Below are positions 1-64,000 of a DNA stretch of 64,000 bases, one piece after another. Each line of letters begins with the position of its first letter. Position 1 is the stretch's first letter. The notes below the pieces were generated by a model. The model was not told the origin of the DNA and searched no databases. It worked only from the letters and a program-made list of their open reading frames with translations. Position numbers and translations under genes: made by a program. Source of the stretch: Thermocrinis ruber (GTDB taxonomy: Bacteria; Aquificota; Aquificia; Aquificales; Aquificaceae); contig NZ_CP007028.1 of assembly GCF_000512735.1 (NCBI RefSeq), positions 806,001 to 870,000 on the forward strand, given 5' to 3'.

Positions 1-1143
1 GGAGTTGAAAGTAGAGGGGAACACTTACCCCCTCGGCGGGCATATCCAGTTCCTAATGTACTGTGTGGAGTTGAAAGCGGTTTCTCCAGCCACGCCGAAT
101 TGCTTTAGGGTTCGTTCCTAATGTACTGTGTGGAGTTGAAAGCCACTTCAACCCTCTGCAGATCTGCGGATCGTAGGTGGTTCCTAATGTACTGTGTGGA
201 GTTGAAAGAGCTTATAGCTTTGGTTTTCAGTAGTATAGCTAAAGGTTCCTAATGTACTGTGTGGAGTTGAAAGCAATTTTTTCAATTTTCAAGCGTAGGT
301 CAAAAAGAAAGTTCCTAATGTACTGTGTGGAGTTGAAAGCCTCTTCAGTGAGGAAAGCAAGGTATTCCTTAAAGGGGTTCCTAATGTACTGTGTGGAGTT
401 GAAAGAAGCACGAGTAAAATCAAAGCGACCTCCATAGCGGTCAAGGTCAATTAAAAGGTTCCTAATGTACTGTGTGGAGTTGAAAGAAGTCTTAACTATG
501 TAGTCCCTCATAACCTCATCCTCCAGTTCCTAATGTACTGTGTGGAGTTGAAAGCTCTATCTCTCGTGCGTAGCCTTCCCAGACCTGAAGGTTCCTAATG
601 TACTGTGTGGAGTTGAAAGAAATACCCACAAAAACGCCAAACTCTGAACCCTGAGGTTCCTAATGTACTGTGTGGAGTTGAAAGCAAAATAATATGGAGG
701 TAAGGTTGTCCCTAAAGTCGTTCCTAATGTACTGTGTGGAGTTGAAAGCAAAATAATATGGAGGTAAGGTTGTCCCTAAAGTCGTTCCTAATGTACTGTG
801 TGGAGTTGAAAGTAGCTTGCTGTGAAAAGTCCCAAAAGCGTTCCGACAGTTCCTAATGTACTGTGTGGAGTTGAAAGTGAAACGCCGACAGCTGGACACC
901 ATCAGAACGCCACCGTTCCTAATGTACTGTGTGGAGTTGAAAGCTCTGACTCGTTGGAAATTCTGGAAAGGATGTGGGCTAATGTTCCTAATGTACTGTG
1001 TGGAGTTGAAAGTTCTCCAGTTCGTTTTGGCATTTTGCAAGGAAAGAGGGTTCCTAATGTACTGTGTGGAGTTGAAAGCAGCTTATCCCTAAAAGCATAA
1101 GCAGGATACCAAGTGTTCCTAATGTACCGTGTGGAGTTGAAAG
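1..1143 (+). CRISPR. CRISPR array 1 (left edge cut)
   Basis: There are seventeen complete 29-bp repeats plus an 11-bp partial repeat at the left edge. The repeat begins GTTCCTAATGTACTG and ends TGTGGAGTTGAAAG. Full repeats start at 49, 114, 180, 245, 311, 377, 458, 526, 591, 656, 720, 784, 849, 915, 984, 1050 and 1115. Spacers are 35-40 nt except one of 52 nt (406-457). Spacers 685-719 and 749-783 are identical. The last repeat (1115) differs at one base, ACCGTG for ACTGTG, and matches the repeat of array 2. The GTTGAAAG end resembles the 5' handle left by Cas6-type processing, so I infer transcription on + with the leader to the left of the window. No cas genes are in the window, so the effector type is unknown. 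Confidence 0.98.
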
Positions 1144-1377
1144 AAAGAGACAGCATACTATACAAGGACAATGTCTTTCTGTCTTTGGTAAAGAAAGAAG
1201 GACCTTTTGGTGTAAGTACTTTCTTAAAGGGAAGTATCACGCCGGGACTTAGGCTTGTGGAGATTAGATACGGATACATGGAAGTATTAGACATTGATAG
1301 AGCTAAAAGCAGTTGGAATTTACGAAAGAGCCATATTCTATGGAGTTGAATACATATACACAGATAAGTTAATCTAG
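1144..1377 (+). pseudogene. Decayed, frameshifted coding remnant after array 1
   Basis: Immediately after the last repeat an open frame (1144 to about 1305) reads like protein, with segments such as LYKDNVFLSLVKKEGPFG and PGLRLVEIRYGYMEVLDID. Its natural-looking continuation, LKAVGIYERAIFYGVEY to a TAG at 1375-1377, is in the next frame, so one small frameshift near 1303 would join them. No start codon outside the CRISPR repeat is visible. I do not recognise the family. It could be a 3' gene remnant captured beside the leader-distal end of the array, or chance. The rest of the gap to 1594 holds the promoter of the next gene and nothing else I can identify. Confidence 0.35.
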
Positions 1378-1539
1378 AAACTTTTTAGTCTTCTAAGGCG
1401 TGTCATACCAAACTTTGTGGAGTTTTACAGATTTCCTCCCGGCAAGCTTCATGGTGTAGCGGTCAGAGTTGAGTTTTAAAATGAGGTTTAAAAGGTGTCC
1501 CAGTGGAAAATTTTAAAACAGCCTACCTCTATATCTTGG

Positions 1540-1545
1540 TATAAT
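1540..1545 (+). promoter_or_regulatory. -10 box before the 1595 gene
   Basis: A perfect TATAAT lies 49 bp upstream of the ATG at 1595. No good -35 box is visible. An AGAGGAGGAG ribosome-binding site precedes the ATG. Confidence 0.5.
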
Positions 1546-1594
1546 AAAGAAAGGTTGCAGTTGTCAATAAGAAGAAACCTAGAGGAGGAGTATA

Positions 1595-1912
1595 ATGTCA
1601 AAGGAGTTTGAGCTTGGCATAGGGCTTTTGAAGAAAATATACACTGAACTGCAAGCCCTAAGCACAGCAGAAGATAAACGTCAAGTAAAGGAGTTGACGC
1701 AGGCTATTATAAACCCTCTGGTGGCAGGGGCTTATCAGATAAAGGTAGGAGAAGGGCCTCAGAAGGACAAGCTTTTGGAGATTCTCTTTCCCTTGATAAG
1801 AGAACTTAGAGATATGCAAAACCTTGAATCCATCAGAGCTTTGGCTGGTGAGTTGGTCAATGCCTTGAACGCCATAGAAGCAGAGGTAGCTACACAAGAG
1901 GGTAGCAGTTAA
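1595..1912 (+). CDS. Conserved-looking hypothetical protein, 105 aa
   Basis: This is a small helical, soluble-looking protein with no signal peptide, membrane segment or cysteine. It has long amphipathic stretches (residues about 5-40 and 55-100). A strong ribosome-binding site (AGAGGAGGAG) and a TATAAT about 50 bp upstream support the ATG. Its TAA overlaps the panB ATG by one base, so it is probably the first gene of the panB-pilB operon and translationally coupled. I do not recognise a family, and no function is implied by pantothenate or pilus neighbours. The gene is likely real because of its ribosome-binding site, codon use and coupling. Confidence 0.75.
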   Translation: MSKEFELGIGLLKKIYTELQALSTAEDKRQVKELTQAIINPLVAGAYQIKVGEGPQKDKLLEILFPLIRELRDMQNLESIRALAGELVNALNAIEAEVATQEGSS

Positions 1913-2706
1913 TGAAAACCACCATTCGGACCCTTTTCAATAAAAAGGAAAAAGGACAAAAGATCACCATGATCTCCACTTATGATTATCTGTCTGCTAA
2001 GCTGTGCGAACAGGTGGGTATAGATTGCATACTTGTAGGTGATTCTTTGGGTATGGTTTTTCAGGGGAAAGACTCCACCTTGGAGGTCACCGTAGAGGAA
2101 ATGATCTATCACACAAAGGCAGTTAGAAGGGGTGCCAAGGAGAGCTTTATTATAGCAGATATGCCCTTTATGAGCTATCAAGTTAGCGTAGAAAAAGCCA
2201 TCGAAAATTGCGGTAGGCTAATAAAGGAAGGTGGAGCCAACGCGGTTAAGTTGGAAGGAGGAGAAGAGATAGCGGATTTGGTTTATAAACTTGTACGTAT
2301 AGGCATTCCGGTGGTTGGGCATCTAGGTTTTACTCCTCAGAAGATAAACACAATAGGAGGCTATAGGGTGGTTGGTAGGGAGGAGGAGGCAGAAAGAGTT
2401 AAGAAGGATTTTAAAATATTAGAAGAAGCGGGTGCATTTATGATAGTGCTTGAAGCAATGCCCACAGAGCTTGCTAAGGAGCTCACAGAATCCGCTAGAT
2501 CTATAACAATAGGCATAGGGGCGGGGCCCTATTGCCACGGGCAAGTTCTCGTTTTTTACGACCTTGTGGGGTTAGTGGAAGATATAAAGCCAAAGTTTGT
2601 CAGGAGATACCTGAACTCCGCGGAGCTTTTTAGAAAGGCTTTGGAAGAGTTCAAAAGGGATGTAGAAAGTGGAAGCTTCCCTTCTGAAGAAGAAAGCTAT
2701 GGATGA
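1912..2706 (+). CDS. panB: 3-methyl-2-oxobutanoate hydroxymethyltransferase
   Basis: PanB transfers a hydroxymethyl group from 5,10-methylene-THF to alpha-ketoisovalerate to give ketopantoate, the first committed step to pantothenate and CoA. The protein has 264 aa, the normal family length. Family motifs are visible: MISTYDYLSAKL near residue 20, the metal-binding VGDSLGMV (about 41-48) and GHLGFTPQ (about 138). It is cytoplasmic. The ATG overlaps the preceding stop by one base, and its own stop overlaps the pilB start by 8 bp, so it sits within one transcript with unrelated neighbours, as is common in Aquificales. Confidence 0.96.
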   Translation: MKTTIRTLFNKKEKGQKITMISTYDYLSAKLCEQVGIDCILVGDSLGMVFQGKDSTLEVTVEEMIYHTKAVRRGAKESFIIADMPFMSYQVSVEKAIENCGRLIKEGGANAVKLEGGEEIADLVYKLVRIGIPVVGHLGFTPQKINTIGGYRVVGREEEAERVKKDFKILEEAGAFMIVLEAMPTELAKELTESARSITIGIGAGPYCHGQVLVFYDLVGLVEDIKPKFVRRYLNSAELFRKALEEFKRDVESGSFPSEEESYG

Positions 2707-4399
2707 GGCAAAGCTCTTAGAGTTTCTCAGCAGGCTCGGATACATAACAAAAGACCAAGTCCAAAAAGCAATCTCTTCCAAAGAGAAGAATGAAGACATT
2801 ATAACAACCCTTCTAAGACTTGGTTTTATGGATGATGAAAAACTTTTGGATTTTTACACAAAATATACACCACAAAAGCTGTGGAAAGGTGACTTGAAAA
2901 GCATAAACATACCCGCCGAGATCCTCAACAAAATACCTCAGGATATCCTAAAAAAGCATCTAATTGCGCCAGTTTCTTACCAAGATGGCAAGCTAACTAT
3001 AGTCACGGTCAATCCTTTCAATCAATCTGCTATAAATGAGCTAAGATTTGCCAGCAAGATTGATAACATAGTATCCTACGCAGCGCCTAAAAAAACAATA
3101 GAAGATATACTAAACAGGCTATATCCACAAACACAGGACATACTTGAGGAAATCAGCGAGGTTAGCGAAATAGAGATAGAAACATCAGAATCAGAACTAT
3201 CTTTGGATACTATAAGTAAAGAAGCTGGAGAAGCACCCATAGTCAGGCTTGCAAACTTTCTTATTATGGAGGCAGTAAATTTAGGTGCATCCGATATACA
3301 CGTAGAGCCTCAGGAAAAAAAGCTAGTAGTCAGGTATAGGGTAGATGGTGTGCTAAGGATATTTCATGAGTTTCCCATAAATATCAAAGATGCACTTACT
3401 GCAAGGCTTAAGATAATGGCAAATCTGGATATTTCTGAGAGACGTAAGCCCCAGGATGGTAGGATAAGGGCAAAGATAGGTAATAAAAAGGTAGACCTAA
3501 GGGTTTCTACTGTTCCTGTAGTGTATGGTGAAAAGATAGTTATGAGAATACAGGAAGCAGAGAAATATTTAAGTGTGAGGTTGGAAGACCTTGGGTTTGA
3601 ACCCGATGACCTTGAAAAGTTTAGAAAGGCAATCTGGACACCTTGGGGTATGATTTTAGTAACTGGTCCGACGGGTTCGGGAAAAACGACTACTTTGTAC
3701 GCCGCTTTGATGGAACGTAACAAGCCCGATGTTAACATAATGACCGCAGAGGACCCGGTGGAGGTTTCTATCCCCGGATTAAATCAGGTGCAAGTTAATG
3801 AAAGGATAGGACTTACCTTTGCTACAGTTCTAAGAGCCTTCTTAAGACAGGACCCAGATATAATCCTCATAGGTGAGATAAGGGATACAGAAACAGCAGA
3901 GATAGGTATAAGAGCAGCCCTCACGGGTCATTTGGTTTTTTCTACCTTGCACACCAACGATGCTCCATCTTCCATAACAAGGCTTGTTGATATGGGTATA
4001 GAGCCCTTCTTAGTGGGTTCATCTATAATACTTGTTGTAGCACAAAGGTTAGTAAGAAAACTGTGTCCCAAGTGTAAGCTTGTAGATGATACTCCAAAAG
4101 AAGCTTTGGTTAGATTGGGAGTGTTGAAAAGCTTAGACGAGAATATAACCATATACAAGGCTAATCCAAAGGGGTGTGATGAATGTAAGGGAACTGGCTA
4201 CAAAGGAAGAACCGCAGTTCATGAGATTTTAGAGGTGGACGAGGAAATGAGAAAGCTGATCGTTAGAGGTGCCACTGCCGAAGACATAAGAGAGCTTGCT
4301 AAAAGGAAGGGTATGCGTACCATCTATGAGGCGGGAATACTGAAGGTGCGTAGAGGAATAACAGATATAGCTGAAGTGGAGAGGGTTCTCGCAAAGTGA
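2699..4399 (+). CDS. pilB: Type IV pilus / type II secretion assembly ATPase
   Basis: This is a GspE/PilB-family hexameric ATPase that would power pilin polymerisation at the inner membrane. From the ATG at 2699 it has 566 aa. The N-terminal MshEN-like domain (about 1-150) precedes the motor core with Walker A GPTGSGKTTT (about residue 322), an Asp box, Walker B DPDIILIGEIRD and a His box (TGHLVFSTLHTND). A zinc-type tetracysteine follows: CPKC (about 455) and CDEC (about 493). A GTG at 2669 is also possible, but the ATG at 2699 follows GAAGAAG and gives a normal N-terminus. No other pilus genes are here. Pilus rather than secretion use is inferred from family resemblance. Confidence 0.93.
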   Translation: MDEAKLLEFLSRLGYITKDQVQKAISSKEKNEDIITTLLRLGFMDDEKLLDFYTKYTPQKLWKGDLKSINIPAEILNKIPQDILKKHLIAPVSYQDGKLTIVTVNPFNQSAINELRFASKIDNIVSYAAPKKTIEDILNRLYPQTQDILEEISEVSEIEIETSESELSLDTISKEAGEAPIVRLANFLIMEAVNLGASDIHVEPQEKKLVVRYRVDGVLRIFHEFPINIKDALTARLKIMANLDISERRKPQDGRIRAKIGNKKVDLRVSTVPVVYGEKIVMRIQEAEKYLSVRLEDLGFEPDDLEKFRKAIWTPWGMILVTGPTGSGKTTTLYAALMERNKPDVNIMTAEDPVEVSIPGLNQVQVNERIGLTFATVLRAFLRQDPDIILIGEIRDTETAEIGIRAALTGHLVFSTLHTNDAPSSITRLVDMGIEPFLVGSSIILVVAQRLVRKLCPKCKLVDDTPKEALVRLGVLKSLDENITIYKANPKGCDECKGTGYKGRTAVHEILEVDEEMRKLIVRGATAEDIRELAKRKGMRTIYEAGILKVRRGITDIAEVERVLAK

Positions 4400-4776
4400 T
4401 CTACAGAAGGAGGGTACAATTTTACGAAACGGATGCGCAGGGTGTTATGCATCATTCAAACTACTTCAGGCTCTTTGAAGAGGCCAGGGGCGAGCTACTC
4501 AGAAGTCTGGGAATTCCCTACTCCACACTGAGGGAAGAGGGCTATGAGGTGGTCCTTTTGGAGGCAGAGTGTAGGTTTAAAAAGCCTATCTTTTACGATG
4601 AAGAGGTGTGCGTGGAGATAAAATTGGATAGTATGGACAGGTATTTTTTCAGCTTTAGCTACCGGGTGTCTGTAGAGGACAGCCTAAGGGCGGAGGGAAG
4701 AACTAAGCACTGCTTTGTTAAAGGGGGCAGACTAACATCTATTCCCAAAAAGGTAAGGGAACTTTTTGATGTTTGA
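4396..4776 (+). CDS. YbgC-like acyl-CoA thioesterase (hot-dog fold)
   Basis: This 126-aa protein belongs to the 4-hydroxybenzoyl-CoA/YbgC thioesterase group. The N-terminal motif YETDAQGVMHHSNYFRLFEEAR contains the catalytic Asp of the family (YxTDxxGVxxHxxY). It probably hydrolyses an acyl-CoA in the cytoplasm, and the substrate cannot be told. The GTG start overlaps the pilB stop by 4 bp (GTGA). The C-terminus overlaps the next gene's ATG, keeping this gene within the same operon. Confidence 0.88.
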   Translation: MIYRRRVQFYETDAQGVMHHSNYFRLFEEARGELLRSLGIPYSTLREEGYEVVLLEAECRFKKPIFYDEEVCVEIKLDSMDRYFFSFSYRVSVEDSLRAEGRTKHCFVKGGRLTSIPKKVRELFDV

Positions 4777-5188
4777 AAGGCTTATCCTTTCCCTTTACAC
4801 AGGTACGCTGTTTTCCATAGTCTTTTTGGTAGCACCCATTCTTTTGCGGACCGAAAAGGACAAAAACCTTGCGGGTAGATTTTATGGAAGGATTCTCTGG
4901 AGGTTTTATAAACTTGCATTTTTTACGCTTTTGTTTTATCTTTTAATAGCTGATGAAAAAGTATATGCGCTCCTGCTTATGGTTGGTCTGGCGTTGAACG
5001 TAGGGCTGTCTTTCTACCTAAAAAATCTCAAAAGGGAGTTGGGGGATATAGACCAGATTGATTACAATCATCCCAAGAGAATTAAGTTCAGAAGACTTTC
5101 TTTGTTATCCACAGCCCTTCTATTTATAAACTTTTTGCTTTCAACTTTCATTCTAATAAAAACTTTTGGAGGTGCAGATGGAGTATAG
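4769..5188 (+). CDS. DUF4149-like four-helix membrane protein
   Basis: This 139-aa protein has about four hydrophobic segments: residues about 5-25, 47-62, 66-83 and 112-132. The cytosolic loop YNHPKRIKFRRLS precedes the last helix. Length and layout resemble the DUF4149 family, whose role is unknown. The ATG at 4769 overlaps the thioesterase stop, and its stop overlaps the start of infC. Confidence 0.7.
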   Translation: MFERLILSLYTGTLFSIVFLVAPILLRTEKDKNLAGRFYGRILWRFYKLAFFTLLFYLLIADEKVYALLLMVGLALNVGLSFYLKNLKRELGDIDQIDYNHPKRIKFRRLSLLSTALLFINFLLSTFILIKTFGGADGV

Positions 5189-5690
5189 GATAAACAGGCA
5201 AATAAGGGCAAAAGAAGTTAGGCTTATTGACCAAGACGGAAAGCAGATAGGCATAGTACCGCTTCAAGAGGCTTTAAGAATTGCAGAGGAGAGAGGGTTG
5301 GACCTGGTGGAAGTAGCCCCAAACGCCAACCCTCCCGTTTGTAAGCTATTAGATTACGGAAAGTTTTTGTATGAACTAAAAAAGAAAGAGAAGGAGGCAA
5401 GGAAGAAACAAAGGGAACACTCTATGGAAGTAAAGGATATTAATCTTTCCTTGCGTATTGATGAACACGACCTTAAGGTAAAACTAAAGCACATGAGAGA
5501 ATTTTTGGAAGATGGGGACAAGGTGAGGGTTAGAATAAGGTTCAGGGGTAGAGAAAATGCCCATCCAGAACTGGGAGATAGATTGGTCAATAGGATTGTG
5601 GAGGAACTCTCAGACTGTGGGCAACTTGAGGGACCACCAAAAAAGGAAGGAAACTTTTTGACCTTTGCCCTTTTGCCAAAAAAGAAGTAG
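5178..5690 (+). CDS. infC: Translation initiation factor IF-3
   Basis: IF-3 binds the 30S subunit and checks start-codon and initiator-tRNA pairing. The 170-aa product begins MEYRINRQIRAKEVRLID. It shows the IF-3N block (LDLVEVAPNANPPVCKLLDYGKF), a lysine-rich linker, and the IF-3C block with DGDKVRVRIRFRGRE. The ATG at 5178 follows GGAGGTGCAG. Many bacteria start infC with AUU for autoregulation, but here an ordinary ATG fits. The first 11 bases overlap the end of the preceding gene. rpmI and rplT, often next to infC, are not here. Confidence 0.97.
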   Translation: MEYRINRQIRAKEVRLIDQDGKQIGIVPLQEALRIAEERGLDLVEVAPNANPPVCKLLDYGKFLYELKKKEKEARKKQREHSMEVKDINLSLRIDEHDLKVKLKHMREFLEDGDKVRVRIRFRGRENAHPELGDRLVNRIVEELSDCGQLEGPPKKEGNFLTFALLPKKK

Positions 5691-5695
5691 TTTTT

Positions 5696-5770
5696 TGGTG
5701 GAGCGGAGGGGATTTGAACCCCCGACCTCCTACACGCCAAGCAGGCGCTCTCCCACTGAGCTACCGCCCC
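5696..5770 (-). tRNA. tRNA-Ala (anticodon GGC)
   Basis: On the minus strand the sequence folds into a full cloverleaf: acceptor GGGGCGG/CCGCTCC with one G-U, D stem GCTC/GAGC, anticodon stem CCTGC/GTAGG with loop TTGGCGT, and T loop TTCAAAT. The anticodon GGC reads alanine codons GCC and GCU. The 3' CCA is encoded. A run of T follows on the minus strand and could end transcription. Confidence 0.97.
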
Positions 5771-5786
5771 TCTATACAGAAAAATA

Positions 5787-5813
5787 ATTATATCAAAAGA
5801 TTATCGCTGTCAA
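5787..5813 (-). promoter_or_regulatory. Promoter of tRNA-Ala
   Basis: On the minus strand TTGACA (5813-5808) and TATAAT (5792-5787) are separated by 15 bp, slightly short. The -35 box lies inside the 3' end of the mlaE-like gene. Confidence 0.65.
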
Positions 5814-6530
5814 GAAGTAGTCGGATATTAGCACCAACATAGAGGATGCAACCACACTGTTTGTAGTGGCTCTCCCAACACCCTCGGTGCCACCCCTTGT
5901 GTAAAAGCCAAAATAACAGCTAACCGCGGTGATGATAAAACCAAAGAAGGTAGCCTTGTATAGTCCGCCTAAGAAGTCATGCAGTTCAGTAAGGTCCTTC
6001 ATCTTTTCCCAGAATAGATATTCGTTAACTCCAAAGAGCTTTACCGCCACAAACCATCCACCAAAGATACCCGCTATGTTGGACAAAACGGTTAGCATTG
6101 GAACGCCAAGCGTTCCAGCCACTATTCGGGGTGTGATAAGATAGCTCCGAGGGTCTATACCCATTACCTCTAAGGCGTCTATCTGTTCTGTTATGCGCAT
6201 GGTTCCTATCTGAGCGGTCATAGCAGAGCCAACACGTGCAACCACCATAAGGGCGGTAAGCACAGGGGCAAGCTCTCTACCCATAGAGAGGGCCACCACT
6301 GCCCCTATTAGAAATTCTGCGTTGAACCTGTGAAAGGTGCTGTAGGTTTGCAAAGCTATAACTCCACCACTAAACAGAGAAGTTATTAGCACCACTGGGG
6401 TGGTTTCTGCCCCCAAGTAGGTGAGCTGTTTTATAAAGTGGGTCAATCTTGGAGGATTTTTAAACAGAAAAAATATAGCCCAGAGGGTTAGAAGGGTCGC
6501 CTTGCCTATTTCTTCAAAAACTTTTAACAT
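5793..6530 (-). CDS. mlaE: MlaE-family lipid ABC transporter permease
   Basis: This is a 245-aa inner-membrane permease of the MlaE/YrbE (DUF140) family, which moves phospholipids between the membranes of Gram-negative cells. Typical blocks are visible: [37 protein letters not shown], and the [13 protein letters not shown] coupling motif. About five membrane segments are present. Its partner ATPase (MlaF) and MCE protein (MlaD) are not in the window. The 5' end overlaps aroC by 17 bp, so it is co-transcribed with rpmB-aroC. The gene symbol is by family only. Confidence 0.9.
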
Positions 6531-7677
6531 GTTCTAAGTAAATTCTGTACCTTTCCTTTACCTCTTCCATAAAGTCTCCGCCCAACTTTTCAAGAAAGGC
6601 ATCTGCTAAGACTAAAGCTAAGGCGGATTCACCCACCACCGACGCAGCAGGTACTGCCACCACATCTGTTCTCTCCTTTCCCGCTCTTACTTCCTCTTTT
6701 GTTAAAACATCCACGCTCCTAAGAGGTTTGGTTAGGGTGGGTATGGGTTTCATGGCACATCGTACTATTATAGGCATACCGTTGGTTATACCTCCCTCCA
6801 AACCTCCCAAGTTGTTGGAATACCTAAAGTATCCTTCGCCCTCTCTGTAACCGATCTCATCATGGACCTCAGAGCCAAACCTTTTGGCTGCCTCAAAGCC
6901 GAGCCCTATTTCCACCCCCTTTATAGCCTGAATGCTCATCATGGCCTGGGCTATCCTTCCGTCCAGCTTTCTATCCCAATGCACATGACTGCCAAGCCCA
7001 GGGGGCACACCAACCGCAAAAACTTCAAAAACACCCCCTAAGCTTTCACCCATTTCCTTTGCCCTATCTATCAATTCCATAAACTCCTTATCTTTGCTTG
7101 GATCTGGAAATCTAACCTCCGACTGTTCCGCCAATTGATGCCTCTTTATTAAGTCCTGCTCTTCTATAGGAGGACACAATGGACCTATGCTAACTACATA
7201 GCTTCCCACAAATACTCCAAGCTCTTCCAAGAATCTCTTGCACACCGCTCCCAAGGCAACCCTACAGGCAGTCTCTCGGGCAGAGGCCCTCTCAAGTATA
7301 TTCCTAAGGTCCCGCTGGTTGTACTTTATACCACCCGCAAGGTCTGCATGCCCCGGTCTTGGTCTTGTGAAGGGAACTGCTGTTTCCGGTCTTTCCCCCT
7401 CCACCGCCATCTTTTCTTTCCAGTTCTCCCAATCTTTGTTTTCAATGAAGAGAGCTATGGGACCACCGAGGGTTTTGCCAAACCTTACACCCGAAAGGAT
7501 CTGGACCCTGTCCTTTTCTATCTTCATTCTGCCCCCTCTACCATAGCCCCTCTGTCTTCTTTCTAATTCCCTGTTTATATACTCGGAGGAGAGCTCCAAG
7601 TTGGCGGGTATACCCTCTATTATGCAGACTAAACCCCTGCCGTGAGACTCACCAGCAGTAAGAAATCTTATAGGCAT
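6514..7677 (-). CDS. aroC: Chorismate synthase
   Basis: AroC converts EPSP to chorismate with reduced FMN, the last shared step of aromatic amino-acid synthesis. It has 387 aa, close to the usual 350-390. It begins [16 protein letters not shown] with the conserved GESHG. Other signature blocks are [38 protein letters not shown] and [10 protein letters not shown]. No clear Shine-Dalgarno precedes the ATG. rpmB ends 4 bp upstream, so expression is likely by read-through. Confidence 0.97.
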
Positions 7678-7681
7678 CAGA

Positions 7682-7882
7682 CTAAGAGAACTTTACTGCC
7701 TTAACTACCTTACCCGCCTTTAGACACTTAGTGCAAACATATATCCTTTTTACGGTGCCATCCTCAAGCACCGCTTTAACCCTATGAAGGTTAGCCTTAA
7801 AAAGTCTCGGGTTTCTCTCTCCGGAAAAGGTCACACTTCTTCCTACCTTGGTAGTCTTTCCGCAAACGTAACACTTCGCCAT
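7682..7882 (-). CDS. rpmB: 50S ribosomal protein L28
   Basis: L28 is a 66-aa ribosomal protein. From the ATG at 7882 it begins [18 protein letters not shown] and the later CTKC form a zinc-type four-cysteine set, so this is the C+ form of L28. The frame extends upstream without a better start. The insertion element ends about 40 bp upstream of the start, so the native promoter has probably been displaced or lies in the 7883-7921 gap. Confidence 0.95.
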
Positions 7883-7894
7883 AGTTTTATAGAT

Positions 7895-7906
7895 TATCTT
7901 ACATCC
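7895..7906 (+). repeat. 12-bp direct repeat, copy outside the left end
   Basis: TATCTTACATCC occurs here, 15 bp outside the left inverted repeat, and again at 9851-9862 just inside the right inverted repeat. It might mark an insertion or recombination point. It could also be chance. Confidence 0.4.
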
Positions 7907-7921
7907 TTTTAAAAAAGTCAA

Positions 7922-7976
7922 GCAGTCTAAAGAGCCTGTGTTAAACTTTTCCCAAGCAAGCTAAGGCTTGGCGGGG
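7922..7976 (+). repeat. Left terminal inverted repeat
   Basis: The 55-bp sequence beginning GCAGTCTAAAGAGC and ending GGCTTGGCGGGG pairs with 9871-9925, with one mismatch (C/T at 7936). Its inner 20 bases can also pair with 8019-8038. Confidence 0.95.
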
Positions 7977-8038
7977 GTATAGATTATCCCGACTTCTATA
8001 GGCGGGAAGTGTTATAATCCCGACAAGCCTTAGCTTGC
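7956..8038 (+). ncRNA. Candidate structured RNA (possible bridge RNA) in the left end
   Basis: Bases 7956-7975 pair with 8019-8038 in 19 of 20 positions. The 43-nt loop holds a second hairpin, ACTTC (7992-7996) with GAAGT (8006-8010). IS110 elements are known to encode a bridge RNA in a non-coding end that guides target and donor choice. A strong nested stem directly upstream of the transposase promoter fits such an RNA. Because the outer stem reuses the terminal-repeat sequence, it could simply be a by-product of repeated ends. Guide loops were not identified. Confidence 0.4.
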
Positions 8039-8108
8039 CGAGGGGGTAGTTTGTCCTTTTCAAAGCTTTTTGAGATTGAGTATCATTTGCAAGCGGTTTT
8101 TAAATCAC

Positions 8109-8137
8109 TTGACTTTTTGGGTTAAATGCGGTATAAA
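8109..8137 (+). promoter_or_regulatory. Transposase promoter
   Basis: TTGACT (8109-8114) and TATAAA (8132-8137) are separated by exactly 17 bp. A GGAGG ribosome-binding site follows before the ATG at 8158. Confidence 0.75.
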
Positions 8138-8157
8138 AAGGGGAAGGAGGCGGGGCA

Positions 8158-9666
8158 ATGAAGGAAAAAGTCTTAGGCTGTGATGTTAGCAAGGATTATA
8201 TCATACTCCATGATGGAAATCAAGCATACAAGCTTAGCCTTGAAAACTTCAAAAGCCTTCAAAAGCTGGTAAATAACAGCATTGTGGTTTTAGAACAAAC
8301 GGGTGCATACGGGCTTAGGTGGGGGCAAGTCTTAGAAGACTTGGGAGCAAAGGTCTATATTGCAGATGGCAAGGACTTTAAGAACTTCAAACTCTACCAA
8401 GCGGTAAGAAAGAAAGATGACTATACGGATGCATACTACCTTAGGCTTTTCTTTTTTGAAAGACCTAAAAGAGTTTGGCGGTTTAACAAAGAGTTAGCCC
8501 ATCTTAGGGCTTTGATTAGGCAACATATGAGAAATGAAAAGGACATAACCAAGCATGCAAACAGATTAAGCCAGTATTTAGCGGTTATCTTTCCCACTAA
8601 AAATTACTGTGATTTGGACAGAAAGAAGTTTCTAAAAGCTTTGGATGAGATAGAACAAGAATTAAAGCAAACTCCACATGCATTAAGTGGCTTGGCTTTG
8701 ATGGAACTAAACAAGCTTAGGGTTGTGTTGGATTGACATAGCAAACTTGAAGAAGAGATAACAAGCATAGCAAGGAACCATAAAGACTATGAAATTCTCA
8801 AGTCTTTTCATGGCTTGAACGATATTCTGATTGCTACCTTGATAGCTTATTACTGGGACATAGAACGGTTTAAGGATGTGGATAGTTTCATTGGCTATAT
8901 GGTTATGGGTGCAAATCCTGAAGTTTCGGGAACTTCACTTAACAGAATGAAAACGGACAAGGCAAGGGCAGAAGTTAAGGGCAAGTTTTTTATGCTTTTC
9001 CTTCAATCCCACAAAGATAACAGTCCATACAAGCCATTAATTGACTTGCTTAGGTCAAGGCTTGGCGGTGGGAATAATCAAAAGAAAAGGTATATCAAGT
9101 TTTTAACTGACTTGCTGGAGCTTGTTTATTATGCTTTGAAGTATAGGCTAAGCTTTGACCAAGCGGTGGCTTGGAAAGTCAAGGAGTTAGAAAGGGAAAG
9201 GGCAAGGCTAAGAAACCAGTTAGAGAAAGCAAGGGAGCAAGGGAACCAAGAAAAGGCAAGTCTTTTAGGCTGGGAACATGAAAACATCACATTGAATAAA
9301 CAAGCTTGGGAATTGGTTTTAAGCAAGGTGGGAAGGTGTGAAGATATTCCCGACAAGTCCCCAGAAGGAGCCAAGTCCGATGGCTTGGCTTTGGATGGGG
9401 GCTTGGCGGGGCATCTACCTTATTCTTCCACTTGCTTAGAACCAAGCCAAAGCTTGGAACCAAGCCAAAGCCAAAAGCCAAGCCAAAGCAAGGAACCAAA
9501 CCAAAGCAAGGAACCAAACCAAGAACCAAACAAAGAACTAAGCCAAAGCTTGGAACCAAGCCAAACATTAAGCCAAGAACCAAGCCAAGAGATAGGTCAA
9601 GGCTTGGAGTATGCTTTAGTTGGTGGTGGCGGTAAGAGAAAGAAAAGAAAGCGGTTAGAGAGTTAG
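8158..9666 (+). pseudogene. IS110-family transposase split by an in-frame TGA
   Basis: One reading frame of about 502 codons runs from the ATG at 8158 to TAG at 9664-9666, broken only by TGA at 8734-8736 (codon 193). The first part has the IS110 DEDD RuvC-like catalytic set: D9 in GCDVSK, E46 in VLEQTG, and D88/D91 in KKDDYTDA. After the stop, in the same frame, come KSFHGLNDILIATLIA and GANPEVSGTSLNRMKTDK, matching the Tnp_20 domain with its serine motif. The last about 75 residues are low-complexity EPSQ/EPNQ repeats and end in a basic KRKKRKR patch, unusual for the family. It is probably inactivated by a point mutation. Translational read-through is possible but unsupported. Confidence 0.85.
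9425..9600 (+). repeat. Low-complexity repeat encoding EPSQ tail
   Basis: The sequence is an irregular repeat of words such as AACCAAGCCAAAGC and AAGCTTGG, encoding EPSQSLEPSQ-type repeats at the transposase C-terminus. The same AAGCAAGG/GCTTGG vocabulary continues in the non-coding right end to about 9870 and beyond the right inverted repeat. Confidence 0.8.
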
Positions 9667-9870
9667 CAAGGACAAGCAAGGCATAGGTGTTTAGCTTTGT
9701 GCTTGGTTAGGTACCAAGCAAATGGGCAAAGCTAAAAAGCAAGGCAAGGGGTAGGTCTATCTTAAGGTGCCAAACAAACAAGCAAGGGTTAAGTGCTTGC
9801 TTGATGCTGTGCGGTAGTGCTAAGCAAGGTGGATAAGCAAGGGTTTGGTCTATCTTACATCCAAACTTTG
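9667..9870 (+). other. Right non-coding end of the insertion element
   Basis: These 204 bp have no credible gene. They are filled with AAGCAAGG, GCTTGG and TTAGCTT words that can form many small hairpins. In some IS110 relatives (IS1111 type) the guide RNA lies at this end. I see no single dominant fold. Confidence 0.5.
9851..9862 (+). repeat. 12-bp direct repeat, copy inside the right end
   Basis: TATCTTACATCC is identical to 7895-7906. Confidence 0.4.
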
Positions 9871-9925
9871 CCCCGCCAAGCCTTAGCTTGCTTGGGAAAA
9901 GTTTAACACAAGCTCTTTAGACTGC
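9871..9925 (-). repeat. Right terminal inverted repeat
   Basis: This is the inverted partner of 7922-7976, 54 of 55 positions matching. Confidence 0.95.
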
Positions 9926-9939
9926 ATCCAATAAGCAAA

Positions 9940-9980
9940 GTTTAGCTTGGTGCTTGGTAAAGAAAGGATAAAAAGCAAGG
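9940..9980 (+). repeat. Degenerate copy of the element's right-end sequence outside the element
   Basis: GTTTAGCTTGGTGCTTGGT (9940-9958) matches 9689-9707 in 18 of 19 positions. TAAAAAGCAAGG (9969-9980) matches 9733-9744 exactly. Element-derived sequence therefore extends beyond the right inverted repeat. The rest of the gap to 10093 shows nothing clear. Confidence 0.6.
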
Positions 9981-10093
9981 AGTAAGGAATAGAGATAATA
10001 AACTTAAACTGGATATACCTTATAACACTATACGAAGGCTGATAAACTGCCTCCATATTAAAGTCAATAATATAATCCTTAAACAGGAACACC

Positions 10094-10993
10094 ATGGAAA
10101 CCATAGAAGAGCTCAAAGTTCATTACAACTGGACTGAGGAGGACGAAGAGAACCTACGCAGGGTTGCTTGGATAGGTGAAAAATACAAGGAAGAGTTTGT
10201 AGAAGAATTTTACAGACACCTTGAAAATTTCCCGGATGCGAGCAAATATCTTTCCAGCAAAGAGATAAGGGATAGGCACAAAGAAAAAATAAAAAGATGG
10301 TTTGCATCCTTTTTCACTTCAAAGTATGATGCTCAATACCTAAAAGGACTATACCGTGTGGGAGAGGTTCATTTCAAGATAGGGCTCCCACCTCACTATG
10401 TGCAAGCATCCATGAACTTTGTAAGAAGTTATCTAATGAACATCATAAATAAAGAGATGGGAACCTCTGCAGAAACCAATAGAATACTGATCTCGATTAA
10501 CAAGGCTTTAGACATAAACCTTGATGTAATGATCAATTCTTTCAGAGAGGAAGAGTTGCGCCTATATCATGCAATGGGAAAGTATCAAAAAATTCTGATA
10601 GAAAACGTTAAAAGGATATCGTGGTTTTTTGACTTTTTCATAGTTTTTACCCTGGCAGTGGTAGGTGTTTTTCTCATTGTTTGGATCATATACGAAATTT
10701 GGCTCATTCTCACGGGAGTGTTGCCTTTGGAAAGGGGTGGTTTGAGTGTGCTAGGTTCTATCTTAATCCTTTATGCAATCTCTGAGCTTCTTTCTGAGGA
10801 AATAAAACACATAAAAGGTTCTGCCCTTAGCTTAAAAGTATTTGTAGGCGTTGCCTTGGCGGCAGTCATAAGAAAGGTATTGATACTCTCTTTGTCTCCC
10901 GAGAAGGTTCAGGAGTTGATAACACTCTCTCTTGTGATTTTAGCCTTGGGGGTAGTATTTTGGCTCATATACAGAGTTGAATCAAAGCTTTAA
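10094..10993 (+). CDS. Globin-coupled sensor fused to a PsiE-like membrane domain
   Basis: Residues about 1-165 match the globin domain of globin-coupled sensors. The proximal haem histidine is H93 in the hallmark VGEVHFKIGLPPHYV, and the pre-haem helix region contains KRWFASFF. The domain should bind haem and sense O2 or a similar gas. Residues about 175-299 form four hydrophobic helices laid out like the phosphate-starvation-inducible PsiE family, with EIWLILTGVLP after the first helix. No methyl-accepting, GGDEF or kinase output is present, so the output is unknown. The ATG at 10094 has a weak AGGAAC site. The IS element lies just upstream. Confidence 0.8.
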   Translation: METIEELKVHYNWTEEDEENLRRVAWIGEKYKEEFVEEFYRHLENFPDASKYLSSKEIRDRHKEKIKRWFASFFTSKYDAQYLKGLYRVGEVHFKIGLPPHYVQASMNFVRSYLMNIINKEMGTSAETNRILISINKALDINLDVMINSFREEELRLYHAMGKYQKILIENVKRISWFFDFFIVFTLAVVGVFLIVWIIYEIWLILTGVLPLERGGLSVLGSILILYAISELLSEEIKHIKGSALSLKVFVGVALAAVIRKVLILSLSPEKVQELITLSLVILALGVVFWLIYRVESKL

Positions 10994-10995
10994 AG

Positions 10996-11001
10996 TATAA
11001 T
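10996..11001 (+). promoter_or_regulatory. -10 box of gcvT, probably leaderless
   Basis: TATAAT ends 6 bp before the gcvT ATG, and no Shine-Dalgarno is present. A transcript starting at the usual distance would have almost no 5' leader. Confidence 0.5.
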
Positions 11002-11007
11002 TTTTCT

Positions 11008-12030
11008 ATGAAAACCACACCTTTGCATCCTTTACACATCCAATTAAAGGCAAAATTTACAGAGTTTGCGGGATACCAAATGCCTTTGCAGTATTCCTCC
11101 ATAGTAGAAGAGGTTATGGCGGTCAGGAGTTCTGCGGGACTTTTTGATATATCCCACATGGGAAGGCTTTGGGTTAAGGGAAAAGATGTAAAACAAAAGC
11201 TTGACTTTTTGACTACCAACTCCTTGGACAAGCTAAAATATGGTAAAGTGCAGTATAACTTATTGGTCAACGAGAGGGGAGGTGTAAAGGATGATATAAC
11301 TGTTTATATGATGGGGGAGGGGGAATACTTTTTGTGTGTAAACAGCATAAACAGGGAGAAGGTTTTAAACTGGCTTGCCTCTTGGGGTCTAACTGTGGAA
11401 GATTGGACCTTTCAGAGTGTGCAAATAGCCCTTCAGGGCAAATCCGCAGAGGAAAAATTGAAGAAGTATTTTGACGTTAGTGGTTTGAAAAGATACAACT
11501 TCTTGACAGTTGGGAACGTAATAATTTCCCGTACAGGCTACACAGGAGAGGATGGCTTTGAAATTTACGCACCCATCAAAGAGGGCATTGAAATTTTTGA
11601 GGCCCTTTCAAAGGAGGTGCAAATCTGTGGACTTGGTGCAAGGGATGTTTTGAGGATAGAAGCTGGTATGCCTCTGTACGGACACGAACTTTCGGAGGAT
11701 ATCTCTCCTCTGATGGCAAGCTTAGACAGGTTTGTAAGCAGGGAAAAGGACTTTTTAGGAAAGGATGAGATGTTTTCAAAGGAGCCACAGAGAAAACTCT
11801 TTGGTCTGGAGTTGCAAGAAAAGGGTGTGCCTAGGGAAGGCTACCGAGTAGAGATAAACCGCAAAGAAATAGGTGTGGTCTCAAGCGGAACCTTTTCGCC
11901 CACCTTAAAAAAGGGCATAGCCCTCTGCTTTGTGGATAAGGAATATCTGCAAGAGGGCGCAGAGGTTGAGCTTATAATTAGGGAAAAGCCCGTAAGGGCA
12001 GTTCTAAGAAGGTATCCCTTCATAAGGTAA
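11008..12030 (+). CDS. gcvT: Aminomethyltransferase (glycine cleavage T protein)
   Basis: GcvT takes the aminomethyl group from lipoylated H protein and transfers it to THF, releasing ammonia. It has 340 aa, slightly short of the usual 360. Recognisable blocks are TPLHPLHIQLKAKFTEFAGYQMPLQY, GLFDISHMGRLWVKG, ISRTGYTGEDGFEIY and AGMPLYGHEL. It is cytoplasmic. The other glycine-cleavage genes are not here, which is usual for scattered Aquificales pathways. Its TAA overlaps the tilS ATG by one base. Confidence 0.93.
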   Translation: MKTTPLHPLHIQLKAKFTEFAGYQMPLQYSSIVEEVMAVRSSAGLFDISHMGRLWVKGKDVKQKLDFLTTNSLDKLKYGKVQYNLLVNERGGVKDDITVYMMGEGEYFLCVNSINREKVLNWLASWGLTVEDWTFQSVQIALQGKSAEEKLKKYFDVSGLKRYNFLTVGNVIISRTGYTGEDGFEIYAPIKEGIEIFEALSKEVQICGLGARDVLRIEAGMPLYGHELSEDISPLMASLDRFVSREKDFLGKDEMFSKEPQRKLFGLELQEKGVPREGYRVEINRKEIGVVSSGTFSPTLKKGIALCFVDKEYLQEGAEVELIIREKPVRAVLRRYPFIR

Positions 12031-12911
12031 TGGCATATCACAGCCTTCTGAGGAAGGTTATAACCCTACAGAGGAAGACAAAACTGATCCCTCCCAACAG
12101 TGCTATTCTTGTAGCTTTCTCCGGGGGCATAGACTCCTCCTCTTTAGCGGTAGCCCTGCAAAGGTTAAGAGAGCCCTTAAAGATCAAACGCTTAGCCCTT
12201 TTACACATAAACCATCTTTTGAGGGGAGAAGAATCTTACAGGGATGAGAACTTTACAAGAAGTTTCGCCCAAAAATACTCCTTAGAGCTCTTTGTGGAGA
12301 GGGTGGATGTGCCAAGCTTAGCCAAAAAAAAGGGAGGCAACATAGAGGCGGTCGCAAGGGAGGAAAGATACAGGCTCTTTGAGGAGGTGAGAAAGAGGGA
12401 AGGCTTTGACTTGGTAGCAACTGCCCATCACCTGGGGGACTTGGTGGAGACTATAATTCTTTGGCTCACACGGGGCACGGGGCTTGAGGGACTTTTGGGC
12501 TTTGAACCAATGGAAGGCAACATTATAAGACCTTTTTACCTTGCCACTCGGCAGGAGATAGAGGATTTTGCCAAAAAGCAAGCCATTGAGTGGGTGGAGG
12601 ATTCCACCAACTATGACCTTTCTTTGGCAAGAAACAGAATAAGGCACAGGGTGGTGCCCGAGCTAAAGGCTATAAACCCAAACCTGGAAGAGAGCGTGCT
12701 TAGGATGAGGGAGATTTTAAAGGAGGAGAATGAACTTCTTGAGAAGTTAGTCCAGACTGCCCTTTTGAAGGTAAGGGAGGAAGGAAGGGAAGGCTTTTTA
12801 AAGTTGGAGCCAGCCCTCCAAAGGCGTGTGGTAATGAAGCTATACGGAGTAAAGAACTTCAAAGAGGTGAGCAGGATCATAAACAGGATAAAGAAGGGTG
12901 ATAATATATAG
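12030..12911 (+). CDS. tilS: tRNA(Ile)-lysidine synthase
   Basis: TilS attaches lysine to C34 of tRNA-Ile(CAU) so that it reads AUA. The PP-loop SGGIDSSSLAV lies near residue 31, followed by HINHLLRGEES, the VATAHHLGD motif and RPFYLATRQEIEDFA, then the EDSTNYDLSLARNRIRH signature. At 293 aa it matches the short TilS form lacking the C-terminal tRNA-binding extension, as in Aquifex. It is translationally coupled to gcvT by a TAATG overlap. Confidence 0.95.
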   Translation: MAYHSLLRKVITLQRKTKLIPPNSAILVAFSGGIDSSSLAVALQRLREPLKIKRLALLHINHLLRGEESYRDENFTRSFAQKYSLELFVERVDVPSLAKKKGGNIEAVAREERYRLFEEVRKREGFDLVATAHHLGDLVETIILWLTRGTGLEGLLGFEPMEGNIIRPFYLATRQEIEDFAKKQAIEWVEDSTNYDLSLARNRIRHRVVPELKAINPNLEESVLRMREILKEENELLEKLVQTALLKVREEGREGFLKLEPALQRRVVMKLYGVKNFKEVSRIINRIKKGDNI

Positions 12912-12921
12912 CGTTTAAAGT

Positions 12922-13536
12922 ATGTTAAACAGGGTCTTTAGAATCTTCAGAGAGAAGGGTGGAATACTCAAAGCCCTGGACCTTTGGGATTGGTATGAGT
13001 CTTTGGAGCCCAAGTGGCAAAAGAAGGTAAAGTATTACTTTTCTTTAAAAACCATAAAGAACTTGAACTTTCCTTACAAGGCTAAGCACTTTGACAGCGG
13101 AGATGTTCAAACTGCCTACACAAAGAGGACTTTTCTTGGGAGCTTAGCCCAAACCGCCCTTTTGGAGAAGGACTTTGAAACTGCCCACTGGCTCTATTGG
13201 GAAGCCCTAAAGCAAGAAGGCACACCCTACGAGGAACATCTGATCCTCAACGACCTTCTTTTGCTCTATCAAAAACTCAAAGACTTTGAGAAGATGGAGG
13301 AAGTTGCAAAAAGAGATGTGGAGCTATTTCCAGAGTATGCGGAAGAGCTAAAGGAAAGAAACGGTGGAAAACTGCCACAGATCAACTCCTTTGAGGTTTT
13401 GGTGTATCTTTACGAGCGAAAGGGTCTTTTTGAGGACGCCTTGGCACTGATAAAGAGAATAAAGGAGCTTGGCATTCCCTACCCACATGAGGAGGAAGTT
13501 CTAAAGAGAATTTCTGATAAAATAAACTCCCTTTGA
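12922..13536 (+). CDS. TPR-like helical protein, function unknown
   Basis: This 204-aa soluble protein appears helical throughout. Repeated pairs such as LAQTALLEKDFETAHWLYWEALKQ and YLYERKGLFEDALALIKR resemble degenerate tetratricopeptide repeats. It has no signal peptide. It starts 10 bp after tilS and stops 1 bp before the ychF start, so it is in one operon. A protein-binding role is likely from the fold. No specific partner can be named. Confidence 0.75.
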   Translation: MLNRVFRIFREKGGILKALDLWDWYESLEPKWQKKVKYYFSLKTIKNLNFPYKAKHFDSGDVQTAYTKRTFLGSLAQTALLEKDFETAHWLYWEALKQEGTPYEEHLILNDLLLLYQKLKDFEKMEEVAKRDVELFPEYAEELKERNGGKLPQINSFEVLVYLYERKGLFEDALALIKRIKELGIPYPHEEEVLKRISDKINSL

Positions 13537-13537
13537 C

Positions 13538-14644
13538 ATGGGATTCAGCTGTGGAATAGTAGGGCTTCCCAACGTGGGAAAATCAACCCTTTTTAATGCC
13601 CTTTTGCAGTCGGCAAAGGCTCAGTCTGCCAACTATCCCTTTTGCACTATCGAACCCAACGTGGGCGTGGTAGAGGTGCCAGACCAAAGGCTCTACCACA
13701 TAGCCCAAAAGGAGAGGTCAAAAAAGATCACACCCACCTTCATAGAGTTTTGGGACATTGCGGGCTTGGTAAGAAACGCCAGCAAAGGGGAGGGTCTGGG
13801 TAATCAGTTCTTGGCAAACATCCGAGAGGTGGATGCCATAGTTCAGGTTCTGAGATGCTTTGAGGACCCGGATGTGGTGCACGTAGAGGGAGAGGTTGAC
13901 CCAATAAGGGACGCCCAGATTATAGACTTGGAGCTTATAGCCAAAGACTTGGAGACGGTGGAAAGGAGGTTAGAAAAGGTTCAAAAGATGGCAAGGCTTG
14001 TAGACAAAAAGGTAAAAGAGGAGCTTGAACATTTGGAAAAGATAAAGGCAGTCCTTGACAGAATGGAGCCTCTGAGGAGGCACAAAGAAGAGCTTGGAGA
14101 GGAAACCATAGAGTATGCAAAGAAGACTCTATTTCTGCTTTCTATCAAACCCATCATGTACGTTGCCAATGTGGGAGAGAAAGATTTGCCAGAGGGCAAT
14201 GAGTGGTCCGAAAAGGTAAAGGCTTACGCAGAGCAAGAGTCTGCGCCGGTGGTGGTTATGTGCGCCAAGCTTGAGGCAGATTTGATCGGATTAGAAAGTC
14301 AAGAAAAGCTTGAACTTTTGAAGGCTTACGGGCTTGAAGAACCGGGATTAAATAAGCTAATAAGGGAGGGTTACCGTCTGCTTGGACTTATAACCTTCTT
14401 TACTGCCGGCGAGAAGGAAACCAGGGCTTGGACCATTAAAAAGGGCACAAAGGCACCACAAGCGGCGGGCAAGGTTCACTCGGATATGGAAAGGGGCTTC
14501 ATAGCGGCGGAGGTCATCAACTACGAAGAATACAAAAACCTCCCATCCCTCAGCAAGGCAAAGGAGCTTGGTTTAGTAAGGTTAGAAGGCAAGGATTACG
14601 TGGTTCAAGACGGAGACATAATGTACTTTAGGTTCAATGTGTGA
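13538..14644 (+). CDS. ychF: Redox-regulated ATPase YchF
   Basis: YchF/Ola1 is an Obg-family P-loop protein that binds ribosomes and hydrolyses ATP. The 368-aa sequence has G1 GLPNVGKSTLFNALL, G3 DIAGLVRNASKGEGLGNQFLA, a coiled-coil insert (about 130-200) and the C-terminal TGS-like domain with AWTIKKGTKAPQAAGKVHSDME, diagnostic of YchF. The ATG follows the preceding stop by 1 bp. The 3' end overlaps the convergent glycosyltransferase gene by 11 bp. Confidence 0.97.
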   Translation: MGFSCGIVGLPNVGKSTLFNALLQSAKAQSANYPFCTIEPNVGVVEVPDQRLYHIAQKERSKKITPTFIEFWDIAGLVRNASKGEGLGNQFLANIREVDAIVQVLRCFEDPDVVHVEGEVDPIRDAQIIDLELIAKDLETVERRLEKVQKMARLVDKKVKEELEHLEKIKAVLDRMEPLRRHKEELGEETIEYAKKTLFLLSIKPIMYVANVGEKDLPEGNEWSEKVKAYAEQESAPVVVMCAKLEADLIGLESQEKLELLKAYGLEEPGLNKLIREGYRLLGLITFFTAGEKETRAWTIKKGTKAPQAAGKVHSDMERGFIAAEVINYEEYKNLPSLSKAKELGLVRLEGKDYVVQDGDIMYFRFNV

Positions 14645-15662
14645 AAATCTCAAGAATTTTGTTTATTGTCCTTTGGGCGGAAAACTTTTCCCAATATAGC
14701 TTTTGGGAGTTTTGGGAGAAGGTTTCCCAGTTCTCCAGAGCTAAGGAGAGCTTTTCCTTAAGTGCCTCTGGATTTCCTCTTTCAAAGATGTAGCCGTTGA
14801 AACCTTCTATTACCGCCTCCTTTTGCCCTCCCGAGTCGGAAACTACCAAGGCACAGCCGCTGATTAGCGCTTCAAGGGCAACCCTTGGGAAAGCTTCCTC
14901 TCCCTTTGATGGAATAACGCATACATGGGCTTGGGCGTAGTATTTTTCCACCTCTGGGGTATAGCCCACAAAGAGAAAGTTTTCCCGGTAGTTTTGGACC
15001 ATAGCCTTCAAATCCGCCTCCGCCCTTCCGTTGCCCACAAAGATGCATTCAATGGGATAGCCCTTTTTTAAAAGCTCCAAACAAGCATTTGCCAAGTCAA
15101 AGACACCCTTTCCTTCATCCAGCTTGCCCACAAAAAGAACCTTTAGCTTGCCGTTCTTTGGTTTTTGAGTAGCTTTGAACCCGTCCTCCTCTATGACGTT
15201 GTAAACCACCTCCACCTTTTGCGGTGGCACGCCTTCCCTTATTAAGTTTTGCCTAACATGTTCGCTTACCGCCAAAAATTTATCCACAAAGGGAAAGACA
15301 AACTTCCGGACTGTCCACTCTCTCATACGGGACATGTGCCTGAAGAAAAAAACCTTACTACCCGCCAACTTTCCGCAGTAAAGAACATCTGGATACTCCT
15401 TTCCGTTGTTGGCTACTACAATATCCGGCTTTTCTGAACTTATTGCCCTATACAGCTTTATCATGCTCGGCAGTGTTAGGCTGTGGGGAAAGGGTATGTA
15501 AAGCTTTCTTACAAAGTCTGTATTTTTATCCATAAAACTGCCCTTGGCACATATTAGGGTTATGTCAAAGAAATCCTTCAGGTATTTTAACATGCTTACG
15601 GTGTGGAGCTCTGTGCCTCCAAAGTTTGGGTTTGGATTGCCGTTAACCCAAAAGACCCTCAA
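14634..15662 (-). CDS. Glycosyltransferase family 4 (GT-B fold)
   Basis: The 342-aa protein begins MRVFWVNGNPNPNFGGTELHT, the GT-B nucleotide-sugar start with a GG-T-E motif. The C-terminal half carries LKVLFVGKLDEGKG and the donor-site block PSKGEEAFPRVALEALISGCALV, typical of GT4. It probably adds a sugar to an outer-membrane or capsule glycan, with donor and acceptor unknown. The start overlaps the upstream metallohydrolase by 4 bp, placing it last in a five-gene minus-strand run. Confidence 0.9.
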   Translation of the reverse strand: MRVFWVNGNPNPNFGGTELHTVSMLKYLKDFFDITLICAKGSFMDKNTDFVRKLYIPFPHSLTLPSMIKLYRAISSEKPDIVVANNGKEYPDVLYCGKLAGSKVFFFRHMSRMREWTVRKFVFPFVDKFLAVSEHVRQNLIREGVPPQKVEVVYNVIEEDGFKATQKPKNGKLKVLFVGKLDEGKGVFDLANACLELLKKGYPIECIFVGNGRAEADLKAMVQNYRENFLFVGYTPEVEKYYAQAHVCVIPSKGEEAFPRVALEALISGCALVVSDSGGQKEAVIEGFNGYIFERGNPEALKEKLSLALENWETFSQNSQKLYWEKFSAQRTINKILEIFTH

Positions 15663-16585
15663 TCTTCCTCGTAATCCAACTGGTTATAAACCGCAAAGAT
15701 GTTGGCGTTGTAAAATTCGTTATACATTTTGTAGTCCTTAAAGGGATTTTCCGCCAGTGCTTGCCTTATCTCGTCTACACTTTTGCCCTCTTCTTTCATC
15801 TTTTTTACCCTCTCCCTAAGAAAGGTAAGGTAGTTCAGAGTATCATCTATGGCATCCTTTTTGAGAGGTTCGTTGTGCCCGGCCAGGATAACCTCCACAT
15901 CCATACCTTTGAGCATCCTAAGAGCCTTTATCCATCCTCCTACACTGGCGTTTCTGTCCCCTGCGAAAATGATCCTTTTGTAGCTAACCAAATCTCCCGC
16001 AAAGAGCACCCTCTCCTTTGGCATATAAACCACAAGGTCGTTGTTAGTATGGGCACTGTGTTTGAGGGGAATAAGCTTAAAGGTGTATTCTCCCACCTTT
16101 AGTTCTGTGTCTTCCTTTACCACTATATCTGGTGGCACCAAAACCACATTGTCAAAGAGACCCTTGAACCTCTGCTTGGCACCATCCAGAGCCATCTGGG
16201 CTTGACCGGATTTGTATTCCTCCATCAAAACATGGTGGGCTATTATCTTTGCTCCAAGCTCTTTGTATGTTTTTGCACCATACCAATGGTCTGGATGGTA
16301 GTGGGTTATTATGGCATACTTTATGGGTGCCCTTTTGACCCTGTATAGGTTCTCCACAAACTCCTTTGAAAGCTCAGGAGTAGACAGTGCATCCACCACC
16401 ACCCATCCTTCTTTGGTTAGCACCGCAAAGGCGTTGGACATGAACCCCCTGTTTTCCAAAGAGGGCAGGGCATCCACACCTCTAACCATGTAGATGTTCC
16501 CCGAGACCCTTTTTAGCTTCATCTCGGGGGCAAAGGCAAAGGCAAGCACCACAAAGAGCAGAGTAAGTTTAAAGAGCTTATACAT
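15659..16585 (-). CDS. Exported metallo-beta-lactamase-fold hydrolase (SoxH-like)
   Basis: The 308-aa product has a signal peptide (about 1-19). Its MBL metal set includes HYHPDHWYGAK, a later histidine in KHSAHTNNDL, AGDLV, and AGHNEP near the C-terminus. The HxHxDH motif shows a likely dinuclear metal site. Close paralogues are called SoxH or quinoprotein-relay zinc metallohydrolases. The substrate is unknown and the protein should be periplasmic. A paralogue closes the sox operon at 39189-40160. Here it overlaps nuoG by 8 bp. Confidence 0.85.
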   Translation of the reverse strand: MYKLFKLTLLFVVLAFAFAPEMKLKRVSGNIYMVRGVDALPSLENRGFMSNAFAVLTKEGWVVVDALSTPELSKEFVENLYRVKRAPIKYAIITHYHPDHWYGAKTYKELGAKIIAHHVLMEEYKSGQAQMALDGAKQRFKGLFDNVVLVPPDIVVKEDTELKVGEYTFKLIPLKHSAHTNNDLVVYMPKERVLFAGDLVSYKRIIFAGDRNASVGGWIKALRMLKGMDVEVILAGHNEPLKKDAIDDTLNYLTFLRERVKKMKEEGKSVDEIRQALAENPFKDYKMYNEFYNANIFAVYNQLDYEED

Positions 16586-18470
16586 TTTTTACTCCCTCAT
16601 AAAGGTTGTTCTTTTCATAAAGCTTTGAAAGGTTTGCGCTCCTTCTCGTTAGCCAATTGCTCCTGTATAGATGCACCTCCACCAGACCTTCCTGAGGGAA
16701 CAGTTCCTCAGAGAGCCTGCTTATACTTCCACCCTTTGGAAGGCTATCCAAAAGGCCCTTTAAAAATTCCTGAAGGCTACCACCCTCGGGCAAAAAGCCT
16801 TTTGTTTTCCTTTTACCCATGAGGGTTGAGTAGGTCCCTTCCTCCTCTCCCATCAAAAACATGGGCACCCTAAAGTAGGACAGGGAAGATAGCCCATCTA
16901 AGAAGGGAGAGAAGACCACAAAGTGTTCTACCTTTTCCCTAAGCTTGGAAATTCTTTCTGAGCCATAAAGGTCAAAGAGGTCCTCTCCAAAGATCAGAAG
17001 GTTTCTTACCCTTCCCTCCTCCACATGCCTTATTATGCTCTCTATGGGAGTGAGCTCCTCCCAAGAAAAGTTCCCAAGCACGCCCAAAAAGTTCGCCTCT
17101 TTGCAGACCAGCATAACATCCCAGCCCTTTTCCTCTTTAAACTTTCTAACCTTTGCACCCCACTCCTTGGCGGACTCTCCAAAAACACCCTCTAAGTTAA
17201 AGATCAGCAAACCTTTGCCATCAAGCTTTTGGACATCTCCCCAGCTTATCACCTCTGGGTTTAGCTTTGCGTCCCTTTCCACATTGCCCACCTTGAAGAC
17301 CTTACCCTTTATGTAATAAGAGAGCACCGGTGCTGTGGAGGTTAAGTCCTCTCCCACCAACAGAAACTGGGAATAATTCTTGAGCTCCTCAATGCCTATG
17401 GGCTTATACTCTCCGTAGGTTTGCAAGAAGGGATAGAGGTTGGCGGTTAATGTGGTGCTAACCAAGGCGGAGCTTCTTTGGGCAATCTCCTTAAGAAGGG
17501 CTAAGTTTTCGTTGCTGAGGTATCCAGATATAACTATGGCGTTGGTGCCCTCACCCTTTAGGTAGGTGGCAAGGATCTGGGCGGTGTTGCCAAAGGTCTC
17601 CTCTTTACCAAAAAGCTGGGGCTTTCTTAACCTGCTGTCGTTCAAAAGGTCGTAGCCAAAGAAGGCTTTGGCACATATATCCAAGCTATCGGTAGGCTTC
17701 GTTCTATACACCTTTTCTTTGGACCTCCAGTCTCCCACGCCGTATTCTATTTGCACCTCACAACCCACTGGGCAAAGGTTGCAGGCAGTTAGGTCCCTTT
17801 TCAGTAGCCAGCTTCTGGTCCAGTACTTGAAGGGCTTTGAGATTATGGCACCCACTGGGCATACATACACACAGATCCCACACATCTCACAGGTGGAGGT
17901 GTCCATAGGTCTTTGGGCGGGTGCTATGTTTGCCTGAAAGCCCCTCTCTTCCACATACAGAGCCCTTGCACCCACCACATCGTCGCACGCCCGGGTGCAT
18001 CTATAGCACACTACGCATCGGTTGGAGTAATATTCCAAAAAGTCGCTCTCCCAGTCCAGCTGATGCCTCTCCTTCTCAAGGGCAGAGACGGGAACTATTT
18101 GTTTTTGAGGTCCAAAGAGGGCACCATAATTTTGCAGGTCGCATTCTCCCGCTTTGTCGCATATAGGACAGTCTAAGGGATGCCTTGTCATGAAGGCTTG
18201 CAAGAGGTATTTTTGATTTTCCACCACCATAGGATGCTTGGTGGATATAACCATCCCCTCTTCCACGGGTGTATTGCAAGAGGTTATAAGCCTTCCCGTC
18301 TTCTCGTTATATACAATGCACATCCTGCAGGCACCTATTATTCTCAACCTGGGATGATAGCAAAAGTAAGGCACATCTATACCTGCATCCAGCAAAGCCT
18401 GAAGCAGGGGCTTGCCTTTTTCTACCTCAAGGGTCTTCCCATCTACTGTTATAGTAACTATAGATGTCAT
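16578..18470 (-). CDS. nuoG: NADH-quinone oxidoreductase subunit G
   Basis: NuoG carries iron-sulfur clusters of complex I. The N-terminal [2Fe-2S] site is C37, C48, C51 and C65. Next comes the NuoG-specific His-Cys3 cluster around HPLDCPICDKAGEC, then two ferredoxin-like four-cysteine sets (CVVCYRCTRAC and CEMCGICVYVCP). A further set, CNLCPVGC, starts the molybdopterin-like domain, which runs to residue 630. Length is shorter than the E. coli protein. No other nuo gene is adjacent, so this copy is detached from the main cluster. It overlaps the GGDEF gene by 4 bp. Confidence 0.92.
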   Translation of the reverse strand: MTSIVTITVDGKTLEVEKGKPLLQALLDAGIDVPYFCYHPRLRIIGACRMCIVYNEKTGRLITSCNTPVEEGMVISTKHPMVVENQKYLLQAFMTRHPLDCPICDKAGECDLQNYGALFGPQKQIVPVSALEKERHQLDWESDFLEYYSNRCVVCYRCTRACDDVVGARALYVEERGFQANIAPAQRPMDTSTCEMCGICVYVCPVGAIISKPFKYWTRSWLLKRDLTACNLCPVGCEVQIEYGVGDWRSKEKVYRTKPTDSLDICAKAFFGYDLLNDSRLRKPQLFGKEETFGNTAQILATYLKGEGTNAIVISGYLSNENLALLKEIAQRSSALVSTTLTANLYPFLQTYGEYKPIGIEELKNYSQFLLVGEDLTSTAPVLSYYIKGKVFKVGNVERDAKLNPEVISWGDVQKLDGKGLLIFNLEGVFGESAKEWGAKVRKFKEEKGWDVMLVCKEANFLGVLGNFSWEELTPIESIIRHVEEGRVRNLLIFGEDLFDLYGSERISKLREKVEHFVVFSPFLDGLSSLSYFRVPMFLMGEEEGTYSTLMGKRKTKGFLPEGGSLQEFLKGLLDSLPKGGSISRLSEELFPQEGLVEVHLYRSNWLTRRSANLSKLYEKNNLYEGVKNV

Positions 18471-19297
18471 GCACTTTCCTCCTTAATATCTATAAGATAG
18501 GATAACCCATCTGCCTTTAAAACTGCAACTTTAGATTTTCCACTTTGCTTGGCTTGGTAAAGGGCTTTATCCGCCCTTGCTAAAACCTCCGAGTATGATT
18601 TGTCATTGTCCGAAGGTTGGCTTGCACCTATACTAACAGATAACTTTGTAAAAAATTGGATACCGCTCACACATTTAATAATTCTTAAAGCAACCTTTTC
18701 TCCATACTCTATGCTTGTGTTGGGTAATACCATCAAGAATTCGTCTCCACCCCATCTTGCTGCTGTATCTGAAGACCTTGTGTGCGCCCTTATACACAAT
18801 GCAACTTTTATTAGTGCTTCATCTCCTGCGGTATGCCCATAATTGTCGTTTATTTCCTTTAGGTTGTCCAGATCTATGAAAAGCAAAGTATAAGGCTGTT
18901 TGTATCTTTTCCATAGGTTGTGTGTTTTTTCAAGGAAATTAAGCATAAACTTCCTATTATACAGTTGAGTTAAATTGTCAATGAAGCTAGACCTAATATT
19001 GTTTATATTGGTTATATTAACCACACTTTCGTAAAACATTCCCCCCCATGGTATAACACCATATCCTCTTAAATAAGATTCAAATTCAAGATCTACTATA
19101 TCAAATCCACTTTCTTTTCCATATACAGGGCATTTTATACCACGCTGATAACAAGGTGTTTCTAAGTTGTATAGCACTTTATAGCATTCTTTTCCAATTA
19201 TTTCTCCAAACATATTCTTTGCGGTTTGATTGGCTGCCACAATTCGGTAATTGCTATCTATTATTAAAGATGGCAGAAGCCTTTCTATACCTTCCAT
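18467..19297 (-). CDS. PAS-GGDEF diguanylate cyclase
   Basis: The 276-aa protein starts with a PAS-like domain (about 1-95) that contains CYKVLYNLETPCYQRGIKCPVYG, a three-cysteine loop. A GGDEF domain (about 105-260) follows, with LTQLYNRKFML, DLDNLKEIND and the intact active site RWGGDEF. It should make cyclic-di-GMP from GTP. No RxxD inhibitory site is obvious. There is no membrane segment. The cysteine loop suggests redox or metal sensing, which is inference. It overlaps genes on both sides by 1-4 bp. Confidence 0.93.
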   Translation of the reverse strand: MEGIERLLPSLIIDSNYRIVAANQTAKNMFGEIIGKECYKVLYNLETPCYQRGIKCPVYGKESGFDIVDLEFESYLRGYGVIPWGGMFYESVVNITNINNIRSSFIDNLTQLYNRKFMLNFLEKTHNLWKRYKQPYTLLFIDLDNLKEINDNYGHTAGDEALIKVALCIRAHTRSSDTAARWGGDEFLMVLPNTSIEYGEKVALRIIKCVSGIQFFTKLSVSIGASQPSDNDKSYSEVLARADKALYQAKQSGKSKVAVLKADGLSYLIDIKEESA

Positions 19298-19869
19298 TAC
19301 CTTACCTCAAATACCACTTTTTGTCCTCTTTTCATAAGCTCCTCCACTACCTGTACTGCAGACTCAAAATCAAAGACCTTTCCTCCAAAGCCTTTTGCAA
19401 ACTTCTCCGCGTCTTCTTTATTGCCAAAGGCTATGGCGGAGGGACTACAGCAGGGCACCGCCGAAGAATCTACCACATACCAAGCGGAAAAGCAGTTAAT
19501 TGGATTGCCCGATATAAAGTCTCGGGTCATGCAAGATTGGACTTCATTGCCCTGAAGTTCCTTAAAGAGAAGAAGCCCACAGTGGGCACAGCAGGCGTAA
19601 ACTGTTTTACCCGTAAGCCTATACACAAACTCCAACCGTTTGTCGGATAGTTTCCCACAGTAAGCACATACACCTATCTCTTGAACCTGCTTTTCTTCCT
19701 CCTTTTTCAAAAGAAGCTCCCCGTGTCTTCTTATGATCTTTCCTTCCCTCTCCAACTCCCTAACATCCCTGTATATGGTCATGAGGGAGACGCCAAAGTG
19801 TTCCGCGAGGGTTTTAACACTGTTGTATCCCTTTGCTATCAGTTCAAGTATCTGTTCCTTCCTGTTCAT
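19297..19869 (-). CDS. DeoR-type HTH fused to a NosL-like Cys-rich domain
   Basis: Residues 1-55 form a DeoR-type winged helix (ILELIAKGYNSVKTLAEHFG, then VSLMTIYRDVRELEREGKI). Residues 66-190 resemble the NosL copper-binding fold: CAYCG, CCAHCG, then TRDFISGNPINCFSAWYVV, the AFGNKEDAEKFAKGFGG block and a final helix. Nine cysteines are present (68, 71, 92, 93, 96, 112, 125, 139, 140). NosL proteins are periplasmic copper chaperones, but this one lacks a signal peptide and carries DNA-binding helices. I infer a metal(loid)-responsive transcription factor. The ligand (copper or arsenite) is unknown. Confidence 0.75.
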   Translation of the reverse strand: MNRKEQILELIAKGYNSVKTLAEHFGVSLMTIYRDVRELEREGKIIRRHGELLLKKEEEKQVQEIGVCAYCGKLSDKRLEFVYRLTGKTVYACCAHCGLLLFKELQGNEVQSCMTRDFISGNPINCFSAWYVVDSSAVPCCSPSAIAFGNKEDAEKFAKGFGGKVFDFESAVQVVEELMKRGQKVVFEVR

Positions 19870-19874
19870 TTGTA

Positions 19875-20558
19875 CTATAAATTTAACATGGTCTGTATAA
19901 ACTTTTCAACTCCCACCGTTGCCTTTTCCCTTATAACTATGTCCGCTATCTCGGATATGGGAGTGCTCTCTGGGTTTATTTCTACCACCTTGGCACCATG
20001 CTGTTTTGCCACAAAGGGAAGAAGTCCCGCCGGATAGACAACTCCCGAGGTTCCTACCACCAAAAATACTTCGCAGGACTTTGCCAAACGCTCAGCCTCT
20101 TCCAGAGCATCCATTGGCAAGCTCTCTCCAAACCAAACTACCGCTGGCCTTAAAAGCCCATTGCAAAATTTACACTTTGGAGGTATCTCCCTTAAGGGTA
20201 CCTCGTAATTCTCATACTCCTTTCCACAGCTTGTGCATCGAACCCTCCATATGTTCCCATGAAGCTCTATGACCTTCTTTGCGCCCGCCCTTTGGTGTAA
20301 GCCATCCACATTTTGAGTAATTATTACAGCATCTATCTGTGCCAACAGCTTGTGAGCCTTGTTGGGCTGTGCTTTGCTTATAAGCTGTCTTCTCCAATCA
20401 TACCATTCCCAAACCAGTTTGGGATTTTTTCTAAAAGCCTCAGGCGTTGCCAACTCTTCGGGCTTGAAGTTCTTCCAGAGCCCTTCCTTACCCCTAAAGG
20501 TGGGAATACCGCTCTCCGCAGACACACCCGCCCCCGTTAAAACCACCAAATTCATCAT
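19875..20558 (-). CDS. cobB: NAD-dependent protein deacylase (Sir2)
   Basis: This bacterial sirtuin of about 227 aa removes acyl groups from lysines using NAD. It shows [27 protein letters not shown] with the catalytic HGN block (IELHGN), and the zinc cysteines CTSC and CKFC, followed by RPAVVWFGE and [11 protein letters not shown]. The start is set at MMNLVV (20558; a second ATG is at 20555) because the extra upstream residues do not resemble sirtuins. It diverges from aioX with only 17 bp between starts. Confidence 0.95.
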
Positions 20559-20575
20559 AAATTTAATTTTTAACC

Positions 20576-21403
20576 ATGATCGTCCTTTTTGCACTCTTGC
20601 TGAGTGTTCTTTTAGCCTTTGGTAGGGATATAAAGGTAGGATTTACCGCGGTCATCACAAGGGAAGATGTAAAAACCATAAAGGACTTTTTGGACTACCT
20701 TTCAAGGAAAACGGGCTTTAGCTTTAGTCCAGTCTTTGCGAGGTCCTACGATGAAATGGATTTTTATCTTTTCAACGGAAAGGTTGATTTGGCTTACATC
20801 TGCGGTGCTCCATATGTGGAAGGGCACAAAAAATACGGTTATTACCTCGTCGCGGTCCCACTTACCTCCGATGGTCCCTACTACTATTCCTATGTTATAA
20901 CCAAAAAAGACAGATCTTATCGGTCAATCCTTGATTTTGAAGGAAAACCTTACGCCTTTTCGGACCCAAAGTCCAACTCAGGTTCCGTTGCCCCCACTTA
21001 CTTTCTTCTGAAAAACGGATACTCTCCCACTGAGTTTTTTAAACCCTTGATATACACTTACTCCCATTACGAGTCTATAATGGCGGTCTATAAGGGATTT
21101 GTGGAGGGTGCCAGCGTAGATAGCATAGTCTATGAACATACCAGTTTAGTGGCACCGTATATCACCAACAAGCTTAAAGTTATCCAGAAGTTTGGACCCT
21201 TCCCGGCCACACCTATTGTAGCAAGCAAAAGACTGGACCCAAATATAGTAAAAGTGGTAAAGAGAACCCTTTTAGAGATGCATCAGGATGAGGAGGGAAG
21301 GAAAATCCTAAAGAATATGGGCATATTGGGCTTTACCTACCTTGAGCCAAAACATTACGAAACCATAGCCCATATGATAAGCTACATAAAGAAAATTAGA
21401 TGA
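20576..21403 (+). CDS. aioX: Arsenite-sensing periplasmic binding protein
   Basis: The 275-aa protein has a signal peptide (about 1-15) and a PhnD-like periplasmic-binding fold ([15 protein letters not shown] start, [18 protein letters not shown]). AioX proteins bind As(III) through a conserved cysteine and trigger the AioS kinase. Here a single cysteine, C76 in [11 protein letters not shown], is present in the whole protein and sits in the ligand-cleft region. It is followed by aioS with an ATGA overlap, then aioR and aioBA, the standard order. No Shine-Dalgarno is visible before the ATG. Phosphonate binding is the alternative, but the context argues for arsenite. Confidence 0.88.
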
Positions 21404-23073
21404 AGGCTTTTGCTGAAAGGCTCAGAAAAGCCAGCATAGGACTAAAACTTTCCCTCACTTTTGTTTTTGTAATCGCCCTCTGTTCTCTACCTATGTCTTT
21501 GCTAACCATAAACTATCTGAGCAACAAACTAAAACAGCATGTGATGAACACCATTGAAGAGTCTGTACAATCTCAAAAGGATGAACTCATAGAGCTTATC
21601 CTTATGGAAAACTACTGGAGAGCCTTTAACAAAATTGAAGCCCTCTCTCAAATACCAGGTGTAAAGGAGGTGGTCCTTGTGGATGCCAACAACCGCGTAA
21701 TCGCTTCTTCAAAACCAGAGGAGAAGGTAGTGGGAAGATACTTTTCTAGCAGCACAGATTACCTAAAAATCCCCATAGAAAGCTATTCATACACTATAGG
21801 CTATCTCTACTATCAGATCAAAAGGGAATACATAGAGGGTATCGTATCTCCCCTTAGGTTTATTACCTTGGCTTTTACTTTCTTCTTTACCCTTGTGGGC
21901 GTGCTCTTGGGAGTGTTTGTTTCCCTTAGAATAAATGAAAGGCTAAGGCAGGTGAGGGAAATGATAGAGGAGTTTAAAAGGGGAGGTATGCCCACCAAGA
22001 AGGATTTTTGGGAGAGGGATGAGTTAACCGAGTTGGCAGACTTTGTGCATAAAAGCTTGAGCGACCTTAAGGGTATCTTTTCCAACTTGGAGTTTGCAAG
22101 AAACTTTTATGAGAGCCTGTTTAACACCCTACAGGAGATCGTTCTAATATTAGATGAGGCGGGAACCATATACTTTTGCAACAAGGCAGTAGAGAACTAT
22201 GGCTTTTCAGTGGAGAGCCTGCTTGGAAGAAAGGTGGGAGTGCTTTTGGGAGGACCGAGGGAAAGAAGAGAGGTAAGGGAGAGCATAAGGCAGAAAGGAA
22301 CCTACACGGGCGTGGTAAAGCTCAGAAACAAGAAAGGGGAAGAGAGCTACGCCTTGGCGGTCTTGGTGCCTTGGGTGGATGCCTTTATCTTTACCCTAAA
22401 GGATATAACGGAGCTAAAAAGGTCCGAGGAGTTGGTAAAGAGGATGGAGGTTTTTTCCTTGCTTGGGGAGATGAGCGCCTACCTCGCCCATGAACTAAAA
22501 AATGCCATCCTCCCTCTGAAGCTTTTATCTGAAGTAAGCGAATGGAACGAGGACGATATAAAGGTGGTTAGGGCTTCAATAGAGAGGGTTGATAAAATAG
22601 TGAGTAGCTTTTTACAGTTTGCCAGACCTGTAGAGGAGAAAAAAAGAGAGTTTAGCTCCTGGCAGTTGGTGGAGGATGTGTTAAAGATCTACGAGCCCGC
22701 CATAAAGAAGAAGGACATAGACTTGGTTTTGGATGTGATGGACTTTAAACTATACACCAACAAAACCGCTTTGGAGATCATCCTCAGCAACCTACTCAAA
22801 AACGCCATAGAGGCAGTAGATGAAAAAGGTAGGATAGAAGTTTCCCTCAGGAAAGACGGAGAAAAGACAATCCTTATGGTAAAGGACAACGGGCACGGGA
22901 TACCCAAAAAGCACATAAAGAAAGTCTTTGATCCCTTCTTTAGCACAAAGCGGGACAGCACTGGGCTTGGTCTTTCTACGGTAGCCAGGTATGTGCAAAT
23001 GCTTGAGGGAAAGCTGAGCGTTTTCTCCGAGGAAGGAAAAGGTTCTACCTTTTTAGTGGAGGTGAAGGCATGA
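21400..23073 (+). CDS. aioS: Sensor histidine kinase of the arsenite system
   Basis: This 557-aa membrane kinase has one transmembrane helix near 20-40, a sensor segment (about 41-145), a second helix near 150-170 and a HAMP-like linker. A PAS domain (about 235-345) precedes the H-box LAHELKNAILPLKLL (H near 365), N-box LLKNAIEAV, and G boxes DNGHGIP and STGLGLSTV. It should autophosphorylate when AioX reports arsenite and pass phosphate to AioR. It is coupled to aioX and overlaps aioR by 4 bp. Confidence 0.92.
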   Translation: MKAFAERLRKASIGLKLSLTFVFVIALCSLPMSLLTINYLSNKLKQHVMNTIEESVQSQKDELIELILMENYWRAFNKIEALSQIPGVKEVVLVDANNRVIASSKPEEKVVGRYFSSSTDYLKIPIESYSYTIGYLYYQIKREYIEGIVSPLRFITLAFTFFFTLVGVLLGVFVSLRINERLRQVREMIEEFKRGGMPTKKDFWERDELTELADFVHKSLSDLKGIFSNLEFARNFYESLFNTLQEIVLILDEAGTIYFCNKAVENYGFSVESLLGRKVGVLLGGPRERREVRESIRQKGTYTGVVKLRNKKGEESYALAVLVPWVDAFIFTLKDITELKRSEELVKRMEVFSLLGEMSAYLAHELKNAILPLKLLSEVSEWNEDDIKVVRASIERVDKIVSSFLQFARPVEEKKREFSSWQLVEDVLKIYEPAIKKKDIDLVLDVMDFKLYTNKTALEIILSNLLKNAIEAVDEKGRIEVSLRKDGEKTILMVKDNGHGIPKKHIKKVFDPFFSTKRDSTGLGLSTVARYVQMLEGKLSVFSEEGKGSTFLVEVKA

Positions 23074-24395
23074 GAGTTATAGTGGTGGATGATGATTTTG
23101 GGGTTTTGCATTCTATAAAAAGGGTCCTCAGTTCAAAGGGCTTTGAGGTGGTTGCCCTGCAGTCCCCGGAGGGCTTGGAGGAGTATCTGCCAGAGAGCAA
23201 CCTACTTTTGATGGATATAAGGTTGGAGGGTGAGAGGGGGACGGATGTGGTGGAGAAACTGAGGGCAAAGGGTTTTAACATTCCGGTGATCTTTATAACC
23301 GCCTATGCGGATGCGGACGCGGTGGTAAATGCCTCAAGGCTTGGTGCGGTAGATGTATTAAAAAAGCCCTTTAGTAGCCAAGAGCTTTTGCAGGCGGTAA
23401 AAAACGCCCTGGAGTTTGTTCCAAAGCTTGAGCCCTCTTACAGCAGGGAATTAAAGGTAATTGGCTCCTCAAGGGCTATGTTTGAGGTGTTCAAAAAGGT
23501 GGGCTTAGCCTGTCAAAATGATCTGAATGTTTTGATAACAGGAGAGACGGGGGTAGGAAAGGAAGTTGTTGCCAAACTCATCCATGAAAACTCTCCGAGG
23601 AGAGAGGGACCCTTTGTAATACTGCACTGCCCAGCCATACCCTGGGACCTCTTTGAGGCAGAGCTCTTTGGTTATGTGAAGGGAGCCTTTACGGGCGCAT
23701 TGGTGGATAAAAAGGGAAAGGCTAAGTTGGCGGAGGGCGGAACGCTATTTTTGGATGAGATAGGGGATTTACCCTACAAGCTCCAAGCCAAGCTTTTGGC
23801 TTTTGTGGAAAGAAAGAGCTTTTTCCCCTTGGGTAGCTCAAAGGAGGAGAAGGCAAATGTAAGGCTCATCTTTGCCACCAACAGGGACCTAAAAAAGATG
23901 GTGGAAGAGGGAAAATTCAGAGAGGACCTATACCACAGAATAAGCCAGTTGGAAATACACGTGCCACCACTCAGAGAAAGAAAAGAGGACATAAAACCCT
24001 TGGTGGAATACTTTGTAGCCCTTGCCAACGCCGAGTTGGGAACGAGCGTGGAGGGAGTGGAGGAGCAGGCACTAAGAAAACTCATGGACTATTCCTTTCC
24101 GGGGAATGTTAGGGAGCTAAAAAACTTAGTCTATAAGGCAGTGCTTGAAACAAGGTTTGGAAGGATAAAGGACTTTGCCCTTCAGGAGGAAAAAAAACAT
24201 TCTTCTTTTGAGAAAGCTTTGGAGCTTTTGCTTGATGCGGTGCCAGAGGAGGAACTTCCAAACCTCCTTGAGAGGGTGGAGCTATACCTTATAAAAAAGC
24301 TTCTTGAAAGATACTCAGGGAACAAATCCAAAGTGGCGAGCCTTTTGGGAATATCCAGAAACACCCTGGAAAGCAGACTAAGAAACCTCAAGTAA
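23070..24395 (+). CDS. aioR: Sigma-54-dependent response regulator
   Basis: This NtrC-type activator has 441 aa: receiver domain (1-120, phosphoacceptor D49 in LLMDIRL), AAA+ domain with Walker A GETGVGKE, the sigma-54 contact GAFTGA, and LFLDEIGDLP. A C-terminal Fis-like helix-turn-helix, SKVASLLGISRNTLESRLR, ends the protein. It should bind enhancer dyads and activate sigma-54 promoters. Two matching dyad pairs and -24/-12 promoters lie directly downstream (24400-24505) and before the flavoprotein gene (27903-28008), so its regulon can be predicted. Confidence 0.94.
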   Translation: MRVIVVDDDFGVLHSIKRVLSSKGFEVVALQSPEGLEEYLPESNLLLMDIRLEGERGTDVVEKLRAKGFNIPVIFITAYADADAVVNASRLGAVDVLKKPFSSQELLQAVKNALEFVPKLEPSYSRELKVIGSSRAMFEVFKKVGLACQNDLNVLITGETGVGKEVVAKLIHENSPRREGPFVILHCPAIPWDLFEAELFGYVKGAFTGALVDKKGKAKLAEGGTLFLDEIGDLPYKLQAKLLAFVERKSFFPLGSSKEEKANVRLIFATNRDLKKMVEEGKFREDLYHRISQLEIHVPPLRERKEDIKPLVEYFVALANAELGTSVEGVEEQALRKLMDYSFPGNVRELKNLVYKAVLETRFGRIKDFALQEEKKHSSFEKALELLLDAVPEEELPNLLERVELYLIKKLLERYSGNKSKVASLLGISRNTLESRLRNLK

Positions 24396-24399
24396 AATC

Positions 24400-24437
24400 T
24401 GCTCAATTTTTGAGCACCCATTGTCAAAATTTGAGCA
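24400..24437 (+). promoter_or_regulatory. Paired AioR operator (enhancer) before aioBA
   Basis: Site 1 at 24400-24416 is the perfect dyad TGCTCAATTTTTGAGCA. Site 2 at 24421-24437, TTGTCAAAATTTGAGCA, is a weaker copy with an intact right half. The sites start 21 bp apart, two helical turns, and end 52 bp before the -24 box. The same arrangement recurs at 27903-27940. Assignment to AioR is inferred from position. Confidence 0.75.
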
Positions 24438-24489
24438 TTCTCGGGGAGGTTTCCTTTTGAAAAGTCTTGATTTTTCAATGTTTTAAAAC

Positions 24490-24505
24490 TGGCACGAAGT
24501 TTGCA
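24490..24505 (+). promoter_or_regulatory. Sigma-54 promoter of aioBA
   Basis: TGGCACG (24490-24496), 4 bp, then TTGCA (24501-24505) is a full-consensus -24/-12 element. A CTTGATTTTTCA word at 24466-24477 is shared with the second promoter. Confidence 0.92.
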
Positions 24506-24538
24506 GTATATAAAAAGCGAAACCCGTTAGGAGGTGTG

Positions 24539-25051
24539 ATGATGTTTATGACTAAGATTTCCAGAAGGACCTTCATAGGGGGGAGCGCAATGATGGGCGC
24601 TCTCTTGACCTCGCCGGAGCTGGTGAAGGCCCTTACGAGCCAGCCCTACCCAAGGGTAAAGGTGGCAAACATCAGGAACCTGAGGGTAGGCGAGCCTGTT
24701 AGCTTTAACTACCCAGATGAGCACTCTCCCGCAGTGCTCATCAAGCTTGGAGAAAGGGCTTATGGCGGTGTGGGACCGGATGGGGATATAGTGGCATTCT
24801 CTTCCCTATGCACCCACATGGGCTGTCCTGTTAGCTATTCCAAAAAGCGGTTTGTGTGTGCGTGCCACTACTCTATGTTTGATCCCGCAAAGAACGGACA
24901 GACCTATCAAGGGCACGCTTCTGAATGGCTCCCTCAGATAATCTTACGCTTTGAGCCAAGCACAGGAGACATATACGCGGAGGGAGTGGAAGGGCTTATT
25001 TGGGGAAGAGTTAGAAATGTTTTGAAAGCTACAAAAACTACCAAAAAATAA
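24539..25051 (+). CDS. aioB: Arsenite oxidase small (Rieske) subunit
   Basis: This Rieske protein accepts electrons from the molybdenum subunit and passes them to a cytochrome or copper carrier. A Tat signal is visible (SRRTFIGGSAMMGALL), so the folded AB complex is exported. The [2Fe-2S] ligands are in CTHMGCP and CACHYSMFD. The start is the ATG at 24539 or 24542 after GGAGG, and earlier in-frame codons are upstream of the promoter. It is 14 bp before aioA and driven by the sigma-54 promoter. Confidence 0.95.
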   Translation: MMFMTKISRRTFIGGSAMMGALLTSPELVKALTSQPYPRVKVANIRNLRVGEPVSFNYPDEHSPAVLIKLGERAYGGVGPDGDIVAFSSLCTHMGCPVSYSKKRFVCACHYSMFDPAKNGQTYQGHASEWLPQIILRFEPSTGDIYAEGVEGLIWGRVRNVLKATKTTKK

Positions 25052-25065
25052 AGGAGGTGTAAGCC

Positions 25066-27687
25066 ATGGCGCTGTTTCCAAGAATGGACCGCATACCAAT
25101 ACCACCAAAGGATGCCCAAAAATTTGTCACCGTCTGCCAATACTGTAATGTGGGCTGTGGCTACTATGTCTACAGGTGGCCTATAGGCAAGGAGGGTGGT
25201 CTAAAGCCCGAGGAGAACGCCCTGGGTATAGACTTCACCAAGCAGGGAGTAGCCCTGCAAACCCAATCAATAACTGAAACTATGTACAATGTAGTAAAGG
25301 GTGAAGACGGCAAGCTTTACAACATACTCATACTGCCCGCGAAGGACTCGCCCATAAACAGAGGAAACTACTCCATAAGGGGTGGAACCAACGCACAGGC
25401 AGCCTATTCACCCACAAAGCCCACCAGAAACAGGCTACACTATCCTCTGATAAGGGTTGGTGATCAGTTTATGCCCGTTAGCTGGGATGAAGCCATAGAC
25501 CTTATCGCAAGGGTAGTGAAGGGCGTCAAGGACAAATGGGGACCGGACTCTATAGCGATGAAGATCCACGACCATGGAAACTCTGGCGCTGGCTTTGAGG
25601 ACAACTGGGCGGTAGGAAAGTTCTTCTTCGTAGCTGTGGGCACCAGAATGCTCTCTATTCACAACAGACCCGCCTATAACTCCGAGGTCTGGGGGCAAAG
25701 GGAAAGGGGAACCCACGAGCTTAACTACACCTACGAGGACGCAAGGCTCGCGGACACCATCGTGCTTTGGGGTGCTAACTCCTTTGAAACCGCATCTGTC
25801 TTCTACACAGAGCACATGCTACCAAACCTCCAAGGTGCAACCATAGAGGAAAAGAAGAAAGAGTATCTGAAGGGAGAGCCCGCAGAACCCGCAAGGATGA
25901 TCATCGTGGACCCCAGGAGAACTGCCAGCGTAACGGTTGCTGAAGCAGTGGCACCCGATAGGGTCCTCCACCTTAGACCAAACCTTGGAACAGACTATGT
26001 GCTTGCCAACGCCATAGCAAGGGCTGTCTGGGAAAAGGGATGGTGGGACAAAGAGTTTGTGGAAAAGAGAACAGATCTGAAAACCTTTGAAGATTACAAG
26101 AAGAAATCCCTAATGCTTGATGTCCCTTACGATGAGTTTATGAGCAGGGTGGAAAGGCTAACGGGCGTCAAAAGGGCAGACATAGAAAAGGCAGCGGAGT
26201 GGATCGCCAAGCCCAAAGCAGGAGGTTTTAGAAGGAGAACTCTTATCATATACGAAAAGGGTGTAATATGGGGCTATAAGAACTACGACACCATTGCAGC
26301 CATTGCCCAACTAGCTGCACTTACTGGAAACTACGGAAAGCCCGGCACAGGCTGTGGAAGGCAGGGCGGACACCAAGAAGGCTATGTAAGACCTCACAGC
26401 AAATCCAGGGCAAAACTTGTGGGCTCCATATACGCAGGAGGACCACCACCCAACATAGACGAGTATGTAAAGAACGACCCAAGGGCGAAGGTTTATTTCG
26501 TGGCTGGAACAGACCCGTATCTCTCCACACCAAACTCTCAAGCCTATAAGAAGAGGGTGCACGAAAGGACGCTTGCGCTTACAAGATATCTCTCTGAACA
26601 GGCAAAGCTGGCAGGAGAGCCCTCCGGCTCTGAGGAGAGGGCAAAGAGGATCCTTGAAGGTCTTGAAAAGACGGACGGTCTGTTCATGGTGGTTATAAAC
26701 ATGTATGAGATTGAAACCGCAAGGGATGCCCACGTCATACTACCCGCAGCGGGCTGGGGAGAAACACCTACCACCCACATAAACTGCAACAGCAGGCTTC
26801 TCAGGATCGCAGACCAATTTATGGCACCTCCCGGAGAGGCTAAGCCCGACTGGTGGATTTGGGGAAGGATAGCTACCAGGATGAAGGAACTATACGAGGC
26901 GGAAGGAAACCGCGAAGAGGCCAAATACTGTGCGGGTATGGACTGGAAGAGTGCGGAGGAAGTATTCTTGGACGGAGCAAGTGAGTTTCCGAACAACAGG
27001 GTCTCGGAGGCAGACGAGGCAATGCTACCCGCAGAGTGCTACAAAGGTGTGACCTACGAATATCTCAGAAAGGTAGGACAAAAGGGCATACAGACTCCCG
27101 TTCGCATAGACCCCAAGACGGGAGAGCTTGTGGGCACAAAGAGAAGGTATGTGCACAAGTTTGGCACACCGGATGGTAAGTTCAAGTGGTATGGCACAGA
27201 CCCATGGGATCCCGACCCCATGAAGTTCTACCCACCCCAGATTACCAAATACTTCAAAGATGGAAATGATAAGAAATTCCCCTTCTGGTTTACCAACGGA
27301 AGATCACAGATAATTTGGCAAACGGGCTACAACGACAGGTATCTGCCTGAGAAGGTCTATACCATACCCTTGCCCTACATAGAGATGAACCCGGAAGACG
27401 CCAAAAGGCTTGGAATTAAGAGCGGAGATATTGTAGAGGTATATAACTTGGAGGGCAACGCCATAGCCCTTGTGTATGTGAACGACGCACCTCCTCCCGG
27501 AACGATATACGGCATAATGTATCACTGGAAGGGTTCCCTCAATCACCTTACCACCGACTACACAGACCCCAAAACCACCATACCCTGGTATAAGGCTTCA
27601 AGGGTGGCAGTAAGAAAGCTAAAGGGTAACCTGCAGGATGTGCTCAAGAACACCTCCCTACTGCCCATAAACGACTTCAAAACCTAA
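25066..27687 (+). CDS. aioA: Arsenite oxidase large (molybdopterin) subunit
   Basis: AioA oxidises arsenite to arsenate at a molybdenum bis-MGD centre. The 873-aa protein has the [3Fe-4S] ligands C24, C27 and C31 (CQYCNVGCGYY). Where four-cluster relatives have a fourth cysteine, this protein has serine in NRGNYSIRGG (near residue 104), characteristic of arsenite oxidase. It has no signal peptide, since export depends on AioB. Length fits the family (about 820-880). It probably lets the organism use arsenite as electron donor or detoxify it. Confidence 0.96.
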   Translation: MALFPRMDRIPIPPKDAQKFVTVCQYCNVGCGYYVYRWPIGKEGGLKPEENALGIDFTKQGVALQTQSITETMYNVVKGEDGKLYNILILPAKDSPINRGNYSIRGGTNAQAAYSPTKPTRNRLHYPLIRVGDQFMPVSWDEAIDLIARVVKGVKDKWGPDSIAMKIHDHGNSGAGFEDNWAVGKFFFVAVGTRMLSIHNRPAYNSEVWGQRERGTHELNYTYEDARLADTIVLWGANSFETASVFYTEHMLPNLQGATIEEKKKEYLKGEPAEPARMIIVDPRRTASVTVAEAVAPDRVLHLRPNLGTDYVLANAIARAVWEKGWWDKEFVEKRTDLKTFEDYKKKSLMLDVPYDEFMSRVERLTGVKRADIEKAAEWIAKPKAGGFRRRTLIIYEKGVIWGYKNYDTIAAIAQLAALTGNYGKPGTGCGRQGGHQEGYVRPHSKSRAKLVGSIYAGGPPPNIDEYVKNDPRAKVYFVAGTDPYLSTPNSQAYKKRVHERTLALTRYLSEQAKLAGEPSGSEERAKRILEGLEKTDGLFMVVINMYEIETARDAHVILPAAGWGETPTTHINCNSRLLRIADQFMAPPGEAKPDWWIWGRIATRMKELYEAEGNREEAKYCAGMDWKSAEEVFLDGASEFPNNRVSEADEAMLPAECYKGVTYEYLRKVGQKGIQTPVRIDPKTGELVGTKRRYVHKFGTPDGKFKWYGTDPWDPDPMKFYPPQITKYFKDGNDKKFPFWFTNGRSQIIWQTGYNDRYLPEKVYTIPLPYIEMNPEDAKRLGIKSGDIVEVYNLEGNAIALVYVNDAPPPGTIYGIMYHWKGSLNHLTTDYTDPKTTIPWYKASRVAVRKLKGNLQDVLKNTSLLPINDFKT

Positions 27688-27695
27688 ATCTAACT

Positions 27696-27711
27696 GGGGG
27701 CTTGTGCCCCC
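27696..27711 (+). terminator. Hairpin after aioA
   Basis: GGGGGC, TTGT, GCCCCC forms a perfect 6-bp stem 9 bp after the aioA stop, followed by only a weak T tract (TTGGT). It could weaken read-through into the small gene and flavoprotein. Confidence 0.6.
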
Positions 27712-27742
27712 TTGGTATAAAAAAACTTTAGGAGTTATCCAA

Positions 27743-27885
27743 ATGATAGACCCTGAAGTCCTTTCAAAGGTGCGCACATTCCTCAGAGCGGAGGGGTGAT
27801 AATTCCTAAGGGACCCATAAAGGAGTTTTACTCCCAGCTCATGAAGCTTTCTGGTTTTGGCATAGGTGGTCTGCTTAAGCAGTGA
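27743..27885 (+). pseudogene. Small gene with a frameshift between aioA and the flavoprotein
   Basis: An ATG at 27743 with a GGAG site gives MIDPEVLSKVRTFLRAEG, then TGA at 27797-27799. Starting at GTG 27796 the next frame continues VIIPKGPIKEFYSQLM, then KLSGFGIGGLLKQ, to TGA 27883-27885. A missing G in the GGGG run at 27793-27796 would join the two into a protein of about 47 aa. It is either a decayed gene, a sequencing error, or a programmed frameshift. I do not know the family. The rest of the 27688-28035 gap is regulatory. Confidence 0.5.
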
Positions 27886-27902
27886 TGGCTTTTATTGAGC
27901 AT

Positions 27903-27940
27903 TGCTTAATTTTTGAACAGCTGTGCTCAGTCCTTGAGCG
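27903..27940 (+). promoter_or_regulatory. Paired AioR operator before the flavoprotein gene
   Basis: TGCTTAATTTTTGAACA (27903-27919) and TGCTCAGTCCTTGAGCG (27924-27940) match the dyad TGCTCAA-N3-TTGAGCA. Starts are 21 bp apart, and the last site ends 52 bp before the -24 box, exactly as in front of aioB. An extra half-site TTGAGCA is at 27895-27901. Confidence 0.75.
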
Positions 27941-27992
27941 AGTTCTAAGGACATGCCCTTGATTTTTCATGGCTTTAAGCTTTACCCTATGT

Positions 27993-28008
27993 TGGCACGC
28001 TTTTTGCA
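27993..28008 (+). promoter_or_regulatory. Sigma-54 promoter of the flavoprotein gene
   Basis: TGGCACG (27993-27999), 4 bp, TTGCA (28004-28008) is a full-consensus -24/-12 element. CTTGATTTTTCA at 27958-27969 is also found upstream of aioB, displaced by 11 bp. Confidence 0.92.
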
Positions 28009-28035
28009 TAAAATCTACGGAGTGGAGGACCACGG

Positions 28036-29271
28036 ATGATAAAGCACTTTGATGTGGTTGTGGTGGGCAGTGGTCCGGGTGGTTTCACCAGCGCCTTGAT
28101 CCTTGCAAGACAGGGTTTTAAAACAGCACTTGTAGAAAGGGAAAAACTGGGTGGTACTTGCCTTCAGAGGGGTTGCATACCAAAGGAGGGTATGTATCAG
28201 ATCGCGCGCTCCGCTCACTTTCTAAAAAAGCGTCTAGGAGTTTCTGTCCCTTTGGATTTTGAAAAGGCCCTCCTTAAGGTTAGAGAAAGGATAAATAAGA
28301 TAGAAGAAAACGCAAAGTTTTTACTCAAAAAGGAGGGTATTGTCCTTGTGGAGGGTTCCGCAAAGCTTGTGGATGAAAAGGTCATCAAGGTTGGGAGAAA
28401 CACTTACCTTAAAGCAGACCACATTATTTTAGCCTGCGGTTCAAGACAAAAAGAGGCTGGCGTAAGCGCGGAGGACCTTCTAACGGGCAAAGTTAAGCCA
28501 AAAGGAAAGATCCTCATTGAGGGCTCTGGTGCTACCGCCTGCGAGCTGTCTTTTATACTCTCCGTCTTCGGCTTTGAAGTGTTCTTAAAGGTGGAGGGGA
28601 GGCTTTTGAAAGATTATCCAGTGGAAGAAGAATTCGTTGAAAAGCTTGAAAGGGAGTTGGAGATGTGCGGTGTAAAATTCACCACAACCAACGAAGACGC
28701 AGACCTTCTTGTAAAGGCAACCGGTAGGGTCCCAAACCTCTGTGAGGAGGAATTTCCCTTCCTTGAGAGGGACGAGGAGGGTTATGTAAAGGTTTCACCT
28801 TACATGAGAACGAACCTTCAAAATGTTTATGCGGTGGGAGACATAACAAAGCCTATGGGTGCATCCCATGCCATAGCCAAGGCAAAGAGTGCCTGTCAGT
28901 GTATAATGGGATGTCCGCAACCCTACAGACCGGAGCTGGTGCCCGTAGTAATATGCTCTGCATTGGAATTGGGCTTTGTGGGAAGTATGAAGGAAGGCAG
29001 GAGAATAGTTAAGACCTTAAACGCCAACACAAAGAGCTTTGTGAACGGATGGAACGGTATGATCAGCATTATTGTGGACGAAGAAGAAAGGCTCTCTTAC
29101 TCTTCTATGTTAGGTGAGTGCGTAAGCGAGCCCATGAACATAGCCTCTGCCATTATCGGAAGTGCCCTCTGGGACCAGTTCTTCTTTTCCAACAACTACA
29201 CACACCCCTCCATCTGCGAATCCTTCTCCGACCTGAGCTTGGAGTTTATGTTCAATTTGCTAAACCTTTGA
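28036..29271 (+). CDS. Dihydrolipoamide-dehydrogenase-like flavoprotein in the AioR regulon
   Basis: This 411-aa member of the pyridine-nucleotide disulfide oxidoreductase family has the FAD motif GSGPGG (11-16) and a redox disulfide C42/C47 in GGTCLQRGCIP. The NAD-binding half (about 155-230) is short, and the usual GxGxxG reads EGSGATACE. AVGDITKP binds FAD, and the C-terminal HPSICE replaces HPTxxE. At 411 aa it is about 50 residues shorter than normal Lpd. Its own sigma-54/AioR promoter implies a role during arsenite exposure, perhaps with lipoyl or thiol substrates. No lipoyl protein gene is adjacent. Confidence 0.82.
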   Translation: MIKHFDVVVVGSGPGGFTSALILARQGFKTALVEREKLGGTCLQRGCIPKEGMYQIARSAHFLKKRLGVSVPLDFEKALLKVRERINKIEENAKFLLKKEGIVLVEGSAKLVDEKVIKVGRNTYLKADHIILACGSRQKEAGVSAEDLLTGKVKPKGKILIEGSGATACELSFILSVFGFEVFLKVEGRLLKDYPVEEEFVEKLERELEMCGVKFTTTNEDADLLVKATGRVPNLCEEEFPFLERDEEGYVKVSPYMRTNLQNVYAVGDITKPMGASHAIAKAKSACQCIMGCPQPYRPELVPVVICSALELGFVGSMKEGRRIVKTLNANTKSFVNGWNGMISIIVDEEERLSYSSMLGECVSEPMNIASAIIGSALWDQFFFSNNYTHPSICESFSDLSLEFMFNLLNL

Positions 29272-29276
29272 ATTCT

Positions 29277-32099
29277 TCAATGAACAGAGCGCTCCTTTAA
29301 GAGTCTTTCCACATACACATCCAAATCATCCAGAGGCACTGTGCCAACCTTTTCGCCTCCCAAGAACACATCCACCGCCAACTTTACTTCTCCGTTTATC
29401 TTTACCTTGGTGCCCACAAAGCCTATGTCTCCCGCACCGTGCTGTCCGCAACCCTTGGCGCAACCAGACCAGTGCATTCTTATGGGTTCCTCTCTTGGTA
29501 ATCTCTCCGAAAGGTAGTTGGCAAGCTTTATGGCGTCAGGTTTGTTTTCTATGACCCCAAAGGCACATGTCCTGCTTCCCTGACAAGCCATAAGCCCTTC
29601 AAAATAAGGGCTGTTTGAGATCCTATATCTTTCAAACAATTCATCATCAAGAAGCCCGTTAAGGTTTTCCTCCGGCACATTAACTATGTAAAGGTTTTGG
29701 TATGTAGAAAGCCTGATCTCACCGCTTCCATACCTTTTGGCAAGCTCTGCCACTCTTTCAAGGTCGGTCCCAGTAAAAATGCCCGTTGGAACCACAAGGC
29801 TCACCGCATACAGCCCGTTCTTTTGCCTTATTATCCCGCATCTCTCACCAACCTTTTGGACAAGCTCCTCTCCCCTTCTCCATAAGTTTTTCATGAGCCT
29901 CTGCTCAAGCTCTTTTCTAAAACCATCAACGCCCAATTCTTTTATCAAAAAATACAGGCGGTTTTTATTCCTATCTTCCCTGTTTCCCATATCCGAATAC
30001 AGTTCAAAAATCCCTTTGGCTATGTCCAAGACTTCGTGCGGTCTTACAAAGATGTTCAAGTCAAAGCCAGCTATGGGTCCTCCGGAGCCTATCTTCCCAC
30101 CTGCATAAACATTAAAGCCTATCAGACCGTCCTTTTGGGCTAGGTAAAAACAAAGGTCGTTATATTTGCAATTAACAGCGTCCACCTTTGAGCCCAAGAT
30201 AGCCAAGTTAAATTTTCTTGGGAGGTCCGCGTATTGCTTTTTCCCTAAAAATAGCCTTTCAATGTTCTTAGCTATGGGGATGGTATCTATAACCGATTCC
30301 TCTACGAGCCCCGAGAGGGGGTCTCCCGTTATATTTCTTATGTTATCCATTCCAGTCTGTAAAGTTGTCAGACCAACTGTTTGTAGAGCCATCAGCACTT
30401 CGGGAAGGTTCTTAAGCTCTATCCATCTTAGCTGAACCTGTTGTCTTGAGGTAAGGTCTACGTCATTTTTGCCGAACTTCTTTGAAAGGTGGGCTATTAT
30501 CTTAGCCTGCTCCGATGTGAGCCTTCCGTGGGTTATTCTTATCCGCACCATAAAGTAGCCGGGCGTTGCCTTTCTGTAGAAGATGCCATACCATTTTAGC
30601 CCAATGTCTCTATCCTCCTCCGGGCTCTCCTGCCAATCCTTCCACTCTTCAAGCTTTTTCAAAAGTCCCCTTTCAAAGGGATGTTTTTGCTTTTTGTATT
30701 CTTCAACTTTGTTTATTCTTGCTGGCTTTAACGTTGCATGCTTTCTAAGAATTTCCTCTACAACAACTGCACAGCTACCGCACGAGGTAGAAGCCTTTGT
30801 AGCCCTTTGGATATCCTCCAATGTTTTGGCGCCCTTTTGTATGGCTTTTAAAATTTCTCCGTAGCTCACCACATTGCAGTTGCAAATTATGTCCGACGGT
30901 TTCCATTCCTTCCTTTCTTCTATGAGCAGGTCCCTTATTAGGAAGAAGGGGTCGTCTATGGTTCCCTTTGTTCGCAAGAGTTCCATAAATCTTTCGCTTC
31001 CCTTAAGGTTGCCGTAGAGAATAAAACCTTCCAACTTCCCATCTTTAATAACCGCCTTCCTGTAATTTTCCTCATCCTTATAGAGGAATACCTGATCATC
31101 TTTGCCTTCATGGACCTTTCCTGCGGACATCAACCTAACGCCCGCCACCTTTAACACGCTGTAGTCTAAAGACCCTTCGTATCTTTCCACATTGCCATAG
31201 ACAAGGTTTTTGGCACATACCCTTACCTGTTCCATTATGGGATAAAGTGTGCCGTAAGTTTTGCCTCTATGCTCAATGCATTCCCCCACCGCGTAGATGT
31301 AATTGACGGAAGTTTCAAGAAAATCATTTACCAATATTCCCCTGCGGACCTTTAGTCCGCTCCTCTGTGCAAGTTCTGTGTTCGGTTTTATACCCGTTGC
31401 TATAACCACCAGGTCTGTCTCCAAAACTTCCCCATCGGCGAACCTAACGCCCTTTACCCACCTTTCTCCTAGTATCTCCTCCGTCTTTTTGTTCAAAAGA
31501 ACCTTAATGCCAAAGCTTTCAAGCTTTTTCTGAAGCATTTCACTTGCGGTTGCATCCAACCACTGTTCCATAAGAATGTTCAGAATATGCACCACATACA
31601 CCTCAAGCCCAATGTCCCTTAGAGCCTTGGCACACTCCAAGCCAAGAAGTCCTCCTCCTATCACCACAGCCCTCTTTGATATTCTTGCCACCTCCAGTAT
31701 GCCAAAGACATCCTCAAGGGTTCTGAATAAGAAAACTCCCTTCTTTTCGTAGCCCGATATACGAGGCACATTTGGCAAACTACCCGTGGCTATAACCAGC
31801 CTGTCATAAGAGTATGTTTTACCCCTTGAGGTTATAAACTTCTTTGATTCTGGGAATATTTTATCTACCCTTTCTCCCAAATGAAGCTTTATGCCTTCCT
31901 CTTCAAACTTCTGAAGGCTCTTTAAAAGTAATTGGCTGGGCAGTTTTGCCCCAGCCAGAAGGTCTGTTAGGTATATGCGATTGTAAGGGGGCGTCCTTTC
32001 CTCTCCAAAGAGATGGATCTCAAGGGATGGCTCAAGGCTTAAAAGCTCATCCACAAGGGCACTCCCTGCCATTCCTGCACCTATTATCACAACCTTCAT
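29277..32099 (-). CDS. nirB: NirB-like assimilatory nitrite reductase with fused FAD reductase
   Basis: The protein has about 940 aa. Residues about 1-400 are a FAD/NAD(P)H oxidoreductase (GAGMAGSALVDELL; YAVGECIEHRG). Residues about 410-465 are a BFD-like [2Fe-2S] domain (CNCN and CGSC). The remainder is a nitrite/sulfite reductase with siroheme-[4Fe-4S] ligands in CQGSRTC and CAKGCG near 840 and 880. It should reduce nitrite to ammonia in the cytoplasm. The ATG at 32099 follows GGAGGTG and lies downstream of the sigma-54 promoter. NirD is absent. It converges on the flavoprotein gene with a 5-bp gap. Confidence 0.88.
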   Translation of the reverse strand: MKVVIIGAGMAGSALVDELLSLEPSLEIHLFGEERTPPYNRIYLTDLLAGAKLPSQLLLKSLQKFEEEGIKLHLGERVDKIFPESKKFITSRGKTYSYDRLVIATGSLPNVPRISGYEKKGVFLFRTLEDVFGILEVARISKRAVVIGGGLLGLECAKALRDIGLEVYVVHILNILMEQWLDATASEMLQKKLESFGIKVLLNKKTEEILGERWVKGVRFADGEVLETDLVVIATGIKPNTELAQRSGLKVRRGILVNDFLETSVNYIYAVGECIEHRGKTYGTLYPIMEQVRVCAKNLVYGNVERYEGSLDYSVLKVAGVRLMSAGKVHEGKDDQVFLYKDEENYRKAVIKDGKLEGFILYGNLKGSERFMELLRTKGTIDDPFFLIRDLLIEERKEWKPSDIICNCNVVSYGEILKAIQKGAKTLEDIQRATKASTSCGSCAVVVEEILRKHATLKPARINKVEEYKKQKHPFERGLLKKLEEWKDWQESPEEDRDIGLKWYGIFYRKATPGYFMVRIRITHGRLTSEQAKIIAHLSKKFGKNDVDLTSRQQVQLRWIELKNLPEVLMALQTVGLTTLQTGMDNIRNITGDPLSGLVEESVIDTIPIAKNIERLFLGKKQYADLPRKFNLAILGSKVDAVNCKYNDLCFYLAQKDGLIGFNVYAGGKIGSGGPIAGFDLNIFVRPHEVLDIAKGIFELYSDMGNREDRNKNRLYFLIKELGVDGFRKELEQRLMKNLWRRGEELVQKVGERCGIIRQKNGLYAVSLVVPTGIFTGTDLERVAELAKRYGSGEIRLSTYQNLYIVNVPEENLNGLLDDELFERYRISNSPYFEGLMACQGSRTCAFGVIENKPDAIKLANYLSERLPREEPIRMHWSGCAKGCGQHGAGDIGFVGTKVKINGEVKLAVDVFLGGEKVGTVPLDDLDVYVERLLKERSVH

Positions 32100-32123
32100 A
32101 CTTTCACCTCCAAACTTACATTC

Positions 32124-32139
32124 TGCAAAAAGCATGCCA
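32124..32139 (-). promoter_or_regulatory. Sigma-54 promoter of the nirB-like gene
   Basis: On the minus strand TGGCATG (32139-32133), 4 bp, TTGCA (32128-32124) is a near-perfect -24/-12 element 24 bp upstream of the chosen ATG. It shows that the correct start is 32099, not an upstream codon. Confidence 0.88.
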
Positions 32140-32200
32140 TGTGTTGTAGTTTTCTTTAAAGCTTAGGAGAATGGATACCGGAATGTTCCATGGTAAGAAT

Positions 32201-32228
32201 TGCTAACATTTTTACATTTTTGTTAGCA
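32201..32228. promoter_or_regulatory. Shared upstream dyad between nirB-like gene and nrtA
   Basis: TGCTAACA (32201-32208) and TGTTAGCA (32221-32228) form a perfect 8-bp inverted repeat with a 12-bp A/T-rich spacer. It lies about 62 bp from one -24 box and 73 bp from the other, suited to an enhancer-binding activator serving both directions. The sequence does not match the NtrC consensus I know. TGCTAACA recurs once at 32344-32351, across the nrtA start codon. Confidence 0.6.
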
Positions 32229-32301
32229 TTTATACAAAATAGAAAATGACCAGATCTAAACAAAATTATTGGCAGGCAAGCGTTTAAACATTCTATACCT
32301 C

Positions 32302-32317
32302 TGGTATTGTTTTTGCA
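32302..32317 (+). promoter_or_regulatory. Probable sigma-54 promoter of nrtA
   Basis: TGGTATT (32302-32308), 4 bp, TTGCA (32313-32317) keeps the GG-N10-GC core of -24/-12 promoters but is weaker than the nirB-side element. Confidence 0.7.
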
Positions 32318-32342
32318 GGTAATAGGGTAGGAGGTGAAAACA

Positions 32343-33560
32343 ATGCTAACACGCAGAGAGGTTGTCAAAGGCTTTGCCGCAGGCGTAGGTGCCACCCTTA
32401 TGGGTCCTTATATTTCAAAAGGTGCGGGGAAAATGAGGATCGGCTTTATACCCCTCACCGACTGTGGGAGCGTTGTTATGGCAAAGGAGCTTGGGCTGTA
32501 TAAAAAGTATGGAGTGGATGTGGAGGTGACTAAGGAGGCAAGTTGGCCCAATGTTAGGGATAAGCTTCTCAATGGTGAGCTAACCGCCGCCCACACTCTT
32601 TTCAGTCTTCCGCTTTCTGTCTATACGGGCGTTGGAGGACCAAAGGGCAAAGTTATACCCATAGTTATGGTGATAAATTTCAACGGGCAGGCAATAACGC
32701 TTGCCAACAAGTTCAAGGGCAAGGTGGGCTTTAGGGATATTAAAAACGTAAAACAGGCAGTTCAGGAAATTATAGCAAAGGAGGGTGAATGCACCTTTGC
32801 AATGACCTTTCCGGGAGGAACGCACGATATATGGTTGAGGTATTGGTTGGGCGCCTGTGGCATAAACCCAAACAAAGATGTAAGGGTTATTCCAAACCCA
32901 CCGCCTCAAATGGTGGCAAACATGAAGGTGGGAAGGATGGATGGCTTTTGTGTTGGTGAGCCCTGGAATGCGGTAGCTGTGAGAGAAGGAGTAGGTTTCT
33001 CACACCTTGCCACCCAAGATGTGTGGAAGCACCATCCCGAAAAGGTCCTGGCTTTTAACAACGAGTTTTTTGAAAAGAACAGAGAAGAGGTGAAGGCTAT
33101 AACGAAGGCGGTGCTGGAGGCTGCCAGATGGTGCGACGACATGAAAAACAGAAAAGAGCTTGCAAAGGTTTTGAGCCAGGCAAAGTATGTAAATGCTCCT
33201 GCAGATGCCTTAGAAGCTAGGCTCTTAGGTATTTACGACCTTGGCGTTGGAAAGCATACCTACAAGGATGACTATATGCTCTATTATAAAAACGGAGAGG
33301 TGCCCTTTCCCAAAAAATCTTATGGCATCTTCTTCTTAGCCCAGTTCAGAAGGTGGGAAATGGTCAAAGAACAGATCAACTACAAGGCTGTTGTGGATAC
33401 CATAATCAAACAGGACTTTTATGTTAGCGTGGCAAAGGAGATGAACATACCCATACCGAAGGATGACATGAAGCCCTTAACGGGCTTTATAGACGGTGTG
33501 GTCTTTGACCCCAACGACCCTGAGGGCTCTATAAAGAAGTATGCGGTTAGGGAGGTTTAA
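32343..33560 (+). CDS. nrtA: Nitrate/nitrite ABC transporter substrate-binding protein
   Basis: The 405-aa protein begins MLTRREVVKGFAAGVGA, a Tat-type signal with twin arginine. It shows the NrtA/CmpA/SsuA-like fold (MRIGFIPLTDCGSVVMAKELGLYKKYG; MTFPGGTHDIWLRYWLGACGI). It should capture nitrate in the periplasm for NrtB/NrtD. The ATG at 32343 is 8 bp after GGAGG, and the in-frame GTG at 32334 overlaps that site and is rejected. First gene of the nrt-nas operon. Confidence 0.9.
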   Translation: MLTRREVVKGFAAGVGATLMGPYISKGAGKMRIGFIPLTDCGSVVMAKELGLYKKYGVDVEVTKEASWPNVRDKLLNGELTAAHTLFSLPLSVYTGVGGPKGKVIPIVMVINFNGQAITLANKFKGKVGFRDIKNVKQAVQEIIAKEGECTFAMTFPGGTHDIWLRYWLGACGINPNKDVRVIPNPPPQMVANMKVGRMDGFCVGEPWNAVAVREGVGFSHLATQDVWKHHPEKVLAFNNEFFEKNREEVKAITKAVLEAARWCDDMKNRKELAKVLSQAKYVNAPADALEARLLGIYDLGVGKHTYKDDYMLYYKNGEVPFPKKSYGIFFLAQFRRWEMVKEQINYKAVVDTIIKQDFYVSVAKEMNIPIPKDDMKPLTGFIDGVVFDPNDPEGSIKKYAVREV

Positions 33561-33562
33561 AC

Positions 33563-34333
33563 ATGAGGCTATTTAGGTATTCACAGTCCATACTCCTTGC
33601 TATGCTTGGTTTCTTGGGTTTTGTCATCTTATGGTGGCTTTTAACATACTTTCTTGTCAAAGAGCTTCCACAACCACCGCAGGTATTTAGCAACCTCTTT
33701 GAGCTTTTAAAGAAGCCTTTTTACGATGCGGGACCCAACGATAAAGGTATTGGCTGGCAGATCTACTATTCCCTCAGGAGAGTGCTTACGGGCTTTTTTA
33801 TCGGTAGCCTTATTGCCATTCCCCTTGGCTTTTTGATAGGTATGTCCGGCAAGCTCCGTGCTATGTTCAATCCTATAATTCAAATTCTCAGACCTGTTTC
33901 TCCTCTCGCATGGTTTCCCATTGGTCTTGCAGTGTTTCAAGCCTCCGACAAAGCTGCGGTTTTCTCCATTGCCATAACCTCCCTTTGGGCTACGCTACTG
34001 AACACCGCCTATGGTGCCTCCTCTGTGCCAGAGGATTACAAAAATGTAGCCAAGGTCTTTGGGTTTTCAACACTAAGATACCTCAGGTATGTGGTGGTGC
34101 CCTACACGCTACCCTTCATGCTAACAGGTTTAAAGATCAGCATAGGTATAGCGTGGATGGTGATAGTAGCCGCTGAAATGTTGGCTGGTGGCACTGGCAT
34201 AGGTTTTTACATATGGGACTCTTGGAACGCCTTGAACCTAAATAATGTGATCTCTGCCATTTTGCTAATAGGGGTTGTGGGCTTTATCCTTGACTACTTC
34301 TTTAGCTATCTCCAAAGGAGGGTTCAAATATGA
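33563..34333 (+). CDS. nrtB: Nitrate ABC transporter permease
   Basis: This 256-aa inner-membrane permease has about six helices and the permease EAA-like loop (YGASSVPEDYKNVAKVFGFSTL). It resembles NrtB/SsuC. It starts 2 bp after nrtA, and its stop overlaps the ATPase start by 4 bp. Nitrate specificity is inferred from the adjoining nasA and nirB-like genes. Confidence 0.9.
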   Translation: MRLFRYSQSILLAMLGFLGFVILWWLLTYFLVKELPQPPQVFSNLFELLKKPFYDAGPNDKGIGWQIYYSLRRVLTGFFIGSLIAIPLGFLIGMSGKLRAMFNPIIQILRPVSPLAWFPIGLAVFQASDKAAVFSIAITSLWATLLNTAYGASSVPEDYKNVAKVFGFSTLRYLRYVVVPYTLPFMLTGLKISIGIAWMVIVAAEMLAGGTGIGFYIWDSWNALNLNNVISAILLIGVVGFILDYFFSYLQRRVQI

Positions 34334-35103
34334 GGGCATACTTGGAAATTTTTAATGTTAGCAAATACTTTGGAAGTTATACAGTGCTCAAGGACATAAA
34401 CCTTCTCATAAACAGAGGGGAGTTTATAAGCCTTATAGGGCACTCTGGATGTGGAAAATCCACCTTGCTTTCCATAGTGGCAGGGCTTACAGAGCCAACT
34501 ACGGGCAGTGTGATCCTGGATGGTAAGGAGGTGGTCTCTCCAGGACCCGACAGGGCGGTGGTCTTTCAAAACTACAGCCTCTTGCCTTGGTTAAGCGTAT
34601 GGGACAATGTTATGGTGGCTGTAAAGTCTGTCTTGAAAGGTCTGAGCAAAAAGGAAATGGAGGAGAGGGTAAAACATTACCTTAACTTGGTGGGAGTTTA
34701 TGAGCATAGACACAAAAAGCCAAGCCAAATTTCCGGTGGGATGAAGCAGAGGGTTGCCATAGCACGGGCTCTGGCGGTGGAACCTAAAGTGTTATTGCTG
34801 GACGAGCCCTTTGGTGCTTTGGATGCCCTTACAAAGGCTATTTTACAGGATGAGCTTTTGCGTATATGGGAGGAAAGCAAGCTAACATGCATTATGGTGA
34901 CCCACGACATAGAGGAGGCTTTATACCTTTCTGACAAGGTGGTTGTTCTCAGCAATGGACCTTCTGCAAAGGTCTTTGATGTGGTAGAGGTAAACATCCC
35001 AAGACCGCGGGTTAGGGCGGAGATTGTAAAGCTAAGGGAGTATATAGAAACAAAAGAAAAGCTCCTCTACTACTTAACTACAGTTCTTAGGAAAACCGCA
35101 TGA
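34330..35103 (+). CDS. nrtD: Nitrate ABC transporter ATPase
   Basis: This 257-aa ABC ATPase carries Walker A GHSGCGKSTLL, Q-loop FQNYSLLPW, signature ISGGMKQRVAIARALA and Walker B VLLLDEPFGALD. The SLLPW variant is common in NrtD/SsuB/TauB. It energises NrtB. Overlaps with neighbours (ATGA on both sides) show tight coupling. Confidence 0.9.
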   Translation: MRAYLEIFNVSKYFGSYTVLKDINLLINRGEFISLIGHSGCGKSTLLSIVAGLTEPTTGSVILDGKEVVSPGPDRAVVFQNYSLLPWLSVWDNVMVAVKSVLKGLSKKEMEERVKHYLNLVGVYEHRHKKPSQISGGMKQRVAIARALAVEPKVLLLDEPFGALDALTKAILQDELLRIWEESKLTCIMVTHDIEEALYLSDKVVVLSNGPSAKVFDVVEVNIPRPRVRAEIVKLREYIETKEKLLYYLTTVLRKTA

Positions 35104-37070
35104 GTGCGAAATTTCAGTGTCCATACTGCGGCGTGGGTTGTGGCCTCCTCATGGGGGAGGGGAGGGTGAGGGGGGATAAAGACCACCCTGCAAACTTTGG
35201 GGATGTGTGTAAAAAGCCTCTCTACTATCCAAAGGTTATGAACAAGGGGAGGCTTCTTAAACCTATGTATAGAGAGGATAAAAAAGAGCCCTTTGTAGAA
35301 ATTGACTGGGGCACCGCCTACGAAATTTTGAGACAAAAGCTAACGGAAATAGAGAGAGAAGGGCTTTATTTCTATGTCTCGGGACAGTTGATGACAGAGG
35401 ATATTTATGTGATCAACAAGTTTGTTAAAGGCTTTTTGGGAATAAACAACATAGACGCCAACTCAAGGCTCTGTATGGCTACTCCAGTGGTTGCCTACAA
35501 GTTAGCCTTTGGCTCCGATGGTCCTCCATGCACTTATGAGGATGTGGATGATACGGATGCCTTTGTGTTTGCAGGCTCCAACGCCGCATGGACCCATCCG
35601 GTGCTTTTCAAAAGGGTATTAAAAAGAAAAAACGAAGGTGCAAAGGTGGTGGTAATTGACCCAATAAGGACGGAGACCGCAAGGAAGGCAGACATTCAAA
35701 TACAACTTAGGGCTGGAACAGACATAGTCCTCTTTAACTCGGTGCTTTACATCCTATACAGAGAAGGATGGATAAACAAACAGTTTATAGAACAATATGT
35801 GGAAGGATTTGAGGATGCCATCGCAGAGTGTATTAACCATCCTCCCGAGGTAGCATCAAAAATATGCGATGTGGAGGTAAGGGATATATACAAACTTGCT
35901 GAGCTTTATGCCTTTAGTAAAAAGCTCATATCCTTCTGGTGTCAGGGTTTGAATCAGTCTTCCCAGGGAACTTATGCGAACCTCGCCCTAATAAATTTAC
36001 ATCTTGCCACAGGAAGATTAAACGATAAAGGCTGTCCCTTTTCTCTGACCGGACAACCAAACGCCATGGGTGGTAGAGAAATGGGATACCTATCCAACGG
36101 ACTGCCCGGATACAGGGATGTAAGGAATGAAGAAGATAGAACCTTTGTAGAAAGTTTCTGGGGTTTGGAAAAGGGCACCATCAAAGCCCAGCCAGGTCCC
36201 ACCATCACCGAAGCCATAGACCTTATGCTGGATGGGAAAATCAAATTCCTGTGGGTAGTATGCACTAACCCTGCCCTTACATTGCCCAACCTTAATAAGG
36301 TAAAGAAAGCCTTGGAGAAAGTCTTTCTGGTTGTTCAGGATGCCTACTGGAATGAGGCTTGCTCCTTTGCCAACTTGCTCCTCCCAGCTGCACAGATGGG
36401 TGAGAAGGAGGGTGTAATGACAGGGTCGGATAGGACGCTAACCTTTTGTGAAAAATTTTCTGAACCGCCGGGCTTTGCAAAACCAGACTGGCAGATATTT
36501 AAAGAGCTTGCCCATCATCTTGGTTTTGAAAAATATTTTCCTTATGAGAACTCTAAGGATGTTTTTGAAGAGCTTAAGGAACTAACAGAAGGAAGGTTGT
36601 GCGATATTTCAAGTTATTCCTACGATGTTCTACCAAAGAGATGGGGAAGAGGATGGCTTTATTGGGACCTAAAGTTTCCCACAGACAACGGAAGGGCTAA
36701 GATGTATCCAACTCCCTATAAGCACAGACCCGCAAAGTTCATACTTATCACTGGCAGAACAAAAAATCAGTGGCACACAATGACAAGGACAGGAAAAAGT
36801 GAAGAACTACTAAAAGGTGAAGAAGAACCTTTTTTACTTATGAGCCAAGAGGATGCTTTGGCGCTCGGAGTTTCGGAGGATGATGTGGTTGAGGTTAGTT
36901 CTGATAAAGGAAAGGTGCAGTTAAGGGTGCGCCTTGGAGATGTAAAAAGGGGACACCTTTTTGCACCCTTTGGATACGGAGGTGTGAACGCGTTAATAGG
37001 AGATGAATCAGATCCCTTTTCAAAGGAGCCCGAACTGAAGTTTATAGAAGTAGAGGTAAAAATGCCATGA
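35100..37070 (+). CDS. nasA: Assimilatory nitrate reductase, catalytic subunit
   Basis: This 656-aa molybdopterin oxidoreductase starts MSAKFQCPYCGVGCGLLMG, giving [4Fe-4S] ligands CPYC, GC and a fourth cysteine in GDVCKKPL. Bis-MGD binding blocks follow (NSRLCMATPVVAYKLAFGSDGPP; WCQGLNQSSQGTYANLALINLHLATG). The C-terminal molydop-binding domain has TGRTKNQWHTMTRTGKS. It reduces nitrate to nitrite in the cytoplasm, with no Tat signal. The electron donor is not encoded nearby, possibly a ferredoxin. It is shorter than NarB/NasA of many bacteria (about 700-870) because C-terminal [2Fe-2S] or FAD parts are missing. Confidence 0.92.
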   Translation: MSAKFQCPYCGVGCGLLMGEGRVRGDKDHPANFGDVCKKPLYYPKVMNKGRLLKPMYREDKKEPFVEIDWGTAYEILRQKLTEIEREGLYFYVSGQLMTEDIYVINKFVKGFLGINNIDANSRLCMATPVVAYKLAFGSDGPPCTYEDVDDTDAFVFAGSNAAWTHPVLFKRVLKRKNEGAKVVVIDPIRTETARKADIQIQLRAGTDIVLFNSVLYILYREGWINKQFIEQYVEGFEDAIAECINHPPEVASKICDVEVRDIYKLAELYAFSKKLISFWCQGLNQSSQGTYANLALINLHLATGRLNDKGCPFSLTGQPNAMGGREMGYLSNGLPGYRDVRNEEDRTFVESFWGLEKGTIKAQPGPTITEAIDLMLDGKIKFLWVVCTNPALTLPNLNKVKKALEKVFLVVQDAYWNEACSFANLLLPAAQMGEKEGVMTGSDRTLTFCEKFSEPPGFAKPDWQIFKELAHHLGFEKYFPYENSKDVFEELKELTEGRLCDISSYSYDVLPKRWGRGWLYWDLKFPTDNGRAKMYPTPYKHRPAKFILITGRTKNQWHTMTRTGKSEELLKGEEEPFLLMSQEDALALGVSEDDVVEVSSDKGKVQLRVRLGDVKRGHLFAPFGYGGVNALIGDESDPFSKEPELKFIEVEVKMP

Positions 37071-37852
37071 AAAATAAAAGGGTAGCCATATGTGCTACAA
37101 GGAGGGCGGACGATATAGCCAAAAAGGTCCTTGAGCTTGGTTTTGAGCCTTTTATAGAGGATGTGGTTATTATGGAAAAATTGCCTGAAAATGTGATGGC
37201 GGAGAACATAAAAAAAGCTCTGGACCAGGAGCCGGATGTGTTTTATTTCACCACGGGAGAGGGGACCCAGTTAATCTTTCAGAAAGCTAAGGAGCTCAAT
37301 TTAGACAAAAGGCTAAAGGTTCTAATGGAATCTGGTAAAGTGTTTGTAAGGGGCTATAAGGCAAGAGGTGTCCTTTTATCGGAAGGTTTTAAAAACTTTA
37401 TTTATGTTGAAAGCACTCACGATCTAATAGAAAAGCTAAAGGATGCCAACCTTTCCAACTTGAGGGTCTTTATTCAGATGTATGGTGAAAAGCTACCCGA
37501 TTTGGAAGCCTTTCTTTTAAGTAAAGGTGCTTCTGTGCTTGAAGTTTGGGTTTACAAGTATCAGGTGAACCTAACTAAGATGGATGCGTTCATAGAAAAG
37601 TTGATGAATGGCTTTTATTCTGCTGTCCTTTTTACCTCAGCCTATCAGGTGGATTATGTGTTCAAAAGGGCTGAAGAAAACTCTAAAAGATCAGAGCTTA
37701 TTAAAGCCTTGGGTCAACTTCCTGTAATTGCAATGGGACATACTACCGCGGAAAGGCTATTCAAATATGGAGTTCTAAAGGTTTTATATCCTGAAAAGGA
37801 AAGATTAATTTACGCCCTGGACATTTTAGAGAGGGTCCTCAGCGATGGGTAA
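37067..37852 (+). CDS. hemD: Uroporphyrinogen-III synthase
   Basis: This 261-aa protein has the HemD two-domain layout: VAICATRRADDIAKKVLELG at the start, VFYFTTGEGTQLIFQKAKEL in the place of the TSxxAV region, and a C-terminal VLFTSAYQVDYVFKRAEE and AMGHTTAERLFKYGV. It cyclises hydroxymethylbilane. Next to cobA it supplies siroheme for the nirB-like nitrite reductase. The sequence is divergent, and fused or regulatory HemD-like proteins exist in nitrate operons, so a regulatory role is an alternative. Confidence 0.8.
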   Translation: MKNKRVAICATRRADDIAKKVLELGFEPFIEDVVIMEKLPENVMAENIKKALDQEPDVFYFTTGEGTQLIFQKAKELNLDKRLKVLMESGKVFVRGYKARGVLLSEGFKNFIYVESTHDLIEKLKDANLSNLRVFIQMYGEKLPDLEAFLLSKGASVLEVWVYKYQVNLTKMDAFIEKLMNGFYSAVLFTSAYQVDYVFKRAEENSKRSELIKALGQLPVIAMGHTTAERLFKYGVLKVLYPEKERLIYALDILERVLSDG

Positions 37853-38594
37853 GGTGTATTTAGTGGGGGCAGGACCTGGAGATGTAGAATTGCTGACCTT
37901 AAAAGCCCTCAGGCTAATAAAATCTGCGGATGTTATCATTTACGACAGGCTCATAAATCCAGAAATTCTTACCTTCGCAAAACCCGAGTGCGAGCTCATG
38001 TACGTGGGAAAGGAAGAGGGCTACCACACATTAGAACAGGAAAAAATAAATAAACTTTTGCTTGAGTATGCCCAAAAAAGGGATGTGGTTGTTAGGCTGA
38101 AGGGTGGAGACCCCTTCGTCTTTGGAAGGGGAGGAGAGGAGATGCTCTTCCTTGCTGAACATGGTATAGAGGTTGAGGTTATTCCGGGCGTAAGCTCAGC
38201 AACAGGAGTGCCAACCTCTGCGGGCATACCCTTGACCTTCAGAGGAATTTCTTCCTCCTTTGCGGTGATAACGGGGCATGAGGACCCAAGGAAAGGGAGG
38301 TCCAGCATAAACTGGGAGTGTTTAAAGGGCATAGATACACTGGTTTTTCTGATGGGGGTTTCAAGGAGGCAGTTGATCGCCCAAAGGCTTTTAGAGGTGG
38401 GAAGGGACCCAAAGGAGCCCGTAGCTTTTATTGAAAAGGGCACCACCTCTGAGGAGAGGCTTGTGGTATGCACCTTAGAAGGGCTCGCAAAGGAGCCTCC
38501 TGATGTTAAACCTCCTGCGGTTATGGTGGTGGGTAAGGTGGTTGAGCTTAGGAAAAATATTAAAGATAAAGCAATTGCCAGCTTAATAATTTAA
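37845..38594 (+). CDS. cobA: Uroporphyrinogen-III C-methyltransferase
   Basis: This 249-aa SAM-dependent methyltransferase makes precorrin-2, precursor of siroheme. It has VYLVGAGPGDVELLTLKALRLI, DRLINPE, VVRLKGGDPFVFGRGGEE and VIPGVSSATGVPTSAGIPLTFRG, all SUMT signatures. It overlaps hemD by 8 bp. It provides cofactor for the nitrite reductase encoded at the other side of the locus. A separate precorrin-2 dehydrogenase/ferrochelatase is not here. Confidence 0.96.
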   Translation: MGKVYLVGAGPGDVELLTLKALRLIKSADVIIYDRLINPEILTFAKPECELMYVGKEEGYHTLEQEKINKLLLEYAQKRDVVVRLKGGDPFVFGRGGEEMLFLAEHGIEVEVIPGVSSATGVPTSAGIPLTFRGISSSFAVITGHEDPRKGRSSINWECLKGIDTLVFLMGVSRRQLIAQRLLEVGRDPKEPVAFIEKGTTSEERLVVCTLEGLAKEPPDVKPPAVMVVGKVVELRKNIKDKAIASLII

Positions 38595-38656
38595 CACCCA
38601 TTTGGTGCAGAGGTGGTAGCTAGGCTCTTTTGCTTTGGAGATATTTTAGTTTCCCA

Positions 38657-38685
38657 TTGTCAAATTTTATTAGCCAGATTATATT
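38657..38685 (+). promoter_or_regulatory. Sigma-70-type promoter of the TPR gene
   Basis: TTGTCA (38657-38662) and TATATT (38680-38685) are 17 bp apart. GGAGGAG precedes the ATG at 38708. Confidence 0.7.
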
Positions 38686-38707
38686 TAATCCAGAAGGAGG
38701 AGTAAAC

Positions 38708-39187
38708 ATGGAAGACCTGAAGAGGTCTGCAGAAGAACTGTTTCAGAAGGCTTACATACTTCACATGGCGGGCGAGCTTGATAAGGCAATAGAACTTTAC
38801 GAAAAGGCTGCGGAAATCTATCCAACCGCTCAAATATACACCTTTATGGGTTGGGCATACAGCATGAAGGGAGATTACGAAACCGCCATAGAACTGTGCT
38901 TGAAGGCTATAGAACTGGACCCAGATTTTGGCAATCCCTACAATGATATAGGCTCATACCTTATCGCTTTGGGAAGGTATGACGAAGCTATTCCTTGGCT
39001 GAAAAAGGCTATAACCGCCAAAAATTACGAACCAAGGCACTATCCACACATAAACCTTGCCCGTGTCTATCTGGCAAAGGGTATGTTCAAGGACGCCCTG
39101 CAGGAGCTGGAAACCGCCATCAAGATCGCCCCAGACTATAGACCAGCCCACATACTAAGGCATCAGATATTAGCAATGCTGAACTAA
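38708..39187 (+). CDS. TPR-repeat protein
   Basis: This 159-aa soluble protein has four tetratricopeptide repeats, for example AGELDKAIELYEKAAEIYPT, KGDYETAIELCLKAIELDPD and LGRYDEAIPWLKKAI. The start at MEDLKRS follows GGAGGAGTAAAC and a matching promoter, while earlier in-frame codons lie over the -35/-10. It acts as an adaptor with unknown partner. It stands alone between the nitrate and sox loci. Confidence 0.92.
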   Translation: MEDLKRSAEELFQKAYILHMAGELDKAIELYEKAAEIYPTAQIYTFMGWAYSMKGDYETAIELCLKAIELDPDFGNPYNDIGSYLIALGRYDEAIPWLKKAITAKNYEPRHYPHINLARVYLAKGMFKDALQELETAIKIAPDYRPAHILRHQILAMLN

Positions 39188-39188
39188 A

Positions 39189-40160
39189 TTATTTGCTCTC
39201 AAAGAGCACTTCCCTCTCTATCTCAAAGTAAAGGTGATAGGCATTGACCGGATTAACATCAAAGAAAACGGGCAATTGGGAATAAGCTGGGTCTATCTTT
39301 AGCATCTCTTCGTTGGCTCTTGCACGAACCTCTTCCACGCTTAATCCCTCTTCGTAGAGCTTTCTCACCACGCTCCTTATGTCTTGGATGTACTTTTTAG
39401 TCCACGCTACCTGCCTTTTGATGTTTTCCTTTCCAAAGAGAGGCTCTCCATGACCTATCAGGAGAACTTCTGGCTCCAGCTCAAGTATCTTGTCCAAGCA
39501 TTCTATCCAACTTTTAGAATTACCCGAGCCAAGGAAGGGGACCCTTCCACCAAAGACTATGTCCCCGGATATGAGAACCTTCTTTGAGGGAATCCAAAGC
39601 ACCAAATCTCCATTGGTATGCGCCTTACACCAGTGATGGATTTCAAACCGTTCTCCTCCCAACAGTATCACCAAGCTTTTATCTACCAAGAGGTCTGGGG
39701 CTAACTGCACGGTGCCCTTCATTAAATCCTTTCCGAGCACGCCCAACCTTGCGTTGAACATCCTTTGGGCTTCATCACTACCCAAATACTCCAAGGCGTA
39801 GGGATGGGCTATGATGATGGCTCCCTTTTCTTTAAAGGCTTTTGCTCCGTAAAAGTGGTCTGTGTGATAGTGGGATATGATCAAATACTTTATGGGTTTT
39901 TTGGTCTTTGTCTGTATGGTCTCTACGAGCTCTTTTCCCAGTTTGTAAGTGCTGAGAGCATCAAAGACTATAACTCCATCCCTTGTGATGATGAAGTAGG
40001 CGTTGGATATAAAGCCTCTGTTTTTTGGGCTTACCTGTTCATAAACACCAAAGACCCCGTATATGCCCGGGCTAAGCTCCTTTAAAGTTTCTTTAACATG
40101 CTTGGGAATTGCAAAAGATATAGAAAGAAAAAGGAGCAGTAGGCTAAAAAGCCTACTCAC
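39189..40160 (-). CDS. Exported metallo-beta-lactamase-fold protein ending the sox operon
   Basis: The 323-aa protein has a signal peptide (about 1-17) and the MBL motif SHYHTDHFYGAK, HWCKAHTNGDLVLW, SGDIVFGG and GHGEPL. It is a paralogue of the 15659-16585 product (shared NRGFISNAYFIITRDG-like region, HYHxDH, and a C-terminal YxxL tail). SoxH-like proteins with this fold accompany sox operons. Activity is unproven. It overlaps the DUF302 gene by 8 bp, which places it at the operon end. Confidence 0.87.
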   Translation of the reverse strand: MSRLFSLLLLFLSISFAIPKHVKETLKELSPGIYGVFGVYEQVSPKNRGFISNAYFIITRDGVIVFDALSTYKLGKELVETIQTKTKKPIKYLIISHYHTDHFYGAKAFKEKGAIIIAHPYALEYLGSDEAQRMFNARLGVLGKDLMKGTVQLAPDLLVDKSLVILLGGERFEIHHWCKAHTNGDLVLWIPSKKVLISGDIVFGGRVPFLGSGNSKSWIECLDKILELEPEVLLIGHGEPLFGKENIKRQVAWTKKYIQDIRSVVRKLYEEGLSVEEVRARANEEMLKIDPAYSQLPVFFDVNPVNAYHLYFEIEREVLFESK

Positions 40161-41037
40161 CCCTTGCCTCCTTTATGGCAGACTTTATGTCTTGGTCCGC
40201 CTTGCGGAAGATGTTTGCCTTGTCCTCTTTGAGGTACTTGCTGTAGGTTTGTAGGAGGAACGGGATGTTTATGTAGCCTACGCCCACCGTCCCGTTAGGC
40301 TTTTCATAAGTATAGACCCGGCAGGGTGCCAAGGTGCCAAACTGAGGAATATCCTTAAGGATTGCCTCTCCGTAAGAGAGGTTGCACGCCAAGAATATGG
40401 AAAACTTGGGGCTCTCTTGGGATACCTCTATCACATCCAGCACGTTCATGTTTACCCCGTCCAAGGAGGTCTTGAAGAGGGTTTTAAACTCATCGTATCC
40501 TAAGCCTTTTACCTCCTCTTCATACACAAGCTCCTCCTTTGGTGGGGGCACTCTAACCGCCTTTAGCTTTTTCCCGCTCTTTTCGGAGAGTACCGCCCTG
40601 AGCTGTCCGTAGGTTTTTCTTACTGCCAACCTTTCCTCTTTGTTTAGCCTGTTGCCATACTTAGAGAGAAAAACATTTTCGTTTATCAGGGTTGCGTAGA
40701 TTTTTCCATCCTTTGATTGATGCACCACTACGCTACAGGGCACCACATTGCTGAGGACAGGAGCCTTAAGGAGAATGCTTTTCATCTCTGGCATTTCACA
40801 GCCAAAGATCACATAGTAGTTAGGAAAGTCTTCAGAGCCCCGTGCCCTTATGGCGTCAGAGATGGTAAGGACCCTTATAACCTTTATTCCCTTTTCCTCT
40901 ATTCTTTTTTTTACATCATCCACCGCCTTCTTGAAGTCCCTTTCCTTCAGAGGGTAGGTAAGGTACATCACCTTTATTGGGTCCATTCCAAAGGAAAAGA
41001 AAAAGAGGGAGAGGAAAAGAACAAGAAACTTTGCCAT
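40153..41037 (-). CDS. Exported protein with two DUF302 domains
   Basis: The 294-aa protein has a signal peptide (about 1-17). It has two DUF302-like halves: the first with YYVIFGCEMPEMKSILL and VPCSVVVHQ, and the second with FSIFLACNLSYGEAILKDI and LAPCRVYTYE. Each half has the conserved cysteine pair of the family. DUF302 genes recur next to sulfur-oxidation genes, and the function is unknown. It begins 3 bp after soxB ends and is part of the sox transcript. Confidence 0.8.
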   Translation of the reverse strand: MAKFLVLFLSLFFFSFGMDPIKVMYLTYPLKERDFKKAVDDVKKRIEEKGIKVIRVLTISDAIRARGSEDFPNYYVIFGCEMPEMKSILLKAPVLSNVVPCSVVVHQSKDGKIYATLINENVFLSKYGNRLNKEERLAVRKTYGQLRAVLSEKSGKKLKAVRVPPPKEELVYEEEVKGLGYDEFKTLFKTSLDGVNMNVLDVIEVSQESPKFSIFLACNLSYGEAILKDIPQFGTLAPCRVYTYEKPNGTVGVGYINIPFLLQTYSKYLKEDKANIFRKADQDIKSAIKEARGE

Positions 41038-41040
41038 TTT

Positions 41041-42771
41041 TTACCTCCAGTAGCAGTCTGTGTTGTATGGGTGGTCTAAAACCTTCACATTGGGCTTTCT
41101 TTCCACCACCAACTCTTTCTTCTTTTTAATGTAGTTTATTACAATCTCCCTTATGTCCGCCTTCTCTGGTTGCACTCCGGGTGGGGGTGGTCCTCCATAA
41201 ACCGCCACCAGGTATTCTTTGTTCTCTTCCAAAGGTTTGCCCTTGATCCTTACATTCCTGATACGCTCTCCCTGTTTGGCATTTACCTTTAGCTCATACT
41301 CTACGCCGTATATCCTTGACATATCTCCGCCCTGTTGGTATAGAGGGTTGGGATTAAACACGTTGTCCGCCACATCCTCCCAGAGCACCAAAAGGTCTCT
41401 GCCCTTCCTCTTGAGCAAGAATACTTGAGGATAGGTAATTCCGAGCACATTATAAACATCCTCAACCCTTACGGGACTGTTCGGTAAAACTGCCGGTCCC
41501 CACCTGTAGCCGGGGGAGGTCGCCACATCCAAGCTCATTACCGCATCCACACCGTGGAAATAGTCCGCCAAGGCTTCGCCTATGAGCCTGTCCCAAGTGC
41601 TGTATAAGGTATCTCTCTTGTAGAGGAACGTCCTTGTGGTGGCTATAACTTCGTTGAACTCCTTCTCGTAAGGTTTATACCATTTTTGCACCAGTTCCTT
41701 AGCACCCTTGTCTTCGGGGATAACATCCGCAAGGATGGGGACAAGCTTGAACCTATAGCCCACCAGCCTTTTGTTTCTGACCTCCAGGTCCATCACTCCC
41801 ACGAACTTTCCGTGGCTTCCGGGGGAGACAATTAGGGTATCTCCCACCTTTACCGGAGTGGGCGTTACATCGTGGGTGTGCCCAGAGATCACCACATCTA
41901 TACCCTTTACCATCTTCATAAGGGCTATATCCAGGGGTAAGCCGTCGTGGGAAAGTAGCACCACCAGGTCCACCTTGTGCTTTTCCCTGAGTTCGTTCAC
42001 ATAGTTCTGTAGTTCCTCCGGTCTTACGCCAAAACGCCAGCCTTCTGTATAAACCCTCGGGTTTGCCAAGGGAGTAAATGGGAAAGAGCTTCCTATGATG
42101 CCCACTTTTACACCATTAACTTCTTTTATGTCGTAGGGTGGGAATATGAGGTCACCAAAGGTATCGTCGGTTATGTTGTAAGAGATAAATTTAGCCTTTA
42201 AGTGTTTATTGACGATCTCCAAAAACTTTTCCTTTCCTACTGTCAAATCCCAGTGGGCAACAATGTAGTCGTAGCCCACATAGTTTAGCCAATCCACTAT
42301 TGCCATTCCGTCGGTTTTTAGGGCTATGCCAGAGGTCACCCAAGTGTCTCCACCGTCAAGTATTAGGCATCTGTCCCTTCCCCTCTGATTGACCAATGTT
42401 TTTATAACCGTTGCCATCTGAGGGGCACCGCCCGTTTTTCCATACTCCTTGGCTAACCTCAAAAAGCCCATGCAGGTCATAGTGTAGGCTTCCACTGTGT
42501 TGGGCTTTAGGTTGTAATACCTGAGAAAGTCCATACCCGTCAAAAAGCCGGGTGTTCCCTTTAGGTTCTCGGGGGCAATAAGGTTCATCGGCTCGGGGAA
42601 ATAGACGGGCTTTAGGTGCCCATGGATGTCTGAAGTAAAGATCAAAGACACATTACCGTAGGGCTTAGTATCCAAAAGCCTCTCAAAGCTTGGCTTTTTG
42701 CCAAAGGACAACCCACTAAAGCCAAGGGCTATTACCGCTGAGTATCCGAGTAATTCCCTTCTTGATAGCAT
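41041..42771 (-). CDS. soxB: Thiosulfohydrolase SoxB
   Basis: SoxB removes sulfate from the SoxY-bound S-thiosulfonate in the periplasm, using two manganese ions. The 576-aa protein belongs to the 5'-nucleotidase metallophosphatase family, with SDIHGHLKPVY, DGGDTW, SHDGLPLDIAL and SGHTHDVTPTP metal motifs. The N-terminal MLSRRELLGYSAVIALGF is a Tat-type signal. It is separated from soxX by a hairpin (42795-42809), so its level may differ from soxYZAX. Confidence 0.97.
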   Translation of the reverse strand: MLSRRELLGYSAVIALGFSGLSFGKKPSFERLLDTKPYGNVSLIFTSDIHGHLKPVYFPEPMNLIAPENLKGTPGFLTGMDFLRYYNLKPNTVEAYTMTCMGFLRLAKEYGKTGGAPQMATVIKTLVNQRGRDRCLILDGGDTWVTSGIALKTDGMAIVDWLNYVGYDYIVAHWDLTVGKEKFLEIVNKHLKAKFISYNITDDTFGDLIFPPYDIKEVNGVKVGIIGSSFPFTPLANPRVYTEGWRFGVRPEELQNYVNELREKHKVDLVVLLSHDGLPLDIALMKMVKGIDVVISGHTHDVTPTPVKVGDTLIVSPGSHGKFVGVMDLEVRNKRLVGYRFKLVPILADVIPEDKGAKELVQKWYKPYEKEFNEVIATTRTFLYKRDTLYSTWDRLIGEALADYFHGVDAVMSLDVATSPGYRWGPAVLPNSPVRVEDVYNVLGITYPQVFLLKRKGRDLLVLWEDVADNVFNPNPLYQQGGDMSRIYGVEYELKVNAKQGERIRNVRIKGKPLEENKEYLVAVYGGPPPPGVQPEKADIREIVINYIKKKKELVVERKPNVKVLDHPYNTDCYWR

Positions 42772-42784
42772 TTTTCCCTCCTAC

Positions 42785-42809
42785 GAAAAATAGAGGGGGC
42801 AGAGCCCCC
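42785..42809 (-). terminator. Hairpin with T run between soxX and soxB
   Basis: On the minus strand GGGGGC, TCT, GCCCCC is followed by TCTATTTTT. It resembles an intrinsic terminator and probably attenuates rather than stops soxB transcription, since soxB has no evident separate promoter in the 44-bp gap. Confidence 0.65.
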
Positions 42810-42815
42810 AAGCTT

Positions 42816-43490
42816 TTACTTATTGACGGGCGATTCGGGATGTAAAAGGTATGTGGCTATGTTTATAACATCCTCGGGAGACAGCACTCCATGATAGCCA
42901 AAGCGAGGCATAGAGGAGCAGGGATAGGCATGCCAAGCGTTATAAATGATCTTATAGACCGTCTTTAGCTTTTCCAAACCCTCAGGACTGTTCATATTCT
43001 CCTTGGTTATGCCATACCTTTTCCCATAACCAGTTAGCTGTGGTCCCATGGTTCCACCGGGAACGCCCTTCTCTATAAGGTGGCAGGCGTAGCAGTTCCC
43101 GCCCTTGTCGGTGGGCTTGTCGGAAAAACCATAGCTCGCAAACCTTCCACCCCTTGCGCTATCCACCAGCTTTTTACCTTCTTTCCAATCTCCCCAAGCG
43201 ATGCCCCACTGAGGATATTTTATATTCTTGTTTTCAAGCTCTATAACTCTTTGTATTGCTTGGGCAGGCATGGCTTCCCTTGAGGGATACTGGGAGCATA
43301 TCCTTTGGGACTCGTCCTGCTCTAACTTCCATAGGAACCTTGGGTCCTGTTCAAAGCCAGAAAGGAGCACTTGCCTAACCTCTTCCGGCTTCACTCCAGC
43401 CTCTTTTTTGGTGGGTTGTTTTTTCTGTTGGGCGGGGGAAATACCAACCAAGCCAATGGCTAAAAGTCCTAAAAACAGTGCTTTTCTCAT
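42816..43490 (-). CDS. soxX: Sulfur-oxidation c-type cytochrome SoxX
   Basis: SoxX is the haem subunit of SoxAX, which couples thiosulfate to SoxY. The 224-aa protein has a signal peptide (about 1-20), a single haem site CYACH and the distal methionine region SSMPRFGYHGVLSPEDV. An N-terminal extension (about 25-100) precedes the haem, as in the longer SoxX type. It is co-transcribed with soxA, 5 bp upstream. Confidence 0.95.
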   Translation of the reverse strand: MRKALFLGLLAIGLVGISPAQQKKQPTKKEAGVKPEEVRQVLLSGFEQDPRFLWKLEQDESQRICSQYPSREAMPAQAIQRVIELENKNIKYPQWGIAWGDWKEGKKLVDSARGGRFASYGFSDKPTDKGGNCYACHLIEKGVPGGTMGPQLTGYGKRYGITKENMNSPEGLEKLKTVYKIIYNAWHAYPCSSMPRFGYHGVLSPEDVINIATYLLHPESPVNK

Positions 43491-43495
43491 TTCTT

Positions 43496-44326
43496 TTACC
43501 TCCCTATGCCTGGAACTTTTATCTCTGTGCCGTTGCCGTTGCCATACAAAAAGGTAGACAGTGCAACCGCCAAGTCTGAGTGGGGTTCAAAGGTGGGCCA
43601 TCTCATCTGTCTCATACATTCCGCATACCTGTAGTGCAGGGTCATGGGTTGAGCCCACCGCACCAAATACTTTGGGAATATTCCTACCGCCTTTCCTGCC
43701 TCCCCTCTGTCCGCACTCCAGAGCACTGTTGCCCTTATTCTAACTTCCTTTTGACCCGCATGGCAGGTAGCACAGTTGAAATCCCAAGGTCCAAGCCTTG
43801 CGTAGTAAATCTGCTTACCTATCTCATACATACGCTTAACTTGTGGGTCTTTGAGATTAACGTTGATCTTGTATCCGTTAGAAGCCATAGACACATACAT
43901 AACTATGGCGTCGTATTCACTCATACATTGGCTCTTACCCCAACACTGTGTGACAAACTTTTTAACCTGTTCTGGCGTCATGCCCGCATACTGCTGAAGG
44001 CACCACCCGATCCTAGTCTCAAGGTCCATCACCCTTTTGGCGTCAGGGAAATACCTCGGCAGCTGTGCCAACGCACCCTCTATTTTACCCGGTCCAAGCC
44101 CAAAGTCGCACTTATCAAGGTTGTACTTCTTGAAGGCTTCCTTACCCATCTCCGCCCATATCTCACCGGGGTTTATTCCCTCCGCCATCATCCTGTTGAA
44201 CTCTTGCACAAGCCTGATCTCCTCTTCGGGAGACAGCTCTTGATCCTGGGCTTTAACGGCTTGGTAGCCCAAAAGGCCCGCACAAGCGAGCCCAAAAACC
44301 GCGGAGGTCAAAAATATTTTCCTCAT
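43496..44326 (-). CDS. soxA: Sulfur-oxidation c-type cytochrome SoxA
   Basis: SoxA forms the SoxAX thiosulfate-conjugating enzyme with SoxX. The 276-aa protein has a signal peptide (about 1-26) and one haem site, CATCHAG. The conserved active-site cysteine is in YAECMRQMRWP. The N-terminal half, which carries a second haem in dihaem SoxA, has no CxxCH here, so this is the monohaem form. It lies between soxZ and soxX with 5-13 bp gaps. Confidence 0.95.
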   Translation of the reverse strand: MRKIFLTSAVFGLACAGLLGYQAVKAQDQELSPEEEIRLVQEFNRMMAEGINPGEIWAEMGKEAFKKYNLDKCDFGLGPGKIEGALAQLPRYFPDAKRVMDLETRIGWCLQQYAGMTPEQVKKFVTQCWGKSQCMSEYDAIVMYVSMASNGYKINVNLKDPQVKRMYEIGKQIYYARLGPWDFNCATCHAGQKEVRIRATVLWSADRGEAGKAVGIFPKYLVRWAQPMTLHYRYAECMRQMRWPTFEPHSDLAVALSTFLYGNGNGTEIKVPGIGR

Positions 44327-44339
44327 GGTTTTTACCTCC

Positions 44340-44666
44340 TTATTTAACGGTTATCTCCGCAGTCTTTTCCCACTTTCCGCCCCTGTTGTCTTCGTAAGCG
44401 ATCTTTATCACTCCAGAGCTCTCCACCTTTAAGGGCAGAGCTATGAACGGATTGGCGCTAATACCTGCTGCCATGTTCATTTCGCTTACAAGCTGGTCGT
44501 TGTAAAAGAGCTGGAGCTTGGTCAGGAAATGCCCGGGAGTTTCCTGACCGGTTTGGGGATCCCTCCTTGTGGGTGTCATAGGGTGGGTGATGACCATTTG
44601 CACCCTAATAACCTGTCCCTTCTGTACTTCTTTTGGCACACGGACTATAGCTGTTCCTGTAGCCAT
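44340..44666 (-). CDS. soxZ: Sulfur carrier subunit SoxZ
   Basis: SoxZ is the 108-aa immunoglobulin-like partner of SoxY. The sequence shows the family blocks VIRVQMVITHPMTPTRRD, FLTKLQLFYNDQLVSEMN and a final beta strand. It has no own signal, as usual, because it is exported with Tat-dependent SoxY. It has a strong AAAGGAGGTG ribosome-binding site. Confidence 0.96.
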   Translation of the reverse strand: MATGTAIVRVPKEVQKGQVIRVQMVITHPMTPTRRDPQTGQETPGHFLTKLQLFYNDQLVSEMNMAAGISANPFIALPLKVESSGVIKIAYEDNRGGKWEKTAEITVK

Positions 44667-44708
44667 TCGGACACCTCCTTTATAGGATTTTCAGTTTGTT
44701 AGCTTATT

Positions 44709-45152
44709 TTATCCGCAACCACCGGCGGTTACCTTAACCTCCTTGGTTGCCATTACAAAGGTGCCGTCCTTTAGTTGCAAAATAGCCCTAACGTTGGATG
44801 TCTCTCCCATTTTGATCCTTGTGGACAGGAACACCTGTCCATTTTGGGGCGTGAATTTCACGTCCGTTACCCAAGGAATAGGGTTTTTGTCCACGAAGAT
44901 CCAAAGCCTTTCCACTTTGTCTACTGGTATGTCCGCCTCCACGGTGATGGGCACATTGGCACCAGATTCTGCAATGGTGGGAGCGGTTAGCTTGATCTCT
45001 GCTGTTTCTTTAATTGCCTTTAGCTCCACTCCAAGCCTCTTTTTGATTTCCTCTTCAAGCTTGGAAGCGGCAAAGGCAGGCTTAATGGCTGGGGCAAAGG
45101 TAAGCCCCGCTACTGCTACTGCGCTGAGCAGTAAAAACTTCCTCCTATTCAT
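44709..45152 (-). CDS. soxY: Sulfur carrier subunit SoxY
   Basis: SoxY carries the sulfur chain on the cysteine of its C-terminal GGCG swinging arm, seen here as VTAGGCG at the very end. The 147-aa protein begins MNRRKFLLLSAVAVAGL, a Tat signal. It pairs with SoxZ. soxCD is absent from the locus, so sulfane sulfur is likely released or stored rather than fully oxidised by the Sox complex, as known for organisms lacking SoxCD. Confidence 0.96.
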   Translation of the reverse strand: MNRRKFLLLSAVAVAGLTFAPAIKPAFAASKLEEEIKKRLGVELKAIKETAEIKLTAPTIAESGANVPITVEADIPVDKVERLWIFVDKNPIPWVTDVKFTPQNGQVFLSTRIKMGETSNVRAILQLKDGTFVMATKEVKVTAGGCG

Positions 45153-45163
45153 GGCTATACCTC

Positions 45164-45577
45164 CTAACAGGTTTTTATGCTATAAAGTTTGCAAGCTTTA
45201 TTTATTGTGTTTAGGTAGTCTCCTTTGGGTCTGCTACCAAAGATAAGGCTAACTACCCTGTCTTGCTTTGGGTCGTATATTACAAGAGTGGGAGTTCCGG
45301 GCACGCCAAACCTTCTTGCCAACTTGCTCCCTTCCTCGGACCTAATGTCCAGTTCCACAAAGAGAAAGTTCCTTAGCTTTTTTGATACTTCTTCATCAGA
45401 GAAAACAAATTCCTCTACTTGAGAACAGTATGGGCAAAACTGACTTTTGAAGTAGAAGGCTATTAGCTTGTTTTCGGATACCGCCCTTTGAATAGTCTGC
45501 TCTACTGGGTTTGCAAGGGCAAAGCCCACCCACGCAAAGAGCAACAGGAAAAGGCTATTAATGAGCTTGTTTATCAT
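45164..45577 (-). CDS. soxW: Exported thioredoxin-like protein, SoxW/SoxS type
   Basis: The 137-aa protein has a signal peptide (about 1-22) and a thioredoxin fold with active site FCPYCSQVEEF and cis-proline GVPGTPTLVIY. Such proteins keep SoxY in the reduced state. As the first gene of the minus-strand sox operon it is 11 bp before soxY. A -10-like TATACT is present upstream (about 45590), and an inverted CTTAA-TTTTTT-CTTAAG tract lies further out. It could equally be called SoxS. Confidence 0.85.
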   Translation of the reverse strand: MINKLINSLFLLLFAWVGFALANPVEQTIQRAVSENKLIAFYFKSQFCPYCSQVEEFVFSDEEVSKKLRNFLFVELDIRSEEGSKLARRFGVPGTPTLVIYDPKQDRVVSLIFGSRPKGDYLNTINKACKLYSIKTC

Positions 45578-45669
45578 ACAAATAAAGTATAAGCATTGGT
45601 TAGCAGTCTTATCTTAATTTTTTCTTAAGTGTGCATAACAAGGACTTATATAAGGATTTTTGAATGTTC

Positions 45670-45876
45670 TTATAAGGGCAACCTCTTGTGCTTTACGTAA
45701 TAGAGAACTGTAAGGGCAATTAAAACTAAGGTTATCAGAGCAGAAATGGGAAATGCCAAGGTTCTGTTTATCCTTAAAAATGTGTCAAGGAGTAAAAGGA
45801 AGAGCAGATAAAAGCCGTAGGCCACCAGCACGAAAGATAAAAATTGAAAAAGGTAGTGTTTGACCTTTTTTAGCAT
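45670..45876 (-). CDS. Small two-helix membrane protein
   Basis: This 68-aa product has two hydrophobic segments (about 9-31 and 40-60) and basic ends (MLKKVKHY, YYVKHKRLPL). It has no recognised family. The start is adjacent to the stop of the HDAC-like gene, which suggests translational coupling. Function unknown. Confidence 0.6.
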   Translation of the reverse strand: MLKKVKHYLFQFLSFVLVAYGFYLLFLLLLDTFLRINRTLAFPISALITLVLIALTVLYYVKHKRLPL

Positions 45877-46806
45877 TCAAGCCTCCAGCATTTTTTCAAT
45901 GGTTATCGCAACGCACTCTCCTAAAGCTTTTAGGTTGTAGCCTCCCTCAAGGGCAAAAAGCACGGGCAGGTCCATTCTCTTGGCGGTCTTTAGAATGCTT
46001 TCCACGATCTTTGCCACACCCTGTGTGCTAACGTTCAAAAAGGTTAGCGGGTCATCTTTGTGGATATCATATCCCGCGGAGACCAAAAGAAATTGGGGGG
46101 AGTACTCGTAAATTAGCTTGGGTACCAAGTTGGTGTATATGTCCTCATACTCTGCGTCCCCTGTCCCTGCGCTCAAGGGCACGTTGTAAGTGTAGCCATA
46201 GCCTTTTCCTACGCCCTTTTCCTCTGCAGAGCCTGTGCCCGGATAAAAGGGATATTCGTGCGTGGAGAAGTAAAAGACCCTGTCTTCTTCGTAGAAGCTC
46301 TTTTGGGTGCCGTTGCCGTGATGGGCATCAAAGTCTATTATGAAAATCCTATCAAAGCCTTTTTTTAATAGGTAGTGGGCGCCGATGGCTATGTTGTTAA
46401 AAAGACAAAAGCCCATAGCCCTTGACCTTTCTGCGTGATGCCCCGGTGGTCTTATGGCACAAAAGACTGCAGAGACCTCCCCAGACAAAAGCCGGTCAAT
46501 GCCCTCAAGCACTCCACCCACCGCATAGAGGGCAGTTTCATAAGACATACTGTTGGCGTAGGTGTCTGGGTCCAAATATCCTCCTCCTGAGGCGCAAAAA
46601 TCGTGGATCTCTTGGATGTAACTTATGTCGTGGTTTAAGCTCACTTCCTCCACCGTTGCCCTTCTTGGCTTGATCTTCTGTAGATGCTTAAAAAGCCCGC
46701 TGTTTTCTATCTCTTGCACTATGCTTATAAGCCTATCTTTGTTTTCGGGATGTCCCCTTTCGTTGTGCTCCAGATATATGTTGTCATAGACTATGCCCGT
46801 TTTCAT
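45877..46806 (-). CDS. Histone-deacetylase-family hydrolase
   Basis: This 309-aa class I/II HDAC-like enzyme has the zinc/charge-relay motifs RPPGHHAERSRAMGFCLFNN, DFDAHHGNGTQ, SAGYDIHKDDPL and LEGGYN. Bacterial members hydrolyse acetylated polyamines or acetoin-type substrates, so the target is unknown. It overlaps metK by 4 bp and is the second gene of that minus-strand transcript. Confidence 0.93.
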   Translation of the reverse strand: MKTGIVYDNIYLEHNERGHPENKDRLISIVQEIENSGLFKHLQKIKPRRATVEEVSLNHDISYIQEIHDFCASGGGYLDPDTYANSMSYETALYAVGGVLEGIDRLLSGEVSAVFCAIRPPGHHAERSRAMGFCLFNNIAIGAHYLLKKGFDRIFIIDFDAHHGNGTQKSFYEEDRVFYFSTHEYPFYPGTGSAEEKGVGKGYGYTYNVPLSAGTGDAEYEDIYTNLVPKLIYEYSPQFLLVSAGYDIHKDDPLTFLNVSTQGVAKIVESILKTAKRMDLPVLFALEGGYNLKALGECVAITIEKMLEA

Positions 46807-47942
46807 TGAATACCTCCTCCAAGCCTTTCCTTTAGTTCCTCCAGCTTAGTTAGCTTTTCCCAGGGGAGCTCCTCTTTGCCAAAGTGTCCGTAGCAGGCGG
46901 TCTTTTTGTAGATGGGCTTTCTCAGGTCCAAAAATTCTATCATCCTCCTTGGGTTTAATGGGAAAATTTCCCGCAGGGCTTCCTTTATTCTCTCCTTTTC
47001 CACCTTTTCGGTGCCGTAAGTTTCTATATCAAAGGCAATGGGCTCGCTGACGCCAAAGGCATAAGCCAACTGAACAAGGCAACGCTCCGCAAAGCCTCCA
47101 GCCACCACATGCTTTGCCATCATCCTTGCCAAGTAGGATGCGCTCCTGTCGGTCTTTGTAGGGTCTTTGCCCGAAAAGGCACTTCCTCCCGAGTAGGCGG
47201 TGTCTCCGTAGGCGTCGGAGACGATCTTCCTCCCTGTCTGCCCTACGTCAGCCACAGGACCTCCAAGCACAAACCTGCCGGAGGGATTAACAAGAATTCT
47301 GGTTTCCTTGCTTATATACCTGCTTGGCACCACCTTCTTTACCACTTCCTCTACCAGGTATTCCTTTAGCTTTTCCAAAGACACATCTGGGTCATGCTGG
47401 GCAAAGAGTATGATGTCTTTCACAAAGAGTGGCTTCGTGCCTTCATAAGCAACTGTAACAAGGGCTTTTCCGTCCGGTCTTAAAAAGGGTGCCCTTCCCG
47501 TTTTGCGAAGGTCTGCCAACTTTTTAGAAAGAAAGTGGGCTAAGCTTATTGGAAGTGGCATGTAGCTTTCCGTTTCGTTGCAAGCATAACCTATCACCAC
47601 CGCAGTATCTCCCGCACCCTCTTGGGAGAGCCCAAGCACTATTTCTGGACTTTGCTCCTCTATGGATATGATCACTGCGGAAGCATCCGCATCAAAACCA
47701 AGCTCCGGTCTGTTGTAGCCTACCTCCTTTATAGTGCTCCTAACGATTCCCGGAATATCCACGTAGCCTTCGGTGGATACATGCCCCGCCACAAAGGTCA
47801 TGCCCGATATTACCATCACCTCCAAAGAAACCCTGCTGTAAGGGTCCTTCCTTAAGAACTCATCCAAAAGGGCGTCTGCAATGAGGTCTGCCACCTTGTC
47901 CGGATGTCCCTCCGTGGGAGATTCCGCCATCCTTATATGCAT
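46803..47942 (-). CDS. metK: S-adenosylmethionine synthetase
   Basis: MetK makes SAM from methionine and ATP. The 379-aa protein has ESPTEGHPDKVADLIADALLD at the start, GDTAVVIGYACNETESYMPLP, and the phosphate loop GGSAFSGKDPTKTDRSASY. It supplies SAM for CobA and radical-SAM enzymes. A TATAAT ends 10 bp before the ATG and no Shine-Dalgarno is seen, so the mRNA may be nearly leaderless. Confidence 0.97.
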   Translation of the reverse strand: MHIRMAESPTEGHPDKVADLIADALLDEFLRKDPYSRVSLEVMVISGMTFVAGHVSTEGYVDIPGIVRSTIKEVGYNRPELGFDADASAVIISIEEQSPEIVLGLSQEGAGDTAVVIGYACNETESYMPLPISLAHFLSKKLADLRKTGRAPFLRPDGKALVTVAYEGTKPLFVKDIILFAQHDPDVSLEKLKEYLVEEVVKKVVPSRYISKETRILVNPSGRFVLGGPVADVGQTGRKIVSDAYGDTAYSGGSAFSGKDPTKTDRSASYLARMMAKHVVAGGFAERCLVQLAYAFGVSEPIAFDIETYGTEKVEKERIKEALREIFPLNPRRMIEFLDLRKPIYKKTACYGHFGKEELPWEKLTKLEELKERLGGGIQ

Positions 47943-47952
47943 GGTGTTTAAA

Positions 47953-47958
47953 ATTATA
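47953..47958 (-). promoter_or_regulatory. -10 box of metK, close to the start codon
   Basis: TATAAT on the minus strand is 10 bp from the ATG. The -35 match is poor. Confidence 0.5.
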
Positions 47959-48058
47959 AACCGTACCTAAACAATTTCTATTATTCAAGCCAAGGCAAGA
48001 TTCTATGCCAAACTGATGGGAACCATATCTCATGGGCTCATGTTCAATCTTTCAACTT

Positions 48059-48064
48059 TATAAT
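48059..48064 (+). promoter_or_regulatory. -10 box of the 48071 gene, close to the start codon
   Basis: TATAAT ends 6 bp before the ATG, and no Shine-Dalgarno is present. Confidence 0.45.
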
Positions 48065-48070
48065 TAAAAC

Positions 48071-48490
48071 ATGGCTGGTGTTTGGGAAGAAGCCTTAGTG
48101 GAAGAAGCCATCTATTTAATAGCCCACCTTGCCCAATCGGAACAGCATCTCATGGAGATAGAGGGGGAGACAAAGTTGGAGGACCTAATGCCCATAATAG
48201 ACGGGCTGAGGAACAAAAGGAAGGTGGTAGGGGATGTGCTCTTTTCAGTGCTGAGGATAGAGGGGGAAAAGGAAAAGGAAGAATTCCGCACAAAGCTTGA
48301 GAGCCTTTGGTGTTCCCTAAAGCATCTCGCCATGGCGTTGGTGCATTGTGATGAGACGGTGGAAAAGCTCATAAGGAGGCTTGAGTGCCATCTGCAAGGC
48401 GGAGATATGGAAAAGGCAAAGGAGTTATCTGAAAAGGTAAAGGAGCTATACAAGGTTAGGCAATCCATCAGAAATTTTATGAAGGAGTAA
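48071..48490 (+). CDS. Helical hypothetical protein before ubiD-like gene
   Basis: This 139-aa soluble, all-helical-looking product has charged heptad-like stretches (about 58-80 and 100-139). It contains WCSLKHLAMALVHCDETVEK with two cysteines. I do not recognise the family. It ends 3 bp before the ubiD-like gene and is probably coexpressed. Confidence 0.7.
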   Translation: MAGVWEEALVEEAIYLIAHLAQSEQHLMEIEGETKLEDLMPIIDGLRNKRKVVGDVLFSVLRIEGEKEKEEFRTKLESLWCSLKHLAMALVHCDETVEKLIRRLECHLQGGDMEKAKELSEKVKELYKVRQSIRNFMKE

Positions 48491-48493
48491 AGC

Positions 48494-49945
48494 ATGCCCT
48501 ACAAGGACCTAAGGGAATTTTTAAGAAGGATTGAGAAGGAAGGAGAGCTGGCAAGGATCAGGGAGGAAGTTTCTCCCATCCTTGAGATCACCGAGATCAC
48601 AGACCGAGTTTGTAAGATGCCCAAGGGCGGAAAGGCTCTTCTCTTTGAAAGGGTAAAGGGCTACTCCATCCCAGTTTTAACCAACATGCTGGGCTCCGAA
48701 AAAAGAGTAAAGTTAGCCCTTGGTTATGAGAACCTTGAGGACATAGGCTGGAAGCTATACAAGCTTTTGAGACCGGAGATTCCACATACCTTTTTGGATA
48801 AGCTAAAGAAACTGCCCGAGCTAAAAAAGCTAAACGATGCCCTCCCAAAGGTGGTAAAGGATGGTCCCATCCGGGAGGTGGTAAGGAGGGAAAAGATAGA
48901 TGTCCTTGAGTTTCCCATCTTGCAATGCTGGCCTGAAGACGGCGGAAGGTACATAACCTTTGGGCAGGTGATTACCAAGGACCCAGAGAGTGGAATAAGA
49001 AACGTGGGACTTTATAGGGTTCAGGTGCTCTCTCCCACCGAGCTTGCCCTACATTGGCAGATCCACAAGGACGGAAACCATCATTACTGGAAGGCAAAGA
49101 GGCTAAAAAAGAAGCTGGAGGTGGCCATAGCCATCGGTGGAGACCCGGTGCTCTCTTATGTGGCTTCCGCACCACTTCCACCGGAGGTGGATGAATACCT
49201 ATTTGCGGGTTTAATAAGGGAAGAGGGCGTGGAGCTCATAAAGGGCATAACGGTGGATTTGGAGTATCCAGCCCACGCGGAGATCGTTATAGAAGGCTAC
49301 GTGGACCCAGAGGAGCCATTGGTGGATGAGGGACCTTTTGGAGACCACACGGGCTTTTACACCCCGGTGGATAAATACCCCAAGATGCACATCACCGCCA
49401 TACTCCACCGGAGGGACCCTATATACGTGGCTACCATAGTGGGAAAGCCACCCCAAGAGGACAAATACATCGGCTGGGCAACAGAGAGGATATTTTTGCC
49501 CCTTATCAAGTTCAACCTGCCCGAGGTGGTGGATTATCACCTGCCAGCGGAAGGATGTTTTCATAACTTCTGCTTTGTGTCTATAAAGAAAAGATATCCG
49601 GGGCATGCCTTTAAGGTAGCCTACGCCTTGCTCGGGCTTGGTCTCATGTCCCTAACAAAGCATGTGGTGGTCTTTGATGAGGATATAAACGTCCATGACT
49701 TTGGAGAGGTTCTGTGGGCTTGGGGCAACAACGTGGACCCATCAAGGGATGTGCAAATTCTGAAGGGTCCTATAGATGTTTTGGACCACAGCACCAACGA
49801 AGTGGGCTTTGGTGGAAAGATGATAATAGACGCAACAACTAAGTGGAAGGAGGAGGGCTACACAAGGCAGTGGCCCAAGGTTATTGAGATGTCGGAGGAA
49901 GTGAAAAAACGCATAGATGCTATTTGGGATAAACTGAACCTTTGA
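48494..49945 (+). CDS. UbiD-family decarboxylase
   Basis: This 483-aa member of the prenylated-FMN UbiD family has DLREFLRRIEKEGELARI, QVITKDPESGIRNVGLYRVQVL and the substrate-site YVDPEEPLVDEGPFGDHTG with the conserved E-x-PFGDH-TG motif. Close relatives act in quinone synthesis (UbiD, or the MqnL-type step of the futalosine route). Aquificaceae use methionaquinone, so a menaquinone-type role is plausible inference. Its UbiX partner is not here. Confidence 0.88.
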   Translation: MPYKDLREFLRRIEKEGELARIREEVSPILEITEITDRVCKMPKGGKALLFERVKGYSIPVLTNMLGSEKRVKLALGYENLEDIGWKLYKLLRPEIPHTFLDKLKKLPELKKLNDALPKVVKDGPIREVVRREKIDVLEFPILQCWPEDGGRYITFGQVITKDPESGIRNVGLYRVQVLSPTELALHWQIHKDGNHHYWKAKRLKKKLEVAIAIGGDPVLSYVASAPLPPEVDEYLFAGLIREEGVELIKGITVDLEYPAHAEIVIEGYVDPEEPLVDEGPFGDHTGFYTPVDKYPKMHITAILHRRDPIYVATIVGKPPQEDKYIGWATERIFLPLIKFNLPEVVDYHLPAEGCFHNFCFVSIKKRYPGHAFKVAYALLGLGLMSLTKHVVVFDEDINVHDFGEVLWAWGNNVDPSRDVQILKGPIDVLDHSTNEVGFGGKMIIDATTKWKEEGYTRQWPKVIEMSEEVKKRIDAIWDKLNL

Positions 49946-49960
49946 GTTAAATTAATCCCT

Positions 49961-52124
<2,164 letters not shown>

Positions 52125-52132
52125 TTATAAGC

Positions 52133-52148
52133 CCCCGCGGACGCGGGG
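52133..52148 (-). terminator. Hairpin between hsp20 and kdsA
   Basis: CCCCGCG and CGCGGGG form a perfect 7-bp stem with a 2-nt loop. On the minus strand, A/T-rich CTTATAATTTT follows, so it may end hsp20 transcripts. Confidence 0.6.
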
Positions 52149-52156
52149 AGTGGAGC

Positions 52157-52591
52157 TTATTGAATTTCTATCTTTACCTCTTTGGAGGTCTTTTCCTTGG
52201 GAAGCCTTATTTCCAAAACACCATCCTTGAACTCTGCCTTTATACCCTCAAGCTTGACCTCCGCCGGAAGTGCCACCACCCTCTCAAACTTTCCATAGAC
52301 CCTTTCTACCCTATGGTAGGTTTCTGTCTTTTCTTCCCTTTCCTCCTTCTTTTCTCCTTTGATGATCAGGCTGTTGTCCCTTATCAGCACTTCCACATCT
52401 TCCTTTTTCACACCGGGCAGCTCTGCCTTTACCACCACCTCACTGTCCGTTTCATACACATCCAACGCGGGGGCAAAAACCCTCTCCACAGGCTCTTCCT
52501 TGGCAAAGAATTCTTCCATAAGCCTGTCAAAATCTCTCCTTATCCTCTCAAGCTCCTCAAAAGGACGCCACACCAAAAGTCCTCTCCTCAT
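52157..52591 (-). CDS. Small heat-shock protein Hsp20
   Basis: This 144-aa alpha-crystallin chaperone starts MRRGLLVWRPFEELERIRRDF. The crystallin domain (about 40-135) includes DVYETDSEVVVKAELPGVKKED and EFKDGVLEIRLPK. A C-terminal IEI (VKIEIQ) fits the oligomer-tail motif. The ATG at 52591 follows AAAGGAGGTG, and the longer frame upstream covers the promoter. It prevents aggregation of unfolded proteins in the cytoplasm. Confidence 0.95.
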   Translation of the reverse strand: MRRGLLVWRPFEELERIRRDFDRLMEEFFAKEEPVERVFAPALDVYETDSEVVVKAELPGVKKEDVEVLIRDNSLIIKGEKKEEREEKTETYHRVERVYGKFERVVALPAEVKLEGIKAEFKDGVLEIRLPKEKTSKEVKIEIQ

Positions 52592-52626
52592 GGCTATCAC
52601 CTCCTTTATAGGTTTTCTATGAAAAA

Positions 52627-52654
52627 AATTTAGTCTGCTCTTATCAAATGTCAA
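52627..52654 (-). promoter_or_regulatory. Promoter of hsp20
   Basis: On the minus strand TTGACA (52654-52649) and TAAATT (52632-52627) are 16 bp apart. No CIRCE element is visible. Confidence 0.7.
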
Positions 52655-52672
52655 GGGGTAAAATTTCTCCAC

Positions 52673-53097
52673 CTTCCTTATCCACCGGATGGGATGGAGG
52701 CACCCATACGAAAAGTTTATACCACCGAACAGCCAAAAACTGGTTTATAATAGAAAACAAGGTTTTTGAGGGTTCCAGTTGGGACCCTTGTCAACTTGGC
52801 AACTGAATATGGGTTAGTGTGTCCTTTCGGTGGGCTGTTTCAATTTTGAGAGGGAGAAAGTCTTGACTTTCAGGCTTTTTGGGAGGCAGTATCACCGTAA
52901 AACCGTAATTATGTAATGCCGTAATGCCGTAATTATGGTCAGCGGCGGGAAGCATTGGGAGACAAGGGTTTAAATTTGATAATAACAGACTCAATTTTGC
53001 ATGATCTCGGATTTCGGAAAATTAACTTCATTTGAAAAGGGTGCCCTCTTGACAAAATTATTGATATGTCTTATTTTAGTTAATGTGGTCGTTTGGG
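52673..53097 (+). promoter_or_regulatory. CRISPR array 2 leader region with promoter
   Basis: This 425-bp stretch has no credible gene. Its last 110 bp are A/T-rich and carry TTGACA (53049-53054) and TATTTT (53072-53077) with 17-bp spacing. Transcription would begin about 14 bp before the first repeat at 53098. Further left are short tandem words: CCGTAATTATG at 52903-52913 and 52927-52937, and TAATGCCG twice at 52914-52929. Leader identity is inferred from location and repeat orientation. Confidence 0.7.
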
Positions 53098-54004
53098 GTT
53101 CCTAATGTACCGTGTGGAGTTGAAAGTATCAAAGGGATGGAGAACACGATAACGAAAAGCCTTAAAGGGTTCCTAATGTACCGTGTGGAGTTGAAAGGAC
53201 AGCATAATATGTTTTCCCTGATCCGGGCACTCCAAAAAGTTCCTAATGTACCGTGTGGAGTTGAAAGACAGACTGTTGCTTTCTTCTGGCAATGGTAGAA
53301 GGTAGTTCCTAATGTACCGTGTGGAGTTGAAAGACTTTATACAGGTTTTGGTGGTAAGTATCTTTCAGGTGTTCCTAATGTACCGTGTGGAGTTGAAAGA
53401 CTTTATACAGGTTTTGGTGGTAAGTATCTTTCAGGTGTTCCTAATGTACCGTGTGGAGTTGAAAGATAAAATCATCAAGGGCTTCAATAAAGACCCTCAC
53501 ATTGTTCCTAATGTACCGTGTGGAGTTGAAAGCAGCAAGAGCAATCCAGCCAACGGGGGAGGCAAGCAGTTCCTAATGTACCGTGTGGAGTTGAAAGTAG
53601 CTAAACCCTCCTTAAAACGATAATTCATCACTCGTTCCTAATGTACCGTGTGGAGTTGAAAGCTATTTTTCGTAGTCTTTGCTCCGGCTACCCTACCCGT
53701 AATGTTCCTAATGTACCGTGTGGAGTTGAAAGAGCATAGAACCATCTTTGCACCTTCAAGCCTGCAGTTTGTTCCTAATGTACCGTGTGGAGTTGAAAGT
53801 CAGGTTCGTAAGTGTTCCTTCTGCTGCTTCAAGCACGTGTTCCTAATGTACCGTGTGGAGTTGAAAGTCAACCTGAACAGTGTGCCCCGTGTTTGCTAAG
53901 GTTATTGTGGTTCCTAATGTACCGTGTGGAGTTGAAAGTAAGTAGCAAAAACGCCAAAGTCTATAACATCAACGAGTTCCTAATGTACCGTGTGGAGTTG
54001 AAAG
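53098..54004 (+). CRISPR. CRISPR array 2
   Basis: Fourteen 29-bp repeats differ from array 1 by one base (ACCGTG instead of ACTGTG). They begin at 53098, 53169, 53239, 53305, 53371, 53437, 53504, 53569, 53634, 53704, 53771, 53839, 53910 and 53976. The 13 spacers are 36-42 nt. Spacers 53334-53370 and 53400-53436 are identical. All repeats look identical, including the last. The array is oriented like array 1 and ends 15 nt before the longest kamA frame. No cas genes are nearby. Confidence 0.98.
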
Positions 54005-54019
54005 GTTATTTGGTGATGG

Positions 54020-55171
54020 GTGGAGCGTGATTATCCTTTTCCAGCCACCTGTGGGTATGCGGTTTTTGATATGATTTTTCAAATGCGAGTCAAAAAGGAG
54101 CTTTGGAGGAGCTACCATTGGCAAATTCAAAATAGAGTTAAAACTCAGGAGGAGCTTGAAAGGTTCTTAAGGCTTTTGCCAGAGGAAATTGAGGGCATAA
54201 AAAGAACGCAGGGAATATATCCTATGGCTATAACTCCCTACTATCTTTCTTTGATTGACCCCCAAGATCCGCAGGACCCAATAAGGCTTCAGGCTATCCC
54301 AAGGGCGGTGGAGGTGGATGAAAGGGTTCAGTGTCATGGAGAGCCCGATGCCCTAAGGGAGGAGGGAGAGATCCCCGGGCTTACCCACCGATACCCCGAC
54401 AGGGTCTTGGTGCAAACTACCACCTTTTGTGCAGTCTATTGCAGACACTGTATGAGAAAGAGAATATTCTCTCAGGGAGAAAGAGCTATAAGCGTAGAGC
54501 AGATAAAACAAATCACCCAATACATAAAGGCACATCCAGAGATTAGAGAAGTGCTACTCTCTGGCGGAGATCCTTTGACCTTAAGCTACGAAAAGCTTGA
54601 ACTACTACTTTCAGAAATCAGAAAAATCCCCCATGTGGAGATCATACGCATAGGCACAAGACTTCCTGTTTTGGCACCCCAACGCTTTTTTGACCAGAAA
54701 CTCTTGGACATCCTTGAAAAATACTCTCCCATATGGATCAGCACCCACTTTAACCATCCCAAAGAGATCACCCCAGAGGCACAGGAAGCAGTGGAGAACA
54801 TACTTCGCAGAGGCATACCCGTCTTAAACCAAACAGTTCTTTTAAAAGGTGTAAACGACGACCCCCAAACCATGCTTGAGCTTATGAGGTCTTTGATAAG
54901 GATCAAAGTAAAACCCCAGTATCTCTTCCATTGCGACCCTATAAAGGGCGCAGTGCATTTTAGGACTACCGTAGAAAAGGGCTTAGAAATAATGGATTAC
55001 CTAAGGGGTAGAATTTCCGGATACGCCATACCCACCTATGCCATAGACCTACCCGGTGGTAAAGGAAAAGTGCCTCTACTTCCTCAGTATCTTTTGGCAA
55101 AGGAAGGAACAAGGCATGTTTTTAGGAGTTGGCAGGGTGAGCTCGTAGAGTATGATATACAAGAGTTTTGA
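54020..55171 (+). CDS. kamA: Lysine 2,3-aminomutase family radical SAM enzyme
   Basis: The protein has up to 383 aa. The radical-SAM cluster motif is CAVYCRHCMRKR, and GGDPLTLSYEKLE, RIGTRLPVLAP and VLNQTVLLKGVND are typical of KamA/EpmB. PLP-binding and C-terminal zinc regions (HCDPIKGAVHFRT) fit KamA. It would convert lysine to beta-lysine. EpmB-like action on EF-P lysine is the alternative. The GTG at 54020 begins 16 nt after the last CRISPR repeat. ATG 54071 or 54083 (MRVKKELWRSYHW) are as likely, since none has a good ribosome-binding site. Confidence 0.92.
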   Translation: MERDYPFPATCGYAVFDMIFQMRVKKELWRSYHWQIQNRVKTQEELERFLRLLPEEIEGIKRTQGIYPMAITPYYLSLIDPQDPQDPIRLQAIPRAVEVDERVQCHGEPDALREEGEIPGLTHRYPDRVLVQTTTFCAVYCRHCMRKRIFSQGERAISVEQIKQITQYIKAHPEIREVLLSGGDPLTLSYEKLELLLSEIRKIPHVEIIRIGTRLPVLAPQRFFDQKLLDILEKYSPIWISTHFNHPKEITPEAQEAVENILRRGIPVLNQTVLLKGVNDDPQTMLELMRSLIRIKVKPQYLFHCDPIKGAVHFRTTVEKGLEIMDYLRGRISGYAIPTYAIDLPGGKGKVPLLPQYLLAKEGTRHVFRSWQGELVEYDIQEF

Positions 55172-55953
55172 TGGTAAAAAGTAGGCTTTTGGCACTGTTT
55201 TACTCCCTTAAGGAGATATTTTTGGGAGATGTTGGTCTCTATGCTTCCGCATTGACCTTAAGGTTTTTGATGGTAATCAGTTCTCTTTTGCTCTTTTTTG
55301 GATTTTTGGCGAGCTTTTTCCCTTTTCTAAACCAAGAGAAGATTACGCAGGTTATAAGCCAGCTTACTCCAACGTATGCAGAGGTGCTTATCAACAAGCT
55401 TCTGAAAATATACAAACACAGAGAAATAGGTTCTGTGTTCTCCTTTTTTATCTCCTACTTCTTTTTGGTAGGCTACGCCAAAACTCTCGCTAAAGCAATT
55501 TCTCGTGTTCTAAAGGAAGATATAAAACTCAAAGAAACTCTTCTTTGGATTTTTATTCCAGTTTATCTTTTGGGTTTTTCTGTGTTCATACTGGTAGGTT
55601 CTGCGGTCCTGTCCCTTCTTCAGTCTTTTATTCCCAAGAGCCTAAGCTTTGCCCTTAGTCTTTCTAAACTGCTCTTATTTTTGCCCCTTATATACTTTAT
55701 GTACTGGTTCTTTTTGAGAGACACCCTAAAGCCAATGCGTATACTGGAAACTTCCGTGCTTTTCCTTGTTTTCCTGATGCTCTTAAACTTCATCTTTGGT
55801 AAGTTTTTCATCAAGCTGATAGGTCTTAATCCACTGTACGCAGTTTTGGGTTCTCTGCTCTCTTTCTTGGTATGGCTTGAGCTTACCTTTTCCTTCCTCT
55901 TGGGTGCGATCATTTATGCCAAGAGGCTGGAGCCAAATCTCAAGGGAGGATAA
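55171..55953 (+). CDS. YihY/BrkB-family membrane protein
   Basis: This 260-aa polytopic protein has about six hydrophobic helices, with features of the YihY (UPF0761) family: ASALTLRFLMVISSLLLFFG at the first helix and PLYAVLGSLLSFLVWLELTFSFLLGA in the last two. Function is uncertain (older claims of RNase BN are not accepted). The ATG overlaps the kamA stop by one base, so it is in one operon. Confidence 0.82.
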   Translation: MVKSRLLALFYSLKEIFLGDVGLYASALTLRFLMVISSLLLFFGFLASFFPFLNQEKITQVISQLTPTYAEVLINKLLKIYKHREIGSVFSFFISYFFLVGYAKTLAKAISRVLKEDIKLKETLLWIFIPVYLLGFSVFILVGSAVLSLLQSFIPKSLSFALSLSKLLLFLPLIYFMYWFFLRDTLKPMRILETSVLFLVFLMLLNFIFGKFFIKLIGLNPLYAVLGSLLSFLVWLELTFSFLLGAIIYAKRLEPNLKGG

Positions 55954-55974
55954 ATCAGTTTATCTTATACATAT

Positions 55975-57651
55975 ATGCTTGAGCTTATAAAGTCTGCACC
56001 CACCCAGTGTGGAGTTTATCTCTTCAAGAAGGGCAACAAGGTCCTTTATGTGGGAAAAGCCAAGAACATAAGGGAGAGGCTGTTGCAACACTACAAGCAA
56101 GCCCAAGAGAACAAAAAGGAGTATGCCATAGTTAACAGTTCGGACCGTATAGATTGGATACTAACCCGCAACGAATACGAAGCCCTGGTGTTAGAGGTGG
56201 ACCTAATACAACTTCATAAACCCAAATACAACGTCCTGCACAAGCACGGTGGGGGCTATCCTGTCCTCCTGCTAACGGAGGATGAATTTCCAACCATAAA
56301 GGTGGTTAGAGGCTCCGAGCATGAGGGGAAGCTCTTTGGTCCCTTCTTCACCGCCAAGAGGGCCTACAGGGTAAAAAGGCTCATCCATAAGCTTTTTAAA
56401 CTTCGCACCTGCGACCCAATGCCTACTAGAGCCAGCCCATGCATGGATTATCACCTGGGGCTATGCAGTGGTCCCTGTGCAGGTCTGATTAGCAAAGAGG
56501 ATTATTCCTTGGCGGTGAAATCTGCCCAATCTATGCTCTCGGGGGAGGTCTCTGAGGTTCTACCAGAGCTATACCAGAGGATGGAAGAACATATGGAAAG
56601 GCTTGAGTTTGAAAAATGCGCCCTTATCAGAGACCAAATAAGGGCTTTGGAAAAACTCTCCTTGGGTCAGAGTGTAAGCGGACTCCCCTACCAGAGAGCA
56701 GACCTCTTTTACAGAATAGGCAGGCTCTTGGGAGTCTTTTTGATAAGGTCTTTCAAGCTGGTGGATAAGGAGGTTTTCCTTTTGGAGACGGAGGAAGAGT
56801 TGGAAGAGACCATTATAGGCTTTTACTACTCCAATCCATTGCCGGAGGTTTTGCTCTTGAACTTTGAGCTCTCGGAAGAGGTCAAAAGGTGGCTCTCGGA
56901 AAGAGGGAAGGTTGAGATCGTTCAAAAGATAGACCAGAGCTTGGAAGAGCTTGTCAAAGAAAATCTCCACCACTACATGCCACCAGAACTTTGGCAGGAG
57001 GAGTTCTTGAAAGTGCTAAAAATTCCTCCACCAAGGATCATAGAGGGCTTTGATGTTTCCCACTTTTATGGAGGCTATACGGTGGCATCCTGCGTGGTTT
57101 GGGAAGAGGGAACTATGAATAAAAAGAGATACAGAAGGTATCGGATAAAAACGGTAAATCAGATTGACGATTACGCCTCCCTGGAGGAGGTGCTGAGCAG
57201 AAGGGCAAGAAGGCTTAAGGAAGGGGAGGAGACCATGCCAGACCTGTGGCTCATTGACGGAGGACTCGGACAATTGAGCGTAGCCATTAGGGTAAGGGAC
57301 AGGTTTGGCTTGCCCATCAAGGTAGTTTCCCTCGCCAAGGAGGAGGAAATTCTGCTAACCGAATGGGGACAGAGGGTAAGACTAAAGGAACATCCTATAC
57401 TCTATAGAATTTTCGGACAGATTAGGGATGAAGCCCACCGCTTTGCCCTTTCTTACAACAGAAAGCTCAGACTAAAGGAGGGGCTAAAGGACATCCTTGA
57501 CCGAATAAAGGGCATAGGAGAGGTCAAAAAGAAGATCATTTACAACAACTTTGAGAACTTATATGAGCTTTTAAAGGCGGAGGACAGACACCTCAAGAAG
57601 CTGGGCATAGACCCATCCATAAAGCAGGAGATAGAGAAGTATTTGACTTAA
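55975..57651 (+). CDS. uvrC: Excinuclease ABC subunit C
   Basis: UvrC makes the dual incisions of nucleotide-excision repair. It has 558 aa, slightly short of about 600. The N-terminal GIY-YIG nuclease (CGVYLFKKGNKVLYVGKAKNIRERLLQHY) is followed by CMDYHLGLCSGPC, a UVR segment (MERLEFEKCALIRDQIRALE), and the RNase H-like C-terminal domain with DVSHFYGGYTVAS and DEAHRFALSYNRK. A helix-hairpin-helix tail (LKDILDRIKGIGEVKKK) ends it. Only weak ribosome-binding signals precede the ATG. Confidence 0.97.
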   Translation: MLELIKSAPTQCGVYLFKKGNKVLYVGKAKNIRERLLQHYKQAQENKKEYAIVNSSDRIDWILTRNEYEALVLEVDLIQLHKPKYNVLHKHGGGYPVLLLTEDEFPTIKVVRGSEHEGKLFGPFFTAKRAYRVKRLIHKLFKLRTCDPMPTRASPCMDYHLGLCSGPCAGLISKEDYSLAVKSAQSMLSGEVSEVLPELYQRMEEHMERLEFEKCALIRDQIRALEKLSLGQSVSGLPYQRADLFYRIGRLLGVFLIRSFKLVDKEVFLLETEEELEETIIGFYYSNPLPEVLLLNFELSEEVKRWLSERGKVEIVQKIDQSLEELVKENLHHYMPPELWQEEFLKVLKIPPPRIIEGFDVSHFYGGYTVASCVVWEEGTMNKKRYRRYRIKTVNQIDDYASLEEVLSRRARRLKEGEETMPDLWLIDGGLGQLSVAIRVRDRFGLPIKVVSLAKEEEILLTEWGQRVRLKEHPILYRIFGQIRDEAHRFALSYNRKLRLKEGLKDILDRIKGIGEVKKKIIYNNFENLYELLKAEDRHLKKLGIDPSIKQEIEKYLT

Positions 57652-57665
57652 GGAATATTAGAATG

Positions 57666-57697
57666 CCCCGCAGGGCTGGAAGCCCTTTGGGGTTGTT
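57666..57697 (+). terminator. Terminator after uvrC
   Basis: CCCC and AGGGCT pair with AGCCCT and GGGG around a GGA loop, then TTGTTT follows. It lies 15 bp after the uvrC stop and before the convergent thiC fragment. Confidence 0.75.
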
Positions 57698-57700
57698 TGA

Positions 57701-58130
<430 letters not shown>

Positions 58131-58152
58131 TTTTATCTTGAGGAAGGTAGTT

Positions 58153-58272
58153 ATGCGCTGTCATAAACCTACTATTTTGGAAGGCTTAACAGTAGGCAAG
58201 GCAAAGGAACGACGAAGTATGTGGGTAAACTGTTTAAGGATAAAAGAAAATGATCTTTTAGGAGGTGTGTGA
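58153..58272 (+). CDS. Possible 39-aa leader-like ORF coupled to hypC
   Basis: An ATG after GAGGAAGGTAG opens 39 codons (MRCHKPTILEGLTVGKAKER start) whose TGA overlaps the hypC ATG as TGATG. The position and coupling suggest it may be translated. I recognise no family. It could instead be untranslated leader. Confidence 0.35.
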   Translation: MRCHKPTILEGLTVGKAKERRSMWVNCLRIKENDLLGGV

Positions 58273-58514
58273 TGTGCTTAGCAATACCAAGCCAGATAGA
58301 GAAGATAAATGAGGACAACACAGCAATAGTTAATACAATGGGCGTCAGGCGTCTAGTTTCCTTAGAACTTCTTGGAGAACCAGTAAAGGAAGGCGATTGG
58401 GTACTAATTCATGTAGGTTTTGCAATTTCAAAGCTAAACGAAGAGGAGGCGCTAAAAGCCTTAGAGCTTTTTGAAGAAATTTTAGAAATGGAGGAGCAGT
58501 ATGAAAACTATTAA
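58272..58514 (+). CDS. hypC: Hydrogenase maturation chaperone HypC
   Basis: HypC carries the Fe(CN)2CO intermediate together with HypD. The 80-aa protein starts MCLAIPSQIEKI, and the essential Cys2 requires the ATG at 58272, not the GTG at 58269. It has the usual short beta-barrel and acidic C-terminus. AGGAGGTG lies just upstream. Its 3' end overlaps hypD by 14 bp. Confidence 0.96.
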   Translation: MCLAIPSQIEKINEDNTAIVNTMGVRRLVSLELLGEPVKEGDWVLIHVGFAISKLNEEEALKALELFEEILEMEEQYENY

Positions 58515-59625
58515 TCTGAAAGCGTTCAGGGATAGTGAAAAGTTAAAAGGTTTAGAATACAGCATAAAGAAATTCGTGGAAAAAATTGGAAGGACAATCA
58601 ATATAATGGAATTTTGCGGAGGACACACTCATACCATAATAAAGTATGGTATAGACCAGCTTCTGGAGGGGTATATTAGGTTCATACACGGTCCCGGATG
58701 TCCGGTGTGTGTAATACCCTCTTCAAGGATTGACTTAGCCATAGAAATTGCAGGACAAAAGGATACCATTCTTTGCACTTACGGGGACCTTCTTAGGGTT
58801 CCAAGCTCAAACAGAAAAACCCTTTTAGACCTGAGGGCGGAAGGATACGATGTGAGAATGGTAAATTCCTCCTTAGAGGCTTTAAACATTGCGCTCTCGG
58901 AGAAAGGTAAAAGGGTTGTATTTTTTGCGATAGGCTTTGAAACAACAACTCCCCAAACCGCGGTATTACTACTAAAGGCTAAAGAATTGGGTCTAAAAAA
59001 CCTATATGTAGTATCAAACCATGTTATAACACCCGCAGCAATACAGCATATACTTAATTCTCCAGAGATAAGGGATATTGGAAAGGTTGAAATTGATGCC
59101 TTTTTGGGCCCTGGGCATGTAAGCACTATAATAGGGACAAGACCTTACGAATATTTTTCAGAGGAGTTTTTAAAACCTGTTGCTATTTGTGGATTTGAGC
59201 CTTTGGACGTTATGCAAGGAGTGTGGTTGGTTGTTAATCAGATAGCAAGAGGTGAAGCGTATGTAGTTAATCAATACACAAGGTTTGTTAGCAGAGAAGG
59301 AAATATAAAAGCCCAAAAACTTGTATCAGAGGTTTTTGAACTTAGGAAAGTCTTTGAATGGAGAGGTTTGGGAATTGTCCCCTACAGCGCCTTAAAGATA
59401 AGAAAAGAATTTGAAGCCTTTGACGGAGAAAAATCCTTTGATGTAAAACTTCCGCCACCTAAGGAGCATCCAGCCTGCATATGTGGAAAGGTTATAAGGG
59501 GTGTGGCACTTCCCACCGAATGTAAGCTGTTTGGAACGGTTTGCACACCGCAGAACCCAATAGGCTCATGCATGGTATCTTCCGAAGGGGCTTGCGCGGC
59601 ATACTTCAAATATAAAAGGCTATGA
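58501..59625 (+). CDS. hypD: Hydrogenase maturation protein HypD
   Basis: HypD is the [4Fe-4S] scaffold on which the NiFe-hydrogenase Fe(CN)2CO group is built. The 374-aa protein has MEFCGGHTHTI, FIHGPGCPVCVIP, IGFETTTPQTA and GFEPLDVMQGV. C-terminal cluster cysteines appear in HPACICGKVIRG, CKLFGTVCTPQNPIGSC and EGACAAYF. It is translated from an overlap with hypC and overlaps hypX by 4 bp. Codon use is visibly A/T-richer than upstream genes. Confidence 0.97.
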   Translation: MKTINLKAFRDSEKLKGLEYSIKKFVEKIGRTINIMEFCGGHTHTIIKYGIDQLLEGYIRFIHGPGCPVCVIPSSRIDLAIEIAGQKDTILCTYGDLLRVPSSNRKTLLDLRAEGYDVRMVNSSLEALNIALSEKGKRVVFFAIGFETTTPQTAVLLLKAKELGLKNLYVVSNHVITPAAIQHILNSPEIRDIGKVEIDAFLGPGHVSTIIGTRPYEYFSEEFLKPVAICGFEPLDVMQGVWLVVNQIARGEAYVVNQYTRFVSREGNIKAQKLVSEVFELRKVFEWRGLGIVPYSALKIRKEFEAFDGEKSFDVKLPPPKEHPACICGKVIRGVALPTECKLFGTVCTPQNPIGSCMVSSEGACAAYFKYKRL

Positions 59626-61310
59626 GAATACTTTTCCTCTGCTACAGGTTCAACTCCCTGTCCCAACGACTCTATTGTGAACTGACTGAAAGGGGACATG
59701 AGGTGTCCATAGAGCTAGACGTCCATCCTGAGCTTACAATAGAAGCAGTTAATAATTACAAACCTGACTTAATAATTGCACCCTTTTTGAAACGCAAAAT
59801 TCCTCGCGAAGTATGGAGCAGGGTAAAAACCCTGGTAATACATCCAGGACCTCCCGGAGACAGGGGTCCTTCTGCGTTGGATTGGGCAATACTTAGACAG
59901 GAAAAAGAATGGGGAGTAAGCCTTTTGGAAGCAGTAGATGAATACGATGCAGGTCCGGTATGGAGCTACAGAACGTTTCCAATGAGGAAAGCCAGAAAAT
60001 CCAGTATATACAGGAATGAAACAACAGATGGAGCGGTTGAATCTGTGTTGGAAATCATAGAACAACTATTGGAAGGAAAAGAACCTAAAAAACTTTATCC
60101 AAAAGGAATATGGAATCCGAGGATGGACCAGTCTTATAGGTATGTAAATTGGTCCGAGGACCCAACGGGAGAAATTTTAAGGAAAGTTTATGCATCAGAC
60201 AGCCAACCCGGTGCTTTGGCACGGTTAGGGGATGATGAATACTATATTTTTAATGCTTATAGAGAAGACTATTTAAAGGGAAAGCCGGGAGAAATAATAG
60301 CGGTACGCGATGAAGCTATATGCATAGGCACTTTGGACGGTGCGGTTTGGATTACACATCTAAGAGAAAAAGGTAAAGATTCAATAAAACTCCCGGCAGC
60401 AAGAGTCATAGGGCATCTTCTGAAAAATATTAGAGAGGAGTCTATAAAACCCTGGGAGATTGTGGATTTTGCTACTTACAGAGAGATAATCTACGAAGAA
60501 GAGGGAGGGATAGGACACATATTCTTTAACTTTTACAATGGTGCCATGTCCACGGAACAATGTGAAAGACTTTTGGAAACCTTTAGGTACGCCAAGAAAA
60601 GACCAGTTAAAGCCATAGTGCTTTGGGGACAGGAGGACTTCTTTTCAAACGGCATGAACCTAAATACCATTGAAAATGCGGAAAGTCCCGCAGATGAATC
60701 TTGGAGAAACATAAACGCCATGGATGATCTATGCGAAGAAATACTCAGAACAACGGATAAGCTAACAGTAGCCTGTATGCAAGGTAATGCAGGAGCTGGT
60801 GGCGTATTCCTTGCTTTAACGTGCGACCTTGTGTATGCAAGGGAAAGTGTAGTGCTGAACCCTCACTATAAGAACATAGGGAATCTCTATGGTTCGGAGT
60901 TTTGGACATACACTCTACCCAAAAGGGTTGGTTGGGAAATGGGAAAGAAAATTATGGATAACAGAATGCCAATAAGTGCCAAGCAGGCTTTTAAAATAGG
61001 TTTGATTGACAAGGTCTTTAAAGGAACGCAAAAAGAATTTAGGGAAAAGGTTATCAGAGAACTCAAAGATTTTATCGACTCAAGGGATTATGAACTATTC
61101 ATAGAAAATAAAAAAACTCAAAGACTAAAGGATGAACTACAAAAACCTCTTTCTGAATACAGGAAAGAAGAGCTTGAAATGATGAAGTTAAACTTTTACG
61201 GTTTTGACCCAAGCTATCACGTGGCACGATACTATTTTGTTAGAAGAATACCACCCTTTAGAACTCCTCCATACCTTGCTATTCATCGCAGACTAAAATC
61301 TAAGCCTTAA
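59622..61310 (+). CDS. hypX: Hydrogenase maturation factor HypX
   Basis: HypX supplies the CO ligand of NiFe hydrogenases under oxic conditions from a formyl group on folate and CoA. The 562-aa fusion has an N-terminal formyltransferase-like domain (about 1-270, with VIHPGPPGDRGPSALDWAI). A C-terminal enoyl-CoA-hydratase-like domain (about 275-562) includes AIVLWGQEDFFSNGMNLN and QGNAGAGGVFLALTCDLVYA. Known HypX proteins, including the Aquifex one, share this layout. It points to aerobic hydrogen oxidation. The hydrogenase structural genes are outside the window. Confidence 0.95.
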   Translation: MRILFLCYRFNSLSQRLYCELTERGHEVSIELDVHPELTIEAVNNYKPDLIIAPFLKRKIPREVWSRVKTLVIHPGPPGDRGPSALDWAILRQEKEWGVSLLEAVDEYDAGPVWSYRTFPMRKARKSSIYRNETTDGAVESVLEIIEQLLEGKEPKKLYPKGIWNPRMDQSYRYVNWSEDPTGEILRKVYASDSQPGALARLGDDEYYIFNAYREDYLKGKPGEIIAVRDEAICIGTLDGAVWITHLREKGKDSIKLPAARVIGHLLKNIREESIKPWEIVDFATYREIIYEEEGGIGHIFFNFYNGAMSTEQCERLLETFRYAKKRPVKAIVLWGQEDFFSNGMNLNTIENAESPADESWRNINAMDDLCEEILRTTDKLTVACMQGNAGAGGVFLALTCDLVYARESVVLNPHYKNIGNLYGSEFWTYTLPKRVGWEMGKKIMDNRMPISAKQAFKIGLIDKVFKGTQKEFREKVIRELKDFIDSRDYELFIENKKTQRLKDELQKPLSEYRKEELEMMKLNFYGFDPSYHVARYYFVRRIPPFRTPPYLAIHRRLKSKP

Positions 61311-61893
61311 GAGCATTCCATATGTTAGTTGCAACTTCATGGGTGTATTCCATAAGCGGTTTTTCCAAAAGACCTTCGTTATGTAAAAACACCATACCAC
61401 CAAGGGTACCCATTATAGTTGTAAAAGCTGGGAAGAAGCTTTGATTTCTTAACTCACCCTTTTCTATACCGTCTGATAAAAGGATCATAACTTCAGCCAC
61501 CACTTCACCAACGCATGCAAAGCCCTCACAACCTTCCTTAAAAATCTCTCTATTTACCAAGAATACCCTCAGAAAGTAATTTATAAGCTCTGGTTCTTCT
61601 AAGGCAATCTTGAAAAATTCCTCCGTATATTTATAGATCTTTTCCTTGGTGCTTATATTCTCTTGGTTTATCTTTCTTAGCCTTTCTGCAACCCAATTTG
61701 AAACTGTTATCATAATTTCCTTTGCAAGTTCCTCTTTAGACTCAAAGTAGTTGTAAATATTCCCCACGCTCATATTCAAGGCCTTTGCTATATCTGGGAT
61801 TACCGTGTTGTAGTATCCCTTCTCCGCAAAGAGCCTACAAGCGGTTCTTATGATATCTAGCTTCTTCTTCTCTTTTAACAATCTTCTTCCCAT
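61300..61893 (-). CDS. TetR-family transcriptional regulator
   Basis: The 197-aa protein has the TetR N-terminal helix-turn-helix: LDIIRTACRLFAEKGYYNTV, then IPDIAKALNMSVGNIYNYFESKEEL. The C-terminal ligand domain is unassigned and contains a CEGFACVGEVV two-cysteine stretch. It converges on hypX with 11-bp overlap. It may repress the hyp operon through GAACAATTGTTC at 58111, but its own upstream sequence (TATAAT at 61911-61906) lacks that palindrome. Ligand unknown; nickel, hydrogen state or another effector are only guesses. Confidence 0.9.
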   Translation of the reverse strand: MGRRLLKEKKKLDIIRTACRLFAEKGYYNTVIPDIAKALNMSVGNIYNYFESKEELAKEIMITVSNWVAERLRKINQENISTKEKIYKYTEEFFKIALEEPELINYFLRVFLVNREIFKEGCEGFACVGEVVAEVMILLSDGIEKGELRNQSFFPAFTTIMGTLGGMVFLHNEGLLEKPLMEYTHEVATNIWNALKA

Positions 61894-61905
61894 AAGAAAA
61901 TATCT

Positions 61906-61911
61906 TATATT
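61906..61911 (-). promoter_or_regulatory. -10 box of the tetR gene
   Basis: TATAAT on the minus strand lies 12 bp before the ATG. The -35 match is weak. Confidence 0.5.
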
Positions 61912-61947
61912 ATAACTCTTTACACGCCAGGTGAGAAATTCAGATAA

Positions 61948-62103
61948 GCTGTGAGTCTCTTAGGAAGAAGTCTCGGCAAGAAGGTAAGGTTTAAGGAGAT
62001 GCAGTATGGCGTTTTGGTTATGGTAGTTTGCGATAGCGGAGGAATTGTACATAACCGAAGTTTCAAGTATGAAGGTAACTTCTTACCTCTCGTATTCCTT
62101 TGA
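61948..62103 (+). pseudogene. Possible transposase fragment
   Basis: A 51-codon stop-free frame reads GRSLGKKVRFKEMQYGVLVM, then VVCDSGGIVHNRSFKYEGN. The pattern of a V-G-R-S-lead, then VxDSxGxxxxxxxxxGN, recalls the middle of IS4/IS1634-type transposases. No start or end of such a gene is present. This is the only content I can suggest for the gap 61894-62176. Confidence 0.35.
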
Positions 62104-62176
62104 TCCATGTCTTGCTCACGCAATACACGTTTATAAACACACTGATGATAGAAGAGACTTATAACATTCCACCAAC

Positions 62177-62932
62177 TCAATGCAAATGATAGTATGGTTT
62201 GTCTTTATGCTTATGCACAAGCCCTGCGTTTATGAGTTTTTCCTGATCCTTAAGGAAAGCCTCCGCCTCGCCATCGTATATTATGCTCCCTCCTTCTCTT
62301 AGCACTATCAACCTGTTCCCTAACTCAGGTGCCAAGCTCAAATTATGCGTTGAGGTTATCGTTGTTACCCCTTTCAGCTCGTTTAGAAAATCTATTAACC
62401 ATCCTGTGCTTTTAGGATCCAAGTTAGCGGTAGGTTCATCAAGGAGTAAAACCTCCGGTTCAAGCACCAGCAAACATGCCAAACATAACTTCTGTTTTTG
62501 CCCACCGCTTAAAATAAAGGGTGGTTTGTTAAGATATTGTGTAAGTCCAAAGACTTCAGCCCAGTATAGAACACGCTCTTTTACAACTTTTTCCTCAAAG
62601 CCTAACTGCCTCAGCCCGAAGGCTATCTCATCATAAACCGTTGGATTAAAAATCATGGCATCAGGATTTTGAAAAAGAAGAACAACCTCTTTCCTAAAAG
62701 CCTTGATGAAGTTTTTATCCTTGAACGCATTTTTTTCTATATTCTTACCTTTGTAAAGATATGTTCCCTTAGTTGGGAATAAAAGTGCATTTAAAAGCTT
62801 AAGTAGTGTGCTTTTCCCAGATCCATTTATTCCCAAAACCACAATCCTTTCTCCTTTCTCTACCTTCAGGTTTATGTCCTTTAACACAAATTCACCGTCA
62901 TAACTAAACCAAACATTTCTTAACTCAATCAT
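62177..62932 (-). CDS. cbiO: ECF-type nickel/cobalt transporter ATPase
   Basis: This 251-aa ATPase of the CbiMQO type has Walker A GINGSGKSTLLKLLN, signature LSGGQKQKLCLACLL and Walker B VLLLDEPTANLDP. It pairs with the CbiQ and CbiM homologues upstream on the same strand. Because hyp genes are adjacent, nickel (NikO) is the more likely substrate, but cobalt cannot be excluded. Confidence 0.93.
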   Translation of the reverse strand: MIELRNVWFSYDGEFVLKDINLKVEKGERIVVLGINGSGKSTLLKLLNALLFPTKGTYLYKGKNIEKNAFKDKNFIKAFRKEVVLLFQNPDAMIFNPTVYDEIAFGLRQLGFEEKVVKERVLYWAEVFGLTQYLNKPPFILSGGQKQKLCLACLLVLEPEVLLLDEPTANLDPKSTGWLIDFLNELKGVTTITSTHNLSLAPELGNRLIVLREGGSIIYDGEAEAFLKDQEKLINAGLVHKHKDKPYYHLH

Positions 62933-63485
62933 AGAAACCCCTTGACTTCATAGCTTGATATAATTCCTCGGAAGTGCGAATGGATTTCTCAAAGAAGAAC
63001 TCTAGCAACCTGCTAATGAATACCATCTTTACATTACTGCCTATGTGCCCTATGGTCCTACTTTTTAAAGCGTTCTTGAATTCTTCAAAAAGCCTTAGAT
63101 AAGTAAAAATATGACTTGAGACTATTATCATTAAAAAACTAACACTTTTTGAAAAGTCAAAAACTTTATAAATGTTTATAAGTCTAAAAGCAATAAACGT
63201 AGCAAGGGCTATGGAAAAAGATCTTAAAGATATCATGACTAAGTATTCCCATCTATTTTGGCCGGACAATAGACCTATTAGAAAGTATGTGAAAGAGACC
63301 AAGAGGTTAAAAAGCAAACAAACATAAAATGCTTTCCTCAATATATCTATCTTTTTCTCTAAGGGTAAAACCAAAAGTGCCAGTAGAAGAAGGGATGTGC
63401 TCATTGCCAATATTTTTAAGGAAGAACCAAAGGAAAGGAGAAAAATAAACAAAAGATAGAAGCTAAAAAGTGCTTTATCTTTCAA
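62925..63485 (-). CDS. cbiQ: ECF transporter transmembrane subunit
   Basis: This 186-aa membrane protein has about four to five helices and the CbiQ family cytoplasmic helix with the Ala-Arg-Gly-like ALKSRTIG and AMKSRGFYD coupling motifs near the C-terminus. It links the ATPase to the CbiM substrate subunit. It is shorter than typical CbiQ (about 220-260). It overlaps both neighbours by 8-11 bp. Confidence 0.88.
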   Translation of the reverse strand: MKDKALFSFYLLFIFLLSFGSSLKILAMSTSLLLLALLVLPLEKKIDILRKAFYVCLLFNLLVSFTYFLIGLLSGQNRWEYLVMISLRSFSIALATFIAFRLINIYKVFDFSKSVSFLMIIVSSHIFTYLRLFEEFKNALKSRTIGHIGSNVKMVFISRLLEFFFEKSIRTSEELYQAMKSRGFYD

Positions 63486-64000
63486 CTTTTAACCTCCTAT
63501 TCAGAACCTTTATCGCAATGGAGCTTAGCAATCCCTCTCCTAAGCCTACGAAGATGTGTGGAACAAGTATAGCAGGAATCGTAATATATAAACCAAAAGG
63601 AAAATAAAGCGGAGAACCGTCTGCTTTTTTGAAAAGGTAAGGGTGTATTCCCAATATCGTAGCTATCAAAAGTGCAGATAACATTACAGACACAAAGCTT
63701 GAAATTACGATAGAAACTTCTTCTTTAAAGATGCTAAGGGCTTTATAGGTAAAAAAAGCTGCAAAAGAACCAACAAAGCCCATAGATATAGAATTTATTG
63801 GGAAAGTTGTTATTCCGCCCTCTCCAAAAAGGACAGCTTGGAGAAAGAGGATCAAAGAGTAGCTAACAAAAGCAACCCAAGGACCAAAGAGTATTGAAAG
63901 GATAGGGATTCCAGTCCCATGAACGGAAGTTCCGCCGGGTAAAGGTATAGTTATAGAGGAAATAACAAAGGAAAGAAGCGAAACAGAAGAAAGGTATGGG
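63475..64000 (-). CDS. cbiM: Nickel/cobalt ECF substrate-binding subunit, 5' end off the window
   Basis: The frame stays open from 63475 to the window edge, about 175 codons, and no real start lies inside. The visible part has the CbiM/NikM signature IPLPGGTSVHGTGIPILSIL with a conserved histidine, then LFGPWVAFVSYSLILFLQAVLFGEGGI. It should bind Ni(II) or Co(II) in the membrane. The extreme N-terminus, including the metal-chelating MHI stretch, is beyond 64000. Confidence 0.88.
   Translation of the reverse strand, partial: PYLSSVSLLSFVISSITIPLPGGTSVHGTGIPILSILFGPWVAFVSYSLILFLQAVLFGEGGITTFPINSISMGFVGSFAAFFTYKALSIFKEEVSIVISSFVSVMLSALLIATILGIHPYLFKKADGSPLYFPFGLYITIPAILVPHIFVGLGEGLLSSIAIKVLNRRLKVER

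Follow-up and report, generated by a model that had tools for sequence, protein, structure and literature searches.

The arsenite oxidase genes aioB and aioA of this genome follow the genes of a putative sensing system, and a flavoprotein gene (lpd) lies downstream of them. A sigma-54 promoter with a pair of upstream dyads was found before aioB and another before lpd. This raises the question of whether both promoters answer to the same activator, and whether that activator is AioR, whose gene adjoins the first of them. The window examined is a 64,000-nucleotide stretch corresponding to bases 806001-870000 of a single-contig Aquificaceae genome of 1,521,037 bases (1.52 Mb).

Layout of the aioB and lpd promoters

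The gene order of the locus was aioX-aioS-aioR-aioB-aioA. As in other AioXSR systems, aioX (PhnD-like), aioS and aioR (REC, AAA+ and Fis HTH) were linked to aioBA, and a -24/-12 element and two tandem palindromes preceded aioB. Both oxidase subunits scored above the cut-off of their families (TIGR02693 and TIGR02694). The features, in window coordinates, were as follows.

20576-21403, plus strand: aioX, periplasmic PhnD-like binding protein, probable arsenite sensor (Pfam Phosphonate-bd, E 8.5e-56)
21400-23073, plus strand: aioS, sensor histidine kinase (PAS, HisKA, HATPase_c)
23070-24395, plus strand: aioR (receiver, sigma-54 AAA+ with GAFTGA, Fis-type HTH; orthologues in relatives)
24400-24416, plus strand: aioB operator dyad 1, TGCTCAATTTTTGAGCA (motif match and relatives-only matrix)
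24421-24437, plus strand: aioB operator dyad 2, TTGTCAAAATTTGAGCA (motif match and relatives-only matrix)
24466-24477, plus strand: shared word CTTGATTTTTCA, 24 bp before -24 (complement with WATCAAG, IHF-core-like)
24490-24505, plus strand: sigma-54 -24/-12 element of aioB, TGGCACGAAGTTTGCA (TGGCACG-N4-TTGCA, perfect)
24539-25051, plus strand: aioB, Rieske subunit of arsenite oxidase (TIGR02694, above cut-off)
25066-27687, plus strand: aioA, large subunit of arsenite oxidase (TIGR02693, 1098 bits, cut-off 359)
27719-27877, plus strand: V4R-domain gene remnant, 5' end, with a frameshift and cut off immediately ahead of the operator (DNA alignment)
27903-27919, plus strand: lpd operator dyad 1, TGCTTAATTTTTGAACA (motif match and relatives-only matrix)
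27924-27940, plus strand: lpd operator dyad 2, TGCTCAGTCCTTGAGCG (motif match and relatives-only matrix)
27958-27969, plus strand: shared word CTTGATTTTTCA, 35 bp before -24
27993-28008, plus strand: sigma-54 -24/-12 element of lpd, TGGCACGCTTTTTGCA (TGGCACG-N4-TTGCA, perfect)
28036-29271, plus strand: lpd, lipoamide-dehydrogenase/glutathione-reductase-like flavoprotein (Pyr_redox_2, E 6e-39; PDB relatives)

The first dyad begins 4 bp past the end of aioR. The first-pass annotation had described an identical geometry at aioB (24400-24505) and lpd (27903-28008), and both the 17-bp dyads starting 21 bp apart and the 52-bp gap between dyad 2 and the -24 element were found exactly as described before each gene. 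The dyad form it gave, TGCTCAA-N3-TTGAGCA, was perfect only at the dyad starting at 24400, while the other three were off at 2 of 14 positions. The GG-N10-GC core of sigma-54 promoters was present at both sites, and the genome contained three genes of the HU/IHF family and an RpoN-like gene (E 8.7e-52, yet under the family cut-off).

The shared word CTTGATTTTTCA lay at positions differing by 11 bp relative to the -24 element, as had been noted earlier. Around it, 18 of 21 positions were alike between aioB and lpd, a match equalled in 1 of 5000 shuffles. The motif CTTGAT, the complement of which (ATCAAG) resembles the IHF core, was found 24 bp (aioB), 35 bp (lpd), 24 and 25 bp (two porin promoters) and 15 bp (an aioBA-like operon) before -24, offsets of about whole helical turns, the promoter set for its significance count having been picked after the word had been seen. 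These offsets hint at a bend site that stays in phase. CTTGAT was also found in one relative (G001) but was missing from ten other aioB promoters, and it was therefore rejected as a general promoter part and treated as lineage-specific.

The lpd gene and the possible origin of its promoter

The product of lpd (411 aa) contains CxxxxC (TCLQRGC) and a C-terminal HPxxCE, and probably works as a disulfide reductase. It scored 183.7 bits with the dihydrolipoyl dehydrogenase equivalog TIGR01350, the cut-off of which is 408.8 bits. The family occurs in sulfur-metabolism operons, and a paralogue in the same genome was found in an operon with genes for a V4R protein, ATP sulfurylase, uroporphyrinogen methyltransferase and a sulfite reductase/PAPS reductase fusion. 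This sulfur-assimilation operon (sulfite reductase-ThiS-PAPS reductase fusion, cobA-like, sat, lpd paralogue, V4R) occupies 12531-19688 on the minus strand of L094 (genome 880000-899900), with a perfect sigma-54 element at genome position 899673. The bEBP gene at 899826 is divergent from this operon.

The remnant upstream of lpd was aligned to V4R genes standing beside lpd homologues. Of the V4R gene, only some 135 bases from its 5' end are left, and the predicted AioR promoter occupies the place of the remainder. The lpd orthologues in G029 and G003 each follow a V4R-domain gene, and in G076, on the same contig as aioR, the orthologue comes after a TtrA-like Mo-enzyme operon. The operator was absent before all three of these orthologues, indicating that lpd is not a conserved target. 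As the predicted AioR promoter stands in the place of the missing V4R sequence, it was probably acquired later, and its gain would have brought lpd under AioR.

Alternatively, the lpd promoter may be a recent local duplicate of the aioB promoter that has lost its function or has yet to gain it, with lpd transcribed mainly by read-through from aioA, but we consider this unlikely. The stretch of 18 of 21 matching positions common to both spacers would fit a duplication, and read-through would fit a gene that starts 349 bp past aioA, as well as the arrangement in G070, where a broken lpd directly follows aioA with no promoter in between. However, the non-conserved bases have diverged while the spacing, half-sites and -24/-12 element have been retained, and the shared word has shifted whereas the 52-bp spacing is constant. 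Moreover, the left half-site of dyad 2 is better at lpd (TGCTCA) than at aioB (TTGTCA). These differences speak against the duplicate reading.

The operator pair in relatives and its candidate activator

AioA was present in 13 of the 121 genomes searched, including the genome under study. A test set beforehand, the presence of the dyads upstream of aioB in relatives, was borne out at all 11 other Aquificota loci that were readable (G001, G011, G014, G016, G022, G059, G070, G071, G079, G085 and G100, in two families), with starts 20-22 bp apart and 51-52, 60-63 or 77 bp to -24. The pair was also found before the aioB homologue of G060, which has a more distant AioA. In G016 and G076 the pair precedes a porin gene (20 bp apart, 53 bp to -24), and in seven genomes (G011, G014, G059, G071, G079, G085 and G100) that porin gene directly follows aioA. 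No close AioR orthologue was found in G070 (L063), which has the aioB pair. Because its aioA is split in two frames and its lpd is broken, the arsenite-oxidation module of G070 is apparently decaying while its operators persist.

G076 also carries a second, divergent aioBA-like operon (L099, 16082-18933) with a predicted AioR-type promoter of identical geometry. Its AioA-like protein has an N-terminal signal and falls under the TIGR02693 cut-off. In G016 and G023 (L034 and L035) aioXSR is separate from aioBA and adjoins a TtrA-like Mo-enzyme operon, and G023 has kept aioXSR without aioBA and without the porin. Control by AioR of the TtrA-like operon near aioXSR or aioR in G016, G023 and G076 was considered and rejected, as no pair was found there.

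The HTH common to the AioR proteins encoded beside these operators was GNKSKVA..LGISRNTL, and other bEBPs have other recognition helices. The proposal that AioR serves the lpd promoter too is supported by the 4 bp separating aioR from dyad 1 and by a clade that shares one helix, which together point to AioR as the probable binder. AioR paralogues occur in four genomes of another genus (L037, L038, L039 and L041), where a comparable pair, in divergent orientation to the paralogue genes, precedes a cytochrome c7/Mo-enzyme/NrfD operon and lies 75-76 bp before -24; these paralogues keep the AioR helix (read in two of the four genomes). The AioSR-like pairs at the same four loci have no neighbouring AioX.

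In the AioR of Hydrogenophaga the HTH is GSVGKTA..LGISRKTL (GSVGKTAEVLGISRKTL), and the aioB promoter there carries GTTACTTTTTTGTAAC (GTT-N10-AAC upstream). The proteobacterial AioR site, GTT-N10-AAC, was absent from both the aioB and the lpd promoters, and for this reason the system is called an Aquificota variant, the site being a feature of proteobacterial members and not of the AioXSR system as such.

It is very improbable that a different NtrC-family activator of the same genome binds the dyads. The genome encodes five bEBPs, counting AioR itself, that match AioR at E values of 1e-40 or lower. However, in 151 genomes the pair matches with no more than one mismatch fell at aioBA or lpd loci in genomes that have AioR, the one exception being a non-palindromic match in G048. 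The other sigma-54 promoters read in the genome (at genome position 899673 and the nirB-like one at window position 32139) have different upstream dyads, and the helix of the bEBP adjoining the sulfite-reductase operon differs from that of AioR. The sigma-54-like element before the nirB/nirA-like fusion gene is TGGCATGCTTTTTGCA (window 32124-32139, minus strand), and the dyad upstream of it is TGCTAACA-N12-TGTTAGCA (window 32201-32228, minus strand).

Single dyads with up to 3 mismatches were not enriched in the window (4 found, 3.5 expected from shuffles), placing the signal in the pairing and spacing. A weight matrix was therefore built from 20 dyads in the aioB promoters of other Aquificota genera, with the window and its nearest relative left out, and used to score dyads as pairs 21 bp apart against a control of 60 first-order Markov windows. 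The first-pass annotation had offered its operator consensus as testable, and the matrix recovered both pairs in the window, that of aioB first (43.0) and that of lpd second and clearly lower (24.6), with the next best at 6.2. The best pair over the 60 shuffled windows scored 14.8. Among background sequences, only the promoter of the aioBA-like operon of G076 scored above 12, and it has the spacing of aioB and lpd (21 bp and 52 bp) and a perfect -24/-12 core. That the two sites resemble each other by chance in AT-rich intergenic DNA, with which the lack of enrichment of single dyads would agree, was already judged unlikely from the conserved spacing and is refuted in practice by the matrix scores, together with the exact 52 bp and the perfect -24/-12 element, leaving it with practically no probability.

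A search of the whole 1.52-Mb genome for the pair pattern with up to 3 mismatches found no place besides aioB and lpd (reversed control, 0), a result that is partly circular because the pattern was drawn from these two sites, whereas the matrix, applied to the window, is not circular. A wider AioR regulon in this genome was thus rejected, there being no further pair within 3 mismatches, and no twin operator was found upstream of aioX.

The proposed switch and known systems

In all likelihood AioR, encoded just upstream, activates both aioBA and lpd through the two sites, and very probably the arsenite sensor of the cell switches on both operons together. From the layout, its conservation, its co-occurrence with AioR and the shared HTH, all read from the sequence, we infer AioR binding, ring assembly, bending and the induction of lpd by arsenite. 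The sites would be upstream activating sequences for AioR, which is the NtrC-type member of the arsenite-sensing AioXSR system. With the dyads 21 bp, or two helical turns, apart, phosphorylated AioR would bind them as a pair of dimers on one face of the DNA and assemble its AAA+ ring. Separated from -24/-12 by the fixed 52-bp spacer with its probable bend site, it would then open the closed sigma-54 polymerase complex there. By the twin-operator signature, the AioR regulon here would have two members, aioBA and lpd just downstream.

The consensus and geometry of the predicted AioR operator are now usable for Aquificota, which makes arsenite regulons predictable from the genomes of hot-spring organisms that are hard to manipulate genetically, and a redox flavoprotein and a porin are added as candidate partners of arsenite oxidation. 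A broader and tentative reading, to which we give a modest chance, is that AioR in the Aquificota controls more than arsenite oxidase, with its twin operator before different genes in different lineages (a porin, a second aioBA-like enzyme and lpd), and that lpd may help to oxidise arsenite or thioarsenate, tying arsenic to sulfur metabolism.

In NtrC-type tandem enhancers of sigma-54 promoters, a pair of dyads shares one face of the helix some 85-105 bp upstream. The layout and the probable bend site before the promoter are alike here, but the dyad sequence and the regulator differ. The lpd product resembles dihydrolipoyl dehydrogenase (TIGR01350) and glutathione reductase as an FAD/NAD disulfide reductase with CxxxxC and a C-terminal HPxxxE-like motif. 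However, it is shorter and under the family cut-off, and its homologues adjoin a V4R gene rather than 2-oxoacid dehydrogenase genes.

For 12 aioBA operons accompanied by aioXSR, earlier work described tandem palindromes 100-200 nt ahead of aioB together with -24/-12 elements, and proposed that the palindromes are AioR sites (PMC3834237). In A. tumefaciens GW4, AioR was footprinted on GTTCGGATTTCCGAAC, a GTT-N10-AAC site before mcp, one of the extra genes it controls (PMC5335332). A literature search, mostly without subscription journals, found no papers on AioR operators in Aquificota. The switch design, tandem palindromes and a sigma-54 promoter before aioB, is thus already known, and what appears to be new is the sequence of the operator in Aquificota, the precise spacing and a further predicted regulon member, lpd, with its promoter just after a decayed V4R remnant.

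The proteobacterial AioXSR/RpoN-aioBA systems (A. tumefaciens 5A and GW4, Rhizobium NT-26 and H. arsenicoxydans) have the same gene set and likewise a sigma-54 -24/-12 element, tandem palindromes before aioB and extra AioR-controlled genes. They differ in the operator, which is TGCTCAA-N3-TTGAGCA in Aquificota and GTT-N10-AAC in Proteobacteria, in the HTH, and in the second target, which is mcp in Proteobacteria and a flavoprotein or porin (predicted) in Aquificota. The Aquificota AioR would thus be a sigma-54 activator for which the layout has been kept while the recognition sequence is unlike the proteobacterial one.
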